Shown one piece after another: positions 1-64,000 of a stretch of DNA of 64,000 bases. The DNA is from Planctomycetes bacterium B3_Pla. GTDB lineage: Bacteria > Planctomycetota > Phycisphaerae > Sedimentisphaerales > Anaerobacaceae. The notes under the pieces are model-generated. The model had not been told where the DNA came from. It did not search any database and saw nothing but the letters and a program-made list of their open reading frames with translations. The stretch is taken from contig NJBM01000015.1 in assembly GCA_005223045.1 (NCBI GenBank), positions 62,001-126,000 of the forward strand. The letters are read 5' to 3'. The position numbers were made by a program, and so were the translations under genes. The number at the start of each line of letters is the position of its first letter. Positions within the stretch are counted from its first letter, which is position 1.

Positions 1-1
1 G

Positions 2-694
2 GATTTTTCCCACGGCGAAATGGATCTTGAACTACGTAATGGTGTATGGGCCGAATCCATCGACGGCGTCTTTTTTGATTCGGGAGACGCCACCACTTTC
101 ACGCTCAAGGATTTTGAGATAAACCGGGATTATGCAAACTTCGGGTTCGGCCTGACCAATAACTTAGAGGTTTTCCTGCGTATGGGCGGAACAGAAGGCA
201 ATTTTGGCGACTCGCTGTGGGAGGATGAAGAAGAATTCGAGAGTAGTTCCGATCTTGCAGTCGGCGGTGGTATCAAGGTGACCTTCATCGAAGCAGGAGG
301 CTTTAAACTGGGCGGACTATTTCAAGCCAGTTGGGCGGCATTTGACGGACAACTATATGCACCGCATTGGGCGGCGGCCGACTTTGTTCAGGTCGATATA
401 ACAGAGGTCCAGATTGCGGTAGGCCCCAGCTATACCTGGGCGGACCGCATCTCGATTTACGGCGGGCCGTTCTTTCACTTCGTCGGCGGCGATCTATACG
501 ACACGTTCAGTGAGGTGGACACCGGGGGAGGCCTTTTGACTTCGGAATACGCTTGGCAAATCGATGAGGATTCCGTCTTCGGCGCCTATTTCGGACTCCA
601 ACTGTATCTCATCGGAGGCTGCTCTTTTAATGTCGAATACCAGCGCACGGCGGCAGCCGACGCCTTCGGTGCGAGCCTGATGTGTAGATTCTAA
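2..694 (+). CDS. Outer-membrane beta-barrel-like protein, 5' truncated by window edge
   Basis: The reading frame is open from the first bases, so the true start lies upstream; an internal ATG at 20 has no ribosome binding site. The visible 230 residues alternate aromatic and polar residues with many glycines, and the chain ends in an aromatic residue (…LMCRF), a common ending for outer-membrane barrel strands. Segments such as FGFGLTNNLEVFLRMGG and VAVGPSYTWADRISIYGGP look like barrel strands joined by short turns. I do not recognise a specific family. Placement in the outer membrane is inferred from composition and the C-terminal Phe. The next gene on the same strand begins about 170 bases downstream. 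Confidence 0.55.
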   Translation, partial: DFSHGEMDLELRNGVWAESIDGVFFDSGDATTFTLKDFEINRDYANFGFGLTNNLEVFLRMGGTEGNFGDSLWEDEEEFESSSDLAVGGGIKVTFIEAGGFKLGGLFQASWAAFDGQLYAPHWAAADFVQVDITEVQIAVGPSYTWADRISIYGGPFFHFVGGDLYDTFSEVDTGGGLLTSEYAWQIDEDSVFGAYFGLQLYLIGGCSFNVEYQRTAAADAFGASLMCRF

Positions 695-862
695 ACAGAG
701 ACAAAAGGAAGCAGAGCGGAAACCATCTATTGCCTGCTCGCCACTTGTTGGGCGGTGCGGCAGACTTGACAAATTGTGATTGCAGGATTATAATGGTAGG
801 CAATGGAGTTCTTGCATCTGGCTGTTTTTTGTTGGAAGCAGGATTTATCTGAGGCACAAATC

Positions 863-2182
863 ATGCGAGAATCGAAACTAAAACTAATGCCGGCGCTGCC
901 GATGGTGCTCGCAGTCATGATGCTTATTACATCTGCTTCGCCGGCCAGGGAGAACCGCAAGAAGTCGCCGCCCTCATCGTCGTCAAAGAGTTCCGGCAGC
1001 AGGCAGAGTTCTGGGTCAAGCTCTCGAAGGTCGGACCCTCCGTCCAGCTCAAGCTCGTCATCTCGACCTGCTCCGCGATCAAGCGGCAGCGCCTCGCGCA
1101 GATCAAGCACCGTACGTTCCAGCCGGGTCGTCCGTCAGCCTGGAACTACTTCTTCCACGCGCGGGATCGGTAGGATTCCGAGAAAGAGCGGCACATCTCC
1201 CTCGGCTCCGAGTTTGACCTCGAGCAGCAACCGCATCAATAGGAAGCACAGCAGCTACAGTGATTACCCATATACTCACCGGAGCCACTATTACTACCAC
1301 AGCGACTACTACCCCTCGCGCAGGATATTCTACTGGGTGTCCTGGCCGAATTGTTGCCGGCCCATTTATTATACATGGGGGTCTCACTACTCGTTCGGAT
1401 TTTTCTGGCCGTATTATCACCGCAGATTCATCTTCATCAGCCTTGGGGGCTATTGGCCCAGCTATACGTACCGGCGTTACTACTGGTACGGATACCATCC
1501 CTACAGATGGTATGGCGACTATCCTCCGGGATACGTAACCGCCGGCGATACCTACAATTACTATTACTACAACGATGAGCCGGGGGGCGAGACGCTGAAC
1601 CAAGCCAACAAGAAACTCGAAGAAACACCTACTCCGGAACCGGCCGATGAGACTCTCGCCGACCGGCATTTCGACGCCGGAGTCAAGGCCTTCGAAGGCG
1701 GCGACTATACGGCTGCGTCGGCCAATTTCCACGATGCGATGCAGCTCTCGCCGGAAGACATCGTCCTGCCGTTTGCGTATGTACAGGCCCTCTTTGCCGG
1801 CGGCGAATACAAGAAGGCCGCCGAGGCCCTGCGCACGGGTTTGGCTAAGGCATCCCCGGACAAAGAAGGTGTTTTTTATCCACGAGGACTTTATCCCGAT
1901 GAAAGCGTCCTGGAGCAGCAGATAGATCAGCTTTCACGTGCAGTCCGGCTAAACCCTGCCAACTCGGATTTGCAGCTTGTTCTGGGCTATCAGTTACTCG
2001 GTATGGGAAGACACGATGAAGCTGCCGGTCATTTACAGAGTGCTCAACAGGATAGCAGGAACAGCCAGGCCGCGACCGTGCTTACGAGGCTGGTGGAGAA
2101 ACTCAACAAAGCTGACAAGGACGACACAGCTTCAAAAGAAAAGCAGCCGAACAGTTCGCAAGTGCAACCCGATCAGCAATAA
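863..2182 (+). CDS. Exported Ser-rich / Tyr-rich protein with C-terminal TPR repeats
   Basis: The start at 863 has GAGG eight bases upstream and gives a clean signal peptide (MRESKLKLMPALPMVLAVMM… ending near SASPA); an in-frame ATG at 803 would only add a poor leader. After the signal come roughly 80 residues dominated by Ser, Arg and Pro, then about 120 residues extremely rich in Tyr, Trp, His and Arg (runs such as YWYGYHPYRWYGDYPPGY). From about residue 260 to 415 there are TPR-like helices (FDAGVKAFEGGDYTAASANF and two later copies). The low-complexity parts suggest an envelope or matrix protein; the TPR part suggests protein binding. The function is unknown. Confidence 0.75.
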   Translation: MRESKLKLMPALPMVLAVMMLITSASPARENRKKSPPSSSSKSSGSRQSSGSSSRRSDPPSSSSSSSRPAPRSSGSASRRSSTVRSSRVVRQPGTTSSTRGIGRIPRKSGTSPSAPSLTSSSNRINRKHSSYSDYPYTHRSHYYYHSDYYPSRRIFYWVSWPNCCRPIYYTWGSHYSFGFFWPYYHRRFIFISLGGYWPSYTYRRYYWYGYHPYRWYGDYPPGYVTAGDTYNYYYYNDEPGGETLNQANKKLEETPTPEPADETLADRHFDAGVKAFEGGDYTAASANFHDAMQLSPEDIVLPFAYVQALFAGGEYKKAAEALRTGLAKASPDKEGVFYPRGLYPDESVLEQQIDQLSRAVRLNPANSDLQLVLGYQLLGMGRHDEAAGHLQSAQQDSRNSQAATVLTRLVEKLNKADKDDTASKEKQPNSSQVQPDQQ

Positions 2183-2223
2183 GACAGCAGAAACTCAAAC
2201 GCCCCGGCAAAGCGCGATAATAA

Positions 2224-2276
2224 AGACGTTGACCTTCATGCCCTTGCCATGTTCTCGCGCTCGTTGACCAACGTCT
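2224..2276. terminator. Possible bidirectional terminator hairpin
   Basis: Between two convergent genes, AGACGTTG (2224-2231) pairs with CAACGTCT (2269-2276), and a nested CGTTG/CAACG hairpin with a 2-base loop sits at 2262-2273. There is no clear T-run on either strand, so this is weak support for a terminator. Confidence 0.25.
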
Positions 2277-2277
2277 C

Positions 2278-3630
2278 TCACAAAGTCCAGCCGTCCCGAT
2301 AAGGCGGATTGACAAACTTGTCGGCCTCCGCGTCGTTGGTGACGCGCATATTCTTTACGTCCCAGATCAACTTGCGGTTCTGGTTGCGTATGGCCATGAC
2401 TCCCAGCAGCGCCATTTCTGTCAGGGGGCCGCCGTAGTCGAAGTTTGAACTGGCCGGCTTGCCGCCCTTGCACGCGAGTATCCAGTCTTTGTGGTGACCT
2501 TGTGAGCGGGGCAAAGTCTTCTCTGGTAAGTCGTACGCCTTCATCTTGGTTTCCGGCACGATCCGCAGTCCGCCGGCGCCGTGGGAACCGTGCATTATGT
2601 TGCCGTTCTCCCCGATCAGCAGTGCGCCTTCGCCTCCGATTTTTCTGTCGATTTCCATATCATGCGGGCGCGGCGGGCGGAGTCTGCCGTCCGACCAGGT
2701 CAGCTCGACCGGCGGCATGTCGCCGCGAGCCGGAAATTTGAAACGCACAACCGAAGCCACGGGATAGGTTTCTCTCATAATCTCCGGCACAAAATGAGTT
2801 GTCGTGGCCTCGACCTCGACAGTATCCACTTCGCCTAATTTCAGCGCCCAGAAGACGGGGTCGAGAATGTGACAGCCCATGTCACCCAATGCCCCGGTGC
2901 CGAAATCGACCCAGCCGCGCCAGTCGAAAGGCAGGTACGCAGGATGATACGGACGATACTGCGCCGGGCCAAGCCAGAGGTCCCAATCCAATTCTTTCGG
3001 CACAGGCGGCGTGTCTTCGGGACGTTTCATGTTCACAGGGAAGGCCGCCCCGCCGGAAGGCCGGCTGCTCCAGGCATAGACCTTCCGGACCTCGCCGATA
3101 GCGCCGTCCTGTATCCATTCGGACATCATCCGTATCTGCTCGGAAGAATGTCCCTGATTGCCCATCTGGGTCTGGACCTTATGCTTGCGGGCAGCCTCGG
3201 TGATCTGACGCACCTCGTGGATCGTATGAGCGAGCGGCTTCTCGCAATAGACGTGTTTGCCCATCCTGATAGCTCTCATCGCGGCCACTGCATGGCAATG
3301 ATCGGGCGTCGAGACCAGCACCGCGTCAATGGAATTGTCCATTTCATCCAGCATCTTGCGGAAGTCTTTGTACTTCCTGGCCTTAGGATAAGCCTTGAAC
3401 ATTTTTTCCGCCCGCTTTCCGTCCACGTCACAGAGTGCGACGATATTCTCACTGCGGGTGCCGTTGATATTGGCCCGTGCCCTGCCGCCGGAGGCAATCG
3501 CGGCTATGTTCAGCTTGTTGCTGGGAGCATTTCGCCCCAGTACGTGAGAAGGCACAATGGTTATGGCGGCAGCAGATCCAGCCAGCGTACCCATAAATTC
3601 TCGTCGGGAAATACGTCTTTCTCGTTTCAT
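2278..3630 (-). CDS. Tat-exported Gfo/Idh/MocA-family oxidoreductase
   Basis: NAD(P)-dependent sugar or inositol oxidoreductase family, 450 residues. It begins with a twin-arginine signal (RRISRREFMGTLAGSAAA), so it is expected to be exported folded with its cofactor. The Rossmann-type N-terminal domain starts near residue 38 (LNIAAIASGGRA), the characteristic EKPLAH motif with the catalytic Lys is present, and the C-terminal domain carries GDMGCHILDP, typical of the family. Exported members are abundant in Planctomycetes and are usually assigned to sugar catabolism; the substrate cannot be read from sequence. It converges on the upstream TPR gene, with a repeat-rich stretch behind its start. 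Confidence 0.9.
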   Translation of the reverse strand: MKRERRISRREFMGTLAGSAAAITIVPSHVLGRNAPSNKLNIAAIASGGRARANINGTRSENIVALCDVDGKRAEKMFKAYPKARKYKDFRKMLDEMDNSIDAVLVSTPDHCHAVAAMRAIRMGKHVYCEKPLAHTIHEVRQITEAARKHKVQTQMGNQGHSSEQIRMMSEWIQDGAIGEVRKVYAWSSRPSGGAAFPVNMKRPEDTPPVPKELDWDLWLGPAQYRPYHPAYLPFDWRGWVDFGTGALGDMGCHILDPVFWALKLGEVDTVEVEATTTHFVPEIMRETYPVASVVRFKFPARGDMPPVELTWSDGRLRPPRPHDMEIDRKIGGEGALLIGENGNIMHGSHGAGGLRIVPETKMKAYDLPEKTLPRSQGHHKDWILACKGGKPASSNFDYGGPLTEMALLGVMAIRNQNRKLIWDVKNMRVTNDAEADKFVNPPYRDGWTL

Positions 3631-3750
3631 TGTGATGATACCCTCAATAAATTGGCTATACTAAAATATAGTTTGCACGGGAGCGTAAGTTTATCCGATC
3701 ATCAGCGCATTTACAACCGCCATCCCGCCAATCCCCATCGCGGCGCATGA

Positions 3751-4257
3751 AATTGGCTTTTGAATTGGCTTTGTTTTCCCGGCCTCTCTGTCGCATTATA
3801 TTTACATAACTATTTATAGCATAGTTACTTATATCAATTTGACCTTCCCACAAATTGGCTTCGTTTTGCAAAATCGCACCTGTCAAACGCACTCTGCAAC
3901 ATACGATATGCGACATACAACATACGACATACGAAATTGGCTTTGTTTTTTCAAATCACACCCTTTCAAACCTGCTGTGAAGGAATTGGGTTTGTTTTTT
4001 GGGCTCTTATCGAGCGAGAAATTATCATAATACATTGTATATACTGAGCTTGCATTAATTTCCACTCCCGGCAAATTGGCTTTGTTTTTCACAATCGTAC
4101 TCTGTCAACCGTGCTTTGACCCTTGTCATTCCGCACCCATTCGACCTCGCTCAAGGCAGGCTTGATGCGGAATCCAGGAACGTAAGGAAGTCTGGATTCC
4201 TGCTTTCGCAGGAATGACGAACCACCCTTTGGGCTATGATCAAGTTGGCTTTGTTTT
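3751..4257 (-). repeat. Cluster of AATTGGCTTTGTTTT repeats
   Basis: Copies begin at 3751 (partial), 3763, 3853 (one mismatch), 3935, 3984 (one mismatch), 4074 and 4243 (one mismatch), all in the same orientation. Several are followed by a related tail, roughly CAAATCGCACCTGTCAAAC, so the full unit is about 40-45 bases. Starts are 90, 82, 49, 90 and 169 bases apart, so it is neither a tandem array nor a CRISPR. Read on the minus strand the core is AAAACAAAGCCAATT. The function is unknown; it looks like a dispersed intergenic repeat family. Confidence 0.8.
4125..4218. repeat. Inverted-repeat element, REP/MITE-like
   Basis: GTCATTCC (4125-4132) pairs with GGAATGAC (4211-4218). Inside is a tight hairpin, ATTCCTGC-TTTC-GCAGGAAT (4196-4215). 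The string CTGGATTCCTGCTTTCGCAG belongs to a widely dispersed bacterial intergenic repeat that is often mistranslated as an FLRKQESR-type peptide. It could fold as RNA or DNA, or be a relic of a small mobile element. Confidence 0.6.
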
Positions 4258-4490
4258 GCACAATTGGCAGCAATATCTTCGCTGTTTTCTCCGCCGATTA
4301 AGCCCTGCCGGTACAATAGGCAGTATCTACAATACACAATACGATATACGATGCATATTTTGTTCTACACATATCTTACTCCGAAATGGTCGGCCGTCAA
4401 GTAAAATCTTTTCTTAGCCACAGAGAAAGTAGAGAAAGAAAGAGAATACCGACAAATGATCAATTATCCATGATGAATTAGGGACAACGG

Positions 4491-4640
4491 GGCTGTTGAA
4501 AAATCCCACCGTGACGCCTGAGATTGCCGCGCGATTCTTTGAATCGGCTCCTTGGGGCCAAGCCCGCAATGACGTAGGAATGGGCCTTTTGTCATTGCGA
4601 GGAGCGCAGCGACGAAGCAATCTCACCTTTTTCAACAGCC
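4491..4640. mobile_element. 150-bp MITE-like element with 13-bp terminal inverted repeats
   Basis: GGCTGTTGAAAAA (4491-4503) is an exact inverted repeat of TTTTTCAACAGCC (4628-4640). A subterminal GAGATTGC (left) and GCAATCTC (right) also pair, and the interior holds GCAATGAC / GTCATTGC arms. There is no coding capacity. The ends resemble those of some insertion sequences, but I see no clear target-site duplication, so mobility is inferred from the terminal repeats alone. Confidence 0.5.
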
Positions 4641-4756
4641 GCACTGTCACTAATGAAGCCGCGAGACAACTCGCTGGGGCGGACAGAGTATTGTCGCAAT
4701 CGCAATGAGATTTTGATATTATGGGGTTTCAAGTGTGCAGGGTAGTTTCTGTGAAG

Positions 4757-4772
4757 TCCCGGCGCGCCGGGA
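4757..4772. repeat. 16-bp perfect GC palindrome
   Basis: TCCCGGCGCGCCGGGA is self-complementary and is followed by GGGAAATCCCGGAG, so several alternative hairpins can form. It lies directly upstream of the GGAG ribosome binding site of the next lipoprotein gene and could be an operator, a transcript hairpin or a repeat fragment. Confidence 0.5.
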
Positions 4773-4792
4773 TGGGAAATCCCGGAGATATT

Positions 4793-5911
4793 ATGCAGGA
4801 CGGCAAAGAAGTGATGTTCAAGTTTCTGTGCTTTATGATGGCTTGTTCTTTGATTGGGCTTTCCGGCTGCCGCAAGGATTCGGATAGACTGGATGGCGAG
4901 CCATTATCCGAAGTGCTTCTCAGATATACTCCACAAATCGGACTGACCAATCATTACGGATTCTCCGTGAATCTTGATAAAAAGTTTTTCTTAAAGGGGA
5001 GGTGGAGAAGTGAGGGGAATGAGAATCTTAAGGGAATTATCTCGATAGAAGCTATAGAACAAAACGGCGACAACTATCTTACAAGATGGTACGCTGCAAT
5101 GGGCAAGTCAAATCTTTCCAAAGAAGCACTGGATATAATGAAAGACCGTGCTGTGAAAACTTATGATCTGATCATTTCCGACCGTTATGTATGTGATGAA
5201 GCTCCTATAAATGACTTGTGTTTTCCCGATGAGCCAATAAGCCCCGGCGCTGAATGGGAAGGTGAGGGGCTTTTCAGCTTTGGAGATATGGCTACTGTTA
5301 ATAAACCGATGTTGAAGATGTCTTACCGACTCGTCAAGGCTGTTGAAAACAAAGACGGCAGGTATTGTGTCATAGAATGCGAACCTGCTGCAGATCAAAT
5401 TGAATTCCCGCTACAGATCGGTCAGCTTGGGCTAAAGTGTGATGCGACGGGAAAAGTAACTGCTGTGCGACAGGATTCAGATGCACAAGGCAAAATCAAA
5501 GTTGGCGATGTATTGGTTGCTGTTAACGGCCAGAAGGCAGTCACCGCAAAGGATTGGCATGACATGTATGAAAGATTCATAGAAATGCCGGACAATGTGG
5601 GTTCTGCCATTATTTTGACCATAAGCAGAGATGGCCGGGAGCAGGATGTTGAGGTGCTGAAATCCTTTGTGACTCTCGGAACGATGGAGGTCAACTTTAG
5701 CAACGATTCCCGAAAGGTAATCTTTGACATAGACAAGGGGATAATCATTTCCGATGAGTCTTCATCAGAGTACGATGTTATGTATGATTTTCTCGATGAA
5801 TTTCCATTTATGGACGACTATATGGGCACGAGTTCTTTTAAGGAACGTGCCACAACAAGGGAAGGCCCAAGAAACTATCGTAACAAGTGGAAGATGAAGC
5901 TGCTACAATGA
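4793..5911 (+). CDS. PDZ-domain lipoprotein
   Basis: The start at 4793 is preceded by GGAG at 4784; an in-frame ATG at 4814 would give a shorter signal peptide. Either way the signal ends in a lipobox (SLIGLSGC), so the product should be lipid-anchored in the envelope. The first two thirds have no recognisable domain. From about residue 214 to 286 there is a PDZ-like segment (GKVTAVRQDSDAQGKIKVGD, then VLVAVNGQKAV), the kind of peptide-binding module found in HtrA or RseP-type proteins, but no protease domain is present. The role is unknown. It stands alone, between the repeat-rich stretch and a transporter gene. Confidence 0.75.
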   Translation: MQDGKEVMFKFLCFMMACSLIGLSGCRKDSDRLDGEPLSEVLLRYTPQIGLTNHYGFSVNLDKKFFLKGRWRSEGNENLKGIISIEAIEQNGDNYLTRWYAAMGKSNLSKEALDIMKDRAVKTYDLIISDRYVCDEAPINDLCFPDEPISPGAEWEGEGLFSFGDMATVNKPMLKMSYRLVKAVENKDGRYCVIECEPAADQIEFPLQIGQLGLKCDATGKVTAVRQDSDAQGKIKVGDVLVAVNGQKAVTAKDWHDMYERFIEMPDNVGSAIILTISRDGREQDVEVLKSFVTLGTMEVNFSNDSRKVIFDIDKGIIISDESSSEYDVMYDFLDEFPFMDDYMGTSSFKERATTREGPRNYRNKWKMKLLQ

Positions 5912-6002
5912 GAAGGTGGGCGAGGTCTTTCGGAGGACAAGGTTCGATCAATTAAACTGTCCGTCTTGACACAGCGTGCTATTTCCATTCCAATGGCTCC
6001 CC

Positions 6003-7727
6003 ATGATCGGAAACCATTTGCCTTTGGCGAACTTACATATTGCAGACATCTCTGTTATCGCCCTTTATCTATTGGGCGTTACCTTCATCGGTATCTGGTC
6101 GGCCAGGCAGATAAAAACGAGTGCCGATTTCTTCCTGCCCCACAGGTTCGGCAAGATAATGATGATAATGTTCTCGTTCGGCACGGGCACCCATTCAGAC
6201 CATGCCGTCAGCGTCTCGGCCAAGAGCTTCACAAACGGCCTCTCCGGCATCTGGTATCAATGGCTATGGCTACCGGTGACTCCGTTCTACTGGCTCATAG
6301 CCCCGGTCTTTCGACGATTTCGCGCCATTACCACTTCCGACATCTTTGAATCCAGATTCAGCCCCAGTGTTGGGATATTGTTTGCCGTAGTTGGCGTGCT
6401 GAATCTTACGTTCAACATCGGCGTGATGCTCAAAGGCTCGAGCGCCCTTGTTTCCGCCAGCACGGGGGACTTTATTTCCGCCAATTTAGCTACCGTGATG
6501 TTGACGGTGATATTTGTGATATACGGGGTAGCCGGCGGCCTCGGAGCTGCTATTGTAACAGATCTGATTCAAGGCATCCTGACCATCATTTTCTCAGTTC
6601 TGCTGCTTCCGCTGATACTGAACGCAGTCGGCGGTTTCGCGGTAATGCGCGAGAAGATCGCCGATCCTAAAATGTTCTCGCTGGTTGCGCCCGGAGAGAT
6701 TGGATTCTTTTACGTCGCCGTAATTGCATTCAATGCTCTTGTAGGCGTTATGACTCAACCTCAGGCTCTGAGCCACTGCGCCGCCGGCAAAACAGAGGCC
6801 GAAGGCCGCATCGGGTTTATGGGTGGAACTCTGATTAAGCGTTTCTGCACGATACCGTGGTGCCTTACGGGAGTGGCGGCAGTCGTTTATTTCGCCGGCA
6901 AAGACATTCATCCCGACCGTGTCTTCGGCACGATTGCAGGTGATTTCCTGCCAAAACTCATGCCGGGCGTGCTTGGTGTCTTTATTGCCGGTGTTCTCGG
7001 CGCTGTCATGAGTTCATGCGACGCATTTATGATCGCCTCATCTGCGCTCTTTACTGAGAACGTCTATAAGAGACTAATTTGCGACAAAGACGACAGGCAT
7101 TACATCGCGGTCGGGCGTATTGCTGCCGTGGGGATAGTAGGCGGTGGTGTAGCATTCGCCTTTTGGCTGCCCGACGTTGTAACTGGACTCGAGATATTCT
7201 GGAAAATCTCTCCGATGATGGGTATCGCATTGTGGCTGGGACTATTCTGGAGACGCATGACTCCCTGTGGCGCCTGGGCCGCGACGTTGACCGCCTTTGG
7301 CATCTGGTTTCTGACCACACAACCGGCCTTTATCGATTTCATCGGCGGCATCCCGGGTAGTGAAGCAATGAGGTTTGTGATCGTCAAAGACAGTGTCCCT
7401 GAAATCTACCTTCCCTGGCAAATGTTGTTCTATCTGACTGGCGGAACACTGGCAGCCATTGTAGTGAGCCTTTTGACCAGGCCGGTGCCGGAAGAGCAGC
7501 TCGATAATTTCTACGCACTGGTGCGAACTCCTATCCAGCCCGGCGAGAAGGAGACTGCCCCCTGTACGCTGCCGGAAGGTGTCGTTGTCCCCGAAAAAAG
7601 GAAACTGCTGCCGTTCAAGAATCTGGAAATACTGGTTCCTTCGCGGATCTCCGTGATCGGTTTTCTCGTCGGCTGGGTATGTGTGGCGGCAATTGTCTAT
7701 GCAGTTTATCTGATAGCAAGTGGTTAA
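6003..7727 (+). CDS. Sodium:solute symporter (SSF family)
   Basis: Multi-spanning inner-membrane protein, 574 residues from the ATG at 6003; a GTG at 5976 would add nine residues, and neither start has a good ribosome binding site. It has more than ten hydrophobic segments. The SSF-type core is visible in IADISVIALYLLGVTFIGIW near the N terminus and in GAVMSSCDAFMIASSALF, matching the conserved late-helix signature. SSF proteins couple Na+ entry to uptake of sugars, organic acids or other small solutes; the substrate is unknown. The following uroporphyrinogen-decarboxylase-family gene starts 11 bases after its stop, so the two are probably co-transcribed. Confidence 0.88.
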   Translation: MIGNHLPLANLHIADISVIALYLLGVTFIGIWSARQIKTSADFFLPHRFGKIMMIMFSFGTGTHSDHAVSVSAKSFTNGLSGIWYQWLWLPVTPFYWLIAPVFRRFRAITTSDIFESRFSPSVGILFAVVGVLNLTFNIGVMLKGSSALVSASTGDFISANLATVMLTVIFVIYGVAGGLGAAIVTDLIQGILTIIFSVLLLPLILNAVGGFAVMREKIADPKMFSLVAPGEIGFFYVAVIAFNALVGVMTQPQALSHCAAGKTEAEGRIGFMGGTLIKRFCTIPWCLTGVAAVVYFAGKDIHPDRVFGTIAGDFLPKLMPGVLGVFIAGVLGAVMSSCDAFMIASSALFTENVYKRLICDKDDRHYIAVGRIAAVGIVGGGVAFAFWLPDVVTGLEIFWKISPMMGIALWLGLFWRRMTPCGAWAATLTAFGIWFLTTQPAFIDFIGGIPGSEAMRFVIVKDSVPEIYLPWQMLFYLTGGTLAAIVVSLLTRPVPEEQLDNFYALVRTPIQPGEKETAPCTLPEGVVVPEKRKLLPFKNLEILVPSRISVIGFLVGWVCVAAIVYAVYLIASG

Positions 7728-7738
7728 GGGTCGAAGAT

Positions 7739-9019
7739 ATGTGTGGCCAAGGTCAAACTAATTCCTGCAACATCGATGCCTCCCGTCAACGAGTGCGGGC
7801 CAGCCTGGCCCATACCGAGCCTGATCGGATCGTTGTCGATCTGGGCGCCACCACGAGCAGCGGCATATCCGGCATCGCCTACGATCGTCTCAAGACCCAT
7901 TTGGGTATGCGTTCAGGACAAACGTGCATATTCGACGTGATCCAGCAATTGGCTCGTGTGGAAGACGAGATGCTCGAGACCTTCGGTGTAGATGTTGCTT
8001 CTCTCGGCCGGCAGCTTGATCAACAATCCGGCGCCTGGTATCCGGTGACCCTGGCGCAGGGCACCGAGGTTCAATGGCCGACACACTTTAGGCCAGTCGT
8101 GCGAGCTGATGGCAGCCGGGATGCCGTGGACTCACAGGGGAAGGTCATTGGGCGCATGCCGGCCGGCGGGCCCTTCTTCGATCAGGTCCATTTCCCCTAT
8201 GTCGATGGCTATCCGGACAGCTTTGAGGATTTGGCCGACGCCATGAGTCAGGTCCTCTGGGGGAGGTTTCCGCGAATGCCCTGGCAGAGCGCCGGTGAGA
8301 GTGACTTCTGGGAGCGGCTCCGTGCCGGGGGCATTGAACTCCGCGAGAAGACCGGCCGGGCACTGGTGGTCAGCGTCGGCTGTAATATGCTGGAGTGGGG
8401 GATGTTTCTTAGGCGTATGGATCAATTCCTGATGGATCTTCATGCCGAGCCCTACGAGGTGGAACGTTTTCTGGAGGCCCTTACCGAGCATCATCTGGCC
8501 TTCCTGGCCAGGGCCGTCGAGGCAGTGGGGGATATCGCCGATGTATTCCGTTTTGGGGATGATCTGGGCATGGTTCAGGGGCCCCTCATATCCCCGGAAC
8601 TCTACAGGCGATTCTTCAAACCCAGGCATAAGCTGCTCTGTGATTATGTCAAAAGCCATACGGATGCTTTTACTCTTCTCCATTCCTGCGGCTCGATCTA
8701 TGAATTGATCCCCGATTTGATCGAAGCCGGATTCGACTGTATCAATCCCGTGCAAACGAACTGCCGGGACATGGACCCGGCCCGGCTCAAGCGCCAGTTC
8801 GGCCGTGAGCTGGTCTTCTGGGGGGGAGGCTGTGACACACGGACAGTGCTCAACAACGCCAGGGCCCGGGAGGTGAAGGATCATGTGCGGCGGAATCTGG
8901 ATATCTTCGCCCCGGGCGGCGGATTCGTCTTCTGCACCGTACATAACATTCTTCCGGAGGTCCCACCCGAAAATATTGCGGCAATGTTCGAAGCGGTGGG
9001 AGAATTCACCGGCTCGTAG
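7739..9019 (+). CDS. Uroporphyrinogen decarboxylase-family protein (methyltransferase-like)
   Basis: A 426-residue URO-D-fold protein. A longer frame reaches back to 7679 but would overlap the symporter gene, so ATG 7739 is preferred. The C-terminal half has LLHSCGSIYELIPDL followed by further Cys residues. This HxC…C arrangement is the zinc site of MtaA/MtbA-type corrinoid methyltransferases rather than of HemE, so haem synthesis is unlikely. Such proteins are common in planctomycete catabolic clusters beside transporters and oxidoreductases, with unproven function. A methyl-transfer role is inference; no corrinoid protein is encoded nearby. Confidence 0.75.
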   Translation: MCGQGQTNSCNIDASRQRVRASLAHTEPDRIVVDLGATTSSGISGIAYDRLKTHLGMRSGQTCIFDVIQQLARVEDEMLETFGVDVASLGRQLDQQSGAWYPVTLAQGTEVQWPTHFRPVVRADGSRDAVDSQGKVIGRMPAGGPFFDQVHFPYVDGYPDSFEDLADAMSQVLWGRFPRMPWQSAGESDFWERLRAGGIELREKTGRALVVSVGCNMLEWGMFLRRMDQFLMDLHAEPYEVERFLEALTEHHLAFLARAVEAVGDIADVFRFGDDLGMVQGPLISPELYRRFFKPRHKLLCDYVKSHTDAFTLLHSCGSIYELIPDLIEAGFDCINPVQTNCRDMDPARLKRQFGRELVFWGGGCDTRTVLNNARAREVKDHVRRNLDIFAPGGGFVFCTVHNILPEVPPENIAAMFEAVGEFTGS

Positions 9020-9457
9020 CTCTCCTCATAAAAAGACAAGACGTCCCGGATATTCAAAAAGCCGGCAGCATTAGGTTGTTGTCCTCCAGGGTAGTTCGAA
9101 TAAGTGTGAACGGATGATATGACCCCTGTGAATGGATGGTTGAGTGAACTTGCTCAAGCCTTTGCGCCGGTTGTGATTTGCGCTATAGGGGATTCCCCGA
9201 TAGGAGTATGGGTGGTTTTCCCGATAGCAAAAACAGGCTTTGCCCCGATTTACAGACATCGAACTTTCATTAGAATAGAGTTGTAGTATACGAGTGGAGA
9301 AGATGGTGTTTATAGGGGCAAAAAATGATAAGCTGGGAAGTATCAGGATGAACATAATACTTCTCCGAACGGCAGGTCTCGTTCGATTGTAGGCCTGCCG
9401 TTCTTCTGCCCCGCGTAAACTGACTCATCAGAAGTAAAAACGATCGCGAACAGTGCC
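9020..9457. other. Intergenic stretch, no gene seen
   Basis: This lies between convergent genes. Its only clear structure is a hairpin near the right end, GAACGGCAGG (9367-9376) with CCTGCCGTTC (9394-9403), a 10-base perfect stem with a 17-base loop and no adjoining T-run. It may end transcription from either side. Reading frames here are AT-rich and show no domain. Confidence 0.5.
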
Positions 9458-9910
9458 TCAGAAGATAACGTCTATCAATTTCGCAGGCTGGATTCTGAAC
9501 GCCGAGCCTCGACCCTCGAAGAAACTGTGCTCGGCTATAAGATGAATGTTCAAGTCCGACCAGCGGACAGTCTTGCCTGAATCAAGGCGCTCGACGGTTG
9601 TCACTCTTTTGACGTATCGCCCGGGGTGAGGCCATGGACAGATGGCCGGCCCCTTGGCTTCCTCGGCCATTGCCTGACGCTTGTCATCTACTTTGATCCG
9701 GGTTCCAAGCCCCCCTTTCGCCTTGTCGGTGATTTCCTGCATCCTTGAGGCGAGTTGCTCTGTCGTAAATCCGAGCCTTGAAAGCTCTGCAATATCGGCA
9801 TCAATGACTTCGGCTGCGCTTCGAGCGTCATCGCCCATGAAACCACCCGCCACCAGTTTCGATGACCGCAGCATCCGGTCCAGTTTTGTCGCTTGGGGCG
9901 ACTCTTTCAT
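9458..9910 (-). CDS. Unknown 150-residue protein at the end of the nqr operon
   Basis: A soluble protein with no signal peptide or membrane segment. It starts 18 bases after the nqrF stop on the same strand, so it is probably the last gene of that operon. The N-terminal half is charged and helical (SAAEVIDADIAELSRLGF). The C-terminal half contains CPWPHPGRYVKRVTTVERLD and an SGKTVRWSDLNIHLIAEHSF segment. I do not recognise a family. Position suggests a role tied to the sodium-pumping NADH dehydrogenase or to redox stress, but nothing in the sequence proves that. Confidence 0.7.
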   Translation of the reverse strand: MKESPQATKLDRMLRSSKLVAGGFMGDDARSAAEVIDADIAELSRLGFTTEQLASRMQEITDKAKGGLGTRIKVDDKRQAMAEEAKGPAICPWPHPGRYVKRVTTVERLDSGKTVRWSDLNIHLIAEHSFFEGRGSAFRIQPAKLIDVIF

Positions 9911-9928
9911 AATTGCCCTCTTGGCATA

Positions 9929-11032
9929 CTATTCGAATTTGTCATAGAAAATTGCTTCTTCTTTCATTCCGAGTTCGATCAGTACGTTTGTCGCCGCATC
10001 AATCATACCCGGACTTCCGCAGAGATAAGCCTCGCATTCCGAGGCGTTCTTCAAGTCCCGCCGGACGGCTTCGGTGACGAGTCCGGTCTGGCCGCTCCAG
10101 TTTTCGCCGTCGTTGAGAGCGGCCACTACCGGCACAAATCTAAAATCAGCTAAGTCCGACTCGAACTTTTTCATCCGGTCGAGCAGGAACAGCTCCTCTA
10201 CTTTGTTCGCTCCGAAAAAGTACATGGCCTTTCTGGTGTTGCCAGTGTCCTGCATGTAGTGCAAAATACACTTTATTGGCGCCATACCCGAACCGCCGGC
10301 TATGAACACAATGGGCGCATTCGTATCGGAAAGTCTGAAGTCTCCGTAAGGCCCGTTGAGCCTCACTTCATCGCCGACCTTCAAATATTCAAAGCAGTAC
10401 GTCGTGCAAATTCCTCCCGGCACGAGTCTTATGATTGTCTCTATGCTGTTCTTCTCGGTCGGGTCGCTGGAAACCGAGTATGCCCTGTACACCTCCTCGC
10501 CGCCCTTCTTGTAAACGGGCGCCAACAACTGTACGTACTGGCCCGCAATAAAATCAACCTCGGCCGGCTCGACCAGCTCAAAGCGAAATTGCTTTATATC
10601 GTGTGTCAGGTCAACTATCCCGGCACATTTGCATATATATTCGCGAACGGCAAAAAGCTCCGGGGGAATCTCAATTTTCAGATCATTGCGCACCTTGACC
10701 TGGCAGGCGATCCGTACATTCGATAGTGTTTCCTCTTCATTCAAATAAGGCTCTTCGGTAGGCAGCAGCGGCCCGGCGCCTTGCAGCACCTTGAGCTTGC
10801 ACAATCCACACGTGCCGCGCCCGCCACAGGCACTGGGGATGAACACCTTCTCCGTGGTCAGCATTGAAAGCAGGCTGCCGCCCCCCCGGACTGTGACGTT
10901 GCGTTCGTCGTTGATGCTAATCCGGCAAGGGCCGTAGTCCGCAAGGAAATGTTCGCAGACGACCAGGAGGACCGCCAGGACAGTCCCGATCGAACTTACC
11001 ACCGCAACTGCAACTAATACCTCAAGAACCAT
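9929..11032 (-). CDS. nqrF: Na+-translocating NADH:quinone reductase subunit F
   Basis: The NADH-oxidising entry subunit of the Nqr complex, 367 residues. An N-terminal membrane helix (VLVAVAVVSSIGTVLAVLLVV) anchors it. A 2Fe-2S ferredoxin domain follows with the cluster motif CGGRGTCGLC and a later Cys (VRIACQV). A ferredoxin-NADP reductase-like module completes it: FAD site around YRAYSVSSDP and NADH site around FIAGGSGMAPI, ending in a Tyr/Phe-rich tail. It is the last recognised subunit in nqrBCDEF, with 26 bases to nqrE. The presence of NqrF, and the lack of RnfB and RnfC, separates this complex from Rnf. Confidence 0.95.
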   Translation of the reverse strand: MVLEVLVAVAVVSSIGTVLAVLLVVCEHFLADYGPCRISINDERNVTVRGGGSLLSMLTTEKVFIPSACGGRGTCGLCKLKVLQGAGPLLPTEEPYLNEEETLSNVRIACQVKVRNDLKIEIPPELFAVREYICKCAGIVDLTHDIKQFRFELVEPAEVDFIAGQYVQLLAPVYKKGGEEVYRAYSVSSDPTEKNSIETIIRLVPGGICTTYCFEYLKVGDEVRLNGPYGDFRLSDTNAPIVFIAGGSGMAPIKCILHYMQDTGNTRKAMYFFGANKVEELFLLDRMKKFESDLADFRFVPVVAALNDGENWSGQTGLVTEAVRRDLKNASECEAYLCGSPGMIDAATNVLIELGMKEEAIFYDKFE

Positions 11033-11058
11033 TTATGCCCTTGTTAAATCATACTCTG

Positions 11059-11661
11059 CTACCGCCCCTGCAACACTCCGGAGAACCCCATAAACGCCAG
11101 AGCCATCAGGCCTGCTATTATGAGAGTTATGCCGGGTCCCTGGAGCCCCTGGGGAATTCGGTCGTTGGCCAGCTTCTGCCTGATACCGGCCATTGCGATT
11201 ATGGCCAGGAACCAGCCGAGCCCGCTGCCGAACCCATATCCAATGGTCACTATAAAGCTATAATTACGAATCACCATCAAGAGCGATGCGCCGAGGATCG
11301 CACAATTGACAGTTATCAGCGGCAGGAATACGCCGAGCTTCTGGTACAGGAACGGCGAATATCGGTCAATAACCATCTCAACCAGTTGAACAAATGCGGC
11401 GATGATTATTATAAAGAGAATAAACCGGAAAAATTCGAGACCGAGCGGCACAAGAACATAGTGATAGATAAGCCAGTTTAACATGCAGGTAGTTGTCAGC
11501 ACGAATACTACCGCAAAACCCAATCCCACCGCCGTCTTGACCTCACGCGATACCCCGAGAAAGGGACAAAGACCCAGGAAGTAGGTGAGCAGAATATTTT
11601 GCGTAAATACTGCCGAGACGCACACAACAAACGCCTGCGATATTTCCGGCCCTGCATTCAT
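11059..11661 (-). CDS. nqrE: Na+-translocating NADH:quinone reductase subunit E
   Basis: Six-helix inner-membrane subunit, 200 residues, of the NqrE/RnfA family. The conserved segments QNILLTYFLGLCPFLGVS and TVNCAILGASL carry the two Cys residues that, with those of NqrD, hold the intramembrane iron centre in Nqr/Rnf complexes. Its start overlaps the end of nqrD by a few bases, which indicates translational coupling. It works in electron transfer from the NqrF 2Fe-2S cluster to the FMN on NqrC. Confidence 0.95.
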   Translation of the reverse strand: MNAGPEISQAFVVCVSAVFTQNILLTYFLGLCPFLGVSREVKTAVGLGFAVVFVLTTTCMLNWLIYHYVLVPLGLEFFRFILFIIIIAAFVQLVEMVIDRYSPFLYQKLGVFLPLITVNCAILGASLLMVIRNYSFIVTIGYGFGSGLGWFLAIIAMAGIRQKLANDRIPQGLQGPGITLIIAGLMALAFMGFSGVLQGR

Positions 11662-12284
11662 TTGCTCCGGCGCTCCCTTCTTATTTCAATAGACCTGAAG
11701 ATCCACGTCACCACGGCCAACGTGAAGAAGGCCCCCGGCGGCGCTACCATTATTATCCATTTGTCCCAGTAAGGCCCGCTGAAGTACGGCATCGCATGAC
11801 CCATAATCGTGCCCATTCCCATAAGCTCGCGGATCGTTGCGATTATCAAGAGCACAAATGAGTAACCGAGCGCATTAAACAAGCCGTCCAGAAACGCCTG
11901 CCTCGGCGGGCTGACGTTGCCGCACGCCTCACATCTGCCCATTACAATGCAGTTGGTGATTATCAGCCCCACATAAGGCCCGAGATTGGTGCTCATCTCG
12001 GGCCAGTACGCCTTGAGCACCAAATCGACGACTATCACATAAAACGCAATGATAAGCGTCTCAATCATCATCCGGATATTTCGCGGCGTGAACTTCCTCA
12101 GCAACGAGACTGTCGCCGCACTCAGAGACAGCGTAAACGCCAGCGCGACACACATTACCACGGTATTTAGCACAAGATTCGTCACGGCCAATGTGCTGCA
12201 TATACCCAACACCTGTCGGAATATTGGGTTGTTGTGCCATAGTCCGTCTGCGATGATTTTCCTGGTTTCCGATTTCATGCTCAC
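11658..12284 (-). CDS. nqrD: Na+-translocating NADH:quinone reductase subunit D
   Basis: Six-helix inner-membrane subunit, 208 residues, paralogous to NqrE. It carries the expected NqrD features: NPIFRQVLGICSTLAVTN near the N terminus and GLIITNCIVMGRCEACG with the conserved cysteines. The listed start is a GTG with a distant GGGGGAGG; an ATG two codons later (12278) is possible. It lies five bases from the end of nqrC and overlaps nqrE. Confidence 0.95.
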   Translation of the reverse strand: MSMKSETRKIIADGLWHNNPIFRQVLGICSTLAVTNLVLNTVVMCVALAFTLSLSAATVSLLRKFTPRNIRMMIETLIIAFYVIVVDLVLKAYWPEMSTNLGPYVGLIITNCIVMGRCEACGNVSPPRQAFLDGLFNALGYSFVLLIIATIRELMGMGTIMGHAMPYFSGPYWDKWIIMVAPPGAFFTLAVVTWIFRSIEIRRERRSK

Positions 12285-12289
12285 TGCAT

Positions 12290-12913
12290 CTAACCTCCCC
12301 CGCTGTCTTTAGCAAACTTCGAGCGCCAATCTGTCAATGCGTCGTTTAGTATCTTCTCCAATCTCGTGCTCGTCTGCGTCGCGCCTGTGACTGCGTGGAC
12401 ATCGCTTGTTCCCAATCCAGCACCCGGTATCTTCATATTGAGCGGTTTGTCGCCGGACGAGGCCACTTTGCCCCGGAACTGGCTGGTGAATGGGTCGGTA
12501 GTTATCTGCGCCCCGAGTCCGGGCGTCTCATTTTGCTCGTAGAAAGCTATCCCGGTAATCGTCCGAAGGTCCGCCCTTATGCCGATGACTCCCTTGATGG
12601 GAGCCCAAAACCCCTGGCCCTCAAACGGCAGCGCATAGGCAACAATCCGCCCCGCCTCTTTCAACGTACAAGCACCGCCTGACTGCTCGTCAGGCTCGCC
12701 GATACGCTCGACAAATTTTCTGTGCAACTGCAATCTGCTTTCATCGGCATCCAACAAACCGGGCAGAACGGCCAAAACCGCCTTTTCAAACGCGAGATAC
12801 TCATTGGCCTCTACCCTTGCACTTGTAAACTGAGAGAACCCGATTACTATCGAACTAAGAAAGGCTGTCACCGCGAACATATAGAAAACCGGAAACCACC
12901 ATTTCTCCCTCAT
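12290..12913 (-). CDS. nqrC: Na+-translocating NADH:quinone reductase subunit C (FMN-binding)
   Basis: A 207-residue subunit with one N-terminal membrane helix and a periplasmic FMN-binding domain. GAGLGTSDVHAVTGATQTS (about residues 164-182) contains the TGATQT flavinylation motif, where FMN is covalently attached to a Thr by an ApbE-type flavin transferase; apbE is not in this window. NETPGLGAQI is also typical of the family. The start ATG overlaps the nqrB stop by one base (TGATG). Confidence 0.93.
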   Translation of the reverse strand: MREKWWFPVFYMFAVTAFLSSIVIGFSQFTSARVEANEYLAFEKAVLAVLPGLLDADESRLQLHRKFVERIGEPDEQSGGACTLKEAGRIVAYALPFEGQGFWAPIKGVIGIRADLRTITGIAFYEQNETPGLGAQITTDPFTSQFRGKVASSGDKPLNMKIPGAGLGTSDVHAVTGATQTSTRLEKILNDALTDWRSKFAKDSGGG

Positions 12914-13956
12914 CAGTCTTCCCTCCCGGCAGCCTTGCTGCTTTTGTATGCCCGTACGGTGTAATCCAATATCGGGGCAAACATGTTCCCGATCAGAAGC
13001 GAGAACATCAAGCCTCCGTTGAAGATCGAGAAGTTCCTTATGATAGTTGCAAATACTCCGATCAGGATTGCGTAGATCACTTTGGCCTGCTCGGTCCTCG
13101 GGGCGCTGACCGGGTCGGTCGCCATGAAGAACGCCCCAAACAGAAAACCACCGCCCAGCACGGCAGGCAGAGCGCCAGGCACAGGCTCGACACCGAAAGC
13201 GTACAGAATTTGATTCAAAACCGCATACGTTATAACCAGAACGAGAATGATCGTCCTGCTCGCCGTCCTGGTCCAGAAAAGGTAGCCGCCCCCAATCAGA
13301 ATCAAGACCACACTTGTCACACCCATTGTTCCGCTGATCCGGCCAAACGCCAGTGCCTTGAGAAACGCCCCCCTGGTTACACGTTCAACCTGACCTTCGG
13401 TCACGTCCGTCGGCATTGTTGCGGCGGCGCCTTCCTGCAGGACGATTCTACCGGCTTTCAAATGGGCCATAGGCGTGGCGCTTGTCACGACATCTTCTTT
13501 TGCCGCCGTTGTCCATGCAGCCAGTCCCCCCCACGGCCCTGCCGCCGCCGGCACCCAGGTGGATGTCAGCGCAATGGGAAAACAAACGTAAACGAAACAC
13601 CTGCCCGCCATCGCAGGATTAAAGATGTTGCGCCCAAATCCGCCGAATACCTCTTTTGCGAAAGCCACGGCAAAAGCCACACCTATAGCCAGAACGTGCA
13701 GCGGAACCGTCGCGGGCATAATCAGGGCGAATATTGTGCTGGTGACGAAGACTGCTTCACTGACAGGTTCGCCTCGACGTCGTGAAAAGATAAACTCCAC
13801 GATGAATCCGACCAGCGCCGAGAAAAGCACCACAAAGAGGCATCGCCAGCCGAAGAAATATATGCTGCCGGCCACACAGGGCAGCAGTGCCATCATAACG
13901 CGCCGATTAACTGGTTGTCGTCTGAGGACCTTGGTAGGTCTCTTAGCCTGGGCCAT
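12913..13956 (-). CDS. nqrB: Na+-translocating NADH:quinone reductase subunit B
   Basis: The main membrane subunit, 347 residues with about ten helices, thought to form the Na+ path in Nqr. FGRNIFNPAMAGRCFVYV and FFMATDPVSAPR are NqrB/RnfD signatures. DVVTSATPMAHL holds the Thr (about residue 161) expected to carry covalent FMN. It is the first Nqr gene here. In most known nqr operons nqrA precedes it, but the gene upstream is rubrerythrin, 56 bases away. Confidence 0.94.
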   Translation of the reverse strand: MAQAKRPTKVLRRQPVNRRVMMALLPCVAGSIYFFGWRCLFVVLFSALVGFIVEFIFSRRRGEPVSEAVFVTSTIFALIMPATVPLHVLAIGVAFAVAFAKEVFGGFGRNIFNPAMAGRCFVYVCFPIALTSTWVPAAAGPWGGLAAWTTAAKEDVVTSATPMAHLKAGRIVLQEGAAATMPTDVTEGQVERVTRGAFLKALAFGRISGTMGVTSVVLILIGGGYLFWTRTASRTIILVLVITYAVLNQILYAFGVEPVPGALPAVLGGGFLFGAFFMATDPVSAPRTEQAKVIYAILIGVFATIIRNFSIFNGGLMFSLLIGNMFAPILDYTVRAYKSSKAAGRED

Positions 13957-14012
13957 AAATCATTTGCGCTCGCATAGAAAAACTATCCGTTGTTTCCTGT
14001 TACGAAAGGCTG

Positions 14013-14513
14013 TTATTCAACAGGCACGAACTTATCTTTGCTCGCGCCGCAAACGGGGCATGTACCGGGCACGTCTCCGGTTATTGTATTCCCACACACG
14101 CTGCAAACAAAAATCGGCCGGTCCGTCAGATCATTGCCTGCCGCAAGTGCCTCGGCAGCTTTACTAAAGAGGCCGAAATGCACCTCTTCTACAGTCATCG
14201 CATTCTGAAATGATGCCAGAGCAGCGTTGTTCTGCTCGGCCTGTGCCTGCTTGGCAAAGTCCGGGTACATGCTCTTGAACTCATAGCTTTCACCTTCCTT
14301 GGCCTCCTGCAGATTCTCCTTCGTGGATTTAACTCCGCCCAATACGCGCAGGTGTGCATGCGCGTGGACCGTCTCGGCCGCGGCGGTAGCACGGAAGAGA
14401 CGGGCGATCCCCGGGTAGCCCTCCGCGTCAGCCTTCTTCGCAAACGCCAGATAACGACGATTTGCCTGGCTCTCTCCCGCAAAAGCCTCCTTCAAGTTTT
14501 CTTCTGTTGCCAT
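14013..14513 (-). CDS. Rubrerythrin
   Basis: A cytoplasmic di-iron peroxide reductase, 166 residues. The ferritin-like N-terminal domain has the E…EAQ/ExxH-type ligands, visible as FAGESQANRRYLAF, AAAETVHAHAH and AMTVEEVHFGLF. A C-terminal rubredoxin domain has two CxxC pairs (CSVCG and CPVCG). Rubrerythrins remove H2O2 in anaerobes and microaerophiles. The gene sits 56 bases upstream of nqrB on the same strand and may share its transcript. An AAGGAGAT-type ribosome binding site precedes the ATG. Confidence 0.95.
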   Translation of the reverse strand: MATEENLKEAFAGESQANRRYLAFAKKADAEGYPGIARLFRATAAAETVHAHAHLRVLGGVKSTKENLQEAKEGESYEFKSMYPDFAKQAQAEQNNAALASFQNAMTVEEVHFGLFSKAAEALAAGNDLTDRPIFVCSVCGNTITGDVPGTCPVCGASKDKFVPVE

Positions 14514-14796
14514 AAGGATCTCCTTCTACAATATCTTACACCAAAAACCATAATCCCGGAAAATGCGCATCCGCAAGTCCCTTCCTTCATCGTTCGACTC
14601 ATACTATAATGAAACTTTCCCAAACCGCAAGGCCTTTGTAAGGCGTGTCTTGCTAAGCAATGCACGGATTGTGCAGCTCCAATCCGCCCAGGCTCAATTT
14701 TTCACTTGAAAATCCGCCGGACAACTGGTCAATTAGCCGCAAATGAGTCCTGCAAAATTGCAGAAACCTTTTAGCCGCAACAAAAAGGAGACCAAG

Positions 14797-15012
14797 ATGG
14801 GAACAAGTGTGTACAAGATCATAGAGCTGGTCGGCACGAGCAGCGAATCGTGGGAAAAGGCTGCTAAGGCGGCCGTGGAGAGGGCGTCCAAGAGTATCCG
14901 TGACCTGCGAATTGCGGAGGTAGCTCAACTGGACATGCAGATCGAGGATGGAAAGATCAAAGCCTACCGGGCAAAGGTCAAAATCTCCTTCAAGTACCAT
15001 GGGGGCGACTGA
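14797..15012 (+). CDS. Dodecin (flavin-binding storage protein)
   Basis: A 71-residue protein of the usual dodecin size. The start at 14797 follows AAGGAG closely; a longer frame from 14743 lacks a site. MGTSVYKIIELVGTSSESWE and the C-terminal KIKAYRAKVKISFKYH match the beta-alpha-beta-beta dodecin fold, and the Trp in SSESW is the residue that stacks on the bound flavin. Dodecins form dodecamers that bind riboflavin, FMN or CoA. It lies beside the flavin-rich Nqr operon but on the opposite strand. Confidence 0.92.
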   Translation: MGTSVYKIIELVGTSSESWEKAAKAAVERASKSIRDLRIAEVAQLDMQIEDGKIKAYRAKVKISFKYHGGD

Positions 15013-15113
15013 CATAAGTCTTTCGCACGGGCTATTCGATTTGAAATTTAATCTCTGCTCGCCGGGACTGAATCTGAAATATGAAATTCCGTTTTTGGTC
15101 TCTGGAGAAAGAA

Positions 15114-16568
15114 ATGAAAAGACGGGAATTTATCGCCGCTACCGCAGCCGGTGCGGTCGGACTGATGCTGGAGCGCGAAACGTCCGCAACTGAAAGTCCG
15201 GGAAGAAAAAACAGGCCCAATATCCTTTTCATCATGACCGATCAGCAACATGCCGGCATGATGAGCTGTACGGGTAACAAGTGGCTCAAAACGCCCGCTA
15301 TGGATCGCCTCGCCGCATCGGGCATCAGGTTCGAAAGAGCTTACGCCTGTAATCCCGTCTGCGTGCCGAATCGGTTCAGTCTGCAAACGGGCCTTATGCC
15401 CAGCGCGATAGGGATGGGCCAGAACGGTGATTCCGCCCGGGCCACCGTGACTGACGAGATGATACGGCAATCGCTCGGCAAGCTTTTCAGAAAAGCAGGC
15501 TACGAAACCATCTACGGCGGCAAGGTCCACCTGCCCAGGAAGATGAAAGGTGTGCAGAACCTTGGCTATCGAAACCTGACCGGCGACTCACGCCAGGGAT
15601 TGGCCGATGCTTGCGCCGAGTTCCTCAAGGGACCGCACACAAAACCGTTTTTCCTCTTCGCCTCGTTCATCAATCCGCACGATATATGCTACATGGCGAT
15701 AAACGACTACAACCGCACACAGGACAAACCTCCAAAAGGCAACACGGACTCCAAAACCTGCGAGGCAGTACTGGATAGCGTGCGAAAGACGGGTGAAATT
15801 GACGCTTTCGTGGAGAAAAACTGTCCTCCGCTTCCGGCCAATCATGAAGTGCCCGAAGCTGAGCCGGAATGTATAGCACAGAAGTACATCAATCCGAGAC
15901 CTTTTCAGGCGTACACCCGCCAGAAGTGGACTGAGAATCAGTGGCGTCTGCACCGCTGGGCGTACTGTCGGCTGACCGAAATGGTTGACAGGGAAATAGG
16001 AACAGTCCTTGACGCCCTGCGCCAGGCAAAGCTGGAGGACAACACTCTGATAGTCTTCACCAGCGACCACGGCGACATGGATTCCGCGCACAGACTCGAG
16101 CACAAACAGGTTTTGTACGAGGAATCCGTGCGTGTTCCGTTCATAATGAGTTACGCCGGAGCAATTCCAAAGGGCAAAGTTGACAACAAGCATCTGGTCT
16201 CCAACGGCCTCGATCTTCTTCCGACCCTGTGCGATTACGCAGGCATAGAGGCTCCCGAAGGACTGCACGGCAGAAGTCTGCAACAATTGGCACAGGGAAA
16301 AGACGTTGAAAAATGGCGCGATTTCGTCGTCTCAGAGAGTCAGAGCGGAAGGGCGCTGCGGACAAGCCGCTTTAAGTACACTATTTACGACTCCGGCAAG
16401 AATCGCGAACAACTCACTGATCTCAGAAACGATCCGGGCGAAATGAAAAATCTCGCCGAACTCGACGGCTACAAAGACGTGTTGGCCAGACATCGTCAAT
16501 TGCTGCGAGAATGGGTCGAGAGAACCGGCGACAGGATTGCTGCCCAATATCTGAGCGCCGAAACGTAA
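15114..16568 (+). CDS. Tat-exported sulfatase (formylglycine-dependent)
   Basis: A 484-residue arylsulfatase-family enzyme. The start at 15114 gives a twin-arginine-like signal (MKRREFIAATAAGAVGLML) with GGAGAAAG upstream. The metal-site motif NILFIMTDQQ follows. The catalytic motif is CVPNR (residues 83-87, CxPxR), where the Cys must be oxidised to formylglycine. A second metal cluster is visible in VFTSDHGDMDSAHRLEHK. It is expected to hydrolyse sulfate esters of sulfated glycans or aryl sulfates outside the cytoplasm. The maturing enzyme is not obvious in this window: the SUMF1-like domain encoded at 21.2-22.1 kb lacks the classical Cys arrangement. Confidence 0.93.
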   Translation: MKRREFIAATAAGAVGLMLERETSATESPGRKNRPNILFIMTDQQHAGMMSCTGNKWLKTPAMDRLAASGIRFERAYACNPVCVPNRFSLQTGLMPSAIGMGQNGDSARATVTDEMIRQSLGKLFRKAGYETIYGGKVHLPRKMKGVQNLGYRNLTGDSRQGLADACAEFLKGPHTKPFFLFASFINPHDICYMAINDYNRTQDKPPKGNTDSKTCEAVLDSVRKTGEIDAFVEKNCPPLPANHEVPEAEPECIAQKYINPRPFQAYTRQKWTENQWRLHRWAYCRLTEMVDREIGTVLDALRQAKLEDNTLIVFTSDHGDMDSAHRLEHKQVLYEESVRVPFIMSYAGAIPKGKVDNKHLVSNGLDLLPTLCDYAGIEAPEGLHGRSLQQLAQGKDVEKWRDFVVSESQSGRALRTSRFKYTIYDSGKNREQLTDLRNDPGEMKNLAELDGYKDVLARHRQLLREWVERTGDRIAAQYLSAET

Positions 16569-16597
16569 TAGCATCCTGAATCGCTCAACTGCCTGAT

Positions 16598-17203
16598 CTA
16601 TACTCTGCCCGGTATGGGCTCTCGGTACATCAGCTGGAGTGTTGGGCCATTGTGGGGCAGGGTGATTTCGCTTCGCACTTCGAATCCATGCCGCTGGTAT
16701 AACGGCAGGTTGAGCGGATTGGAATTTTCCAGATAGGCCACCACCTTCCGGCGGTCACATTCGCACAACATATATTCGAGTAATGCCGAGCCGATACCCT
16801 GGCCCATTGCCTCGGGCCGCACGCCTATGGCTAACAGGTAGTAGTGAGGATCTTTGGGATGGTGCTTCTCCATTGCGATCATGAGCCGAAAGAACCGAAG
16901 AATCGATCTAAGCCCAAAACGGCGCCAATAATCCCAAAGTGCGGCAAGACCCAGCTTTATGTCCGGCTTGACTCCCGGAGGAATCCATATCGCCGCACTC
17001 ATACCATTTCCGGTCATGTAAACCTCACCATAGGGCAACAGCAAGGGTACAATCAGAGGCCAGCACCATTTCGAGTACTCCGGATCAAGAGAAATCCATT
17101 TCGCCACGGGATCGGCGCCGAACGCGTCGGCCAGAATCTCTCCGAGCAGGGCTGCGTCTTGCGGCCCGGCCCGCGTTACAAACACTTCTGACGAATCAGA
17201 CAT
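16598..17203 (-). CDS. GNAT-family N-acetyltransferase
   Basis: A 201-residue cytoplasmic acyltransferase. ATG 17203 is preferred over an upstream GTG at 17215 because GAGG lies about seven bases before it. The acetyl-CoA binding loop is visible as GVRPEAMGQGIGSALLEYML, followed by the family's YLENSNPLNLPLYQRHGFEV strand-helix. The substrate is unknown; the pattern resembles acetyltransferases acting on small amines. It converges on the sulfatase gene, with about 30 bases between the stops. Confidence 0.85.
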   Translation of the reverse strand: MSDSSEVFVTRAGPQDAALLGEILADAFGADPVAKWISLDPEYSKWCWPLIVPLLLPYGEVYMTGNGMSAAIWIPPGVKPDIKLGLAALWDYWRRFGLRSILRFFRLMIAMEKHHPKDPHYYLLAIGVRPEAMGQGIGSALLEYMLCECDRRKVVAYLENSNPLNLPLYQRHGFEVRSEITLPHNGPTLQLMYREPIPGRV

Positions 17204-17615
17204 CCGAATCCTCACAACATCCTTGAGTCAACCCGCTCCATTCGTCACGGCTGTTGTTTTCCAGCCACCCCCATCGAATCGAGGCGGCACGCCGCCCGGC
17301 AGAGGAGAAAAGTACAATGCTCTCTTTTCCCTTCCAGAGGCCATAGTACCGAGCTTAGCGCGTTTGTCACGAAGTTTTTGGGAGACTTTGCCCCGCCCGG
17401 AGGCCAGCGGTACGCTTCTAATTTTCCGCAGGTTGCAAAATGAGATGATTAACGTTAGAATGGTCTAAATCGAGCTGGCTCTGCCGATTGCGGGGCTGGC
17501 TGGTATGTGAGCTAAGTAGTTCTTTGTGAATGTAATTAGTGTGCTCTGGCAACGACTGGTCGTGTTTAAGCGACAACGTGCGCCTTACACAAGAGCCATG
17601 AAAGGAGAGATTGAC
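17204..17615. other. Intergenic stretch between divergent genes, no gene seen
   Basis: About 410 bases between the GNAT gene and the aldo/keto reductase. It should contain both promoters, but I cannot point to a convincing consensus pair. A reading frame at 17223-17468 has no recognisable domain or ribosome binding site. A TTAACGTTAG string occurs near 17447. Confidence 0.5.
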
Positions 17616-18560
17616 ATGGACAAACAACTTGTTTACCCAACAACCGAGAACAACAGCTACAGTCGAAGGCAATTCATCGGCACCGTTCTGGCCGGTACGG
17701 GCGCTCTTGTGGCCGGGCCGGGATGGCCAACGGCACAGGCGGCGAGAAAGTCCAGCCGTGCGCGCCAAGCTACAGACATTGTCACACTGGGCAAGAGCGG
17801 TATAAAGACCTCTCTGCTGGCCCAGGGAACGGGGTGGAACGGCAGCGCTCGCTCCTCGGCCCATACGCGCCTGGGCGAAAAGGCATTCGTCAAACTAGTG
17901 CGGCACAGTCTGGACAGGGGTGTCCGGTTCATGGACATGGCCGACCTCTACGGGGCACATCCTTATATGCGCACGGCACTCAAGGGCGTTCCCCGAGACG
18001 ACTACTCTATTCTGACCAAGATCTGGCCGCGAGAGGAGTTCTGGAATATGCCGTCCGGCGGGGCCAGTAAGGAGGTGGATCGCTTCCGCAAGGAACTCAA
18101 CACCGACGTGCTGGAAATCTGCCTGATCCACTGTATGCAGGACACCGAATGGCCTGAGACTTATAAGCGCGTGCGGGATGAGCTGTCTGAGATGAAGGAA
18201 AAGGGCGCGGTCAAAGCGGTCGGCGTCTCGTGTCACGACTTCGGGGCCTTGAAAGTTGCGGCCACTCATCCGTGGACCGATGTAGTTTTCGCTCGTATAA
18301 ACAACGTAGGCACCAAGGCCGCGATGGATGCGTCCCCCGAAGAGGTGGCGCCGGTGCTCAAACAGGCCCGGGCGAAAGGCAAGATCGTCATCGGCATGAA
18401 GATCTTCGGCGCAGGCAAGCTGACCAGTCCCGAGCAGAAAGATGCGTCCTTGAAGTATGTACTCGAAAATGAGCTGGTGGACGCCATCACTATAGGCATG
18501 ATGGAGCCTAAGGAGATTGACGATAGCATAAAGAGGGCAAACAAGGCTCTGAGGGTGTGA
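17616..18560 (+). CDS. Tat-exported aldo/keto reductase
   Basis: A 314-residue NAD(P)H-dependent oxidoreductase. The start at 17616 is fixed by AAGGAGAG at 17601; longer frames lack a site. The N terminus carries a twin-arginine signal (YSRRQFIGTVLAGTGALVAG). The barrel shows the aldo/keto reductase tetrad: Asp and Tyr in FMDMADLYGAHP, Lys in YSILTKIW, His in EICLIHCMQD. Exported family members occur in Planctomycetes and Bacteroidetes without an assigned substrate. It lies 130 bases upstream of the HzsA-like operon on the same strand. Confidence 0.9.
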   Translation: MDKQLVYPTTENNSYSRRQFIGTVLAGTGALVAGPGWPTAQAARKSSRARQATDIVTLGKSGIKTSLLAQGTGWNGSARSSAHTRLGEKAFVKLVRHSLDRGVRFMDMADLYGAHPYMRTALKGVPRDDYSILTKIWPREEFWNMPSGGASKEVDRFRKELNTDVLEICLIHCMQDTEWPETYKRVRDELSEMKEKGAVKAVGVSCHDFGALKVAATHPWTDVVFARINNVGTKAAMDASPEEVAPVLKQARAKGKIVIGMKIFGAGKLTSPEQKDASLKYVLENELVDAITIGMMEPKEIDDSIKRANKALRV

Positions 18561-18691
18561 AATCCGAAACAAATCCAGAATTCAAATGATTGAAATGCAA
18601 AACACCCGGCCGCATGGGGCGTTTTTGGATTATTGTTGAGGGGTGTTTTGTGGGCTTACGGTGCCCAGACGATTGTAGATGGGGCGCAGCT

Positions 18692-21600
18692 ATGAAACTG
18701 ACGAAAACCAGCTTTAGAAACGGTATTCTCACCAGCCTCTTGTGCCTTGGTCTGATTCTATCGGTTTCAGGTTCGGCTGCGGCCGGGACGTCGGCGCTTC
18801 GCAACGATAATAAGATACGATACCTGCGCAACTTTGATTTCGAGCCACTTCGTCTGGCTATCGACGACCTGATCGAAACGTTCGGTCAGGGATACCCCAA
18901 CGGCTCCGAGTATCAGCAGCGTCTGGAAAGCCTGAGAACGGCACGCAAAACGGCGCTGGATTCCTTTGCTCAAGACGACGACTCTGCAAGAAACAATCTG
19001 CTGAGACTCAAGCACGATTTGGACAAGCTGTTGTACGATGCGCTGCTTTCCAACCCTCTGCTTGATTTTGACGAGTTGATACTGCTCAAGCGCAAGCGTG
19101 GCCAGCTCGGCCTGCCGGTCAACCACAAGTGCAACACGGGCATCGAGAGGACCGGCTACGACAACGAGATCGCTGTGCTGGGGCCGATTCGCCCGAATGG
19201 GAAGCTGAGAACGCTATACTGCCCTCCGGCCGGCGAGTTTGTGGGTGAATTCGACTTGAATTACGACGCAAAGAGAATGCTCTTTACGATGCCTACAGGA
19301 CCGACGTGGCAGATCTTCGAGATCAAAACCGACGGCACCGGCCTGCGGCAGGTCTCGCACGGCGAGCATCCGGATGTGGACAACTTTGACGCCTGCTATC
19401 TGCCCGACGGCAGGATAGTCTTCGTCTCGACCGCTTCATTCACCGCGGTCCCATGCTGGCACGGCAAAGAACGGGCGTGCAATATCTACCTGATGGATGC
19501 CGATGGCGGCAACGTCCGGCAGTTGTGTTTCGATCAGGACCTCGACCTTCACCCGGCGGTGCTGCCCACCGGCCAGGTGATTTTCAGCCGGTGGGACTAC
19601 ACCGGCCCCATGCACATTTACCTGCGTCCTTTGATGGCGATGAATCCCGACGGCACGGGCCAGCGGGCCGTGTACGGCAGCAATTCTTATTGGCCGAACG
19701 CGCTTTATTATCCGCGAGGAATACCCGGCGCGCCGGGCAAGATCATAGCGATAATCTGCGGATATCACGGGGTGCCTCGAATGGGCGAGCTGGGCCTGAT
19801 AGATACGACCAAAGGCTGGCAGAATGCCGAGGGCATCGTCCAGCGAATTCCCGGCCGGGGCAAACCCGTCAAAACGGTCATTCGCGACAACCTTGTTGAC
19901 AAATCGTGGCCCAAATTTCTGCATCCTTATCCGCTCAACGATAAATATTTTCTCGTAGCGGCCCAGCGTGCGCGTAAAGGGCCATGGGGAATCTACCTTG
20001 TGGACGTATTCGACAACATTCTGCCGATTTGCGTCCGGCCGGAATTCGATTTGTTCGAGCCTATTCCACTAAAGAAAACGCCTCGCCCCCCTGCTATTCC
20101 CGACAGGGTGGACCTGGCGCGTGACGATGCAGTCGTTTACCTTGATGATGTTTACGCCGGCCCGGGACTGGCAGGCGTGCCTCGCGGCACCGTGAAAAAG
20201 CTGCGGATTCTGGCCTACCATTACGGCTATCCCGGCATGGCCGGGCCTGACAAGATAGGCTGTGGAGGCCCATGGGAAGTGATGCGGATACTCGGGACGG
20301 TAGACGTGCACGAGGACGGCTCGGCGATGTTCCGCGTTCCGGCCAATACACCGCTGAGCGTGCAGCCGCTCGACGAGCAGGGAAAGGCGGTCCAATTGAT
20401 GCGAAGCTGGTTCTCGGCGATGCCGGGCGAGACCGTCTCCTGCGTCGGTTGTCACGAGCAGTCCAGGCAAATCCCCGTGCTGAGTCAAAGATCGGCCGCA
20501 GCGCGTCGGCCCGCTCAGATCGAACCCTGGTATGGCCCTGCAAGGGGTTTCGACTTTGAAAGAGAAGTGCAGCCGGTGCTCGACAAATACTGTGTCGGCT
20601 GCCACGACGGCAAGCCCCGCCCGGACGGTCGGAAGATTGCCGACTTACGTTCCGAGCGTTATGCCAGGAACTACCACGGACGCGAGCTTACGAAGCTGGG
20701 AGCAAATCGTTTGCATCCGGTGGTGCGCAAAGCGTTTGGAGGAACGAAGGTAAAGTACACACCCGCATACGAAGCGCTCGTACCTTATATTCGCAGGGTC
20801 AACGTCGAGGACCACGTCGGCTTGCTGGTCCCCGGTGAATATCACGCCGATACGAGCGAATTGATCCAGATGCTCGGCAAAGGTCATCACAATGTCCGGC
20901 TGGACGACGAAGCCCGGGACCGGCTCGTTACCTGGATCGACCTCAACGGCCCCTGCCACGGCACCTGGGGCGAAGTAGGCCCGATTCCCGACGGCGCCGA
21001 CCGGCGGCGGCTTGAATTGCGGCAACAATACAAAGGCCCTACGGAAAATCCTGAGGTTATTCCGAATATTGTGGAAAAGGCACTAAAGGGCAAAGGAGCA
21101 ATCGACAGGAAGAGGGACGAGATACGAGAGACGAAATACGTGGGACCAGACGTCCATCATCCGTCGTCCATCGTCCATCCATTGGGCCTTCGTTCCTCTG
21201 TTCCCTTGTTCAAGACTATCGAGGTGGACGGCGTGACGATGAAGCTGGTACGGATTCCCGCGGGCCGGTTCATCATGGGCGATCAGAATGGCCGGACCGA
21301 TGAACGACCGCTCTCGGCAGTCTCGATTGACCGCGACTTTTGGCTGGGCGCCTTTGAGATTACTAACAAACTATACCGTCGATTCGATCCCGGCCACGAC
21401 TCGGGATATTTTGCCAAGCGTTTCCAGGGCCCGGACGGCCCCGGCCTGTCACTTGCCGGGCCAGGCCAGCCGGCGGTTCGCATTTCGTGGCAGCGCGCTG
21501 TTGACTTTTGCCGCTGGCTTTCACGAAAGACCGGTATGAAGTTCACGCTGCCTACCGAGGCCCAGTGGGAGTACGCCTGCCGCGCCGGCTCGCAAAGCCC

Positions 21601-22093
21601 CCTGTCCTACGGCGATCTCGAGGCTGATTTCTCCCGATGGGCAAATGTTGCCGACGAGTCGCTGAGTGTCAGCCCGAAACCCACCGGCGGGCTGGAGTCA
21701 AACATAGTTGCGCATTTCGGCAAAGGTATTCTGGAGTCGGCTGTCTTCGGAGGAAATGTCCTCTGCGACATACGTTTTAACGACCATGCGGTAGCAACAG
21801 CGAACGTAGGCGGTTACCGATCCAACTCATGGGGACTTTATGACATGCACGGCAATGTGTGCGAATGGACGGCAACAACATATAAGCCGTATCCCTACAA
21901 AGCCGGAGATGGCCGCAACGGCCAAACCGAATCGGGCAGAAAAGTGGTCCGGGGAGGCTCATGGTGCGACCGTCCTGTACGATGTCGTTCGGCTTTTCGC
22001 TTGAGTTATCCTGCATGGCAGCGCGTTCATAACGTCGGATTCCGCGTTGTTTGTGAGATTGAATCGCAGGAGCACGAATATGCAGCTTTATAG
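18692..22093 (+). CDS. HzsA-like cytochrome c with beta-propeller, fused to a SUMF1-type domain
   Basis: An exported protein of 1133 residues. ATG 18692 begins a clear signal peptide ending near SGSAAAG. Residues about 170-430 contain PD40/TolB-like propeller blades (YDAKRMLFTMPTGPTWQIFE and repeats). The central part resembles the hydrazine synthase alpha-subunit family, with two c-type haem sites, CVGCH at 584-588 and CVGCH at 634-638. From about residue 840 a formylglycine-generating-enzyme (SUMF1) fold follows: RIPAGRFIMGD, LPTEAQWEYACRAG and VVRGGSWCDRPVRCRSAFR. The later Cys of the FGE pair is present but the first is displaced by one residue, so sulfatase maturation is doubtful. The linker (about 806-838) looks repeat-derived. 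It heads a four-gene operon. Confidence 0.85.
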   Translation: MKLTKTSFRNGILTSLLCLGLILSVSGSAAAGTSALRNDNKIRYLRNFDFEPLRLAIDDLIETFGQGYPNGSEYQQRLESLRTARKTALDSFAQDDDSARNNLLRLKHDLDKLLYDALLSNPLLDFDELILLKRKRGQLGLPVNHKCNTGIERTGYDNEIAVLGPIRPNGKLRTLYCPPAGEFVGEFDLNYDAKRMLFTMPTGPTWQIFEIKTDGTGLRQVSHGEHPDVDNFDACYLPDGRIVFVSTASFTAVPCWHGKERACNIYLMDADGGNVRQLCFDQDLDLHPAVLPTGQVIFSRWDYTGPMHIYLRPLMAMNPDGTGQRAVYGSNSYWPNALYYPRGIPGAPGKIIAIICGYHGVPRMGELGLIDTTKGWQNAEGIVQRIPGRGKPVKTVIRDNLVDKSWPKFLHPYPLNDKYFLVAAQRARKGPWGIYLVDVFDNILPICVRPEFDLFEPIPLKKTPRPPAIPDRVDLARDDAVVYLDDVYAGPGLAGVPRGTVKKLRILAYHYGYPGMAGPDKIGCGGPWEVMRILGTVDVHEDGSAMFRVPANTPLSVQPLDEQGKAVQLMRSWFSAMPGETVSCVGCHEQSRQIPVLSQRSAAARRPAQIEPWYGPARGFDFEREVQPVLDKYCVGCHDGKPRPDGRKIADLRSERYARNYHGRELTKLGANRLHPVVRKAFGGTKVKYTPAYEALVPYIRRVNVEDHVGLLVPGEYHADTSELIQMLGKGHHNVRLDDEARDRLVTWIDLNGPCHGTWGEVGPIPDGADRRRLELRQQYKGPTENPEVIPNIVEKALKGKGAIDRKRDEIRETKYVGPDVHHPSSIVHPLGLRSSVPLFKTIEVDGVTMKLVRIPAGRFIMGDQNGRTDERPLSAVSIDRDFWLGAFEITNKLYRRFDPGHDSGYFAKRFQGPDGPGLSLAGPGQPAVRISWQRAVDFCRWLSRKTGMKFTLPTEAQWEYACRAGSQSPLSYGDLEADFSRWANVADESLSVSPKPTGGLESNIVAHFGKGILESAVFGGNVLCDIRFNDHAVATANVGGYRSNSWGLYDMHGNVCEWTATTYKPYPYKAGDGRNGQTESGRKVVRGGSWCDRPVRCRSAFRLSYPAWQRVHNVGFRVVCEIESQEHEYAAL

Positions 22094-24191
22094 CATAAGA
22101 TTACGTATTGTGGTTATAGTCTCCGGGCTTGTGTGTCATGCGGGCCTGGTCACGAATCCGACAACCAACGCCGCCACGTCGGAAGAAGTCTTCGACTACT
22201 TTTCCAACAACTGGAACGTCATCGGCCTGAAGGATTACGTCCACGGCAGCCGAGTCACACCGGACAATGAGGTGCTGCTGTCGGGCAAGGTGCCGATACA
22301 GATCCGTCTTGGAAGCAAACTTACACCTCTTAGCCGGGCACACTCCAAACTGGCGATGCATGGCTGGATGCCCATTATGCTGGTTGTCGCCACGGACGGA
22401 CCGATCCGCTACGAGATTACCTTATGGGCCACGCCGCTGCCGGACGTACGAGACTTCAAGAAAGCATTCGACTGGCCGACTGAAGGAGAGAACTTCCTCT
22501 GTTGGATTCGGGTCAAAGCCATCAATACATCCGATACGACCTCGGAGGCGAAGGTCGAAGTGGGCCCGACACCAAACGAGAAGCTGCCGGAAGGATTCGC
22601 AGAGCAGCAGGCCGAACCTGCAAGCGAGGGACGTCACACCCGCACTCATTCATGGTCGTGGTCCCTCGAAGCCGGGCAGAGCGCCTTAAAGACGGCGCGG
22701 TATCCCTTTTTTCCAGTGGAAGATCCGGAGATTTATGATAGGGAGGATGCCGAAGTATGGCTGCAGCGCACGCAGGATTTCTGGCGGACTATGGTCACCG
22801 AACGGACCACACACATCGAAGTGCCGTGCCGCAAGGCTACAGAGGCACTCATGGCCTCCCATGTCTGCCAACTGATTGCCAATGACCACGGCGAACTGCG
22901 CGGGGGCGAGAACTTCTACGACCGGTTCTACCCCCGTGACGGAGCCTACCAGGTAATGGAGTTAGAGGAAGCCGGCTTGTTCGAACCGGCCCGGCAGGCG
23001 ATGGAGCATTTTCTCAAGTGTCAGGCCGAGGACGGTCGTTTTCATGGCGGCGGCAACCAGGTCAAGCAGCTCGACGCCAACGGACAGGCTACCTGGGCCT
23101 TGTGGCAGTACGCCAAGATCACGGGCGACCGGCAGTTCCTGGAGCGGGCCTATCCCTGCATGTTGCGCGCCATGCGCTGGGCTATGCAGGCCCGCCGTCA
23201 GGCTGCGGGCGACTCGGCCTTTGCCGGTTTGCTGCCCAACGCTCCGGCTGACGGCGAGTGCCTCTGGGACGGCAAGTACCATATTGTCGGATACGATTTG
23301 TGGAACCTGCGTGGTATGATGTGTACAGCGGATGCCGCAGGGGTCCTGGGAAGGGAGGACGACAGGAAGGAGCTGCTTGCCGAGATCAAAGATTACCGGG
23401 CCGCCATTGATGCCGCATTGAAACGTACAGGCCTTGCGCATTTTCCTCCGAGCTGGGAAAAGCTCGGCACACACTGGGGCAACACTGAGACGCTGTGGCC
23501 CACGGAGCTGTTCGAACGAAACGATTCGCGTGTCGATGCGCTGATCCGGCATGTCCGTGAGGACTTCGCCGGGGGATTCATCGAAGGGACGATCCAGTGG
23601 AAAGGCACGGGAAACGTCAAGGCCATTCACCCCTACATGGGCGCCTACACTATCATGGCGGATCTGGTGCGAGGCCGGGACGAGCAGGTCGTGCAGGACT
23701 TCTACTGGTATCTGCTGCACTCGACAGCAAGTCATGCGTTCCCCGAAGGCATTTTCTACGAAAAACGCATGGCCTGGAGTCATACGATTCCACACGTTAC
23801 CGGCGCTTGCAACTATGCAATCCTGCTCCGCCACATGCTGGTCCACGAGACGGCCGATGAACTGCATCTGCTTTCGGCAATTCCTGACTGGTGGCTGGGC
23901 GAGGGCCGGGAAATACGCATCGAGCGGGCGCCGACCCACTTCGGCCAAATGAGCATGGTTGTTCGGGGCGCGGCCGGCGGCGTAATCGTCGATCTGTCGG
24001 CCCCGAAACGCCGGCGCCCCCGGCGGATCGTCCTTCACCTGCCGGCATCCCGGCCACTGGCACGGCCCCTCCCGAACGTGGAGGTCATCACGCGCCCTGA
24101 CCAGTCAAGACGGTGGGATTTTCCGGCCGTTGTGGCCCTCTACTCCAAGATTGCCGAGGGGGATACAACAAGCACGCAACCGACCGATTAG
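22080..24191 (+). CDS. Exported six-hairpin (alpha/alpha toroid) glycosidase-like protein
   Basis: A 703-residue protein starting inside the end of the previous gene, with GGAG before the ATG at 22080, so translation is probably coupled. It has an N-terminal signal peptide (VVIVSGLVCHAGLV). The centre is a helical toroid of the GH15/GH63/amylo-glucosidase kind: FYDRFYPRDGAYQVMELEEA, then KCQAEDGRFHGGGNQV and NGQATWALWQYAKITGDRQF. The Asp and Glu residues in these loops fit an inverting glycosidase, but I cannot assign family number or substrate. The C-terminal part is a beta-rich domain. Context with exported cytochromes and a sulfatase suggests processing of an extracellular glycan. Confidence 0.75.
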   Translation: MQLYSIRLRIVVIVSGLVCHAGLVTNPTTNAATSEEVFDYFSNNWNVIGLKDYVHGSRVTPDNEVLLSGKVPIQIRLGSKLTPLSRAHSKLAMHGWMPIMLVVATDGPIRYEITLWATPLPDVRDFKKAFDWPTEGENFLCWIRVKAINTSDTTSEAKVEVGPTPNEKLPEGFAEQQAEPASEGRHTRTHSWSWSLEAGQSALKTARYPFFPVEDPEIYDREDAEVWLQRTQDFWRTMVTERTTHIEVPCRKATEALMASHVCQLIANDHGELRGGENFYDRFYPRDGAYQVMELEEAGLFEPARQAMEHFLKCQAEDGRFHGGGNQVKQLDANGQATWALWQYAKITGDRQFLERAYPCMLRAMRWAMQARRQAAGDSAFAGLLPNAPADGECLWDGKYHIVGYDLWNLRGMMCTADAAGVLGREDDRKELLAEIKDYRAAIDAALKRTGLAHFPPSWEKLGTHWGNTETLWPTELFERNDSRVDALIRHVREDFAGGFIEGTIQWKGTGNVKAIHPYMGAYTIMADLVRGRDEQVVQDFYWYLLHSTASHAFPEGIFYEKRMAWSHTIPHVTGACNYAILLRHMLVHETADELHLLSAIPDWWLGEGREIRIERAPTHFGQMSMVVRGAAGGVIVDLSAPKRRRPRRIVLHLPASRPLARPLPNVEVITRPDQSRRWDFPAVVALYSKIAEGDTTSTQPTD

Positions 24192-24204
24192 ATCAGAAAT
24201 CACA

Positions 24205-26781
24205 ATGATGCAAAGCAAACAACAAAGGACAATGTATCTTTTCCTGCTCACAGCTTGTGCAATGCTCGCAGCTCTCTGCCACCCGTTATATGCCGGCAAG
24301 ACACAAAGTATTGAGAAGCGAAGCAACAAAAAAGATACCTGGCAACAGGCCATGCTCACCTCGCGAGAGAGATTTGCCAAATCGCAGGACAAGTCGGACA
24401 TACAAAAGCGTATATACAGGCAGATCGAAAGTGAATTCCCGATCGAATGGGACTGGATGAGCCAGGATAGCGGAGCGAACGTTTACAAGTGGTTCGCCAA
24501 TTCCTCGGACACCGAGATTGAGCAGAAGATGATAAGAAAGGCCCTGTCGGAACTTGGCCCGGCCGGTAGGAAACTTGCGGACGACTTGCGGCAGCTTTGC
24601 CAATCCGGGGCATCTGGCGGCGACCGACGATGGTTGGATCTGTACGTCAGGGTGTGTGAAAAACGACGCGGGATCCGTCTCAGGCCGTTGCTCCGGAGAT
24701 TCAATAAGATCGTCTTTACAAAGCACTTCAACATGGGAGGCTCGCACTACGCTTATACCGAGGCCCAGTCCGATGCGCAGCACGAGCGAAACTTTGTGCC
24801 TGGCTCGGCCCTGTGCCTGCTGGAAATGAAGGGCAATTACGGCAGCGTGCGCACGCTGATCGACGATCCCAAAGGCGTAATCCGCGACCCGGACGTTTCC
24901 TTTGACGGCAGGCGAATTCTCTTTGCCTGGAAGAAGTCGGATCTCCGGGACGATTACCATCTCTACGAAATGGACGTCGAGACTCAGCGCGTGCGACAAC
25001 TCACTTTCGGCCTTGGCTTTGCCGATTACGAAGGGGCTTACTTACCAAACGGCGATATCATCTTCAATTCCACCCGGTGCGTGCAGATTGTCGATTGCTG
25101 GTGGACCGAGGTCAGCAACCTCTATACATGCGACAAAGACGGCAAATATCTGAGGCGGCTGACCTTCGACCAGGTCCACACAAATTTCCCAACCGTCATG
25201 GCCGACGGCCGGGTGATCTACACGCGATGGGACTACAACGACCGCGCTCAGATTTACCCGCAGGGGCTTTTCCAGATGAATGCGGACGGAACGGCCCAGG
25301 GCGAGTATTACGGCAACAATTCATGGTTTCCCACGACGATCCTTCATGCTCGCGGCATACCCGCAAGTCAAAAAATCGTTGCCGTGCTTTCGGGGCATCA
25401 CACGCATCAGCGGGGAAAGCTCGCGATTATCGACAATCGCAGAGGCAGGCAGGAGGCCTCGGGAATAGAACTGATAGCCCCCGTTCGCAAGGCCGAAGCT
25501 GTCCGCATCGACGCCTTCGGCCAGAGCGGGGAGCAGTTTCAGTATCCATACCCGCTGAGCGAGAAGGAATTTCTGGTAACTTATGACCCTCAAGGCAGCG
25601 GCAACAAGCGATACGTTCGTCCGTATGCCATCTATTTCATGACAATCGACGGCCGACGAGAACTTCTCGCATCCGATCCGAAAATATCATGCAATCAGCC
25701 TATCCCGCTTGTCGCGAGAGAGAGGCCCCGTGTTCATCCGAGCCATGTGGACTACCGCAAGAAGACGGCGGTCTATTACATTCAGGATATCTATGTCGGC
25801 CAGGGACTCGCGGGTATCGCCCGCGGTACGATCAAGAAACTTCGCGTCATTGCATTGGACTTTCGCGCGGCAGGTATCGGAAGAACTTCCAACAAGGGCC
25901 CGGGCGGTGGAGCTTTATCCAGCACTCCCGTGGGTGTGGGCAATGCCTGTTGGGACGTCAAGACAGTTTTGGGCGATGCGACAGTTTATGAGGACGGCTC
26001 GGCCTTGTTCGCCGTTCCGGCACGGACACCTGTTTACTTTCAGGCTCTCGACGCGAAAGGACACATGGTACAAACCATGCGGAGCTGGTCCACTTTGCAG
26101 CCCGGGGAGACCTTCTCGTGCATAGGCTGTCACGAGAACAAGAACGAAGCACCCCCAATCGGGCGGACAACGCTGGCGCTGGAATCGGGGCCGCAGTCAC
26201 TCGAACCTTTCTACGGTCCGCCGCGAGGCTTCAGCTTCGACAAGGAAATTCAGCCGATACTCGATCGCCACTGCATCGAGTGTCATACGGGTCGTAAGGA
26301 GCAGGCTTTCAGTCTGCTGGCCAATCGCAGGACCACCAAGGAATCCAAGCGAAGGTGGAGTGTTTCATATCTGGCCCTGACGGATGCCGAGCCAGTGGAA
26401 AAAGAAGGCGAAGTGCTCTATTATAAGGGCAACCCGGACGGTAAGTTCGTCAACTGGATCAACACAATGTCGGTTCCGACGATGCTGCCGCCCTACTATG
26501 GGGGCGCTGCCAGGAGCCGGCTTGTCACCATGCTGGAGCAGGAGCATGAGGGCGTCAAACTGTCGCGCGAAGAGATGGACAAGATCGCCTGCTGGATCGA
26601 CCTGGTCGTGCCCTACTGCGGGGATTATACGGAAGCCAACGCATGGTCGGCTGAGGAAGTGCGAAAATACGAGCATTTTCTGGCCAAACGAAAACACATG
26701 GAGCAAATCGAGCAGAAGAATATCGAGGAATTCACAGCGGCCAAAGCCAACGCAGGATTGATTGCTGCAGAGGAAAGATAA
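24205..26781 (+). CDS. HzsA-like diheme cytochrome c with beta-propeller
   Basis: An exported protein of 858 residues and a paralogue of the first gene of this operon, without the SUMF1 domain. ATG 24205 begins a signal peptide (YLFLLTACAMLAALCHPLYA). The propeller region shares blades with its paralogue (NADGTAQGEYYGNNSWFPT and RWDYNDRAQIYPQGLF). Haem sites are CIGCH at 639-643 and CIECH at 690-694. The C terminus is a charged helix. It resembles the hydrazine synthase alpha subunit, but there is no hzsB/hzsC partner, so it more likely serves as an envelope oxidoreductase or electron-transfer protein. Its stop overlaps the next start by one base. Confidence 0.82.
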   Translation: MMQSKQQRTMYLFLLTACAMLAALCHPLYAGKTQSIEKRSNKKDTWQQAMLTSRERFAKSQDKSDIQKRIYRQIESEFPIEWDWMSQDSGANVYKWFANSSDTEIEQKMIRKALSELGPAGRKLADDLRQLCQSGASGGDRRWLDLYVRVCEKRRGIRLRPLLRRFNKIVFTKHFNMGGSHYAYTEAQSDAQHERNFVPGSALCLLEMKGNYGSVRTLIDDPKGVIRDPDVSFDGRRILFAWKKSDLRDDYHLYEMDVETQRVRQLTFGLGFADYEGAYLPNGDIIFNSTRCVQIVDCWWTEVSNLYTCDKDGKYLRRLTFDQVHTNFPTVMADGRVIYTRWDYNDRAQIYPQGLFQMNADGTAQGEYYGNNSWFPTTILHARGIPASQKIVAVLSGHHTHQRGKLAIIDNRRGRQEASGIELIAPVRKAEAVRIDAFGQSGEQFQYPYPLSEKEFLVTYDPQGSGNKRYVRPYAIYFMTIDGRRELLASDPKISCNQPIPLVARERPRVHPSHVDYRKKTAVYYIQDIYVGQGLAGIARGTIKKLRVIALDFRAAGIGRTSNKGPGGGALSSTPVGVGNACWDVKTVLGDATVYEDGSALFAVPARTPVYFQALDAKGHMVQTMRSWSTLQPGETFSCIGCHENKNEAPPIGRTTLALESGPQSLEPFYGPPRGFSFDKEIQPILDRHCIECHTGRKEQAFSLLANRRTTKESKRRWSVSYLALTDAEPVEKEGEVLYYKGNPDGKFVNWINTMSVPTMLPPYYGGAARSRLVTMLEQEHEGVKLSREEMDKIACWIDLVVPYCGDYTEANAWSAEEVRKYEHFLAKRKHMEQIEQKNIEEFTAAKANAGLIAAEER

Positions 26782-28673
26782 TGAGCAGGAACAAGAACGG
26801 ACTGACTTCGTTTGCAATAGTGTTGACAATGACGTCGTGCCTGGCAATGGGCGGGATTGCCCCGGCGCAGGAGTATCTCTCGCCGGCGGCGGTCGTCGCA
26901 GACGCGCAAGGCAAGACGTTATACATAGCCGAGACCACGGCAAAACAGGTCGCGATATTCGACACAGAGACGGCAAAGGTCACGGCAACAATCGACGTCG
27001 GCGCAGAGCCGACCGGACTCGCCCTTACCGACGACGGAACACTACTCTATGTCACCTGCGGGGTTCCGGACGGACGTGTTTGCGTTATCAAGACCGATAC
27101 CGGCAAAATCACAAGGCAGTTTCCGGCCGGATACGGCGCACAGTCTCCGGTGCTCAGCCCAGACGGCAAAACTCTCTATGTATGCAACCGCTTCGACGAC
27201 GATATTTCGATGATAAGCACTGAGCTGGGCAAGCAGATGAAGAAGATCCCCACGTTGCGCGAGCCTGCGGCTGCCGATATTACGCCTGACGGGAAATGGC
27301 TTTTCGTCGGCAATCATCTTCCTCACGGACCGGCCAACGGCGACTCAGTCGCCTGCAACGTCTCAGTAATAGACGCCGGGAGATCGGCCTTTGAAATCGA
27401 CATCCCCCTGCCGAACGGGAGCACGGGGCTTCAGGACATTGCTGTCTCGCCGGACGGCACGTTCGTATTTGTCTCGCACATTCTCGCTCGATATACCGTC
27501 CCGACCACGCAGTTGGAGCGGGGCTGGATCAATACGAACGCCGTCAGCATCATAGACGCCAGATACAGAACGCTGATGGAAACCGTTCTCCTGGATGACG
27601 TCGATCATGGCGCGGCCAATCCGTGGGCCGTCGCCTGCACAAGCGACGGCAAACTCCTCTGTGTTACCCACGCAGGAACGCATGAGCTCAGCGTAATAGA
27701 AATGCGTCCCCTGATCGATAAAATCTTCGCCCATCATCGCCGCAACAGGATTCAAAGCGAAAGATCCAGAGGAGGCTCCTACTCGTCATACAGTTACGGC
27801 AACACAAACGCCTCGAATATTCCCAACGAGCTGAGCTTCCTCTACGGCGTTCGAGAACGTATCAAGCTGCCCGGCAAAGGCCCACGATCACTGGCTATCA
27901 TCGGGCGTAAAGCCTACGTCGCGGAGTACTTCACCGACAGCATGGCCGTGGTGGATATCAGCGAGGATTCGAGGCACAAGACTTCCTCCGTTGCCCTCGG
28001 GCCGAAGAACCCAATGACGGCCGAGCGAAGGGGCGAGATGCTCTTCAACGACGCCCTGCTCTGCTTTCAAAGCTGGCAGAGCTGCGCGAGCTGTCACCCC
28101 TCAGATGCCCGGGTGGATGCGTTGAACTGGGACCTGCTCAACGATGGGCTGGGAAACCCGAAGAATACCAAGAGCCTGCTGCTCTCACATGAAACGCCAC
28201 CGGTCATGATTACAGGCATCCGTGAGAATGCCGAGATAGCAGTGCGAGCGGGATTCAGGCATATCCTTTTTGCGGTCCGCCCGGAAGAAGAGGCCGCCGC
28301 TATTGACGAGTATCTAAAGTCGCTCAAACCGGCTCCAAGCCCTCATCTGGCCGGCGGCAAACTCAGTGCCTCAGCCAAGCGGGGACAAGGAGTATTCAGC
28401 AAGGCGGGCTGCTCTTCATGTCATACAGGACCGCTGTACACGGATTTACAGAAATACGACGTAGGCACGGGCAACGGATTGGACAGGGACCGGCAGTTCG
28501 ATACGCCGAGCCTTGTTGAAGCCTGGCGAACAGCCCCGTATCTTTACGACGGGCGTGCGGCCACTATTGAAGAAGTGCTCACAACATACAACCCCGACGA
28601 CAAGCATGGAACTACGTCAAAGTTGACTGATAGCGAAATAAAGGATTTAGTTCAATTCGTTCTTTCACAATAG
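26781..28673 (+). CDS. Exported YncE-like beta-propeller with C-terminal diheme cytochrome c domain
   Basis: A 630-residue protein starting at the last base of the preceding stop (TAATG). After a signal peptide come about 350 residues of YVTN/YncE-type propeller blades (GAEPTGLALTDDGTLLYVTC, SPDGKTLYVCNRFDDDISMI). From about 410 a cytochrome c peroxidase/MauG-like diheme part follows, with CASCH at 435-439 and CSSCH at 544-548, and conserved FDTPSLVEAWRTAPYLYDGR, typical of that family. Such fusions are thought to oxidise small molecules or post-translationally modify proteins in the periplasm. It is the last gene of the operon and a natural electron partner for the two HzsA-like cytochromes. 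Confidence 0.85.
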   Translation: MSRNKNGLTSFAIVLTMTSCLAMGGIAPAQEYLSPAAVVADAQGKTLYIAETTAKQVAIFDTETAKVTATIDVGAEPTGLALTDDGTLLYVTCGVPDGRVCVIKTDTGKITRQFPAGYGAQSPVLSPDGKTLYVCNRFDDDISMISTELGKQMKKIPTLREPAAADITPDGKWLFVGNHLPHGPANGDSVACNVSVIDAGRSAFEIDIPLPNGSTGLQDIAVSPDGTFVFVSHILARYTVPTTQLERGWINTNAVSIIDARYRTLMETVLLDDVDHGAANPWAVACTSDGKLLCVTHAGTHELSVIEMRPLIDKIFAHHRRNRIQSERSRGGSYSSYSYGNTNASNIPNELSFLYGVRERIKLPGKGPRSLAIIGRKAYVAEYFTDSMAVVDISEDSRHKTSSVALGPKNPMTAERRGEMLFNDALLCFQSWQSCASCHPSDARVDALNWDLLNDGLGNPKNTKSLLLSHETPPVMITGIRENAEIAVRAGFRHILFAVRPEEEAAAIDEYLKSLKPAPSPHLAGGKLSASAKRGQGVFSKAGCSSCHTGPLYTDLQKYDVGTGNGLDRDRQFDTPSLVEAWRTAPYLYDGRAATIEEVLTTYNPDDKHGTTSKLTDSEIKDLVQFVLSQ

Positions 28674-28748
28674 AGCATTCGAGCACAAGAAAGCATAAGG
28701 AGGGCGGACCCAACATCCTGTGGATTCTGTCCGGGGAACTCCGCTCAC

Positions 28749-29798
28749 TCAGAATATCTTAATCTCCTTTTCTCGCCATTCGGCTATAAAAGCTTTCATC
28801 TCTTCCAAAAGCACCTGTAGCTGCTCGGTATTCTCAAGCAGGTTTTCGTAAAAAGTCCCGTCGTTGAGGAGCCTGGCGGCGCTGCCCTGGCCTGTGTGCA
28901 CTTTTTCCAGGACCGACTGAAGCTCCTTCATCGCGCCACTTAGTTGTTCGCTTGTAGCGACCATTGCCGTCACGAGCCTTTCCGCCTTTGCATCGACACT
29001 TTTCAGAGTTGACGTCCCGGCAGCGGCGAACTCCTTGATTTCTTCGCTCGTATCGACGACAGCGGCGACAACCTCTTCCACTTTGGCGTCGGCTTTCTTC
29101 AGAGTTACAGTCCCGGCGGCGGCGAGCTTCTCGAATTCCTCCAGCGTGTACTTAGCCTGCTCGGACGCGTCAGCCAGATTGGCCAACATTTTCTTTATGT
29201 TCATCTTGCTGTCATCGTCGCCGATGATGTCATTGGCGTTGCCAATTAGTACTTCCAGCCCCGCTATCAATTCGTCCAGTTTCTCCTGACTCTCTTCCGG
29301 GAAGAACTCACTGGTCATGCCGGTAGAGCCTTGAAGCAACATCGTGTCGATCAGATACATTGTTTTCGAGTCGTTCGGATCACGCGGCTCCAGGGGCTTG
29401 CCGGGGACTTGCTTGAGCTCGATATAACTGCTGCCCAAACCACGGCTCATCAGTTTTACTTCGACGTTGGAGGGAATAGTACGATACATTTTATCAATAC
29501 TGAGTACGACCACCGTTTGGTAATACTTCAAGCCGGTCTCCAAATCCTCTCGAAGTTCCGGAGCTATCACGTCCGTGACTCTTCCGATCTGATAACCACA
29601 GAAGCGGACGGCGGTATCATTCTGCACTCCCGGCGCCGTATGGAATTGGACAAACACCTGAAAGGAGCTGTACTTGATAACAATGCCGGGCAGATCACCG
29701 AACTTGAAGATCAGCCACACAAGCGCAGAGATGCCGAATATCACGAAAATGCCCACAACCACATTGCGCCTTCTCTGGGTAGTCTCGTAGTCACTCAC
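28749..29798 (-). CDS. MCE/MlaD-family membrane-anchored lipid-binding protein
   Basis: A 349-residue protein with one N-terminal membrane helix (VVVGIFVIFGISALVWLIF) and an MCE domain at about residues 40-125 (FHTAPGVQNDTAVRFCGYQIG). A long helical, coiled-coil tail follows. MCE proteins form hexameric rings that carry phospholipid between membranes, normally with an MlaE permease and MlaF ATPase; neither is next to it. It begins with a GTG that overlaps the stop of the MerR-like gene (TAGTG), with AAGGAGG eight bases upstream, so the two are coupled. Confidence 0.88.
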   Translation of the reverse strand: MSDYETTQRRRNVVVGIFVIFGISALVWLIFKFGDLPGIVIKYSSFQVFVQFHTAPGVQNDTAVRFCGYQIGRVTDVIAPELREDLETGLKYYQTVVVLSIDKMYRTIPSNVEVKLMSRGLGSSYIELKQVPGKPLEPRDPNDSKTMYLIDTMLLQGSTGMTSEFFPEESQEKLDELIAGLEVLIGNANDIIGDDDSKMNIKKMLANLADASEQAKYTLEEFEKLAAAGTVTLKKADAKVEEVVAAVVDTSEEIKEFAAAGTSTLKSVDAKAERLVTAMVATSEQLSGAMKELQSVLEKVHTGQGSAARLLNDGTFYENLLENTEQLQVLLEEMKAFIAEWREKEIKIF

Positions 29799-30055
29799 TA
29801 TTTGCCTCCTTTCAAATCGCCGCGGCCTTCCAGAAACAACTCCCTTATGGCGCGCAAAGGGTAGCCACTGTCGTTGAGCTTCTTTATAAGTCTAATTCTT
29901 TCGATACATTTCTCATCAAACAGCCGTCTGCCGGTCGGCGTAGTCTCCGTGGGCTCAAGCAGCCCAACCATGAGATAATATTGCAGAGATTGCCGGGAAA
30001 TGCCAGCTTTTTTTGCGGCTGTACCTATTGGCGCTAATTTGCGTTTTTCACCCAA
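29798..30055 (-). CDS. Small MerR-type DNA-binding protein
   Basis: An 85-residue protein consisting only of a winged-helix MerR domain: PIGTAAKKAGISRQSLQYYL is the HTH, followed by the wing (GLLEPTETTPTGRRLFD) and a helix, with no effector or dimerisation domain. It starts at a TTG with GGTGAT upstream; no ATG is available. Translationally coupled to the MCE gene, it probably regulates that operon, though this is inferred from position only. Confidence 0.75.
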   Translation of the reverse strand: MGEKRKLAPIGTAAKKAGISRQSLQYYLMVGLLEPTETTPTGRRLFDEKCIERIRLIKKLNDSGYPLRAIRELFLEGRGDLKGGK

Positions 30056-30437
30056 CGCTTATCACCGTGAAGCATAAAACAAAAAAGCATAATGCAAAGG
30101 AAGCCCGACGACTGCAACTATGCTCAATTCTACCAGCTCACTTGTCGTTTGCCCAGAAGTTTGTGCCTAAACGTAACTTTTGTGCCGTACTCCAAAATCC
30201 CACTCGCCGGAGCAAAACCTCGTCTGCCGGGTCTCATAAAGGGCAAAATCGCACGACCTGTTCTTGTTCCTCAAAACAAATTGAATAGTCTTTGCAAGGT
30301 TGACTACTCACCGATCCGATGCTATTCTCCTGTGCTGCATGCGTGTAACAGGACGAGTTGTTATTATGTACGGATGCTGTGCGCGGGATTGGTGTCTCGT
30401 GTTTTGCTCTGAAATCCAGGACTGAAGGAACCGTTAA
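30056..30437. other. Intergenic stretch between divergent genes, no gene seen
   Basis: About 380 bases upstream of both the MerR-like gene and the GH130 gene. Reading frames here have no recognisable domain. An AAGGAA ribosome binding site for GH130 lies at 30425-30430. I found no clear operator. Confidence 0.5.
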
Positions 30438-31484
30438 ATGAAAGCATTTCGTTCGCCATCCAATCCTATAATTGAGCCGAAGGATGTGAGGCCCTCAAGG
30501 GACGATTTTGAAGTTATCGGCGTCCTTAATGCCGGCGTCACTCGTTTTGAGGATGAGGTCATTCTGCTTCTCCGGGTCGCGGAAAGACCGATCAACAAGA
30601 ACCGGGACGTCGTGTTGACTGCCGTATATGACGTTGTCGAAGACAGGCTCGTCACAAAGGAATTTTCAAGGGCCGATCCGGAAACCGATTTCTCAGACCC
30701 CAGGTTAATAATAAGGCGGGGGCAAACTTACTTGACATCTATTTCGCATTTGAGGCTGGCGAGCAGCAAAGACGGTATCAACTTTAAGATTGAAGATACC
30801 CCGACGATTTCGGCAGCGGACGAATGTGAGACGTTTGGCGTCGAAGACCCCCGGATAAGCCTGATCGACGGCACATACTACATCAATTACGTCGCCGTTT
30901 CTTCCCTTGGAGTCACAACCTGCCTGATATCAACGAAGGATTTCACATCATTCCACCGTCACGGCGTCATTTTCTGCCCCGAGAACAAGGATGTGCTGCT
31001 CTTTCCCGAAAAAATCGGCGGTAAATTCTATGCCTTGCACAGGCCTGTTTCCCCCCTGTTCAAGAAACAGGATGTATGGCTCGCAGACTCGCCCGATCTC
31101 GTGGCCTGGGGGAACCATCGTCATCTTTTCGGACCGCTGAAGGGTACCTGGGATGAAGCGAAGGTCGGCGCCGGCGCTGTGCCGTTCAGGATTGAGCAAG
31201 GCTGGCTTGAAGTCTATCATGGCGTGGATCGAGACAATCGTTATTGTCTCGGTGCAGTATTGCTGGACGGAGAACAGCCGTGGAAAGTCCTGGCAAGGTC
31301 GAAACACCCGATCCTGGAACCAGAGACCGACTATGAATGCGAAGGTTTTTTTGGGAACGTAGTCTTTAGCTGTGGGCTGCTCCGCGAAGACGACACGCTC
31401 AGGATTTATTACGGCGCGGCCGACACCACTATCTGCTACGCAGAGCTGTCTCTACAAGAGACCCTTGAGGGCCTGAACTTGTAG
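30438..31484 (+). CDS. GH130-family glycoside phosphorylase / hydrolase
   Basis: A 348-residue cytoplasmic protein with no signal peptide, of normal length for the family. It is a five-bladed propeller enzyme: GVLNAGVTRFEDEVILLLRV near the N terminus and the catalytic-Asp motif FGVEDPRISLIDGTYYINY, followed by late blades (FFGNVVFSCGLL and LRIYYGAADTTICYA). GH130 enzymes phosphorolyse beta-1,4- or beta-1,2-mannosyl linkages, giving mannose-1-phosphate, and some are hydrolases. The exact linkage cannot be read. It appears to be a single-gene unit. Confidence 0.92.
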   Translation: MKAFRSPSNPIIEPKDVRPSRDDFEVIGVLNAGVTRFEDEVILLLRVAERPINKNRDVVLTAVYDVVEDRLVTKEFSRADPETDFSDPRLIIRRGQTYLTSISHLRLASSKDGINFKIEDTPTISAADECETFGVEDPRISLIDGTYYINYVAVSSLGVTTCLISTKDFTSFHRHGVIFCPENKDVLLFPEKIGGKFYALHRPVSPLFKKQDVWLADSPDLVAWGNHRHLFGPLKGTWDEAKVGAGAVPFRIEQGWLEVYHGVDRDNRYCLGAVLLDGEQPWKVLARSKHPILEPETDYECEGFFGNVVFSCGLLREDDTLRIYYGAADTTICYAELSLQETLEGLNL

Positions 31485-31578
31485 CATAGCTTTCACAAAG
31501 TCCCCCGGAAGACGGGGCACTTGTCCCGGCAAATCCAGGTCTGTTTTTTTCAAACCTTTGATATCTCGCTCGCTTTCT

Positions 31579-31586
31579 GCCGATAA
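31579..31586 (+). promoter_or_regulatory. Candidate sigma-28 -10 element upstream of small membrane protein
   Basis: GCCGATAA matches the sigma-28 -10 consensus exactly and lies 36 bases before the next start. The -35 region is poor. One or two such 8-mers are expected by chance in a window this size, so this is weak. Confidence 0.2.
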
Positions 31587-31614
31587 ACAAGGACGGTCCA
31601 TAGGAGATAATCCG

Positions 31615-32025
31615 ATGAAAACGAACAAGAACTTATTAGCCGTTGCAGCAATCATTGTGTGCTGCGCGATGGCGGTCTGGTTTTCAACGTCAATTCACGG
31701 CAAGCAAAAGACTTACGAACTCCAGCCCCGGATTTCCATACCTGACTACAAGACGGACACTGCCCGCATCATGGATGCCTACGAGCGTCTGATGGAACGG
31801 TACATGGATCTGGCCGAGAGGAATTCAGCGATGGTCGGCACGGACCTCAGCCGGGTGGCGGCAAAACTGGATGAGATCCACGGAAAACTGGCAGAGCTTT
31901 CGGCCAGGACGGCAAGAATCGAAAAAGCACTTGGCATACAGCAACCTGCGGCACGGATCGAGAGACCCACAAAAGCCAAAACAGACAGCCCCGGCGATAA
32001 AGCGGGGTCGAAAAGCTCCAGATAA
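31615..32025 (+). CDS. Small membrane-anchored coiled-coil protein
   Basis: A 136-residue protein with AGGAGA upstream of the ATG at 31615. An N-terminal hydrophobic segment (LLAVAAIIVCCAMAVWFSTS) could be a membrane anchor or uncleaved signal. Residues 45-115 form a heptad-rich helix (MERYMDLAERNSAMVGTDLS and KLDEIHGKLAELSARTARIE), and the tail is Lys/Pro/Ser-rich. I do not recognise a family. It lies between the GH130 gene and the flagellar region and may be preceded by a sigma-28-like -10 element. Confidence 0.65.
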   Translation: MKTNKNLLAVAAIIVCCAMAVWFSTSIHGKQKTYELQPRISIPDYKTDTARIMDAYERLMERYMDLAERNSAMVGTDLSRVAAKLDEIHGKLAELSARTARIEKALGIQQPAARIERPTKAKTDSPGDKAGSKSSR

Positions 32026-32127
32026 AGTGTCAAGTCCGAGAAATAGACCCACCGTTGTCGAGCGTTTTGTTGATATCCTGACAGCGGCATCAGAGAATGT
32101 TCCCGCTTCCGTGCAATTTATAGATTC

Positions 32128-32328
32128 TCAGCCGTAGGTCTTACCGGCTTCATCCACATAAATAGTGCCCTTTGTCCGCTCTACCACGTCGGCCGCCTTT
32201 GCCAGCTCGTCCGGCCTTGGAACTTTGAACAGTCTGCCACAACTGCGGCATCGTATCCTCCGGTCAGCCGCGCTGCTGTCAAGCGGCCAAACGCTGCAAC
32301 ATTTCGGGCACCTGGCAATTATCTGCAT
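32128..32328 (-). CDS. Small zinc-ribbon (MJ0042-type) protein
   Basis: A 66-residue protein. ATG 32328 is eight bases after AAGGG and is preferred over ATG 32334 and the more distal 32385. Two Cys pairs, CPKCCSVW and IRCRSCGRLFKVP, match an MJ0042-type zinc ribbon in which the metal stabilises a small beta fold. The short tail ends in GTIYVDEAGKTYG. The function is unknown; such domains often occur at the N terminus of larger envelope proteins, but this one stands alone. Confidence 0.65.
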   Translation of the reverse strand: MQIIARCPKCCSVWPLDSSAADRRIRCRSCGRLFKVPRPDELAKAADVVERTKGTIYVDEAGKTYG

Positions 32329-32334
32329 TAGCAT

Positions 32335-32746
32335 ATCCCTTACTGAACTTCTACAGAGTATTCTATCTGCAAATGATACAGTCATCTATTATTAATTCCT
32401 TTTACATCCTATAACATCGCTCCGCCCCAAGCAGTATTACCCGAAGCATGGGAAAAACAGGCTTCGCAACGCAAATCGGTCTGATTTTGCTTGATTTTGA
32501 TGCCCAAATCTGCTAAAATAATTGTTGTAGGGGTGAGGGAATGCGAAAAACAATTTCATGTAAAGTTATCAAGTCTGTTCCTCTAAGCAAGAGCGGCGAC
32601 GGCCTGCGCGGTGCGGGCAAGTCAAACGCTCGGCACGCCGGAGTTGGCGATGTTGCCGCCCTTACCTATACAAACCGGCTTATTATTATCAGAACAGATC
32701 CTGACGATTGCCCGACAGCACGGACTCTCGATTTCTGTGTTTAATT
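32335..32746. other. Unassigned stretch upstream of HPP-family gene
   Basis: About 400 bases. An open frame 32541-32744 begins with ATG after GGGTGAGGGA and encodes 67 residues with no known motif. A second frame (from 32611) reads LPIQTGLLLSEQILTIARQH and looks more protein-like. This may be a frameshifted remnant, a small unknown gene or an RNA; I cannot decide. Confidence 0.35.
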
Positions 32747-33271
32747 TTAAATCAAATCTCTTAGATGACGTCTCAGGTTGTGACGGCACAAAGACAACAT
32801 AACCGCCCCCGCCATTATTGTAACAAAAACGTCAAGCGAGGAAACCTCATTTATCACCACTGCCAGCGCCGTACCCGCAGCCGGGGGGTGTTCAAAGTCC
32901 AGGGCAACCATTATGAAAACTGCAATTGTAATAACAAGCGGATACTCAAGAAAATATGGAAGAGGGACAAAGTAAAATATTGCGCCCGATGCCAAGCCGA
33001 TCAAATGACCGCCGACAACATTTCTTGTTCGTGCCGATACGGCGGTCGGCATTGCAAATACGATAAAAGCTGTGGCCCCCATCGCACTGATTAGCACCAT
33101 TTTATCCCTGTCCAGGACGAGAACGACGATAAACAGGGCAATGCCGGCCAATGAGCTTTGCAGGATGTAGTATTTCCAAAGCTTTTTGAATTTGTCGCAG
33201 ATTGAGGCATGAGATTTTGCATCTGGAGGAACCATCGCGAAATGTGTTCCCTTCAATTCAAAATGCGGCAA
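32747..33271 (-). CDS. HPP-family integral membrane protein
   Basis: A 174-residue inner-membrane protein with four predicted helices. VALDFEHPPAAGTALAVVIN contains the HPP signature that names the family, and LISAMGATAFIVFAMP is the conserved first-helix region. Family members have been linked to nitrite transport in some phototrophs, but function here is unknown. There is no CBS domain, unlike the longer members. It ends close to the unassigned stretch and reads away from the flagellar genes. Confidence 0.85.
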   Translation of the reverse strand: MPHFELKGTHFAMVPPDAKSHASICDKFKKLWKYYILQSSLAGIALFIVVLVLDRDKMVLISAMGATAFIVFAMPTAVSARTRNVVGGHLIGLASGAIFYFVPLPYFLEYPLVITIAVFIMVALDFEHPPAAGTALAVVINEVSSLDVFVTIMAGAVMLSLCRHNLRRHLRDLI

Positions 33272-33408
33272 GCCGGGTCACAAATAAGAAAACGGCAAGG
33301 GATGGGCTTGAATACGCATCCCTCGCCGAGTTCATTAAATCCGTTTAAGCTTCGAATCAGACCCTCCATGGTCGGCCACGTGACTGCACACTTTCAACTC
33401 TCAGGCTA

Positions 33409-33675
33409 TTATATGCCAAATTTTACGATGTTTTCTGCGGCTTCGAGGATGTTCCTGGGACTATCAAGCCGGCCGCTCTTTAACAGCTCTCGTGCTTCCT
33501 GCATGAGTTTAGGGTCGGTTTTAGGCCCCTGCATTGCCTTCTCGATCAGAGCGGCATAACTGACTTGTACGGACACATCCACATCGTTATCTGGAAGAGC
33601 CCCGGCCAAGTTCGGCTGCCCGGATGACAAACCTGACTCAATCAGGGGTTGATTTGTATCTATTTTATCTATCAT
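33409..33675 (-). CDS. FlgM-like anti-sigma-28 candidate
   Basis: An 88-residue soluble protein. The N-terminal half is polar and probably disordered. The C-terminal half (DPKLMQEARELLKSGRLDSP, then NILEAAENIVKFGI) has the spacing of the FlgM C-terminal helices that bind FliA: a helix, a xSGxxD turn and a second helix with paired Ala residues. It lies at the far end of the flagellar operon that contains fliA. Assignment rests on this pattern and position, not on a search. An inverted-repeat region lies upstream. Confidence 0.5.
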   Translation of the reverse strand: MIDKIDTNQPLIESGLSSGQPNLAGALPDNDVDVSVQVSYAALIEKAMQGPKTDPKLMQEARELLKSGRLDSPRNILEAAENIVKFGI

Positions 33676-33731
33676 TCACTGTCCTGCAACGTGTTTCAGA
33701 TTTAACAGTTTACAGTTTAATTCGCACATTC

Positions 33732-33782
33732 TCGACAAAACTTTAGAATTTCTTGTCGATTTTCCGTCTTTTTCTAAAGTTT
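33732..33782. promoter_or_regulatory. Overlapping inverted repeats upstream of the FlgM-like gene
   Basis: TCGACAA (33732-33738) pairs with TTGTCGA (33753-33759), and AAACTTTAGAA (33738-33748) pairs with TTCTAAAGTTT (33772-33782). The two hairpins overlap and cannot form at once. On the minus strand, TAAAGTTT (complement of 33738-33745) matches the sigma-28 -35 element, followed 12 bases later by a poor -10 (GCGAATTA). It could be an operator, a leader switch or a sigma-28 promoter. Confidence 0.35.
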
Positions 33783-33867
33783 ATGCCGTTATTGGACGAT
33801 ATATTATGTTTGAACATTCCCATCCTGAAAAATATCTCAGACAACCTTTCCCGGCCGGAGCTTAAAA

Positions 33868-34578
33868 TCACAGCGTTTCAGCCACCTCATAACTTACAAA
33901 CTTTATGAATTCAAGCGGGCTTACAGCCGTCAATTGTTCATGCAAAGGTGCAAAGCCCTCTCGTTTTTCGGATTCAAAATAGTATTGTATTCGTTTTTCA
34001 ACAGTCTTGTCTGCGCTGTCCCAGATTTGCTCGAGAGCCCACAGTAATTGCCCGTCTCTCAGATCCAGAAGTTTCAGCCGCAGGCCAACTGCCATGTGAG
34101 GATAAGGCCTGAATTCGGTAATAGTCCCAACCAGTATCCCGTCACATTTCAGTTTTTCATGGATTGCCGACAACTGATCGAGAGTATATGTCGGCTCGCC
34201 GTCCAACTGAAGACTCCGCCAGGAAGGATTATCCCGGCGCACTACAGTCAAACCGAAAACCTGCTTTTTTTGCAATGCCCGAAAAAGCGAGCCGGTAATA
34301 TCGGCAGACATTTGAGGATAGCTCGAGTCGTTCTCCAGCTCAACAACGGCAACTCTACCTACTGTAGTCAGTCTCTTGTCAGGATTCAAATAATAGTAAT
34401 CCGCCGGCGGTGCAGCAGCCTCATGAGTGCGGCAGCCGGACAGAAGGACTGTCAACAGTAACAATATTGTGCCCCATGATTTGTGGCCCTCGATGCGTAA
34501 GCTTTGCCCCGGATAACGGGCGACAAAGAACAAGCGGCTGAGCCACAAATGCGACAAGACCGTTCCGATACTACTCAT
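33868..34578 (-). CDS. Flagellar-operon lipoprotein, unknown family
   Basis: A 236-residue protein. ATG 34578 is preceded by AGGTG at the right distance; a GTG at 34587 is the alternative. The membrane segment LLLLTVLLSGC ends in a lipobox, but the 40 or so residues before it are unusually long for a signal peptide. The mature part has an alternating alpha/beta pattern (GRVAVVELENDSSYPQMSAD and LDQLSAIHEKLKCDGILVGT) reminiscent of CsgG/LpoB-type outer-membrane lipoproteins. A role near the flagellar outer rings is inferred from position only. Confidence 0.65.
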   Translation of the reverse strand: MSSIGTVLSHLWLSRLFFVARYPGQSLRIEGHKSWGTILLLLTVLLSGCRTHEAAAPPADYYYLNPDKRLTTVGRVAVVELENDSSYPQMSADITGSLFRALQKKQVFGLTVVRRDNPSWRSLQLDGEPTYTLDQLSAIHEKLKCDGILVGTITEFRPYPHMAVGLRLKLLDLRDGQLLWALEQIWDSADKTVEKRIQYYFESEKREGFAPLHEQLTAVSPLEFIKFVSYEVAETL

Positions 34579-34609
34579 TCTATTCACCTAAATCTGTAGT
34601 TTTGTGTTA

Positions 34610-35182
34610 TCAGGGCCGATCAGGCCTGTGCATTGATGCGACGGCTGAGCCTACGTCCCCGGTATTCCCGGCTCTGGCTGATTCCGGATCGACATGTCCG
34701 CCAAGAACCTTAAGTATCCTGAGCAACGTTTCCAGTTGGGCCGTTTCGGCGTCACGCATCTCATCACGAAAGCCAAGGATGTCGGTTTTCCAACGGTTCA
34801 GTTCAATGCGCATCTCAATCAAAAGACTATTTGCCTGACCTAATTCCGTTTGCGTCTGCTGCAGCTCGGTTTCAAGGGCAACAACCTGGTCTTTGAGCTG
34901 CTTGTTCCTGGCAACGGACTCATGGTGTTTCTGCCGGAGCACAGCCGCCTCTTCGGAAAGCCTGGCGTATTTCTCCGACAGTTCTACTGCCGATTTCACC
35001 GCAGTGGGGGTTTGCCGAGTGGTTTCCTGGAACCTTTTCCCAACGGCATCATTCTGCGGTGTACCAATAGAATCGTGCCGGACAACAACGTCCGCGGGTT
35101 CCCGCTCAGATGAGCAGCTCAACAGCAGAAATATTGGCGCCAATGAAACCAGCAAAAACACAGTTTTGTTAACACTTTGCAT
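34610..35182 (-). CDS. Coiled-coil lipoprotein in the flagellar operon
   Basis: A 190-residue protein; ATG 35182 follows GGAGG by eight bases. The signal peptide ends in the lipobox FLLLSC. Residues about 65-150 are a continuous heptad coiled coil (SEKYARLSEEAAVLRQKHHE, then QTQTELGQANSLLIEMRIEL). The C-terminal tail is polar. No family was recognised. The coiled coil could span periplasm to outer membrane or peptidoglycan, possibly supporting motor or ring assembly, which is inference. Confidence 0.65.
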   Translation of the reverse strand: MQSVNKTVFLLVSLAPIFLLLSCSSEREPADVVVRHDSIGTPQNDAVGKRFQETTRQTPTAVKSAVELSEKYARLSEEAAVLRQKHHESVARNKQLKDQVVALETELQQTQTELGQANSLLIEMRIELNRWKTDILGFRDEMRDAETAQLETLLRILKVLGGHVDPESARAGNTGDVGSAVASMHRPDRP

Positions 35183-35218
35183 TGTAATTACCTCCATTTG
35201 CATCATACCGCTTTGGAT

Positions 35219-35467
35219 TTAGGGATTCTCCGGGCTCTGGACGCCGGTATATTTACATTTCAGACACACTTTCCTGCCGCACGAACATGTTATTTCTATG
35301 ACGGCATATTCCGGATGATTTTCAAGGATATGCGCCTGTATCGCAGCCACCGGAGCACTTGTTAGTTGCGGCTCACCTGCGGCGGACTCGGGCGCCATGT
35401 CGAGAAAATATTGGCCTTCCAGTTCAACGTCGTCGCTTTTTAATATCCGTCCCAATGTTTCTGCCAT
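35219..35467 (-). CDS. Small protein with C-terminal CxC/CxxC motif
   Basis: An 82-residue protein from ATG 35467; a TTG at 35488 is the alternative. The N-terminal part is acidic and helical (MAETLGRILKSDDVELEGQY). The C terminus has VIEITCSCGRKVCLKCKY, a four-Cys arrangement that would suit a small zinc ribbon. It lies in the same direction as fliA and the small gene before it. I do not recognise the family, but the position between fliA and the lipoprotein genes suggests a regulatory or assembly role. Confidence 0.55.
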   Translation of the reverse strand: MAETLGRILKSDDVELEGQYFLDMAPESAAGEPQLTSAPVAAIQAHILENHPEYAVIEITCSCGRKVCLKCKYTGVQSPENP

Positions 35468-35505
35468 ATTCTTGTCCAACTTTCTCAACTGAGAACCGAT
35501 TGTCG

Positions 35506-35727
35506 TCAGGCACAGTAGTCAATCCCGTCGCTGTCCCGGCCCTTTGCGTTTTCGGGCTGTTCTTCCGGCAGAGTCTCTGTGTCCTCGGCGGTGTCGTCGT
35601 CTTCCGTGTTCTTTTGGTGCAATTGCTGCCGGTGCTTTCTTTCTTCGCGTCGTTTTGCAGGAGTCAGGCCCGTTATGTTCTGCAAACCGTCCACCGGCTT
35701 TATCATATTGGAATCATAATCTGCCAT
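35506..35727 (-). CDS. Small charged protein overlapping the fliA stop
   Basis: A 73-residue hydrophilic protein starting 14 bases inside the end of fliA, with GGAAAG before the ATG. It has a basic stretch (TPAKRREERKHRQQLHQKN) followed by an acidic stretch (TEDDDTAEDTETLPEEQPEN), with no predicted fold. Overlap with fliA implies coupled translation. The function is unknown. Confidence 0.55.
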   Translation of the reverse strand: MADYDSNMIKPVDGLQNITGLTPAKRREERKHRQQLHQKNTEDDDTAEDTETLPEEQPENAKGRDSDGIDYCA

Positions 35728-36535
35728 CTTTCCACTGCCTCAATTTCACGGACAAGTTGAATAGAGCACTCGCGTGCAGTTGACTGATGCGCGATTCGGT
35801 AATTTCCAGGATTTCGGCAATTTGTTTCATCGTAAGCTGCTGCCGGTAATAAAGCAGAGTAACGTGCCGTTGCTTCTCGGACAACTGTTGTATAGCCTCG
35901 GCCAACTTCTCCACAAGCTCTGCCCGTTCGATCTTCTCATCCGGGGTATTTGTATGCGGCGCCGCCAGGAGGTTGCCCAGCGAAGGCGCATCGTCTGCCG
36001 AACCGTCGAGAGACACAAAATGTTGCGCCCGGGCGTTTTCCAGGGTGTTATAAAGCTCTTCAATAGTTATCCCAAGCTGCTCGGCCAATTCGGAGTCAGT
36101 GGGCGCTGTGCCTGTCTGCTCGGTGATCTTCCGGCTGAGCTGCCGGGCATCACGAATCCGCTTGCTCAGATTTGCGGGCACGAAAGACCAGCCGCGCAAT
36201 TCATCAAGAATAGCCCCTCTGATCCTGATGTAGGCGTATGTCTTGAACTCAGCCTGGTGGGACGGATCGAAGTCGCGTGCGGCCCTGACAAGTCCGACCG
36301 TTCCCGCCGAGACCATGTCCTCAAACGACAACGGAGGTTTCAGATACGCAACCACCTGCCTGGCGATCTTGTGAACCATGGGCAAGAACCCGGTTATCTG
36401 TTCGTTGTCAACACCGCGCCGGACAGACTCTCTCTGGCCTGAATATGCGCGCAGTGCTGCGCTGTTCAGATGCCTTCGGCTCTTTTTGGTTGCCCTGTCT
36501 TCACAGAGGTTTTCAGCCTGTGCCGCCACTGTCAC
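35714..36535 (-). CDS. fliA: RNA polymerase sigma-28 factor for flagellar genes
   Basis: A 273-residue FliA/WhiG-type sigma factor. Region 2 is visible as LSFEDMVSAGTVGLVRAARD and FKTYAYIRIRGAILDELRGW, a very characteristic FliA string. Region 3 follows (RKITEQTGTAPTDSELAEQL), and region 4 has the HTH LTMKQIAEILEITESRISQL. It directs RNA polymerase to late flagellar promoters (TAAA-N15-GCCGATAA in other bacteria). The start is a GTG preceded by GGGGAAA, and it overlaps the small membrane protein gene upstream. An anti-sigma candidate lies at the end of the operon. Confidence 0.95.
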   Translation of the reverse strand: MTVAAQAENLCEDRATKKSRRHLNSAALRAYSGQRESVRRGVDNEQITGFLPMVHKIARQVVAYLKPPLSFEDMVSAGTVGLVRAARDFDPSHQAEFKTYAYIRIRGAILDELRGWSFVPANLSKRIRDARQLSRKITEQTGTAPTDSELAEQLGITIEELYNTLENARAQHFVSLDGSADDAPSLGNLLAAPHTNTPDEKIERAELVEKLAEAIQQLSEKQRHVTLLYYRQQLTMKQIAEILEITESRISQLHASALFNLSVKLRQWKDGRL

Positions 36536-36797
36536 TTTCCCCGGATCCTGCTTCGCGGTTCACACCTATATCGGAACCATCCTGCTGGTTCATCTGGTTT
36601 GCAATCATTGCATTAATCAAGATAGCGTTTACTGCTTTTACGGCCCACCCCCCTGCAATGTAGGCAAGCGTCGCCCCTATCAGCGCTCTTTTGCAACAGA
36701 CAAACGGCGTCAGGCCGCTGCCCCAGCCGATCAAGCTCACGACAAAAAAGCACACCACGGCAATGCTTACTGCAATTGAACGAACGTGTAACGGCAT
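36513..36797 (-). CDS. Small membrane protein between flhA and fliA
   Basis: A 94-residue protein; ATG 36797 follows AGAGGTG. Two hydrophobic helices (AVSIAVVCFFVVSLIGWGSG and ALIGATLAYIAGGWAVKAVN) are followed by a polar tail rich in Gly, Ser and Asp. It overlaps the fliA start by 23 bases. In many bacteria flhF and flhG occupy this place; neither is present. The function is unknown. Confidence 0.6.
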   Translation of the reverse strand: MPLHVRSIAVSIAVVCFFVVSLIGWGSGLTPFVCCKRALIGATLAYIAGGWAVKAVNAILINAMIANQMNQQDGSDIGVNREAGSGESDSGGTG

Positions 36798-36854
36798 AAT
36801 CACCTCTTGTCTCGTATCGAGCATATCATGTTGCATTTATCTCTCACATCGCCA

Positions 36855-38999
36855 TCACGTCGATGCCACGGCAAGCTTCTGCTCATTTTGCCCTGTCGAT
36901 CCAGCCGGCCGAATCGATACGGTTTCTACGGGTTCGACCTCGGTTCCAAGCACAATCTCGTCATAAGCGACGACGGGCAGCAGGGGCACCGTCCGCGACA
37001 ACATTTCCGCCAGCGACGAGCGCAACCTCGAATCACACAGTAGAACCGCCCCGTCGTGACCGTTATCCATCACCCGTTTCCAGGCCTGCGCAATACTCCT
37101 GCCGATGTCCATCGCCATCTCCGTCGGCAAAGCAAGAGTAATCCCATCGGCCTCCTGTTTTAAGGTTGAGGCCATTTGGTGCTCGAGCGCCGGCTCAAGC
37201 GTTATCGCCAATATCGTGCCGTTCTCGTTTTTGTGCAGCTCGGTAATGGTTCTGCTCAGGCGTTTGCGGACCATCTCCGTTAAAATGGCGACATTCCTGG
37301 TTTTCGAAGCATGTTCTCCGAGCGATTCGAGAATGGCTGTTAGTTCACGAATGGGTATGCCGTCCTTTATAAGCTTCTTGAGCAGACGTTGAAGCAATCC
37401 AATGGATACCTCTCGATCGGGTCCGACAACTTCTCCGACCAACGATGGCTGAGTCTTGCGAAGTCTGTCGATGAGAAGCTGCACGTCTTCCCGGGTCAAC
37501 AGATCGTCGGCGTGTTTTCGAAGCGTCTCGGACAGATGCGTAATAAAGACCGATTCGGGATCGATGACAGTATATCCGTTCAGTTCGGCATTTTCCTTGT
37601 TGGCCGGCGTGATCCACAAAGCCGGCAATCCATAGACAGGCTCGGTGGTCTCTATGCCCTCGATCTTGGCCTGCACGGCACCCGGATCCATTGCGAGGAA
37701 CATATCAGGCTCCAATCGCCCCGTCGCCACCGGCAACTCCGCGATTCGAACCTCATAAGCGGTCGGCTCGATGTTAATATTGTCCCGGATCCGAACCAGA
37801 GGGAAAATGACGCCGAATTGCTGGGCGAACTTTCTACGCAAAGCCCCGATGCGGTCAAAGATGGTGCTGTCCTTGCGAGGATCCACCAGGCCGATCAGCC
37901 GCACGCCGACCTGGACTGAAACTCTGTCAACATCCAGCAGGTCTTCAACGGGCTGTTTTTCAGCTTTTGCCCGCGGAGTCTCAGCTCGCTTCTGCTTGCG
38001 GTCCTTTTCGGATTGCGCCACCATGCGTCCAAGCAAAGCCGAACCGGCGCCCAACAACAGGAAAGGAATTTTGGGCAGACCGGGAACAAACGCCATCAAT
38101 ACGATTATAATAGCCGCAACAGTCAGCGGCTGGCTGGCTTTGAGAAACTGTTTGGACAGGTCCTGTCCGACGCTGTAGCGTGACGATATCTTGGTTACCA
38201 GGAATCCTGAACTTACCGCGATAATTACCGACGGTATCTGGCTTACCAGGCCGTCGCCGATGGAGAGAATCGAGTAAGTCTTCATGGCGCCGGCAATTGG
38301 AAGGCCCCGCGAGTAACCCATAGCTATGCCGCCAACTATGTTGACCGCCGTGATTATCATCCCGGCCTTGGCGTCGCCGCGAATGAATTTGCTGGCGCCG
38401 TCCATCGCGCCGTAGAACTCACTCTCCTTGACGATTTTCGCCCGGCGTTCGTTGGCCTGTGTTTCGGTAATAGTCCCGGCGTTAAGGTCCGCATCGATTG
38501 CCATTTGCTTGCCGGGCATGGCGTCAAGCGTGAAACGAGCGGCAACTTCACTTATCCGCTCGGCGCCTTTTGTGATTACAATGAATTGGATGATGACAAG
38601 AATTAAGAAAATCACCACACCGACAACAAAACTGCCGCCGGCGACGAAAGCTCCGAAGGTCTCAATGACCTTGCCGGCATTACCTTGCAGCAATATCAAC
38701 CTGGTCGAAGCCACGTTCAGGGAGAGACGAAACAGCGTCACGAAAAGAAGCAGCGAAGGGAACGTGGACAATTCGAGGGCCTCTCTTGATGACAGAGTGA
38801 CCACCAGAACGGCAATAGCCAATGATATACTGCAAGCCAGAAGTACATCCAATATCGGCGTTGGAAGGCGGATTAGAAGCGTGGCAAGGACGACAACCAT
38901 CCCGACTATCAGAATGATATTGCTATGGGACGCCAAAGGACCGCCGTCCCGGCTCGGATCGGGCGATCCCTGCAAATTTGATTGTGCTGATTCCGCCAT
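36855..38999 (-). CDS. flhA: Flagellar type III export gate protein FlhA
   Basis: A 714-residue protein of the FlhA/LcrD family, of usual length. The N-terminal half has about eight membrane helices (IILIVGMVVVLATLLIRLP and others) and the FHIPEP-type cytoplasmic loop, visible as ARFTLDAMPGKQMAIDADLN. The C-terminal half is the cytoplasmic ring domain that docks chaperone-substrate complexes (LLQRLLKKLIKDGIPIRELT). It couples proton flow to export of rod, hook and filament proteins. It begins 18 bases after fliN, with no fliO, fliP, fliQ, fliR or flhB between. Confidence 0.97.
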   Translation of the reverse strand: MAESAQSNLQGSPDPSRDGGPLASHSNIILIVGMVVVLATLLIRLPTPILDVLLACSISLAIAVLVVTLSSREALELSTFPSLLLFVTLFRLSLNVASTRLILLQGNAGKVIETFGAFVAGGSFVVGVVIFLILVIIQFIVITKGAERISEVAARFTLDAMPGKQMAIDADLNAGTITETQANERRAKIVKESEFYGAMDGASKFIRGDAKAGMIITAVNIVGGIAMGYSRGLPIAGAMKTYSILSIGDGLVSQIPSVIIAVSSGFLVTKISSRYSVGQDLSKQFLKASQPLTVAAIIIVLMAFVPGLPKIPFLLLGAGSALLGRMVAQSEKDRKQKRAETPRAKAEKQPVEDLLDVDRVSVQVGVRLIGLVDPRKDSTIFDRIGALRRKFAQQFGVIFPLVRIRDNINIEPTAYEVRIAELPVATGRLEPDMFLAMDPGAVQAKIEGIETTEPVYGLPALWITPANKENAELNGYTVIDPESVFITHLSETLRKHADDLLTREDVQLLIDRLRKTQPSLVGEVVGPDREVSIGLLQRLLKKLIKDGIPIRELTAILESLGEHASKTRNVAILTEMVRKRLSRTITELHKNENGTILAITLEPALEHQMASTLKQEADGITLALPTEMAMDIGRSIAQAWKRVMDNGHDGAVLLCDSRLRSSLAEMLSRTVPLLPVVAYDEIVLGTEVEPVETVSIRPAGSTGQNEQKLAVAST

Positions 39000-39017
39000 C
39001 GCGAGTCTTTCTCAGAG

Positions 39018-39413
39018 TCAAACCTCGGCGGTCTTGTCGGCGGCATCACCGAGACCGAGAATCTGTGTTATCTTGACGGCAAACCGACCATCCACCACTA
39101 CAATTTTTCCAGTGGCAAACTTGGCGTCTTTAAGGTACAAGTCGGCCGGCTCATCAATTGATTTTTCGAGTTTCACTACCGATCCCGGGCCAAGCTGCAA
39201 GAGCCGTTGGATCGATATCTCAGCTTCGCCGATAGCGACCGTGATAGGAACACCCATATCCAACAGGATATCGATACTTCCGCCGGCGCCGGCCGGCCCG
39301 GTCTCTACTGCTTCGGAAAATTCGACGGATTGTGCCTGCTGCTTGGCGTCCGCCTGCGCCGTATCTTCCTGCTGATCCTGTTGTTCTTCCACGGCTTGAG
39401 CTTCTTCTGCCAT
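39018..39413 (-). CDS. fliN: Flagellar motor switch protein FliN
   Basis: A 131-residue C-ring protein. The acidic, Gln-rich N terminus (EEAQAVEEQQDQQEDTAQAD) is typical of FliN. The SpoA domain follows: ILLDMGVPITVAIGEAEISI and LLQLGPGSVVKLEKSIDEPA, ending in VVDGRFAVKITQILG. FliN forms the base of the C-ring with FliM and binds export ATPase regulators. It lies between fliM and flhA on the same strand. Confidence 0.95.
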   Translation of the reverse strand: MAEEAQAVEEQQDQQEDTAQADAKQQAQSVEFSEAVETGPAGAGGSIDILLDMGVPITVAIGEAEISIQRLLQLGPGSVVKLEKSIDEPADLYLKDAKFATGKIVVVDGRFAVKITQILGLGDAADKTAEV

Positions 39414-39460
39414 ATTCCCATGTCCTTCAAGTTATTAAGCCTCTTACTCGGATTCACATC

Positions 39461-40432
39461 TTAATCTGCGGCACTAAAGTCTCTCTCTGTAATTGCGACA
39501 GCATACTTGTCGGCGGATTTTGCCAGCCAGCCATGACAGAAACTTCGGCCGTTTACAATCAGCTCGACCGGCTCATCGACTTTCTTGCCCAGCAACAACA
39601 CGTCGTTGACCTGCAGATTCATTATTTCTTCCAGGGCAAACGACGTGGAAGCCAGCTTAGTAGTGACAGATATCGGTATTTCGTGTAAACGACCAATAAG
39701 CGCCCTCGAAATCTCGTCGGCAGAGAGCTGCTCCACAGCTTCTGTGACTTTTCCCACCACCGAGTCCAGCACTCTGCACAGTATCACAAAGTAGGCTTCG
39801 GAACTGTCCCCTGATTCGTCCCTCTTGACATCGAAAGAGATTCTACACAGTTCTTCTGTGCCGCACAGCTCAAGGGGCCATCGTCCTCTGACAACACTTT
39901 CGGCCGGACGAAAATCGCCGGATGCGTGAGCAGCGGAAAACGCTTCGATCAGAGCGGAGGTCAGATCCAGCAATAACGATTCTTCCAGTTGCGACAAGGC
40001 CTTGTCTGAATCCTCTTCGGATTCGGAATCGCCAAGCAATTGTCTGGCCCAAATGCGCGCGGTTTTTTCAGGTGAGCCAATAAGTCCGAGCGGATGCTCC
40101 CGGTCGGCGCCGAAGACAAGGTAATAATCCATCCGTTCGTTATCAGAGGACTGGCCAGAAAATTCATCTGCAAAGTGCTGGGTGATCCCAGTGATTGTTA
40201 CATCATACCGGCTGCGGCACCAGTCAGTGAATTTTGCCGCCATCGCCGAAGCTACTGCTTGTGCGAAATCATCGAGTTTAGCAAGCTGTTCGCTACCGAA
40301 GTAGTGAGGATCGTGCCAATTGTATTGAGCAGCCTCTGTCTGTGTGGTATCTTCCACCGGCTCAGTGCCAACGGCAGCGAGAAGCTGATGTATCTTTTCC
40401 CTGCTCAGGCTGTTAGTTGCTCTACTACTCAT
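39461..40432 (-). CDS. fliM: Flagellar motor switch protein FliM
   Basis: A 323-residue C-ring protein. The N-terminal segment has SLSREKIHQLLAAVG, a short motif in place of the typical CheY-binding LSQxEIDxLL. The middle CheC-like domain and a C-terminal SpoA domain (LASTSFALEEIMNLQVNDVL and VDEPVELIVNGRSFCHGWLA) follow. It transmits the chemotaxis signal to rotor direction. Its ATG overlaps the fliL stop (ATGA). Confidence 0.9.
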   Translation of the reverse strand: MSSRATNSLSREKIHQLLAAVGTEPVEDTTQTEAAQYNWHDPHYFGSEQLAKLDDFAQAVASAMAAKFTDWCRSRYDVTITGITQHFADEFSGQSSDNERMDYYLVFGADREHPLGLIGSPEKTARIWARQLLGDSESEEDSDKALSQLEESLLLDLTSALIEAFSAAHASGDFRPAESVVRGRWPLELCGTEELCRISFDVKRDESGDSSEAYFVILCRVLDSVVGKVTEAVEQLSADEISRALIGRLHEIPISVTTKLASTSFALEEIMNLQVNDVLLLGKKVDEPVELIVNGRSFCHGWLAKSADKYAVAITERDFSAAD

Positions 40433-41019
40433 TGTACGGGGAATTCCTTAATTAAGACCCGTTTGATTCGAGGTTTGGAATTAGGAAAAAGCTTATCGTT
40501 GAAACCTTCAAGTATGCGCGACTGAATACTCTTGAGGTTCTTGTCGCCTCTGATGTCTTCGATACTCAGACCGGAAAGAAATACAGTGAGCCAGTTTATT
40601 AAAATGGGTTTTTTCTCATCAAGAAAGGCGACGCCCTTCTTTTTGTCCACGCTGGAACTCATCTCAAGTGTCAGAGTGGCCCGAACATAGCGCGATACGG
40701 TGGGCTCATCAAGATTTGCGACAACAGGGTCCAAATCATAATACCAGACTTCCCCAAAGTCATTTGTCGATCCACTATCTGCTTCAAGATAATCCGCCTG
40801 GGTCGATTCATCGGGCTTAGCATCGGCTCCGTCTGCGTCAGGCGTGCCGGGACCGTCAAATAATCGGCCGAGACCAAAGCCGGCGCCGGCGCATAGTGTT
40901 ACGACTACAACAGGCACTATCCAAGTCAGGAGCCTGCCGATCAGGGACTTCTTTTCACTCTTTTCGGCTTCCGGTTCCTGTTGTTCTTGCTGCTCTTTTG
41001 CCTCGTCCACATCTGCCAT
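40429..41019 (-). CDS. fliL: Flagellar basal-body-associated protein FliL
   Basis: A 196-residue protein. ATG 41019 is placed six bases after GAGG; a TTG at 41031 is less likely. One N-terminal helix (LLTWIVPVVVVTLCAGAGFG) anchors a periplasmic domain whose core (VVANLDEPTVSRYVRATLTL and IQSRILEGFNDKLFPNSKPR) matches FliL. It stabilises stator units around the rotor. It is in an operon with fliM, coupled by ATGA overlap. Confidence 0.92.
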   Translation of the reverse strand: MADVDEAKEQQEQQEPEAEKSEKKSLIGRLLTWIVPVVVVTLCAGAGFGLGRLFDGPGTPDADGADAKPDESTQADYLEADSGSTNDFGEVWYYDLDPVVANLDEPTVSRYVRATLTLEMSSSVDKKKGVAFLDEKKPILINWLTVFLSGLSIEDIRGDKNLKSIQSRILEGFNDKLFPNSKPRIKRVLIKEFPVQ

Positions 41020-41055
41020 CTTTTGCCTCAATTATCTGTCACAAGGACGCTGTAA

Positions 41056-42528
41056 TCACACCGGCTGTAGAGAACCTTCTCGTCTATAACGGTGCATTCT
41101 ATCTCGCAATGTTCGGTCGCTGATACCCAGAACCTTTGCCGCTTTGGTCCGGTTGCCTCCCGTCTGACGCAAAGTGTCCAGTATTGCCCGCCGTTCCACT
41201 TGCTCAAGGGGCACTCCTCCCAGTCCGGGATCACTGCTCGCGGGATTCGAGCACGGCGAGTCGTATGCAACGCACTCTTGCTGCGCCAGCGGTTGCAGCT
41301 CATCGAAGAGCCACGATACATCAGCTAATGACAGGGTTTCGCCGACCCCCAGAATAAGCGATGTTCGCACGACATTTCGCAGTTGCCGAACATTGCCGGG
41401 CCAATGATATTTAGTAAAAATACCCATCATCGCCGGATCGAGCCTGGTTATGCGACGCTGTACCTCGCGGGCATAGAGATTGACAAAATACCACACGAGG
41501 TCGGACAGGTCATCCTTACGCTCTCTCAGAGGACTGATTGCCAGTCTTACTCCGCTTAATCGATAATAAAGATCCTGGCGGAACCTGCCCTGCTGAACTT
41601 CCTGCAATAAATCCTTATTCGTAGTACTTATTATGCGAACATCGACTCTGACGCTCTCGTTTCCGCCGACACGCTCAAAATCCTGCTGTTCGAGCACTCG
41701 CAACAGCTTGGCCTGGAACCTTATGGGGGTTTCGGTAATCTCATCCAGGAGTAAGGTCCCGCCATGAGCCATCTCGAACCGGCCCCTGCGCCGCGCGTGC
41801 GCGCCGGTGAAAGCGCCCTTCTCGTGGCCGAAGAGTTCGCTTTCAAGAAGCGAATCACTTAACGCCGCACAATTGATCTTGATATACGGCCCCTGGGCTC
41901 TTTTGCTTCTATGGTGGACCATGTAAGCGATCAGCTCTTTGCCCGTACCACTGTCACCGCTTACCAGGACCGGCGCCGAAGTTGGAGCTATTCTCTCGGC
42001 CAGATCGATGGTTTTGACCAGATTTGCACTCCTGCCCACAATCCTGTAAAGGCAGTGCGTGTCCTCATTAGCCAAAGCTGCTGTCGAGACTGCGTGGTTA
42101 GGCAGGAAAGTATCCAGCAGGGTCTCTATTTTTTCGCGGGCCGGCGGCTTAATCAGAAAATCGCAACAACCCTGGCGAACGGCGCTGACTGCCGTCTCGA
42201 CAATTCGATGCTGGTTTTGAGGCCCCGACTTCGGGCAGTCCGTTATCATAACCACCGGCAGCTCAGGCCAATTTGCCCTGATTCTGCCAAGCAGCTTAAA
42301 ACCGTCTCCTGCCCGACCGGCCCGGTCCCCTCCCGGACGTATCGTATCGCTGGTAAACACAAAATCACAACTGCCCCTGCCGATGAAATCAAGCGCACTT
42401 TCCTTATCGCCGACGAGATGCCCACGGATTCCTTTACGAGCTAAAATCTCGAGCATCAGCCGAGCCAGTTCAGGATCGTTATCGACTATCAATACATTCG
42501 CAATATCTTCTTGCTTGCCTGTGTTCAT
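41056..42528 (-). CDS. Sigma-54-dependent response regulator (NtrC/FlgR type)
   Basis: A 490-residue activator with receiver, AAA+ and Fis-type HTH domains. ATG 42528 is preferred because it lies just after the stop of the preceding gene; a longer frame would overlap it. The receiver keeps the acidic pair (LIVDNDPELA) and the Lys (DFLIKPP), while the loop after the presumed phosphoacceptor Asp (FVFTSDTIRPGG) is extended. The AAA+ domain has GDSGTGKELIAYMVH and the sigma-54 contact motif GAFTGA. The C terminus ends with an HTH (TKAAKVLGISDRTLRDRMH). It is embedded in the flagellar operon, so it probably activates flagellar sigma-54 promoters. Confidence 0.93.
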   Translation of the reverse strand: MNTGKQEDIANVLIVDNDPELARLMLEILARKGIRGHLVGDKESALDFIGRGSCDFVFTSDTIRPGGDRAGRAGDGFKLLGRIRANWPELPVVMITDCPKSGPQNQHRIVETAVSAVRQGCCDFLIKPPAREKIETLLDTFLPNHAVSTAALANEDTHCLYRIVGRSANLVKTIDLAERIAPTSAPVLVSGDSGTGKELIAYMVHHRSKRAQGPYIKINCAALSDSLLESELFGHEKGAFTGAHARRRGRFEMAHGGTLLLDEITETPIRFQAKLLRVLEQQDFERVGGNESVRVDVRIISTTNKDLLQEVQQGRFRQDLYYRLSGVRLAISPLRERKDDLSDLVWYFVNLYAREVQRRITRLDPAMMGIFTKYHWPGNVRQLRNVVRTSLILGVGETLSLADVSWLFDELQPLAQQECVAYDSPCSNPASSDPGLGGVPLEQVERRAILDTLRQTGGNRTKAAKVLGISDRTLRDRMHRYRREGSLQPV

Positions 42529-42544
42529 ATCGCCTGTTCCGGCC

Positions 42545-43402
42545 TCACTCACTTCCGGCATCCTCCAGATCAGCAATCAACTTATAAGGTTCTTCTTTCA
42601 GGTACCAATCGATTAGTTTGGCCTGGGCCGTGGCCATTTCCGACCACGGTGAATTAGGGTATTCCGTGATTAGCTGCCCGTACGTTTTCGCCGCTGCGGG
42701 CAGATCGTTGCCGCGCAGGCAGTTTCCTATTTGAAACAGAACCCAGGCCCTGTTCCGAGACGAACCGGCGTCGTCAGGATCTTCACGTTTCAGCACCTCC
42801 TGGTAAAACACAGCAGCTTCTTTCAGGTTCCCACCGAGAAACAGAACCTCTCCCAACTCAAAAGGACTGGAGACTTTCTCGGGATTCTCGGACAAGCCGG
42901 CCATAATCTGCAAAGTCTGGGCGGTGATCGACCTATACGGCAACTTTGGCTCGATTTCACTTTTCCCCTCTCCTTTCTCCACCGTCATCGATGCCGGAGT
43001 TTTATCGGGCTTAATCGCCGGAGTCTCATCGAGAACAATGACAGGCTCTGGGGCCTTCTTCAGCGGCTCGAACTCAACAGAGCGGATGTGTTCGATCAGC
43101 CGTCTGAGTTCATATTTGCTTTTATCATCCTTCCGCCCCTTGGCGAAACTGATATCAGCCCGCCACAATTGGCGACTGTGAGGACTACTTGAATCCGTCA
43201 CAACAACAGGAGTGCTCTGCGCCGATTCCCGGCCGGTCTCAGCAACGGGATTCGCAGAAGCAGTACCGACAAGAGACGTTAAGAGTCGTAACGGCAGGAA
43301 CGTAAAGCAAAATATGTAAAGGCAGAAGTTGAAACCCAAAGCTGCGGAACTCTTGAGTTTCGCATCATGCCCATTTCCTGGATCTGTGTTTCTTATTCTC
43401 AT
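42545..43402 (-). CDS. TPR-containing protein in flagellar operon
   Basis: About 285 residues. The ATG at 43402 overlaps the preceding stop (ATGA); an ATG at 43408 is also possible. A hydrophobic N-terminal segment (FNFCLYIFCFTFLPLRLLTS) is a signal or anchor. The C-terminal part has TPR-type repeats (FELGEVLFLGGNLKEAAVFY and ALQ/YPNSPW-type helices). It probably works with the large TPR protein encoded before it. No flagellar family name was recognised. Confidence 0.7.
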   Translation of the reverse strand: MRIRNTDPGNGHDAKLKSSAALGFNFCLYIFCFTFLPLRLLTSLVGTASANPVAETGRESAQSTPVVVTDSSSPHSRQLWRADISFAKGRKDDKSKYELRRLIEHIRSVEFEPLKKAPEPVIVLDETPAIKPDKTPASMTVEKGEGKSEIEPKLPYRSITAQTLQIMAGLSENPEKVSSPFELGEVLFLGGNLKEAAVFYQEVLKREDPDDAGSSRNRAWVLFQIGNCLRGNDLPAAAKTYGQLITEYPNSPWSEMATAQAKLIDWYLKEEPYKLIADLEDAGSE

Positions 43403-45954
43403 TTCCATTGTCCCGAAAGAGCTAACGCAGCCTTGTCATAATCTTTCTCCTGGCTATAAGCTGCCGCCAGCATTTTTAGAATTTCCTGCTTTGTCCGGGC
43501 AGAGACGTTCAAATTCAGCAACTGAAGGCAAACCGAGATGGCTTGCGAGCTTCGCCCCAGCTTTAGACATACCTCAGCCAGCTCCAGCGCGGTTCTCTGC
43601 GCCAAGAGGCCGGGTTCAACGACGACGAGTATTTCACTCAAACTACTGCGGGCATCCTGCAAATTGCCTTTGGCTATGTGGCACTGGGCCAGCTCAAAGG
43701 ATATTTTCGTGCTTAACTGCGAGTCCGAAACATATTCCGCCCTGTCACGCAGAAAAACAATAGCTGTGTCGGCCAATCCCAGCAGCCGATAGACTCTGCT
43801 CCTGAGCAGCAGTATTTCAACGGATTGTTCCTGCGACAACGCGACCGAATTTGCATTCTCGAGCGTCTCAAGCGCCTCGACTAAATGGTCCTGTTCTATA
43901 TGGCCTTTCACCAGCGCTATGATTGCCTCAATATACTGCTGCCTCGAGTTTTGTTCCACCAGCGCGTATCGAAACGCATCGCAGGCCTGCTGGTATTGGC
44001 CTAACGCCAGATTCGTCTGACCCAGCAGAAAATACGCCGAATACAAATTGCTGTTTTCATCCTCTCCGGCTAAGTTGATGTACCGCGTAAGCCATTCTAC
44101 AGTATCTTCATACGACTTTGTTTTGTAGAAGCATCCGGCAGCTCCAATGGCAGAGGCGGTTTTGGATTCCAGAGACAGTCCGAAATTGTAAACCCTCCGG
44201 TACAGCAGCGCCGCGTCAGCATAGAGCTCCGCATCCATTGTTGCATCTGCAAGACTCAGGTAGGCCTGTCCGTAAATGTCGCTGTCATGATGCCGCTCAA
44301 CAAGCTGTTTCAAATCCTCTCGGGCGCCGTGATAGTCACGCAAGCTCGCTTTCACTTTGCTCGATTGCAACAAAGCGAACGCCGCCAGTTGCATCTGCGA
44401 GAATCGGTTGGCCACCAGTTTGTATTCCGCAACCGCCTCAGTGGGCAGTCCTATCTGAGATTGCAGGAGCCCCATCACGAAGTGGGCGTTGGCGAGCCGT
44501 TTATCGCTGTAAAACGTCAGCACGAATTTTTGCCAGAGCGAAATAGCCTGCTGACTGAGAAAAGATATCTGCTCGCGCAGGGATGAATACTCGGTCGGGT
44601 CAAAAATAGTCACTTTCTGTGTGCCGGGATTGTTTTCCGGCCGCGCCAGCAGGCCGGCGCAGCCGGCTGCAATCAGGACAACCTGCTGTGATGTCGCCGC
44701 CGGCAGATACAAGCAGACCGGCCTTTCTCGGATGGCGCTTTCTCCCGAATTCGGTGAAGCTGCACCCTCTAAAGACCAGTGGACATCCAGTTCTGCGCCG
44801 GCCGCAAACTTCGCCATTAACTCCTCAACCGGCGCACCATAAGAGGTCACAGACCAGCGAGGCGGGCCACTTTGATGCTCGAGTCTTCGAATCCTGGGAT
44901 CGAGCAAGCCCCTGCCCAGATGCTCTGAGCCGGAGTTCAGGAATCTGCGCAATTCCGCCTCATTCAAGCTGCTAAAGTGATCCAGGAACGCAGTCGGGTT
45001 GCTCCATAAATCATCAGGGAGATCGGAATCGGCGTTGCTGAGCGAAAGGATATGACGCGTGAGGCATTCGGCGGCCAAAAAGTGACAATCGCATTCGAAT
45101 GACAATGCCCAATCGTCGTCGAAATCCACAGCTTTGATCAGGGCGATCGTGTTATAAACTCGAGTTCGGGCCCTCAAGTATCGTTTTCTCTGTATTTCAA
45201 GCAGGCAAAGATGGTAATTGGCCACTGTTCGCACTGCCGGGGAGCGACTCTGAGAGATCGTCATCAACAGACGGCTTGCCTGCTCGAAATCGGCCACTTG
45301 TTTCGAACACACGGCCATTCTCAACTGAAGAAAATCCCTGAGCATCTCCTCACTCGCCGGCATAGCTTGACGAAGCTGGTCATAGGCGGCATACGCTTCT
45401 TTGTAGTTCTTTTGCAGATAAAAGTCTCGGGCGACCTTCAAAGATAGTGATCTCGTTGGTGGAGGCACAGGATCCGGCCCCCGGACCTGCTCTTGCACAA
45501 CCTGCACCGGTTCGGTCACCGCCGGCCCGGAAACGGGTGTTTGCCGGACATTCGGCGCGGCCCCGTCGGCCGATGTTGAACTCCGGTCGGCTACGGGAGC
45601 CGAAGGGCCTTTCAACAACTCATACACGAGCATCAATATGACAGCGATAATACTGATAATAAGTACCTTTTGAATCAACGAAAAACGCTTCTGCCCGACA
45701 AACTGCTCGGCCTTGGTATCCGGGTCGGACTCCAGGAGCTCATAAAAATCATCGTCGCCGGCGAACACGTCATGCTCTGAGAGTTGGCTGTGGCCCGCCA
45801 AAACCGAAAGAAGATCGCCCCCGGCGACGTTCTCGCCGACATCACCTGAGAACACTCCGTCCGACTGCGGTTCGGAACTGCTCTGATCGAAAGCGTTTTT
45901 TTGCTCGTCCGTCGCCATAGCTTCCAACTTCGCCCAGGATTCGGACCTGTCCAT
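43399..45954 (-). CDS. Large membrane-anchored TPR protein, first gene of leftward flagellar operon
   Basis: A protein of about 851 residues. ATG 45954 lies downstream of the transcript start predicted from the sigma-54 site at 46009-46024, whereas the more upstream frame start at 46008 does not; ATG 45918 is a further option. A membrane helix (VLIISIIAVILMLVYELL) sits near residue 110, so a long cytoplasmic head precedes a large extracytoplasmic part full of TPR repeats (FYLQKNYKEAYAAYDQLRQA, ALGQYQQACDAFRYALVEQN). The topology suggests a scaffold across the inner membrane. The specific function is unknown. Confidence 0.8.
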   Translation of the reverse strand: MDRSESWAKLEAMATDEQKNAFDQSSSEPQSDGVFSGDVGENVAGGDLLSVLAGHSQLSEHDVFAGDDDFYELLESDPDTKAEQFVGQKRFSLIQKVLIISIIAVILMLVYELLKGPSAPVADRSSTSADGAAPNVRQTPVSGPAVTEPVQVVQEQVRGPDPVPPPTRSLSLKVARDFYLQKNYKEAYAAYDQLRQAMPASEEMLRDFLQLRMAVCSKQVADFEQASRLLMTISQSRSPAVRTVANYHLCLLEIQRKRYLRARTRVYNTIALIKAVDFDDDWALSFECDCHFLAAECLTRHILSLSNADSDLPDDLWSNPTAFLDHFSSLNEAELRRFLNSGSEHLGRGLLDPRIRRLEHQSGPPRWSVTSYGAPVEELMAKFAAGAELDVHWSLEGAASPNSGESAIRERPVCLYLPAATSQQVVLIAAGCAGLLARPENNPGTQKVTIFDPTEYSSLREQISFLSQQAISLWQKFVLTFYSDKRLANAHFVMGLLQSQIGLPTEAVAEYKLVANRFSQMQLAAFALLQSSKVKASLRDYHGAREDLKQLVERHHDSDIYGQAYLSLADATMDAELYADAALLYRRVYNFGLSLESKTASAIGAAGCFYKTKSYEDTVEWLTRYINLAGEDENSNLYSAYFLLGQTNLALGQYQQACDAFRYALVEQNSRQQYIEAIIALVKGHIEQDHLVEALETLENANSVALSQEQSVEILLLRSRVYRLLGLADTAIVFLRDRAEYVSDSQLSTKISFELAQCHIAKGNLQDARSSLSEILVVVEPGLLAQRTALELAEVCLKLGRSSQAISVCLQLLNLNVSARTKQEILKMLAAAYSQEKDYDKAALALSGQWK

Positions 45955-46008
45955 TGTGGCCGGTCCGGATATGTGAGGGCATATTTCACAACATCTTATC
46001 AAGACCAT

Positions 46009-46024
46009 AGCAATAATTGTGCCA
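46009..46024 (-). promoter_or_regulatory. Sigma-54 (-24/-12) promoter of the leftward flagellar operon
   Basis: On the minus strand the sequence is TGGCACAATTATTGCT: TGGCAC, five bases, TTGCT, an exact fit to the -24/-12 consensus spacing. It is 55 bases upstream of the TPR gene start at 45954, in the intergenic gap before that gene. It supports sigma-54 control of an operon that itself encodes a sigma-54 activator. Confidence 0.85.
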
Positions 46025-46181
46025 GAATTGGGCGCGTGCGGCAGGTTGGGTGTGTTTTGGAACTGTCGGCCTGTAAATCCGGTCTATTGTGTCAGGTGGC
46101 TTGATTTGGACTGTAGAGTAATGTCAGGATTCTATACAAACCGATAGATTTTCCGACAGACGGTATGGAGCTAAAGCTCGG

Positions 46182-47657
46182 TCAGCACGAGGCGGCTTCC
46201 GGGACAGATGAGACCAAAATGTCGGCCGGGCGGTCTTTTGCGGCGGCCGACTCCTTCTCGATATTGTACTGCTTTACCTTGGCATAGAGAGTGGCTCTGG
46301 TTATGCCGAGCAGAGCGGCGGCCCGCGTCTTTTGCCAGCCGGTTTCCTTCAAAGCCCGCGAAATCAGCTCACGCTCAGCTTTTGCCAATGAGAAGCCTTT
46401 GATCAGGCCCGCGGTCGGACTTTTCGAGGCCTCAGCGCATTCGGTAGGATCAATTACTATACCGCTCAATCCGATCTTGTCCGACGTCTCCAGCAGGATC
46501 GCCCTTTCGATCACGTTACGAAGCTCGCGAACGTTGCCGGGCCAATCGTGCCTCTCCAGGTTCTCAACCGCCAGCTTAGTCAGGGATGTCACCTTATTAC
46601 GCTTCTCCGGACAGATAGTCGAGGTCTTTAGAAAGTACTCGGCCAGGAGCTTGATGTCGTCTCTTCGCTCCGAGGACCTGAGAGGTGCAAGAACAATAGG
46701 GCCAATGTTCAGGCGGTAATAAAGATCGCGTCGAAACCGATTGGCCTCAACTTCATTTTTGAGATTACGATTGCTCGAAGCGAGTATCGTGGCGTTGCAC
46801 GCGATATTCCTGGTGCCCCCTACTTTTCTGAAATTCCTCTCCTGCAACACCCGCAACAGCTTCGCCTGCAGGTCCACCGGCATCTCGGAAATCTCATCCA
46901 GCAAAATCGTGCCGGAGCCGGCCAACTCCAAAAGCCCCGTCTTATCGCGGTCCGCCCCCGTAAAAGCGCCTCTGACATGACCAAAGAGTTCGCTTTCCAA
47001 TAGAGTAGCCGTCAATGCGGCACAATTTACCGCTACAAACTGCTCGTTCGGATGCCTTAGCGTGTGGACCGCCTTAGCGACCAATTCTTTGCCCGTGCCT
47101 GTTTCCCCGACTATCAAAATAGGATTGCATCTACTGCCAGCCACAAGCTTTGTCATCTTGAGAGCATTGAGAGTCGCGCTGCTCTTGCCCACCATAGATA
47201 CGGCGCCGGCCAGATTCTCGGCAAAGAACCGGTCTGCATCTTCTTCGCGACCCAATCCCGACTGTATCTGCCCTTCTCCGGAGTTCCAACCGGCCATCCC
47301 GGATTTGCTTTCTATGCCGTCGATAATTCGCTCCATCTGGTCGTAATCTTGACTGCCCCGCAAATAGCCGTGAACTCCCGCCTGTGAGAGTTCCGCAGAT
47401 AAGCCACTGTCAACATCGTCGCTGCCAACTACTACAACGGGAATATCCGCGACATTCTTATCGGCCCCTTTGAGAAATTTACGGATGTTACTCGGATTAG
47501 TTTGATGGTCGCAAAGAATCATGTCAGGATTGACCGTTTGAACGATCTGGAGTGCGTCAGCCAGGTCGTCCGCCCCAAAAACTTCCCGCCCATACCTTTG
47601 GGCCAATCGTAGAACTCTGGGGTCCTTACTCACTACTACAAGCCGGTGCAAATTCAT
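46182..47657 (-). CDS. Sigma-54-dependent activator with degenerate receiver (FleQ-like)
   Basis: A 491-residue protein with receiver-like, AAA+ and Fis-HTH domains. The receiver-like domain has lost key sites: the acidic pair is reduced to VVSKDPR and the conserved Lys is replaced (GYLRGS), although an Asp remains at MILCDHQT. The AAA+ domain is intact ([42 protein letters not shown]). The HTH is [21 protein letters not shown] phosphorylation-independent master regulator like FleQ is a reasonable reading. GGGGAAGG precedes the ATG. It lies alone between the two sigma-54-driven flagellar operons. Confidence 0.88.
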
Positions 47658-48118
47658 CCTTCCCCAAGATCAATAAACGTCATATCGGATCCCGTTGTTT
47701 TACATCATTAAGGGTATTGCAATCTCTGTTGATTTAAGTAACAAACCCAAAGGCATAAATCGACAGACGGCCGGTGACAACTTTAATCTTTTTATGGGAC
47801 GGGCCAATAATGTCACCAGTTCCATTTGCCCTCGTGACGCACTAAAACTGCGGTGTAATTTTATAGGACATTCCGTACCTGTCCGCTGCAGAACTCTCCT
47901 TAGCAGGCGCCGGACTACAGAGCAGAATTCGCAATCCGGCAAACGCTTTCTTATGGGACGTCCGGATCCAACGCAGTTGAGCCGAGATAAAAAGCACCGG
48001 TTTTCGATTCAATCGCCACGGTAAAGCGGCAAAATTCTCCGGAATACCGGAAAATTTTTCCGCCCACAAAATTATCGCAAGAACCTGTCACCCCTTTCTA
48101 TTCAATTCTCACACATTC

Positions 48119-48128
48119 CTAACGTTAG
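48119..48128. promoter_or_regulatory. CTAACGTTAG palindrome upstream of the flgD promoter
   Basis: A perfect 10-base palindrome 47 bases before the -24 element. Activators of the sigma-54 class bind upstream sites with dyad symmetry, so this is a candidate enhancer half, but a 10-mer palindrome is not rare. Confidence 0.25.
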
Positions 48129-48174
48129 TTGAGATAACAGGTTGTGCGTTACAGAACCGGCGGCGACAGTGATG

Positions 48175-48190
48175 TGGCACAACAATTGCT
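48175..48190 (+). promoter_or_regulatory. Sigma-54 (-24/-12) promoter of the flgD operon
   Basis: TGGCACAACAATTGCT: TGGCAC, five bases, TTGCT, an exact consensus match. The predicted transcript starts near 48200, about 115 bases upstream of flgD. Together with the opposite-strand site at 46009-46024 it frames the FleQ-like activator gene. Confidence 0.88.
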
Positions 48191-48314
48191 TCGTTCGCTA
48201 AGTTGCCCGTACGGCTGCGGAGTTCTATTCCCGGCCGAGAACGGGGGATTTCGGAAAATAGTTTTGTTTTGGTTATTGGACTTTGAGACAGAAGGAATTT
48301 AAGGAAGAAGAATC

Positions 48315-48698
48315 ATGGCTTCGGTTTCAGAAATAAACTCGGCAAGCAACATCCAGATGGATTATATGAAGCTGCTGGTAACAGAGCTGCAAAACCAGAA
48401 TCCGCTGGAACCATTGGACAACAATCAGATGGCCGCCCAACTTGCACAGTTTTCACAACTGCAGCAGATCGAATCAATGAACTCAAGTTTCGCGAGTGTT
48501 CTCGCCGTCACCGAGCTTAGCTACGCCAGTTCGTTGATAGGCAAAGAGGTTTCATTCATGTCGGAAACATCAGCGGGCGACGAAACGGTCACGAACGGCA
48601 TAGTCGAGGAAGTCATCAATAACGGCGATGGAAAGATCACCCTGTCTGTGGGGAATCAGACTCTGGCCCTGGAAGACGTAATGTCCGTCAAGGACTAA
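48315..48698 (+). CDS. flgD: Flagellar hook-cap / hook assembly protein FlgD (short form)
   Basis: A 127-residue protein, the short type without the long C-terminal domain of enteric FlgD. The N-terminal motif MDYMKLLVTELQNQNPLEPL is diagnostic and is followed by NNQMAAQLAQFSQLQQIESM. FlgD caps the growing hook and is needed for polymerisation of FlgE. The start is preceded by GGAAGAAGA. It is the first gene after the sigma-54 promoter, and flgE follows. Confidence 0.93.
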   Translation: MASVSEINSASNIQMDYMKLLVTELQNQNPLEPLDNNQMAAQLAQFSQLQQIESMNSSFASVLAVTELSYASSLIGKEVSFMSETSAGDETVTNGIVEEVINNGDGKITLSVGNQTLALEDVMSVKD

Positions 48699-48735
48699 TG
48701 TGCGGTTTCGAGTTTCGCTGCAGGGAGAAACAAGA

Positions 48736-50397
48736 ATGAGTTTCACGTCATCAGCCGGAATTACTGGGCCGCAAGCTCACCCCGAAGCGCTTGATGCCGC
48801 CGTCAACAGCCGGCCTAACGTTAATCGCACTGCGCGAAAAGCCGGGGGAGCTACCTTCTCAGACCTGCTGAATGAAACGATAAAAAAAGCATCACACCCA
48901 ACACCCGCCGTCGGCGGCGCCGGTCCTTTGCAATCAAACGGCCTCGGAATAGTCGGAATGTCCCCCAACATGTCACGAGGTAATATCATGAATACGTGTA
49001 ATCCTCTGGACCTGGCGGTGGAAGGAGAAGGCTACTTCGTATTGACAGACGGCCGGCGCGACGTTTACACGCGGGCAGGTTCGTTCGCGGTTGATGCAAA
49101 CATGAACCTGGTCGATCCAGCTACCGGCTTTCATGTCAAGCGCATCGGCTCGGAGGGTGAAATTGCCGGCTTTCAGACGCCCGCTCACAGCGAGATTCGT
49201 ATCCCGTACGACACAACGATGCCGGCAAAAGCGACATCAGAGATAGCAGTCTCCGGCAACCTAAGCGCCAACGCAGGGTTTTCCGCGCCGCAAAAACAGG
49301 TGATAACATCCGGCCTTTCTTATACTTATGACAATGGCACCGCCGCCACCGAAGCAACAAGGATCAACGAGCTCGACCAGCACAGTGGAGTGCTTACTTC
49401 GGGCACAATCAGCATCGGCGGCTACAAGCAGGACGGCACGGCAATTGACGCCGATACTACCTTTGCCGTCGATCGAAGCACTACGCTGGGAGACCTCATC
49501 AGCCACTTGAATACAAATGTCCTCGATGGCTCCACGGCCTCTCTGGCCAACGGGAGAATCCGGATAACCGATGATACAGCCGGCTACAGCAAAACCGACA
49601 TGACTCTGTCGTACTCCGGCAATAGCTCTCTGGCAACGCCGGCCTATTTCGAGATATCGATCCCGGGCGGAGAAGAATCCGGGAACATTAGTATCACGGT
49701 TTATGACTCTCAAGGAGACAAGCATGTACTCTCAGGTGCGTTTGTCCGAGCGGGCGCAGCCAACACCTGGGACATGATTCTTACCTCAATTGCCGGCAAC
49801 GCGGACAAAATAAGCATACCGAACAGGCGTATTGAAGGTATCAGCTTTGACGCCGGCAACGGTTCGTATATGGGGCTGAACGGTTCGAATTCCGCTGAAT
49901 TTGCCATAGCTTTCGCAAATGATGCCGCGAATCCGCAGACTATCCGGTTAAACCCTGGCACCCCGGGAAAGCTGGACGGTTTGACGCAATTCGCTGGAAA
50001 TTCCACTGCCGCCGCAAAGGACCAGAATGGTCATGGGGCAGGCAGACTCTCGACCGTCTCGGTAAACAATGAAGGCACGGTGGTCGGGGCGTTCTCCAAC
50101 GGTGTCAAAAGAAACATTGGGACCATCCAGGTGGCGACGTTCAAGAATTCGCCTGCTCTGGAACACGTTGGCAACGGACACTACATTCCGTCCGCCGGCT
50201 CAGGGGAGCCTGTAGCCGGGCGGGCCATGACCGGCAGCGCTGGTTCCATCCACAACGGGGCCCTGGAAAAATCAAACGCCGACGTGGCGGTTGACTTTGT
50301 AAATATGCTTCAAACTCAAAACGGATTTCAGACCAATGCCGAAACGGTCAAAACGGCCAATGAGATTTTGAAAGAGCTGACCAGCCTGATCAGATAG
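48736..50397 (+). CDS. flgE: Flagellar hook protein FlgE with divergent N-terminal rod motif
   Basis: A 553-residue protein; ATG 48736 follows GGGAGAAA. The C-terminal part is typical of hook proteins: NTCNPLDLAVEGEGYFVLTD, then RAGSFAVDANMNLVDPATGF, and a C-terminal NGALEKSNADVAVDFVNMLQ. At the N terminus, where FlgE proteins carry NNIANVNTxGFK, this one has NSRPNVNRTARKAG, flanked by otherwise alignable residues (GPQAHPEALDAA and ATFSDLLNETI). The domain that forms the inner D0 core is therefore altered. The ORF has no frameshift here. It follows flgD and precedes a PilZ gene. Confidence 0.9.
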   Translation: MSFTSSAGITGPQAHPEALDAAVNSRPNVNRTARKAGGATFSDLLNETIKKASHPTPAVGGAGPLQSNGLGIVGMSPNMSRGNIMNTCNPLDLAVEGEGYFVLTDGRRDVYTRAGSFAVDANMNLVDPATGFHVKRIGSEGEIAGFQTPAHSEIRIPYDTTMPAKATSEIAVSGNLSANAGFSAPQKQVITSGLSYTYDNGTAATEATRINELDQHSGVLTSGTISIGGYKQDGTAIDADTTFAVDRSTTLGDLISHLNTNVLDGSTASLANGRIRITDDTAGYSKTDMTLSYSGNSSLATPAYFEISIPGGEESGNISITVYDSQGDKHVLSGAFVRAGAANTWDMILTSIAGNADKISIPNRRIEGISFDAGNGSYMGLNGSNSAEFAIAFANDAANPQTIRLNPGTPGKLDGLTQFAGNSTAAAKDQNGHGAGRLSTVSVNNEGTVVGAFSNGVKRNIGTIQVATFKNSPALEHVGNGHYIPSAGSGEPVAGRAMTGSAGSIHNGALEKSNADVAVDFVNMLQTQNGFQTNAETVKTANEILKELTSLIR

Positions 50398-50415
50398 TAA
50401 CTTCGGAAATATGAG

Positions 50416-51726
50416 ATGATAACAGCACCAGCAATAATCGTGAGACTTGACGCCGTTGTTTTGGCGCTGCTCCCAATCGAGCGATGGCAGGCCCTTCGCC
50501 GGCTTGATGCCGACTTTATGGTCGAGCGCTGGTTTGTCCTGATATGTGTGGCCGCTCTGGTCATACTAACTGCTTTGCTCATTGCATCCAGCTATAATCG
50601 CACAAGAAAGGAACGAAGGATCACCAGTCAGTTGTTTACCTCGTATGCGGACAAGAGGGGCCTGAGCCGGCGTGAGCGTCAGATTCTGACGGAGGTGGCA
50701 AGAAGAGCGAAACTAAAGCGAAGTGAATCAATTTTCACTATGGCGGCCGCATTTGGCCGCGGGGCCGCCCAAATGACAGATGAAGCCCACATGCAGCAGG
50801 GAGCTGAATCGAGCAGACATCTGGGCGCCGAGTTAGCGACTTTGCGGGAAAAGCTTGGTTTCCAGAAACGAATCCCGGACTCGGCCGGCTCGGCAACGAA
50901 GCAGGCCAAGCCGAGCAGCCGGCAAATTCCCGTTGGTAGAAAGCTTCACATCAAAAGCAGCCAGGCCCTGGAGCTGGGTGACATTGAGGCTACCGTTATA
51001 AAGAGCGACGATACCGAACTTGTTGCAACATTAAGCTCGTCTTTTGAAAGTAATCCCGGCGAGTTATGCTGCGTCCATTACTATTTCGGCGCATCCGTTT
51101 GGGAGTTCGACGCTTCCGTGATTAGCTATCACGGCGGCATTTTGATTTTGAGTCACAGTGACGACGTGCGGTTTATCAATCGTCGGCGTTTCCTGCGTGT
51201 GCCGGTAAACATGCCGGCTTTTATCGCACGTTTTCCGTTCGCAAGAATCCTGCCGCCAGGTAATAGCCCCGGCGATGAGATAGGCGGCGACCTGACCAAT
51301 CTGCCCTGGAACACCTGGGGACCGCCTGAATTTGTGCCTGCGGCAGTAACTGAGCTGGCCGGCCCGGGCCTGCGTCTGGAGACCCCGCTCGAAGTAAAAG
51401 TAGGCGAAAGGGTGATGGTGATAATCAAGATAAATGAGGAACAGAATCAGGACGCGACCGCACAAGCCGCCCCGGTGCAAAACGACAAAGCAACGCCATC
51501 AAGAATAGTGGAGGACATTGGCGAAGTCAGGCACATCAAGACCGTACAAAATGGATTTTCGATAGCAGTTGAATTGACGGGGCTTAGTGACTCAAACGTC
51601 AACGAGCTGGTTCGTGCAACTAACACAGCTTCTTTGAAAGCCGGCCTCAAAACTCAGGATGTCCCGGCATCCGGCGCCGGCGAGGACAACAGGATAGCGC
51701 AAGCTTCGGAGCCTGTAACCGTATAA
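50416..51726 (+). CDS. Membrane-associated PilZ-domain protein (c-di-GMP receptor candidate)
   Basis: A 436-residue protein. One membrane helix (VLICVAALVILTALLIASSY) is near residue 45. A YcgR-like N-terminal domain precedes the PilZ domain. The PilZ RxxxR motif is visible in NRRRFLRVPVNMPA, and the second motif is approximated by ELAGPGLRLE in place of the usual D/NxSxxG. It is placed between flgE and flgF, directly in the hook-rod operon. It may sense c-di-GMP to slow the motor or control export, as YcgR does; binding is inferred from the motif. Confidence 0.75.
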   Translation: MITAPAIIVRLDAVVLALLPIERWQALRRLDADFMVERWFVLICVAALVILTALLIASSYNRTRKERRITSQLFTSYADKRGLSRRERQILTEVARRAKLKRSESIFTMAAAFGRGAAQMTDEAHMQQGAESSRHLGAELATLREKLGFQKRIPDSAGSATKQAKPSSRQIPVGRKLHIKSSQALELGDIEATVIKSDDTELVATLSSSFESNPGELCCVHYYFGASVWEFDASVISYHGGILILSHSDDVRFINRRRFLRVPVNMPAFIARFPFARILPPGNSPGDEIGGDLTNLPWNTWGPPEFVPAAVTELAGPGLRLETPLEVKVGERVMVIIKINEEQNQDATAQAAPVQNDKATPSRIVEDIGEVRHIKTVQNGFSIAVELTGLSDSNVNELVRATNTASLKAGLKTQDVPASGAGEDNRIAQASEPVTV

Positions 51727-51736
51727 GGGATTTAAA

Positions 51737-52447
51737 ATGTTGGATGTTATAGCAAGCATTAGCGCACTAACTCGGGAATTCGAGACCATTACGCACAATA
51801 TGGCGAATGCCGGCACGGTCGGATATAAGCGCAGGAGCAACGCATTTTCAAAATCCCTTGAGACGAATGGAGAATATTCGGCGGGAAATGAAGATTTGAG
51901 CTCGATGTTTGATTTTTCCCAGGGCAGCACGGTTGAAACAGGCCGGCCTCTGGATCTTGCCTTATTTGGGAAAGGTTTTTTTGCCGTAGAGACGCCCGAT
52001 GGGCCGCTTTACACCCGAAACGGCATGTTCAGCACGAATCAGAACGGCCAGATCGTGGATTCTATCGGGCGAATCGTGGCGGGTCAGTCCGGCCCAATCA
52101 CGATACCGGGCAATGTAGGCATCTCGCAACTGTACGTCGCCGGCGACGGAACCATAAGCGCCGGGTCCACAACTTTAGGGAAACTCAGGCTGGTTGATTT
52201 CGAGGGCAACGAAAACAAGCTTGTGCCAACCGGCGACAGTTCCTACCGGATGCCGGATGAGACGATAATCCCGGTTGCAGCACAACACATGGTAATCAAG
52301 CAGGGTTATCAGGAAGCATCCAACGTTAAAATCATAGAAGAATTAGTGGACATGATATTTGTGACCAGACTCTACGAAGCGAACGTGAAATCAATCACAG
52401 CCCAGCAGGAAGCCTCCAGCACTCTCATGAGCGCGGCTATGGGCTAA
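51737..52447 (+). CDS. flgF: Flagellar basal-body rod protein FlgF
   Basis: A 236-residue rod protein. It begins with LTREFETITHNMANAGTVGY, a variant of the NNIANVNTxGF rod motif. TGRPLDLALFGKGFFAVETP and YTRNGMFSTNQNGQIVDSIG are also typical of FlgF/FlgG. It is shorter than FlgG, as expected. The C terminus has the ELVDMIFVTRLYEANVKSIT helix of rod proteins. It follows the PilZ gene closely and precedes flgG. Confidence 0.9.
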   Translation: MLDVIASISALTREFETITHNMANAGTVGYKRRSNAFSKSLETNGEYSAGNEDLSSMFDFSQGSTVETGRPLDLALFGKGFFAVETPDGPLYTRNGMFSTNQNGQIVDSIGRIVAGQSGPITIPGNVGISQLYVAGDGTISAGSTTLGKLRLVDFEGNENKLVPTGDSSYRMPDETIIPVAAQHMVIKQGYQEASNVKIIEELVDMIFVTRLYEANVKSITAQQEASSTLMSAAMG

Positions 52448-52478
52448 GAAATCACCGAAATACAAGGAGAACAATAAT

Positions 52479-53264
52479 ATGATGAGAGCATTTTCCACTG
52501 CGGCGACCGGCATGGCCGCACAGCAGATGATGGTGGACGTGATCGCCAATAACCTGGCCAACGTCAATACGTCGGGATTTAAGCGAAGCCAGGTAAATTT
52601 TCAGGATTTGCTTTACGTCACGATGCAACAACCCGGTACGGAAGTCTCTTCCGGCATAAATTCGCCCAGCGGACTGGAAATAGGCAGCGGAGTCCGCGTA
52701 GCATCAACGATTAAAGTCTTTACTATCGGTGAACTTCAGAATACCGCCAACCCTCTTGACATAGCCGTCGCAGGTGAGGGGTTTCTTCAGGTAACCATGC
52801 CGAACGGCGCTCTGCGGTACACCCGCGACGGCTCACTGCTGGTAAATGGCAACGGTCAATTAGTTACGGCAACCGGATACATTATAGAACCGGCTATCAC
52901 TGTTCCAACAGACGCAACCAGTGTGACCATCGAAAAGGACGGAGGCGTTAATGTTATCGATTCTGCGGGGACTCGGTCGGTCGCGGGTATAATTCAACTG
53001 GCCCGGTTTCCAAATCCATCGGGGCTTTCAAGCGAAGGGGACAACCTGTTTGCAGAAACCGAAGCAAGCGGCACATATACGACCGGGACACCCGGAGAAA
53101 GCGGTTTCGCCATGATCCAGTCCGGATTTCTCGAAAAGTCCAACGTGCAAATGGTGACCGAACTGGTCAACCTCATAACGGCACAGCGAGCATACGAGAT
53201 AAACTCGCGCGCCATAAGGGCAGGCGACGACATGCTTCAAACGGCGAACAATATCGTCAGATAA
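52479..53264 (+). CDS. flgG: Flagellar distal rod protein FlgG
   Basis: A 261-residue distal-rod protein of standard size. It starts with two ATG codons after AAGGAGAA. FSTAATGMAAQQMMVDVIAN and NLANVNTSGFKRSQVNFQDL are near-exact FlgG signatures; AVAGEGFLQVTMPNGALRYT and the C-terminal MVTELVNLITAQRAYEINSR complete it. It builds the distal rod between FlgF and the hook. It is followed ten bases later by flgA. Confidence 0.97.
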   Translation: MMRAFSTAATGMAAQQMMVDVIANNLANVNTSGFKRSQVNFQDLLYVTMQQPGTEVSSGINSPSGLEIGSGVRVASTIKVFTIGELQNTANPLDIAVAGEGFLQVTMPNGALRYTRDGSLLVNGNGQLVTATGYIIEPAITVPTDATSVTIEKDGGVNVIDSAGTRSVAGIIQLARFPNPSGLSSEGDNLFAETEASGTYTTGTPGESGFAMIQSGFLEKSNVQMVTELVNLITAQRAYEINSRAIRAGDDMLQTANNIVR

Positions 53265-53273
53265 GGAACCATT

Positions 53274-54302
53274 ATGAGCAAAAGAAGGGGCACAAAAGCA
53301 AAGGGATATAGCATTGCAGGCGTCTTTGCAGTTTGCCTGGTTATAACTTGCGCACTCTTTTGCAGGGCATCGGCAAATGACAAAACCGGCGACCTCCCGC
53401 CCAACCCCGGCCTGAAGGTTTACCTGCCGAGAGAAGTTACAGTTAAAGACAGTGACTTGAGCCTGGGACAGATCAGCATTATCCGAGGCAACGTATCTCT
53501 CGCAGCCAGGGCGAACAAAATCACGCTGGGACGGATATCGCTGCCGGGTCAAAAGATTATAGTTGACAGGCACATGGTTTTGAGCAGATTGGCCTGCAAC
53601 GGGATCCCCGCATCGAAAGTAACATTGACAGGCGCAAAGAAGACGACTGTCAAACAGCAGTACAGGATAATCAGCGGCGATCAATTCATCGCGCTGGCAA
53701 GCTCCTTCATAGACGCCAACTCTCCACGCGCTCCAACTTCTCGATGGCATCCGATGCGCAAACCTAAAGATTTCGCTATTCCAGGGACGGCCAAAGACTT
53801 GAAGTTTTCTCCCCGATTGCTCAAGAGCAATATGAGAAACCAGGCAAGAGTTGAGATTGCTCTGCTTTCCGGCGGCAAGAAGATCGGCGCGCGTGAAGTA
53901 ATCTTAGGATTGAAATATAAGTGCCGCCACGCAGTGGCGAAGGTTGACATTGCCGCCGGTGCGGTCATCGGCATAGAGAACGTTAAGATAGAAGAGAAAT
54001 TGTCGAACTACCCAGAGCCAGCCGGCTGGAAGCCGCCCTACGGCCTGATCGCCAGGCGCAGTCTGCGGGCAAATACGGTCCTTCGCCCGAATATGGCCGG
54101 GCCTGTCAAGTCGCCAATTGTAGTCAAGCGGAACCAAAACGTTGTGATTCGAATTGAAAGACCCGGATTCCTGATAACGGCCGTCGGAACAACCATGCAG
54201 GATGGCAAAGCCGGTGAATATATCAAAATCCGGAACGTGGACTCACAACGAATAATCGTGGCAAGGATCAACGCAGATGGAAGCGTGGAACCCGTGCTGT
54301 AA
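53274..54302 (+). CDS. flgA: P-ring assembly chaperone FlgA
   Basis: A 342-residue protein with a signal peptide (SIAGVFAVCLVITCALFCRA). The C-terminal SAF-type domain (VDIAAGAVIGIENVKIEEKL and RRSLRANTVLRPNMAGPVKS) and the following beta domain (GTTMQDGKAGEYIKIRNVDS) match FlgA, the periplasmic chaperone for the P-ring protein FlgI. It is longer than enteric FlgA because of an N-terminal segment of about 130 residues. It sits before flgH and flgI. Confidence 0.92.
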   Translation: MSKRRGTKAKGYSIAGVFAVCLVITCALFCRASANDKTGDLPPNPGLKVYLPREVTVKDSDLSLGQISIIRGNVSLAARANKITLGRISLPGQKIIVDRHMVLSRLACNGIPASKVTLTGAKKTTVKQQYRIISGDQFIALASSFIDANSPRAPTSRWHPMRKPKDFAIPGTAKDLKFSPRLLKSNMRNQARVEIALLSGGKKIGAREVILGLKYKCRHAVAKVDIAAGAVIGIENVKIEEKLSNYPEPAGWKPPYGLIARRSLRANTVLRPNMAGPVKSPIVVKRNQNVVIRIERPGFLITAVGTTMQDGKAGEYIKIRNVDSQRIIVARINADGSVEPVL

Positions 54303-54350
54303 GAAACTCGCTCTAAAATGACGCAAAATGGAAAATCCGTGAAAGGAAAA

Positions 54351-54962
54351 ATGATGAACAACAAAATAGTCCTGGTGCTTATCTTGACAGTCTTTGCATT
54401 CGGCTCGACTACCTGCTCGCACGCAGGTTCCATCTGGGCCAAGAGGGACAAGAACATGAAAGCCTTGTACGCCGACGACGTGGCCCGGCAGATAGGCGAT
54501 GTTCTGACTATCAAGATCAGCGAAAACAGCAAGGTCGATAACAAGGCAAAAAGAGATCTGCAAAAGGAGACCGACCGGTCAACCGTTTTCAACGGAGAAT
54601 TAGGCAAATTCGCGGACCTTGGTGATTTTGGCATGAGCGCCAACTCGAACAATGAGTTGAAAAGCAAGGCCGATTACAAAGACGAAAGGAAGTTTATCGA
54701 CAGTGTTACCGTAGTGGTAGTGGACATCCTGCCGAACCGCAATCTTGTAGTCATGGGCACTCGCAACCGCGATATAGCGGGCGACATACAGATCATTGAG
54801 GTTAGCGGGATAGTCAGGCCCAGTGACGTTGCGTTCGACAACACGGTCAAGAGCGAGCAGGTTGCGGATTTTCGCATTGTATCCAAAAACAGCGGGGTTT
54901 CGGAGCCATACACCAGACCGGGCTGGTTCGGCAGGATACTTGATATTATCTGGCCGTTTTGA
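54351..54962 (+). CDS. flgH: Flagellar L-ring protein FlgH
   Basis: A 203-residue protein; ATG 54351 follows AAAGGAAA. The signal peptide LVLILTVFAFGSTTCSHAGS has a Cys but no standard lipobox, so it may be cleaved by signal peptidase I rather than lipidated. VARQIGDVLTIKISENSKVD and VVVVDILPNRNLVVMGTRNR are FlgH signatures, ending in VRPSDVAFDNTVKSEQVADF. FlgH forms the L-ring in the outer membrane. A FlgH gene implies an outer membrane. Confidence 0.9.
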   Translation: MMNNKIVLVLILTVFAFGSTTCSHAGSIWAKRDKNMKALYADDVARQIGDVLTIKISENSKVDNKAKRDLQKETDRSTVFNGELGKFADLGDFGMSANSNNELKSKADYKDERKFIDSVTVVVVDILPNRNLVVMGTRNRDIAGDIQIIEVSGIVRPSDVAFDNTVKSEQVADFRIVSKNSGVSEPYTRPGWFGRILDIIWPF

Positions 54963-55005
54963 ATATGCCAACCGGGAAAAGTCAGTTTTTCGAGAGCGAT
55001 GACTT

Positions 55006-56157
55006 ATGAAATCAATAATGAGCAATCAAGCCAATAAGCAAACGACCCTGATCATGCTTGCGATATGTGCGTTTATGGCTTGCGCACTTACTCCCGGCAT
55101 CGGACAATGCGAGCGAATAAAGGATATCGTTGACATTCAAGGGCTCCGCAGCAATCCACTCACCGGCGTCGGTCTGGTCATCGGTCTGGCGGCCGGCGGA
55201 GGTGACAGCACGCTGCTTTCGCAACAAATGCTGACGAACCTGCTGAGAGATTCCGGCCTGGTTCTCAAGCCCACGGACCTGACCGGCGGCAACATTGCCG
55301 TGGTTTGGGTAACAGCCGAGCTGGGCCCTTTTTCTCGCGAAGGCTCACGAATCGACGTCGATGTCTCGACGGTAGGAAATGCAAAAAGCCTTCAGGGCGG
55401 AAGACTCCTGCCAACGCCTCTAAAAGGCCTTGACGGCCAGGTTTACGCCGTGGCCGACGGTGGAATTTCAATCGGCGGCTGGACGGCAACCGGCGACAAG
55501 GCAACTATCACAAAAAATCACCAGACAGTCGGACGAATTCCCGACGGGGCAATAGTCGAAAAAGAGGAAATCTCCTCATTCGTTAAACATCTCGCAGGCA
55601 ACAGGATTATTGCACTGAATCTCAGAAACGGCGATTTCTCAACCGCAAGGCAAGTCAGTCAGGCGATCAACAAGTATTATCCAAACAGTGCGGCAGTAAT
55701 CGACGCCGGCACCATCCAAATCAGGATACCCGGTGAAATCAGCGCCGAAGGCATTGCCGGCTTCATCGACGACATTACAAAGCCCGAAGTAAGCGTCGAT
55801 GTGCCTGCGACAGTGGTTATCAATGAACGCACCGGCACTATAGTAGTCGGCGAACGGGTCGGGATATCCGCCGTGGCGATTTCTCAGGGCAGTCTGGTCG
55901 TAAAAATCAAAGAAACCGAGCTTGTTTCCCAGCCGGTTGCTCCTTTCTCCGACTCCGGTACAACGGTAGCAGTTCCGGACACGTCAATAGGAGTCGAAGA
56001 AAAAGATGCTCATCTGATCCAGGTCTCACGGTCGGTTACGGTCTCGGAGCTGGCCAAGAACCTTAATGCCATTGGCGCGACACCGAGAGATCTGATTGCG
56101 ATTTTCAATGCCCTGAAAAAAGCCGGCGCTCTTCAAGCCAAGCTGGTGATAATGTAG
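55006..56157 (+). CDS. flgI: Flagellar P-ring protein FlgI
   Basis: A 383-residue protein with an N-terminal signal peptide (LIMLAICAFMACALTPGIG). ERIKDIVDIQGLRSNPLTGV is the FlgI signature, followed by GLVIGLAAGGGD and later RTGTIVVGERVGISAVAISQ, all in the normal order. FlgI forms the P-ring in the peptidoglycan layer as a bushing for the rod. It is followed 11 bases later by the rod-binding protein gene. Confidence 0.96.
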   Translation: MKSIMSNQANKQTTLIMLAICAFMACALTPGIGQCERIKDIVDIQGLRSNPLTGVGLVIGLAAGGGDSTLLSQQMLTNLLRDSGLVLKPTDLTGGNIAVVWVTAELGPFSREGSRIDVDVSTVGNAKSLQGGRLLPTPLKGLDGQVYAVADGGISIGGWTATGDKATITKNHQTVGRIPDGAIVEKEEISSFVKHLAGNRIIALNLRNGDFSTARQVSQAINKYYPNSAAVIDAGTIQIRIPGEISAEGIAGFIDDITKPEVSVDVPATVVINERTGTIVVGERVGISAVAISQGSLVVKIKETELVSQPVAPFSDSGTTVAVPDTSIGVEEKDAHLIQVSRSVTVSELAKNLNAIGATPRDLIAIFNALKKAGALQAKLVIM

Positions 56158-56168
56158 GAGCTTCTCCG

Positions 56169-56519
56169 ATGGACAGCGCCAAATTGATACTGACAGAACC
56201 TGTTTCGCCGCCCGCGCAGTTGGCGCATATCGACAAAACGAACGCCGCCAGCGCCTCGGAAGAGAAGAAGAAGCAAATATCGAAGGATTTTGAGTCGGTC
56301 CTGCTCAACAAGCTTCTGGACGAAATGAGCAAATCCATCGGGAATTGGGGCTTTGAGAAAGACGGAGCTTCTAAACAGGTGCAGGGAATATTCTGGCTGT
56401 ATCTGGCCCGCGATATTGCAAACAACGGCGGAATGGGACTGTGGAAAGATATATACAAATCTCTGAGCGGTTCCGATCAGACAAACGCCGCAGGAAAGTC
56501 ACTGGACGGAAATGTATGA
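56169..56519 (+). CDS. flgJ: Rod-binding protein (FlgJ N-terminal-type, no muramidase)
   Basis: A 116-residue protein corresponding to the rod-cap half of FlgJ only. The central KQISKDFESVLLNKLLDEMS and GASKQVQGIFWLYLARDIAN match the Rod-binding domain, and the muramidase domain of enteric FlgJ is missing, so peptidoglycan is opened by a separate enzyme. Its stop overlaps the next start (ATGA). Confidence 0.85.
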   Translation: MDSAKLILTEPVSPPAQLAHIDKTNAASASEEKKKQISKDFESVLLNKLLDEMSKSIGNWGFEKDGASKQVQGIFWLYLARDIANNGGMGLWKDIYKSLSGSDQTNAAGKSLDGNV

Positions 56520-57037
56520 ACGCAACTGCAATTGGAATAGAAAATAAGGTCGATGAGCTGCTGGCCTGCCTGGACACAGACGTCCGGCATATACAAGAGA
56601 AATTGTCGCAACTGAACGAGCTGCGCAGCCTGGTCGTCAAGCGCGACGATGCCGCTTTGGGCAAACTGCTTGAAAGCATCCAGGTAAAGTCGGACAGCTA
56701 TAAAAGTAACGAGTCAAACCGGCAGGCGATACGAAAAGAATTGGCGAATATTCTGGGCCATGGCCTCGAGCAAATGACTTTGTCGGCACTTGAGGCAAGC
56801 CTGCCGGACGCAAAAAGAGAGCAAGTAAACCGGATGAAGACAAAGCTAAAATCACTGACCGAAGAACTAAAAAAAGAGCATTTGAGCACAACTCTGCTCC
56901 TGTCCGAATGCGCCAGGTTCAACAGTCTGCTTTTGAGAAACGTATTCGACCTCGGACAGACAGGGGCCGTTTACTACAACTCCAATGGTGCAACCAGGCG
57001 GCAAGCGGACACGGCTTTCGTGAATTTACAATTTTAG
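56516..57037 (+). CDS. flgN: FlgN-type flagellar export chaperone
   Basis: A 173-residue helical cytoplasmic protein starting in an ATGA overlap with the preceding stop. It consists of long amphipathic helices (VDELLACLDTDVRHIQEKLS and TKLKSLTEELKKEHLSTTLL) and an Asn-rich segment, RFNSLLLRNVFDLGQTGAVYY, resembling the FlgN C terminus. FlgN binds FlgK and FlgL and delivers them to FlhA. It is directly upstream of flgK and flgL, which supports the assignment. Confidence 0.78.
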   Translation: MNATAIGIENKVDELLACLDTDVRHIQEKLSQLNELRSLVVKRDDAALGKLLESIQVKSDSYKSNESNRQAIRKELANILGHGLEQMTLSALEASLPDAKREQVNRMKTKLKSLTEELKKEHLSTTLLLSECARFNSLLLRNVFDLGQTGAVYYNSNGATRRQADTAFVNLQF

Positions 57038-57128
57038 GGGACCTCATTCCGCGCGTGTCGAGCTTGAGTACAAGCCCCCGGGTGCGAGATGCAGATATTG
57101 GAATAGTAGCTTTGACCAGAGCAAAGAA

Positions 57129-59102
57129 ATGAATAGTTTTGACATAGGAATCAGCGGCCTCAAAGCTGCCCAGGAGGCCATTGGGATAGTTGGCAACAAC
57201 ATCGCCAACGCCGCCACGGACGGCTATCACCGTCAGAGAATAGAACTCGCTCCGGCTTATGCGTCACAAGTCGGCACGGTTCTTTTGGGAGGAGGTGTCG
57301 ACGTCATCGGCTACACGAGGATGATTGACGGTCTTCTGGAAAAGGAGATTCTCCGGCAGCAGTCGTCATTGGAACAGACGTCCCAGGAGCTTGCGACGCT
57401 GCGCACGGTCGAAAGCATGTTCGCAGAACTCTCAAGCGAGACTGGCTTGAGCGCGGCAATAGACGATTTTTTCAACGCATTGCAGGACCTTAGCGCTCAT
57501 CCGGGAGAAGCCATTTGGCAAAATCAAGCTGTGAGCGCGGCTGAAACCATGGCGGCCCAATTCAGGATGTTGGGAGACTTTCTCGACAAGCTGCAAGCCC
57601 AGCTCAGATTTGAAGCTGAAAACACCGTCGAGCAGATCAATGCATTGACCGGCCAGATCGCCGAACTCAACAAGAAGATCGTAAAAATAGAGATAGACGG
57701 CGGGCAGGCCAACAATCTACGTGACCAGAGAGATCAGCGTATCACAGAGCTGTCGGAACTGGTAGGGTTGGAGACCCAGCAACGGGAATACGGCGCAGTT
57801 GACGTCAGCATTGCCGGAATATCTGTACCTGTAGTGGCAAACACTACGACCATTGCACTGGAAGCGGACCTGACAGAAAGCGGCAAGCTGGGCATCTCCG
57901 TTGCCGGCGCCTTCAACTACAAAACAAACATACAAGGTGGACGGCTCGGGGGATTGTTGTCGTTGAGAAACGAGCTTGTCTCCGACGTAAGCACGGATTT
58001 GAACAGTTTAGCGAACGAAATAATCCAGCAGATGAACCAATACCATGTTCAGGCAGTAGGTTCGGAAGGCCGGTTTACACAGCTTACGAGCTGGGGAATG
58101 GCCAGTGAAAATCTGGCCGATTTTAATCCGCCCGTAACCGACGGCAATATTTACCTGCGGGTCACCAATACCAGCACGGGCGCGGTGACACGAACCGCCG
58201 TGGCCGTTGATGCGTCGGCAGACTCGTTAACTACCATAGCGGCGGCAATCTCGTCTATTACCGGCCTGACCGCTTCGGTAAGCTCCTCGAAGCTGAGCAT
58301 ATCAGCCGACACCTACTACGAATTTGACTTTTTGCCCGCGGTCCTGTCCGGTCCCACTGCCGCTGTGTTGACCGGCACGACGCCGCCCGCTATCTCTGTC
58401 TCAGGCATTTATGCCGGAACACAGAACGACACTTTTCAGTTCACAGTCTCAGGCGCCGGCCTGGTCGGCAACGGCGCCCTGCAATTGGAAGTCAAAGACA
58501 ACGGCGGCGCCGGAGATGTGATTGCCACGCTCAATATCGGCAGCGGTTACGCCGCAGGCGACGAACTTGACATAGGCAACGGAATTAAAGTGTCCGTCGG
58601 CGCCGGAGACTTCGGAGCGGGCGACAACTTCGAGATCGATGCCTTTGCCGATACGGACACTTCGGGAGTTCTTGCCGCGGTGGGGCTTAACACGTTCTTT
58701 TCCGGCAACAGCGCCATGAACATAGCGGTTCGCTCGGAGATATCCGACACACCGGGGCGAATAGCAACGGCCCTGGGGACGGACATGACCGACAATGCCA
58801 ACGCCCTGAGGATGGCCGCAGCGAAGGACCAGGCCGTAAGCAATCTGAACTCCCTGACGATCCCGGAGTTTTACCGCCGATTGGCATCGGGCATCGGTCA
58901 ACTTATCTCGGTTAGACAGATGCGCCAGGACAATATGCAAGTCGTTGTCCAAAATCTCAACAATCAGCAGAGCGAGCTAAGCGGCGTCGATATCAACGAC
59001 GAAGCTGCCCGTATGTTGCTCTTCGAGCAGATGTTCAGGGCAATGGCCAAATATCTGAACACTGTCCAGTCGTCACTGGAAGCTGTAATGGAAATATTAT
59101 GA
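57129..59102 (+). CDS. flgK: Flagellar hook-associated protein 1 (FlgK)
   Basis: A 657-residue hook-filament junction protein. The N terminus DIGISGLKAAQEAIGIVGNN is a standard FlgK beginning, followed by IANAATDGYHRQRIELAPAY. The middle has a variable, Gly/Asn-rich region of about 200 residues (GIYAGTQNDTFQFTVSGAGL). The C terminus has NDEAARMLLFEQMFRAMAKY, the conserved D0 helix. It is chaperoned by FlgN, encoded just upstream. It should be exported by the flagellar type III apparatus, so it has no signal peptide. Confidence 0.94.
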   Translation: MNSFDIGISGLKAAQEAIGIVGNNIANAATDGYHRQRIELAPAYASQVGTVLLGGGVDVIGYTRMIDGLLEKEILRQQSSLEQTSQELATLRTVESMFAELSSETGLSAAIDDFFNALQDLSAHPGEAIWQNQAVSAAETMAAQFRMLGDFLDKLQAQLRFEAENTVEQINALTGQIAELNKKIVKIEIDGGQANNLRDQRDQRITELSELVGLETQQREYGAVDVSIAGISVPVVANTTTIALEADLTESGKLGISVAGAFNYKTNIQGGRLGGLLSLRNELVSDVSTDLNSLANEIIQQMNQYHVQAVGSEGRFTQLTSWGMASENLADFNPPVTDGNIYLRVTNTSTGAVTRTAVAVDASADSLTTIAAAISSITGLTASVSSSKLSISADTYYEFDFLPAVLSGPTAAVLTGTTPPAISVSGIYAGTQNDTFQFTVSGAGLVGNGALQLEVKDNGGAGDVIATLNIGSGYAAGDELDIGNGIKVSVGAGDFGAGDNFEIDAFADTDTSGVLAAVGLNTFFSGNSAMNIAVRSEISDTPGRIATALGTDMTDNANALRMAAAKDQAVSNLNSLTIPEFYRRLASGIGQLISVRQMRQDNMQVVVQNLNNQQSELSGVDINDEAARMLLFEQMFRAMAKYLNTVQSSLEAVMEIL

Positions 59103-59154
59103 AAAATGTGAGACGTATCCTGGAAGATGCCCGACAAGATACGGGGTATGAAAA

Positions 59155-60339
59155 ATGAGCGGAACGCTTAACACCACCTATGATAATGTCATCTTTGCCT
59201 TGCACTTGAACAGCGAGGCAATGGCCCGTCTGCAGGAACAGGCCGCTACCGGCTCGCAGGTGAATCGAACCTCCGACGATCCTTCTGTCTCCTACAGGGT
59301 CTTGGGACTCAACTCACAAATAGCGTCCCTGCAAAACTACACGGATAACCTCTCGGAAGCCATGAGCATACTGGAGCTGTCCTCCGCTGTTATTGTGGAC
59401 ATGCTGTCGCATTTTACAGATACAAAGGCAAGTCTGACTCAAATCATCAGCGGCACCTACGGCGAAGATGCAAGAGACAGGGCTGCCGAAGGAGTCGATC
59501 AGACATTAGAACAAATTGTCCTTTTGGCAAATTCCGAACAGATGGATCAATACCTCTTTGGAGGAGGTAACACCGCCTCGGCGCCGTATCTCGTACAACG
59601 CACCGACGGAGAAATCACCACTGTCACTTACCAGGGCAGCTACGAAGATCGAAACATAGAAGTTGCGCCCAACGTAAAAACATCGGCCTTGCACGTGGGT
59701 AAGGACATCTTCCAGTCCGACGATCGCGGTGAACCGGTTTTTCTGGGTGATACCGGCGCCGCTGCCGGCACGGGAACCTCAAGCTCCCGAGCCGACACCT
59801 GGCTGACGGTCACCGGCTCTGCCGGCAATTACAATCTATCCATCGATGACGGCCTGAGCACCGTTAATACCGACGGTACCGACACTAACCTGGCAGTGAC
59901 TAATTCGACGACAGGGGAAGTCCTCTATGTTGACACTACGGCAATAACCGGCACAGGGGTCGAGCTGGTGCGCATGCCCGGAACTTACGACATATTCACC
60001 ACACTCATCACTCTCCGGGACACGCTGGAAAACGACAGGAACCTCTCTGACGGTCAAGTGCGAGAGATATTGGACGACGCGATGAATTCGCTGGATGAAA
60101 TGAGCGATCTTCTGGTTCGAGCCGAAGTCTCCATCGGATCCAAAATCGGCTTCCTTGATGACCTCAAAGACAGCCTCCGGAACATAGAGTACTTCACCGA
60201 GGATGAAACGACACGTCTGCAGGAAGCTGACATTGCCCAGGTAGCGATAGACCTGTCTCGGCGTGAGGCTCTGTATCAGATATCGCTGTCAGTGGCCGTA
60301 AGACTTATGTCTGTATCGCTGATGGATTTTCTCAGATAA
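59155..60339 (+). CDS. flgL: Flagellar hook-associated protein 3 (FlgL)
   Basis: A 394-residue protein of the flagellin superfamily. The N-terminal helix (LHLNSEAMARLQEQAATGSQ, then VNRTSDDPSVSYRVLGLNSQ) and the C-terminal helices (RLQEADIAQVAIDLSRREAL) form the flagellin-like D0/D1 pair. A ~200-residue middle domain is beta-rich. The absence of a full flagellin ending and its position after flgK identify it as FlgL. A ribosome binding site is not obvious. Confidence 0.9.
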   Translation: MSGTLNTTYDNVIFALHLNSEAMARLQEQAATGSQVNRTSDDPSVSYRVLGLNSQIASLQNYTDNLSEAMSILELSSAVIVDMLSHFTDTKASLTQIISGTYGEDARDRAAEGVDQTLEQIVLLANSEQMDQYLFGGGNTASAPYLVQRTDGEITTVTYQGSYEDRNIEVAPNVKTSALHVGKDIFQSDDRGEPVFLGDTGAAAGTGTSSSRADTWLTVTGSAGNYNLSIDDGLSTVNTDGTDTNLAVTNSTTGEVLYVDTTAITGTGVELVRMPGTYDIFTTLITLRDTLENDRNLSDGQVREILDDAMNSLDEMSDLLVRAEVSIGSKIGFLDDLKDSLRNIEYFTEDETTRLQEADIAQVAIDLSRREALYQISLSVAVRLMSVSLMDFLR

Positions 60340-60459
60340 CCGCCGAGGACAGTAGCTAAGAATCGGAAGGATGTTTTGTGAAAACATATATGTTTGATAT
60401 TTATACAGATCGTGTGCACAAGAGGTGTGAAACAACGGATATGCACCGGCATAGATGAA

Positions 60460-60475
60460 CGGCATGAAATTTGCA
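60460..60475 (+). promoter_or_regulatory. Candidate sigma-54 promoter upstream of the glycosyltransferase gene
   Basis: CGGCATGAAATTTGCA keeps GG and GC with the required ten bases between but has two mismatches to TGGCAC at the -24 element. The predicted start is near 60485, about 50 bases upstream of the next ATG. It lies in a 200-base gap after flgL, where a new transcription unit would be expected. Confidence 0.5.
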
Positions 60476-60537
60476 CTATACCTGGTGCTACACCGATGAG
60501 AGTCCAGGTTCACGAATTAGGAGTGAAATAGACAGCT

Positions 60538-62079
60538 ATGGGGACAGATCCGAATCCGCACGCCGGACAAAAGCAAGATAGCATGCCCCAGAGCCCCGAT
60601 CGTTACGAGAAGGGCCTGGAATTGGCTGAAGCCGGCAAACATCAAGAAGCCCTTGTTTACATGCAAGAATGCCTTCGCGCAACTCCCCACGACGCTCAAG
60701 TATTGAATGACACCGGGGCAATCCTCTACTGCCTGGGGCGCTCGGATGAAGCCATCGATCATTTTGTCAAAGCCCGAAGCTTTAAGAACGACAACGCCGA
60801 GATAGTGTGGAACCTGGCTGAAGCATATCTCGCCGCCGGCAGAGCAAGCGAAGCTTTGCAGCTTTTTGACCAGATGGATCGGATGGGCATACTGAATGTG
60901 GATATACTGAACAGGGCTGCCACAATATTTCTCGATCAGGACAATAAAGGCGACGCCATCGAAATGCTGCTTCGCTCGCTTCGAATCTGGCCCGACCAGG
61001 AAATGCTCCATCCAATACTGCAAGTAGTGCGTTCCAAAAGGCCGAAGGTGGCTTTCATCTGCGGCGACGATGGGACGAAATTATCCGATGAGATCGCCGA
61101 ATTTGTCAAAGCGCGTTTTGAAACGTACATTTTTGACGGCCAGGCGGAAGAAGAACTTTATGAGTTGATGAAGTGGAGCGATATTTCGTGGTTCGAGAGT
61201 TGCACCAATCTCGCAGCCAGAGGCTCGAAACAGCCAAAAGTATGCAAGAATATCGTTGCTGTGCGCCGCTGCAATGGGTTCGAGCAGTGGCTCGAACAGA
61301 TAGATTGGGGCAATATCGACATCTTCGCCCCCATCGGCAGCAGCTTTGTTAAGGATGCTCTGGTGAGCGGCGTCTCGGAACTTGAAAGCCAAACATCGAT
61401 AGCCGTCATACCAAACGGCGTTAACTTAGAGAAATTCACCTTCACCAACCGGCAACGCGGCAAGAATATTGCTTTCTTGTCCGATCTCGGTGCGGCAAAG
61501 AATCTCGCTTTCATCCTGGAATGTATGCAGAAGCTGCACCATATCGACCCCGAATATCGTCTATTCTTCGGCAGAGAATTCGAAGATAAAGCCTTCGAAG
61601 AATATATTAGCCAAATGGTCGATGCTCTTGAGCTTGGCGGCGTGGTTTTTTTCGACGGCCGGCAGGAAAATGTCTGTTCCTGGCTCGAGGACAAACATTA
61701 CATCGTTTCGACCGGCATCTTTGAAAGCAGCAGCGCTGGATTGCTGGAAGCAATGGCCTGTGGGCTAAAACCGGCAATCCATAGCTTTCCGGAAGCCGAC
61801 AAGGCTTTCCCATCCGAATTCCTGTTCGATAGCCCTGAGAGATTCTGCGAGCGGATTTGCTCCGGACAATACGAACCCGATATGTATCGCAGATTCGTAG
61901 AAGAAAACTATCCGTTGAAAAACCAGTTGGAGAAAATTAACAAGATTCTGATTCACCTCGAAGCCGAGATAAACTCACAACAGACCGGCGGCCGGCTCTG
62001 CAATGATTTGCAGAATCAAGATTTGGAAAAAGCCGGATCGCCGGCACAATCGGTGGCTCCGGCATTAGAGGCTAATTGA
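60538..62079 (+). CDS. TPR-glycosyltransferase fusion (flagellar glycosylation candidate)
   Basis: A 513-residue cytoplasmic protein. Residues 20-150 form TPR repeats (YEKGLELAEAGKHQEALVYM and later copies). From about 155 a GT-B glycosyltransferase follows: VIPNGVNLEKFTF is the sugar-nucleotide loop region and FESSSAGLLEAMACGLKPAI is the Glu-containing donor-binding motif of GT4-type enzymes. TPR-glycosyltransferase fusions elsewhere modify flagellins or other proteins. Its position between flgL and fliD suggests it modifies an axial flagellar protein; the target is unknown. The preceding gap may hold a sigma-54 promoter. Confidence 0.78.
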   Translation: MGTDPNPHAGQKQDSMPQSPDRYEKGLELAEAGKHQEALVYMQECLRATPHDAQVLNDTGAILYCLGRSDEAIDHFVKARSFKNDNAEIVWNLAEAYLAAGRASEALQLFDQMDRMGILNVDILNRAATIFLDQDNKGDAIEMLLRSLRIWPDQEMLHPILQVVRSKRPKVAFICGDDGTKLSDEIAEFVKARFETYIFDGQAEEELYELMKWSDISWFESCTNLAARGSKQPKVCKNIVAVRRCNGFEQWLEQIDWGNIDIFAPIGSSFVKDALVSGVSELESQTSIAVIPNGVNLEKFTFTNRQRGKNIAFLSDLGAAKNLAFILECMQKLHHIDPEYRLFFGREFEDKAFEEYISQMVDALELGGVVFFDGRQENVCSWLEDKHYIVSTGIFESSSAGLLEAMACGLKPAIHSFPEADKAFPSEFLFDSPERFCERICSGQYEPDMYRRFVEENYPLKNQLEKINKILIHLEAEINSQQTGGRLCNDLQNQDLEKAGSPAQSVAPALEAN

Positions 62080-62136
62080 ATTACATAATCCCTGGCAACC
62101 CATGTTCCGGAGTATTCAAAAGGGAAAAGAATTGTT

Positions 62137-62769
62137 ATGGACGTAAACCAGAACATTGTTGACCGACAGCGGCAATATGAAGATTTGCAGGAACTCGGAG
62201 ATTATTATGCCTCTGTCGGTAATTATGCCCAGGCACAACATTACTACGAGAAAGCAGCCAACCTGGCGCCCGATGAGCCGGGCCCCTACATCGGACTCGG
62301 AGTCGCCGCGTTACAGGAAAACATCCTTGACGATGCTGAAATAGCCTTTAGAGTCGCTTGTCGGCTCGATACCGGTTGTTCCAGGGCCTACGCAGGCCTG
62401 GGTATGGTCGCGCAACAAAAAGCAAATTACAAGCAGGCTTTTGAGATGTACCTGAAATGCCTCGAGCACGATACCGACAACCTGATAGCTCTCCTGGGTC
62501 TGTTTCAAACCTCCTGTCAAATGGGCTCGTTTGCAAAAGTGATCCACTATCTGGAAGTGTACTTAGAGATGCACCCGGGCGACACATCCGTCATGTTTCC
62601 TCTGGCAGCGTTGTACATGAAAGACGGCAGGTTTGAAAAATCCAAAGAAGTCCTCTCGGAGCTTTTGATATCGGACCCGGGTCATCAGGATGCATCAAAT
62701 TTGCTCGAAGAATTAGAACACAATCTGGCCAAAACAGCACAAGGGCCCAAGCCGTCACAGAAAGCATAG
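62137..62769 (+). CDS. TPR protein between glycosyltransferase and fliD
   Basis: A 210-residue protein made of about five TPR units (YASVGNYAQAQHYYEKAANL, AGLGMVAQQKANYKQAFEMY and later copies), with no signal peptide or membrane helix. It is separated by a 57-base gap from the glycosyltransferase. It likely provides a protein-binding surface for that enzyme or for a flagellar export substrate; nothing in the sequence identifies the partner. Confidence 0.65.
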   Translation: MDVNQNIVDRQRQYEDLQELGDYYASVGNYAQAQHYYEKAANLAPDEPGPYIGLGVAALQENILDDAEIAFRVACRLDTGCSRAYAGLGMVAQQKANYKQAFEMYLKCLEHDTDNLIALLGLFQTSCQMGSFAKVIHYLEVYLEMHPGDTSVMFPLAALYMKDGRFEKSKEVLSELLISDPGHQDASNLLEELEHNLAKTAQGPKPSQKA

Positions 62770-62782
62770 GAGGCTAAATCCG

Positions 62783-63115
62783 ATGAGCAATGAGACTGTT
62801 GTGACTATTCCAAACGAACATCTGCGCCTGTTGGACGAGCTGCAGCACCTGCTGAACAGGCAGAAAGAGTTGGTGCGCAAGGGCGATTTCCGCACATCCG
62901 AGGCTCTGACCGTAGAATCAAACGCCATCGTTGACGAACTTGTCAGAACAAAAGTGTTGGAGCAAGCCGAGTTTCGCGGACAGTTTGAACGCCTGGCAAA
63001 GACGTATCGGCAAATAACACTGATGGTCGCAGCGGAAAAAGATCGCCTTGGAAAACAACTAAAGCAGGTTGGCCAGGCCAGAAAAACTCTGAAGGCGTAT
63101 CGTGGCTTCGGCTAA
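62783..63115 (+). CDS. Small coiled-coil protein, FliT/FlgN-like chaperone candidate
   Basis: A 110-residue all-helical protein with GGAGG before the ATG. The helices (LRLLDELQHLLNRQKELVRK and ERLAKTYRQITLMVAAEKDR) and its place directly before fliD resemble FliT, the chaperone of the filament cap. The similarity is in size, helix content and location only. It could also be a second FlgN-like protein. Confidence 0.5.
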   Translation: MSNETVVTIPNEHLRLLDELQHLLNRQKELVRKGDFRTSEALTVESNAIVDELVRTKVLEQAEFRGQFERLAKTYRQITLMVAAEKDRLGKQLKQVGQARKTLKAYRGFG

Positions 63116-63200
63116 GCATACCGCCGGCAAGATTCTCTCATGGCCAAAGGCAGTTTTACCGACAATAAGTAATGGTCGTTTTGATGAATGCAATACATTT

Positions 63201-63208
63201 GCCGATAA
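63201..63208 (+). promoter_or_regulatory. Candidate sigma-28 -10 element of fliD
   Basis: GCCGATAA is the exact sigma-28 -10 consensus, 30 bases upstream of the fliD start, in the gap before a gene that is usually FliA-controlled. The -35 region (TGAT at 63182-63185) matches TAAA poorly. Confidence 0.4.
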
Positions 63209-63237
63209 GATGAATTGAAAAGGGATCGGGGGCAGCC

Positions 63238-64000
63238 ATGGGCGAATTAAGACTTCCAGGTTTGGCAACAGGCATCGACACCGCCGCGCTCATTGAACAG
63301 TTGATGCTGATTAACAGCCGAAGGCTTGCTACGTATCAGGTGCGGAAAATGGGCTTTGAGGAGGAGACCACCGCGCTGAACGAATTGCGGGCAAAGGTCA
63401 ACGCGTTGAACTTGGCAGTCACTGCCATCTCAAATGCCGACTCCATAGAAGTATACAAGGCAAACACCAACGACGCTGATGTATTGGACGTCGCGGTATC
63501 GGAAAATGCTGCGGAAGGCTCCCACTCAATCCTGATAAATCAGTTGGCCACCACCGAAACATGGATACAGGACATCTCCACTTTTGACTACAAGACGGAT
63601 TATGTCGGCGGCGGAACGTTTATTTACTCCTATAACCACCAGGAAAGGCAGATAACCGCCGTTGCCAACGAGACCACGCTCGAGGATATGGTCGGGTTGA
63701 TAAACAATGACGAGGAAAATCCCGGCGTCACCGCCAGCTTGCTGTACCAGGGCGGCAAATACCATCTGATGCTCAGCGGACAGAATACAGGCCAGGATTA
63801 TGAAATATCTGTAAATGCGAGCAGCACGGAAGTATGGGCAAGTTCAACCGCAGGCGGCTCATTTACCGATGACGGGGAAAATGCCGCCCTCGACACTAAA
63901 ATCACGGAACTCGACCAGTTTAGCGGCATACTTGGAGCAGGTGATAATGCGTATATCAGAATCACCGGCAAGGACCATTCTGGTGCCGACATATCGCCGG
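63238..64000 (+). CDS. fliD: Flagellar filament cap protein FliD, 3' truncated by window end
   Basis: The reading frame opens at ATG 63238, with GGGGGCAG nearby, and stays open to the end of the window (254 codons visible). MGELRLPGLATGIDTAALIE is a diagnostic FliD start, followed by QLMLINSRRLATYQVRKMGF. The first 100 residues form the FliD N-terminal helix region, then EGSHSILINQLATTE and beta-rich domains begin. FliD caps the filament and folds incoming flagellin. A sigma-28-like -10 element lies in the gap upstream. Confidence 0.92.
   Translation, partial: MGELRLPGLATGIDTAALIEQLMLINSRRLATYQVRKMGFEEETTALNELRAKVNALNLAVTAISNADSIEVYKANTNDADVLDVAVSENAAEGSHSILINQLATTETWIQDISTFDYKTDYVGGGTFIYSYNHQERQITAVANETTLEDMVGLINNDEENPGVTASLLYQGGKYHLMLSGQNTGQDYEISVNASSTEVWASSTAGGSFTDDGENAALDTKITELDQFSGILGAGDNAYIRITGKDHSGADISP

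Follow-up and report, generated by a model that had tools for sequence, protein, structure and literature searches.

A locus predicted to encode a hydrazine synthase-like subunit set with two alpha-like proteins in a planctomycete

To our knowledge, hydrazine synthase (HZS) was long believed to have no relatives, and the presence of genes for HzsA-like cytochromes on a planctomycete contig raises the question of what kind of system they belong to. The window analysed here is a stretch of 64,000 nucleotides from Planctomycetes bacterium B3_Pla, in which an earlier note, made from the sequence, had described four packed plus-strand genes (Table 1). The coordinates and overlaps of these open reading frames were borne out: genes 1 and 2 overlap by 14 bases, genes 2 and 3 are separated by 13-16 bases (gene 3 has two possible starts) and genes 3 and 4 overlap by a single base. 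Gene 1 starts with the ATG at position 18692 and carries a signal peptide and, by inspection of the sequence, signal-peptide-like N termini were found on all four products, as had been claimed. The CxxCH pairs at residues 584/634, 639/690 and 435/544 had also been placed correctly and, as the paired haem sites are kept in alignments of more than 40 homologues, they are not due to chance.

Table 1. Coordinates of the predicted features of the locus and its context (window positions)
Feature	Position	Strand	Evidence
Gene 1, alpha1: exported HzsA-like dihaem protein with C-terminal FGE/SUMF1-like domain, 1133 aa	18692..22093	+	PF18582 HZS_alpha E 2e-32; PF03781 E 6e-44
HZS_alpha middle domain, gene 1; its end is the haem alphaI CxxCH, aa 584-588	20186..20458	+	
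Second CxxCH, gene 1, haem alphaII position, aa 634-638	20591..20605	+	
FGE-like domain, gene 1; catalytic Cys pair not kept in orthologues	21242..22051	+	
Gene 2: exported MGH1-like glycosidase-like protein	22080..24191	+	PF22422 (weak), 7qsj, TIGR01577 E 9e-8
Gene 3, alpha3: exported HzsA-like dihaem protein	24205 (or 24208)..26781	+	PF18582 E 9e-34; 5c2v_A E 2e-9
Haem alphaI CxxCH, gene 3, aa 639-643	26119..26133	+	
Haem alphaII CxxCH, gene 3, aa 690-694	26272..26286	+	
Gene 4, betagamma: exported; fused HzsB-like 7-bladed propeller and HzsC-like dihaem domain	26781..28673	+	NF052342 E 7.5e-44; 5c2v_B, 5c2v_C
Sixth-blade loop, gene 4 (YTVPTTQLERGWINTNA; Gln244 replaces betaGlu253)	27492..27542	+	alignments
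Haem gammaI CxxCH, gene 4, aa 435-439	28083..28097	+	
Haem gammaII CxxCH, gene 4, aa 544-548	28410..28424	+	
Sulfatase, upstream, context only	15081..16568	+	PF00884 E 2e-45
Aldo/keto reductase, twin-arginine (SRRQF) signal, context only	17526..18560	+	PF00248

The earlier statement that no hzsB or hzsC gene is present holds for the true anammox genes but not for their homologues. Gene 4 matched the HzsB-HzsC fusion model NF052342 over its whole length (150 bits), as well as the beta and gamma subunits of HZS (PDB 5c2v_B, E 5e-31; 5c2v_C, E 9e-25). The model of its propeller gave a fold Z score of 41.6 against 5c2v_B (next best 36.8); for gene 4 the VIA-align comparison is confined to this propeller (residues 31-397), so the assignment of the dihaem domain rests on sequence. 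The gene 3 model was aligned with the alpha subunit of 5c2v over 569 residues with a Z score of 34.0, the next best match being TolB at 26.5, and by this model the whole of the HZS alpha fold is present in gene 3. Since gene 4 is of the HzsBC type, no HZS subunit is without a counterpart in the set; the locus is thus predicted to encode a full complement of HZS-like subunits, including two alpha-like proteins, and each part carries the haem motifs of its HZS counterpart and, where modelled, its fold.

The same genes could instead encode separate exported electron-transfer or peroxidase-like proteins which share an operon and form no HZS-like complex. Gene 4 would then be a MauG/cytochrome c peroxidase-like enzyme that has a propeller of its own, and the products of genes 1 and 3 would be dihaem proteins for binding or for carrying electrons; this was judged rather unlikely. 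The Pfam matches of gene 4 to CCP_MauG (PF03150, E 1e-8) and cytochrome c speak for it, but in the PDB the HzsB and HzsC chains match gene 4 more closely than MauG or CcP do, and the HzsB tunnel-loop insertion is retained, nearly invariant, among its homologues. Gene linkage bears on both readings. Profile searches of the own genome, on which all genome-wide statements here are based, identified 22 HZS_alpha genes and three betagamma-type genes, all three of which have an adjoining alpha gene; the chance of such adjacency is approximately 3% per betagamma gene, and hence approximately 3e-5 for all three. At 102 related loci, spanning several phyla, an alpha gene was found no more than 600 bases from betagamma and on the same strand in at least 51 (a minimum, owing to contig ends; clusters of apparent neighbours that overlap betagamma on the opposite strand were treated as shadow ORFs and left out). 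Alpha and betagamma genes are therefore linked far beyond chance, and the proposed co-occurrence of HzsA-like and YncE-dihaem genes was confirmed. In support of separate proteins, about half of the 102 betagamma genes lack an adjoining alpha gene, and 18 alpha-like paralogues in the own genome lie apart from any betagamma gene, from which it follows that alpha proteins can act without a nearby partner. Against it, alpha3 and betagamma are fused in genome G451 into one ORF of 1497 amino acids with four CxxCH motifs (57% identity to gene 3 and 50% to gene 4); this is a single case from one genome assembly, and the occurrence of both as one polypeptide supports a physical complex.

In the alpha tree the FGE-fused alpha proteins group together in a single clade (SH-aLRT 100). 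Its sister is the alpha3 clade, the sampled members of which all occur in such modules. The core unit, alpha(FGE)-alpha-betagamma, is recurrent. A chorismatase-like partner gene is frequent at the betagamma loci (30 of 102) and absent from the window; in the own genome, chorismatase-like and ahbC-like genes are on contigs other than those of the modules of C37 and C15.

The presence of all three HZS subunit types, together with an octahaem HAO-family protein elsewhere in the own genome, could indicate that an anammox-like organism has gone unrecognised and makes a true hydrazine synthase or another N-N forming enzyme. Residues and scores make this highly improbable, and true anammox was rejected on both grounds. 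The proximal ligand of haem alphaI in HZS, alphaTyr591, is replaced by Arg in gene 1 and Asn in gene 3, and alphaCys303, of the HZS Zn site, by Asn in both; Cys303 is also missing in Scalinduaceae (PMC12758564). The nearly invariant His780 of gene 3 is offset by one residue from the aligned position of alphaHis772, which belongs to the bis-His ligation of haem alphaII in HZS and which MAFFT puts in a gap. In gene 4 the position of betaGlu253 is taken by Gln244 (invariant in a 31-sequence alignment) and that of gammaHis144 by Ile, while the segment with gammaCys165 (the third haem bond) and gammaAsp168 is deleted. With six HZS-defining residues (alphaTyr591 and alphaCys303, betaGlu253, gammaHis144, gammaCys165 and gammaAsp168) absent, the proteins are unlikely, as judged from sequence, to make hydrazine from NO and ammonium. 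The peroxidase Trp between the haems is likewise Ile in gene 4, where both CxxCH motifs are present, so that, with neither the gammaI His of HZS nor this Trp, catalysis at this haem is uncertain. The best single-stretch scores in the own genome were 98 bits for alpha and 139 bits for betagamma (150 bits for the whole of gene 4), far under the curated NCBIfam cut-offs of 800 and 1250 bits, respectively, and the same conclusion was reached for clades I-III in PMC12758564.

It had also been proposed that the locus couples electron transfer to glycan cleavage, and a glycan-directed oxidative system, in which the haem proteins, the glycosidase and the upstream sulfatase act together on a polysaccharide, was considered; we find this improbable. 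The designation of gene 2 as a six-hairpin glycosidase has weak family support (PF22422 MGH1-like, E 0.003 and 17.8 bits against a family cut-off of 27; 7qsj, E 8e-5), its Pfam identity remaining below cut-offs even at relaxed E-values. Its membership of the module was examined in 198 genomes of the class and at the 102 betagamma loci. A glycosidase adjoins betagamma at two of these loci, and is absent between the same two alpha genes in the closest relatives (L158 and L161); in the nearest relative, where gene 4 is 84% identical, the two alpha genes lie 7 bases apart at the glycosidase site. The nearest homologue of gene 2 (G337) shares its contig with a sodium:solute symporter, and that contig has no alpha gene. 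On the loci and the closest relatives the glycosidase was rejected as a module member; gene 2 is a local insertion, a putative passenger glycosidase, and the suggested link with glycan cleavage does not hold. A related glycosidase next to betagamma in L191, the upstream sulfatase and a GH130 gene downstream of the module would fit the glycan-directed system, as would sulfatase-like genes near betagamma at 14 loci (a raw count; of the 19 copies, 15 share the strand of betagamma), but most loci lack a sulfatase in the gene chain and the FGE domain appears non-catalytic. At the positions of the active-site Cys pair of FGE, the first Cys is present in the window copy only (orthologues have Arg, His, Gln, Tyr, Phe or Trp) and the second position is not kept. 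On these residues FGE activity was ruled out, and with it a role of the domain as an active sulfatase-modifying enzyme.

Our preferred reading, which we hold to be somewhat better than an even prospect, is that the products of genes 1, 3 and 4 form an exported multihaem redox complex built like HZS (alpha plus fused betagamma) but catalysing a different reaction. In such a complex alpha3 would dock on the beta propeller, so that haems alphaI and gammaI would look onto the same internal passage, which the conserved PTTQLERGW loop would guard. Haem alphaI most likely has ordinary His ligation, unlike in HZS. One open haem might carry out a first conversion of a small molecule and the other complete it, and haem gammaII would exchange electrons with a soluble cytochrome c. 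As HZS is a dimer of alpha-beta-gamma and the alpha1 clade is sister to alpha3, the dimer here may be a mixed one with alpha1 as its second alpha subunit, the FGE-like domain of alpha1 being probably ligand-binding. HZS itself has a two-haem tunnel design (PMC12607021). A broader proposal, tentative and in our view more doubtful than the complex itself, is that alpha1-alpha3-betagamma is an enzyme with two tunnel-coupled haems, catalyses a small-molecule reaction yet to be discovered and is widespread in the PVC, Hydrogenedentota, Omnitrophota and Acidobacteriota lineages, with a chorismatase-like cytosolic partner in many genomes and anammox HZS as one specialised branch. Linked and sometimes fused relatives of all subunits in several phyla could provide a route to the function of the ancestral, pre-anammox enzyme; the unit is small enough to be expressed and assayed, and purification would be easier with the alpha-betagamma fusion that occurs in nature.

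The earlier note had called the locus an uncharacterised exported redox system, a description which stands for the HzsA-like cytochromes and the YncE-dihaem protein, but such clusters are not wholly undescribed: HZS-like alpha and fused betagamma clusters of non-anammox bacteria were reported, without function, in 2025 (Hagglund et al. 2025, PMC12758564), the only direct prior work found in literature searches. The closest known system is most likely clade IV of that study, as assigned from its description and our own trees rather than from the authors' sequences. Both have co-located HzsA-like and fused HzsBC-like genes, occur in Planctomycetota (with two clusters in Anaerohalosphaera lusitana), lack key HZS residues and have no FG-GAP gene alongside; among the ORFs scanned between 11.6 and 31.5 kb of the window, no FG-GAP or ABC genes were found. 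The window differs in its two distinct alpha proteins, one of them FGE-fused, and in the inserted glycosidase, and lies apart from the ten-haem clade I-like type in the tree. New here relative to PMC12758564 are the two-alpha unit, the natural alpha-betagamma fusion and the frequent chorismatase-like partner gene. Anammox HZS (5c2v) shares the subunit folds, two CxxCH motifs each in alpha and gamma, and the 7-bladed beta propeller with its loop insertion, and the beta-gamma fusion is as in Scalindua. It differs in the active-site residues, which the window proteins lack, in having alpha downstream rather than upstream of betagamma, and in having neither the extra N-terminal helical region of gene 3 nor two alphas per betagamma; in both the alpha and betagamma trees the anammox sequences group with C1-type clusters, away from the window. 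The dihaem domain of gene 4 resembles MauG and bacterial di-haem cytochrome c peroxidase (PF03150, E 1e-8), but has Ile for the conserved Trp, is closer to HzsC and is joined to an HzsB-like propeller. Finally, the C terminus of gene 1 belongs to the FGE/SUMF1 fold family (PF03781, E 6e-44), from which it differs in not keeping the Cys pair and in its fusion to a dihaem protein.

Four plus-strand ORFs were confirmed at the coordinates proposed in the earlier note, with 14-base and 1-base overlaps and a single 13-base gap between them; the CxxCH pairs it had placed at residues 584/634 (gene 1), 639/690 (gene 3) and 435/544 (gene 4) were also correct, and by inspection all four N termini resemble signal peptides. 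Upstream, genes for Rnf/Nqr-type complex subunits and rubrerythrin are consistent with an anaerobic host, and a GH130 beta-1,4-mannooligosaccharide phosphorylase gene lies downstream.

Features discussed in the text (L, compared loci; G000, the B3_Pla genome; C, its contigs)
Feature	Location	Strand	Remark
Gene 1 (alpha1)	window 18692-22093	+	ORF confirmed
Gene 2 (glycosidase-like)	window 22080-24191	+	ORF confirmed
Gene 3 (alpha3)	window 24205-26781	+	ORF confirmed
Gene 4 (betagamma)	window 26781-28673	+	ORF confirmed
Cys428 of gene 4	window 28062-28064		in LCFQSWQSCASCH
Rnf/Nqr-type subunits, rubrerythrin	window 11658-14513	-	upstream
GH130 gene	window 30438-31484		downstream
Second cluster type	L080 (G000:C1:302294-308578)		betagamma + alpha
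HAO-family gene	L249:4872-6296 (G000:C20:42871-44295)		8 CxxCH
Alpha3-betagamma fusion	L109:7002-11495		genome G451
Chorismatase-like genes (examples)	L193:5501-6679; L186:11919-13109; L105:11546-12769		downstream of betagamma

The HZS_alpha domain (PF18582) of hydrazine synthase (HZS) was detected in gene 1 (E 2e-32), which ends C-terminally in an FGE-like domain, and in gene 3 (E 9e-34). Gene 4 had been described as a YncE-dihaem protein; its haem pair stands, but the protein is more than that, a full-length fused HzsB-HzsC homologue matching NCBI model NF052342 (E 7.5e-44) and chains B (E 4.9e-31) and C (E 9.2e-25) of the HZS structure 5c2v. The top PDB match of its AlphaFold2 model (pTM 0.82) was 5c2v_B (Z 41.6, rmsd 2.4, 336 residues; runner-up Z 36.8), while the predicted gene 3 model (pTM 0.83) matched the HZS alpha subunit from the propeller through the C-terminal haem domain (Z 34.0, rmsd 3.2, 569 residues; TolB propellers 26.5). 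On these matches and the gene 3 fold, the locus codes for homologues of all HZS subunits, alpha, beta and gamma, together.

Identity as hydrazine synthase itself was rejected, as key residues are missing and no gene of the B3_Pla genome passed the HzsA or HzsBC profile cut-offs. The residues taken as important in HZS are those of PMC12758564 and PMC12607021, and alignments took in HzsA, HzsB and HzsC of four genomes with high-scoring HZS genes in a profile search. In these, the position of alphaTyr591 is taken by Arg (gene 1) or Asn (gene 3), that of alphaCys303 by Asn in both, and that of gammaHis144 by Ile in gene 4, which has a deletion covering gammaCys165 and gammaAsp168; the counterpart of betaGlu253 (numbering offset from the 5c2v matches) is Gln244, invariant in a 31-sequence alignment. 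Judging by the ordinary CxGCHE motif and the absence of Tyr591, haem alphaI would have the normal His ligand. Gene 4 has a near-invariant extra cysteine, Cys428, 7 residues ahead of the first haem Cys, a candidate for a disulfide or, like gammaCys165 in HZS, for a third bond to the haem.

An alpha gene adjoins all three betagamma-type genes of the B3_Pla genome (chance approximately 3% each), which holds 22 HZS_alpha genes. The C1 betagamma copy has ten CxxCH motifs and belongs to a second HZS-like cluster type (L080), which the alpha and betagamma trees alike place nearer to anammox HZS than they do the window's cluster; in the C15 copy and the window copy there are two motifs each. Elsewhere in this genome is an octahaem HAO-family ORF of 474 aa. 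Relatives of gene 4 numbered at least 581 in a contig scan; the record titles of the 80 best name Planctomycetota, Verrucomicrobia, Kiritimatiellae, Lentisphaerae, Hydrogenedentota, Omnitrophota, Armatimonadota and Bryobacteraceae, among others. Across 102 betagamma loci, mostly free of duplicates, where contig ends make neighbour counts minima, a same-strand alpha gene lay within 600 bases in at least 51, an FGE-fused alpha in at least 26 and both alpha kinds in at least 12.

The proposed synteny thus held for alpha with betagamma, but hardly extended to the glycosidase. In L158, a Phycisphaerae MAG locus with genes 77, 79 and 84% identical to the window's, the end of alpha1 (7423) is followed by the start of alpha3 (7431) without an intervening glycosidase; L161 likewise has none. 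A related glycosidase adjoins betagamma only in L191, and the closest glycosidase of the class (G337, 64% identical to gene 2) has no alpha gene beside it. Gene 2 is therefore best read as a local insertion, and the suggested coupling of glycan cleavage to the redox module is left without support. The catalytic Cys pair of the FGE-like domain is not conserved, so a ligand- or protein-binding role is probable.

In the alpha tree the 20 FGE-fused alphas form a single clade, sister (SH-aLRT 100, quick method) to that of the seven gene-3 orthologues, each within a module; anammox sequences group with C1-type clusters, away from the window's clade, in both trees. Since alpha1 and alpha3 arose by duplication and HZS is a dimer (PMC12607021), a mixed alpha1-alpha3 dimer may be speculated upon. 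In G451, of the same family, alpha3 and betagamma form a single 1497-residue ORF with four CxxCH (57% identity to gene 3, 50% to gene 4); this one case in one assembly argues that the two proteins bind each other.

A chorismatase-like gene (FkbO/Hyg5-related, Rid superfamily; approximately 390 residues, no evident signal peptide) lies within 600 bases downstream of betagamma in 30 of the 102 loci, mostly within 250. Radical-SAM genes occur near betagamma at five loci (L167, L176, L194, L216, L234); the single member compared, from L176, is the haem-pathway enzyme AhbC, and haem biosynthesis is further represented by NirDL-like (L176) and HemA-like (L194) genes. Neither partner lies beside gene 4 in the window.

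We lean towards alpha and betagamma forming an exported redox complex that shares the geometry of HZS and has two linked haem sites, in which an internal passage below the beta loop would join haems alphaI and gammaI, and haem gammaII would be the port for electrons. Co-located alpha and fused betagamma homologues (clades I-IV, Planctomycetota and others) that lack key residues, and their possible complex formation, are described by Hagglund et al. (2025, PMC12758564), whose paper, as far as covered, makes no mention of the chorismatase-like partner. Beyond that paper, the unit of two alphas with an FGE domain, the fusion of alpha with betagamma, that partner and the finding that the glycosidase is no member would be additions, some of which its supplements may hold. 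By description, the window cluster fits clade IV of that work, and the ten-CxxCH C1 betagamma resembles the HZS-like clusters of clade I.

Follow-up and report, generated by a model that had tools for sequence, protein, structure and literature searches.

The flagellar operon and its hook gene

The window, by which we mean the whole 64,000-nucleotide stretch analysed here (G000:C37:62001-126000), belongs to the genome of a sediment bacterium, of 5.98 Mb in 47 contigs, that is 92.8% complete with 5.83% contamination, and it carries a flagellar operon in the order flgD-flgE-X-flgF-flgG-flgA, common to its relatives. The features of the operon, including those within flgE, are the following:

48175..48190, + strand: predicted sigma-54 (-24/-12) box TGGCACAACAATTGCT upstream of the flgD-flgE operon, an exact match to TGGCACN5TTGCW
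48315..48698, + strand: flgD, hook cap protein (Pfam FlgD, 7.5e-19)
48736..50397, + strand: operon flgE, a hook paralogue of 553 aa degenerate in D0-Dc (open frame, profile matches)
48736..48975, + strand: D0 N-helix and Dc segment of FlgE, residues 1-80, degenerate (conserved-site counts)
48805..48840, + strand: lost motif site, residues 24-35, where NSRPNVNRTARK replaces NNLANVNTTAFK
48856..48870, + strand: retained putative gate-recognition motif FSDLL, residues 41-45 (alignment with Salmonella 39-43)
48976..50253, + strand: D1 and D2 part, residues 81-506, apparently under purifying selection (PF22692 and PF07559 above cut-off; pN/pS)
50254..50394, + strand: C-terminal D0 part, residues 507-553 (PF06429, 1.5e-10; 19 of 25 conserved sites kept)
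50416..51726, + strand: 436-aa gene between flgE and flgF, conserved in relatives, with no Pfam match
51737..52447, + strand: flgF (TIGR02490, 161.6 bits, below the 178.5 cut-off)
52479..53264, + strand: flgG (TIGR02488, 329 bits)
53274..54302, + strand: flgA-like gene, presumably so from its place (operon order shared by relatives)

The operon flgE is one uninterrupted frame from the ATG at 48736 to 50397, with MSFTSSAGITGPQAHPEALDAAVNSRPNVNRTARKAGGATFSDLLNETI as its translated start; a GTG also lies in frame at 48700, and the ATG is favoured by the preceding GGGAGA and by alignment. Within this single frame, each residue of the altered stretch can be aligned with one in the canonical copies, which rejects a frameshift as the cause of the motif loss, as the initial annotation had already held. 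That annotation also found recognisable motifs in the neighbouring proteins, and these are indeed present in FlgF (HNMANAGTVGYKR), FlgG (NNLANVNTSGFKR) and FlgK (NNIANAATDGYHR); the FlgD motif is kept too. Exact matches to TGGCACN5TTGCW number two in the window against 0.10 expected, and the second of them (46009-46024, - strand) stands directly before an 869-aa frame (43399-46008, - strand).

By profile, the window protein is a hook protein in its middle and at its C-terminus, matching FlgE_D2 (PF07559, 7.3e-13), the D1 domain (PF22692) and Flg_bbr_C (PF06429, 1.5e-10), and the N-terminal rod domain Flg_bb_rod (PF00460) is absent from its Pfam matches at E<=1. It scores above the FlgEFG subfamily cut-off (TIGR03506, 201.6 vs 70.25) and below that of the NCBIfam FlgE equivalog (255.5 vs 469), as do the canonical controls (308.1 and 315.9). 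An AlphaFold model has a mean pLDDT of 62.3, with low confidence at both ends (below 50 for residues 1-92) and better values in D1-D2; run without a canonical control, it informs on the fold of the middle part only, and its disordered N-terminus is not counted as evidence. Searched against the PDB, this model hits hook proteins (5NPY, 5JXL, Salmonella hooks), in agreement with the sequence search. The operon copy of G001, a genome of the same genus, gives a mean pLDDT of 29.9.

The best Foldseek match of the low-confidence window model is 5NPY (E 2.3e-13), FlgE2, by its entry title a second FlgE-type protein of Helicobacter pylori. The FlgE2 N-terminus aligns weakly with the canonical one (residues 7-52, E 0.014), whereas a search with the window N-terminus does not return FlgE2. 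Compared with FlgE of Salmonella (6JZT) and Campylobacter (5JXL), the window copy is alike in D1, D2, the C-terminal domain, the gate-recognition motif and its place in the operon, but it lacks the N-terminal D0-Dc stacking segment containing NNxANxNTxxFK, and its genome has a second, canonical copy.

A second, canonical flgE

Besides the operon gene, the window's genome holds another full flgE at C45:33805-35832 (L008:8806-10833), which stands apart from other flagellar genes and encodes 676 residues with the motif HNLANVNTTAFK. The initial annotation had treated the window gene as the hook gene of its lineage while allowing that a canonical copy might exist elsewhere; such a copy, with its own predicted sigma-54 box, is present in all three genomes of the genus, a finding that the annotation itself had named as grounds against it, and the claim is wrong or at least incomplete. 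In the other two, the metagenome-assembled genomes SG8_4 (G001; LJTR01) and BS750m-G58 (G002; JADHXR01), both labelled Phycisphaerae, the operon copies read INQVDVDRSARR and INKADVDRSAQR, and canonical flgE again lies elsewhere.

Two full flgE genes occur in eight of the 161 genomes sampled from the order (112 with a match; the family sample comprised 89 genomes, 68 with a match), not counting double matches that were fragments of a single gene or truncated at a contig end: the three genomes of the window's genus (g1), four of genus g13 (G014, G051, G052, G054) and G089. In seven of these eight the motif is missing from the operon copy, against none of the 88 readable single-copy genomes. In the eighth, G089, we see what would be an early form, with the 12-residue motif recognisable and the preceding helix reading TEPQANQ, with proline for L12. 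The single-copy scan covered 89 genomes, the remaining single-copy genomes lying outside it, and found the motif with at most one mismatch in 88, so that its loss is not chance variation; with the translation, these near-canonical relatives confirm the absence of the motif from the window FlgE as a real observation. The 89th genome (G019) was unreadable, and it was rejected as a further degenerate copy, since at a scaffold gap of 100 N (L044:9927-10026) an ABC-transporter gene runs into the 3' half of flgE, likely through a false join. A fifth g13 genome, G053, has one canonical operon flgE, and no orphan flgE was found in it. In the wider class, no further two-copy case appeared among the matches listed (397 genomes sampled, 245 matched, at most three candidates scored per genome), and a literature search, with most subscription journals outside its reach, found no published report of such a pattern.

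That the pattern is an artefact of assembly or binning is exceedingly improbable. The genomes concerned are incomplete, the named ones are metagenome-assembled, and the window's genome has the contamination given above; yet the pattern recurs in SG8_4 and BS750m-G58, which by their record titles come from separate studies, and in four g13 genomes. An assembly error at the locus itself, a possibility raised earlier, is contradicted by the loss at the same place in both other genomes of the genus. Furthermore, the tetranucleotide make-up of C45 pieces correlates with that of the window at 0.77-0.92, the range of most other contigs of the genome tried.

A box of the TGGCACRN4TTGC type with at most one mismatch lies 82-303 bases upstream of all eight orphan flgE genes, a single one per locus; the background rate, taken across 584 kb of strand with the orphan matches included, is 0.009 per 400 bases. 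Six of six flgD operons scanned carry a sigma-54 box 95-140 bases upstream; like the others, these boxes are sequence matches, that is, predicted promoters. Their presence bears on the reading that the operon FlgE is a normal hook protein with a drifted N-terminus, the orphan serving something else. Place in an operon with a sigma-54 box speaks for it, but the loss tracks the presence of the orphan, and the orphan is canonical with a sigma-54 box of its own; we consider this reading very unlikely.

What the degenerate copies lost and kept

In Salmonella FlgE, D0-Dc comprises residues 1-71 and 358-402 (PMC6874566), and the motif site, as the initial annotation had placed it, lies within this hook-core packing segment. 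With conserved sites defined from 24 canonical rows, the window FlgE keeps 10 of 21 in residues 1-40 as against 92 of 105 in residues 81-506, and across the seven degenerate copies the ranges are 8-13 of 21 (residues 1-40), 3-9 of 13 (46-80) and 78-98 of 105 (81-506); the damage is, by these alignments, centred on D0-Dc, the predicted stacking segment. Of 25 conserved C-terminal sites, 23-24 remain in three g13 copies, 19 in the window copy and 11-14 in those of G001, G002 and G051. PF00460 is missing from the six degenerate copies tried (of seven) and present in five of five canonical FlgE (E<=0.1); FlgE_D2 is kept in all six, with scores as high as canonical, and the C-terminal Pfam domain in four. 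The operon copies of G001 and G002 have lost PF06429 and a middle segment.

A two-part hook, in which the operon protein would be a minor subunit beside the canonical one, held by D1-D2 contacts and the C-terminal helix, would accord with the retention of D1 and D2 in the six copies tested and of the C-terminal domain in four of them. However, in G001 and G002 the damage extends to both D0 helices, and in g1 proline replaces the conserved L12; we regard a two-part hook as improbable.

Within the damaged region, one short stretch stands out. None of the seven degenerate copies differs at F41, S42, L44 or L45, so that invariant sites number four of five in this stretch and two among the 29 of residues 12-40 (Fisher's test treating sites as independent, P 0.0015). 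Aligning a canonical copy with Salmonella FlgE shows a shift of two residues (query 5-45, chain 3-43), which equates F41-L45 with Salmonella residues 39-43, the gate-recognition motif; FSDLL 41-45 is thus the predicted gate-recognition motif of the window FlgE. In a study of Salmonella FlgE, replacing residues 9-32 with a neutral linker leaves export at the wild-type level, and shortening weakens export and causes the machinery to stall (PMC8983047). The g1 copies keep the spacing to the motif, and G052 has a 24-column insertion ahead of it. The FlgE-short and linker variants (PMC8983047) resemble the window copy in having lost residues 9-32 beside a kept gate-recognition motif, but they are engineered, whereas the window change is natural and keeps its spacing in g1.

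Given this tolerance of a linker, the lost stretch, which lies within the hook-core packing domain, would be largely dispensable for export. The earlier suggestion that hook packing or export may differ in this lineage stands in part: the stacking segment is lost, and the export signal is probably not, since FSDLL is kept and most of the changed region is replaceable by a linker in Salmonella FlgE (PMC8983047). The first residues are another matter. In the hydrophobic N-terminal signal region of the window FlgE, residues 7-9 (AGI) remain and A4 has become T; A4T is found throughout g1, and A4E and S/T6P in g13, so that the export signal formed by the hydrophobic N-terminus may have suffered.

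Independence and timing of the losses

Trees were built by a quick method, with no bootstrap, from FlgE residues 81-553 and from FlgF with FlgG. In both, the operon copies of g1 fall in a different clade from those of g13, and canonical genera g19 and g55 lie nearby. On these trees the losses in the two genera are independent, and a single ancestral loss, which both trees disfavour, was set aside. The orphans are likewise not one clade: that of G000 groups with G089, those of G001 and G002 with G006 and G050, and those of g13 with G015 and G063. From the separate clades of operon copies and the scattered orphans, orphan acquisition and motif loss each probably occurred more than once. Within the first 40 residues, A4T, L12P and S/T31R are common to the three g1 operon copies and occur in none of the 24 canonical rows, which suggests that the g1 loss predates the divergence of its three species. 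In G053 (L072), the operon FlgE groups with genus g55 and its FlgF and FlgG do not, a possible in-place gene replacement.

Selection on the operon copies

All seven operon frames are open, with no stop or frameshift found, and neutral simulation of three of the genes (500 runs each) gave on average 5.8, 11.3 and 7.6 stops and no stop-free run. From residue 81 to the end, pN/pS is 0.34, 0.32 and 0.28 for the g1 operon pairs and 0.23 and 0.38 for the g13 pairs (upper limits 0.29-0.49), as against 0.14, 0.21 and 0.29 for canonical operon pairs and 0.25, 0.25 and 0.54 for orphan pairs; synonymous change is high in some of the pairs. The faster evolution of the operon copies (0.23-0.38 vs 0.14-0.29) indicates a constraint that is mostly weaker than on canonical operon copies, yet real. 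In residues 1-45 the values are 0.54, 0.49 and 0.51 (g1 operon) and 1.95 and 0.33 (g13 operon), vs 0.09, 0 and 0.10 for canonical operon pairs and 0.20, 0 and 0.34 for orphans. For the five operon pairs, the N-terminus fails to exceed the rest in a share of 0.13, 0.079, 0.031, 0.000 and 0.63 of the bootstrap replicates; one pair shows a strong N-terminal rise, three a weak one and one (G052/G054) none, and the rise can be called clear in one or two of the five at most.

With FSDLL, D1 and D2 kept and ratios beyond residue 81 far from 1, the operon flgE is, by these measures, not simply dead. The main rival to a retained role is slow decay after replacement, in which a functionless operon copy is vanishing and its frame stays open mainly because stops would cut flgF and flgG expression. 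Consistent with decay are the deletions in G001 and G002, pN/pS above that of canonical copies, and weakened start codons in g13, where the operon flgE begins with CTG in G014 and G051 and with TTG in G052 and G054 behind a GGAGA-like ribosome site (L084, L069, L066, L070), all canonical copies compared having ATG. But polarity alone would preserve the frame and not the amino acids, and among species with a shared loss pN/pS from residue 81 on is much lower than 1 (0.28-0.34 in g1), FlgE_D2 scores stay at the canonical level, and four of the five gate-recognition sites are invariant. Slow decay is a real possibility, and still a rather unlikely one; we cautiously favour a kept role as an exportable, non-stacking core.

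A proposed history of the operon FlgE

The comparisons show the operon flgE as one of two hook genes, its D0-Dc evidently lost independently in two lineages and its D1-D2 and putative export-gate motif apparently under selection. The simplest account would be that a canonical, sigma-54-driven hook gene arrives and replaces the resident, which is freed from stacking. The incoming copy most likely now builds the hook; the operon copy would still be made with the hook operon, and its product may dock at the flagellar export gate and go through it, presumably unable to stack as a normal hook subunit. The weakest step concerns what this product does: as a soluble D1-D2 hook core, it would most likely be a non-polymerising partner, a brake or a secreted product of hook assembly rather than a structural subunit. 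Taken whole, that the orphan took over the hook and the operon copy was retained as a non-stacking, exportable D1-D2 core is a reading to which we give slightly better than even chances. More tentative, and on balance doubtful, is the general form of the idea, in which a resident hook subunit repeatedly becomes an export-competent, assembly-incompetent core that regulates or accompanies hook building once a second hook gene has been acquired; if true, it would be a natural and recurrent separation of export from stacking in a flagellar axial protein. The seven operon genes offer a natural case, in at least two lineages, of a hook protein that has lost its stacking segment, with export motif and outer domains apparently still selected; they point to hook-gene replacement with the conserved operon left in place, and make it testable whether hook subunits can have non-hook roles.

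Surroundings of the orphan genes

No shared flagellar gene was found beside the orphans in the neighbourhoods examined. Several orphan loci adjoin long related proteins (G000 L008:5400-8721, G089 L074:2876-5002, G054 L067:3448-5262, G052 L071:2245-4104). Those of G000 and G089 are coiled coils rich in Ala, Lys and Glu; the one in G089 also has a PAS domain, and the one in G054 has CBS domains. At the G000 locus, the coil is read in another frame than the PAS-like part. The orphan FlgE of these same four genomes is about 100 aa longer, as is the operon FlgE of G053, G025 and several g55 genomes. Elsewhere in the window's genome, L131 (G000:C30) differs in tetranucleotide make-up from most other pieces tried (0.27-0.83) and is possibly a foreign contig.
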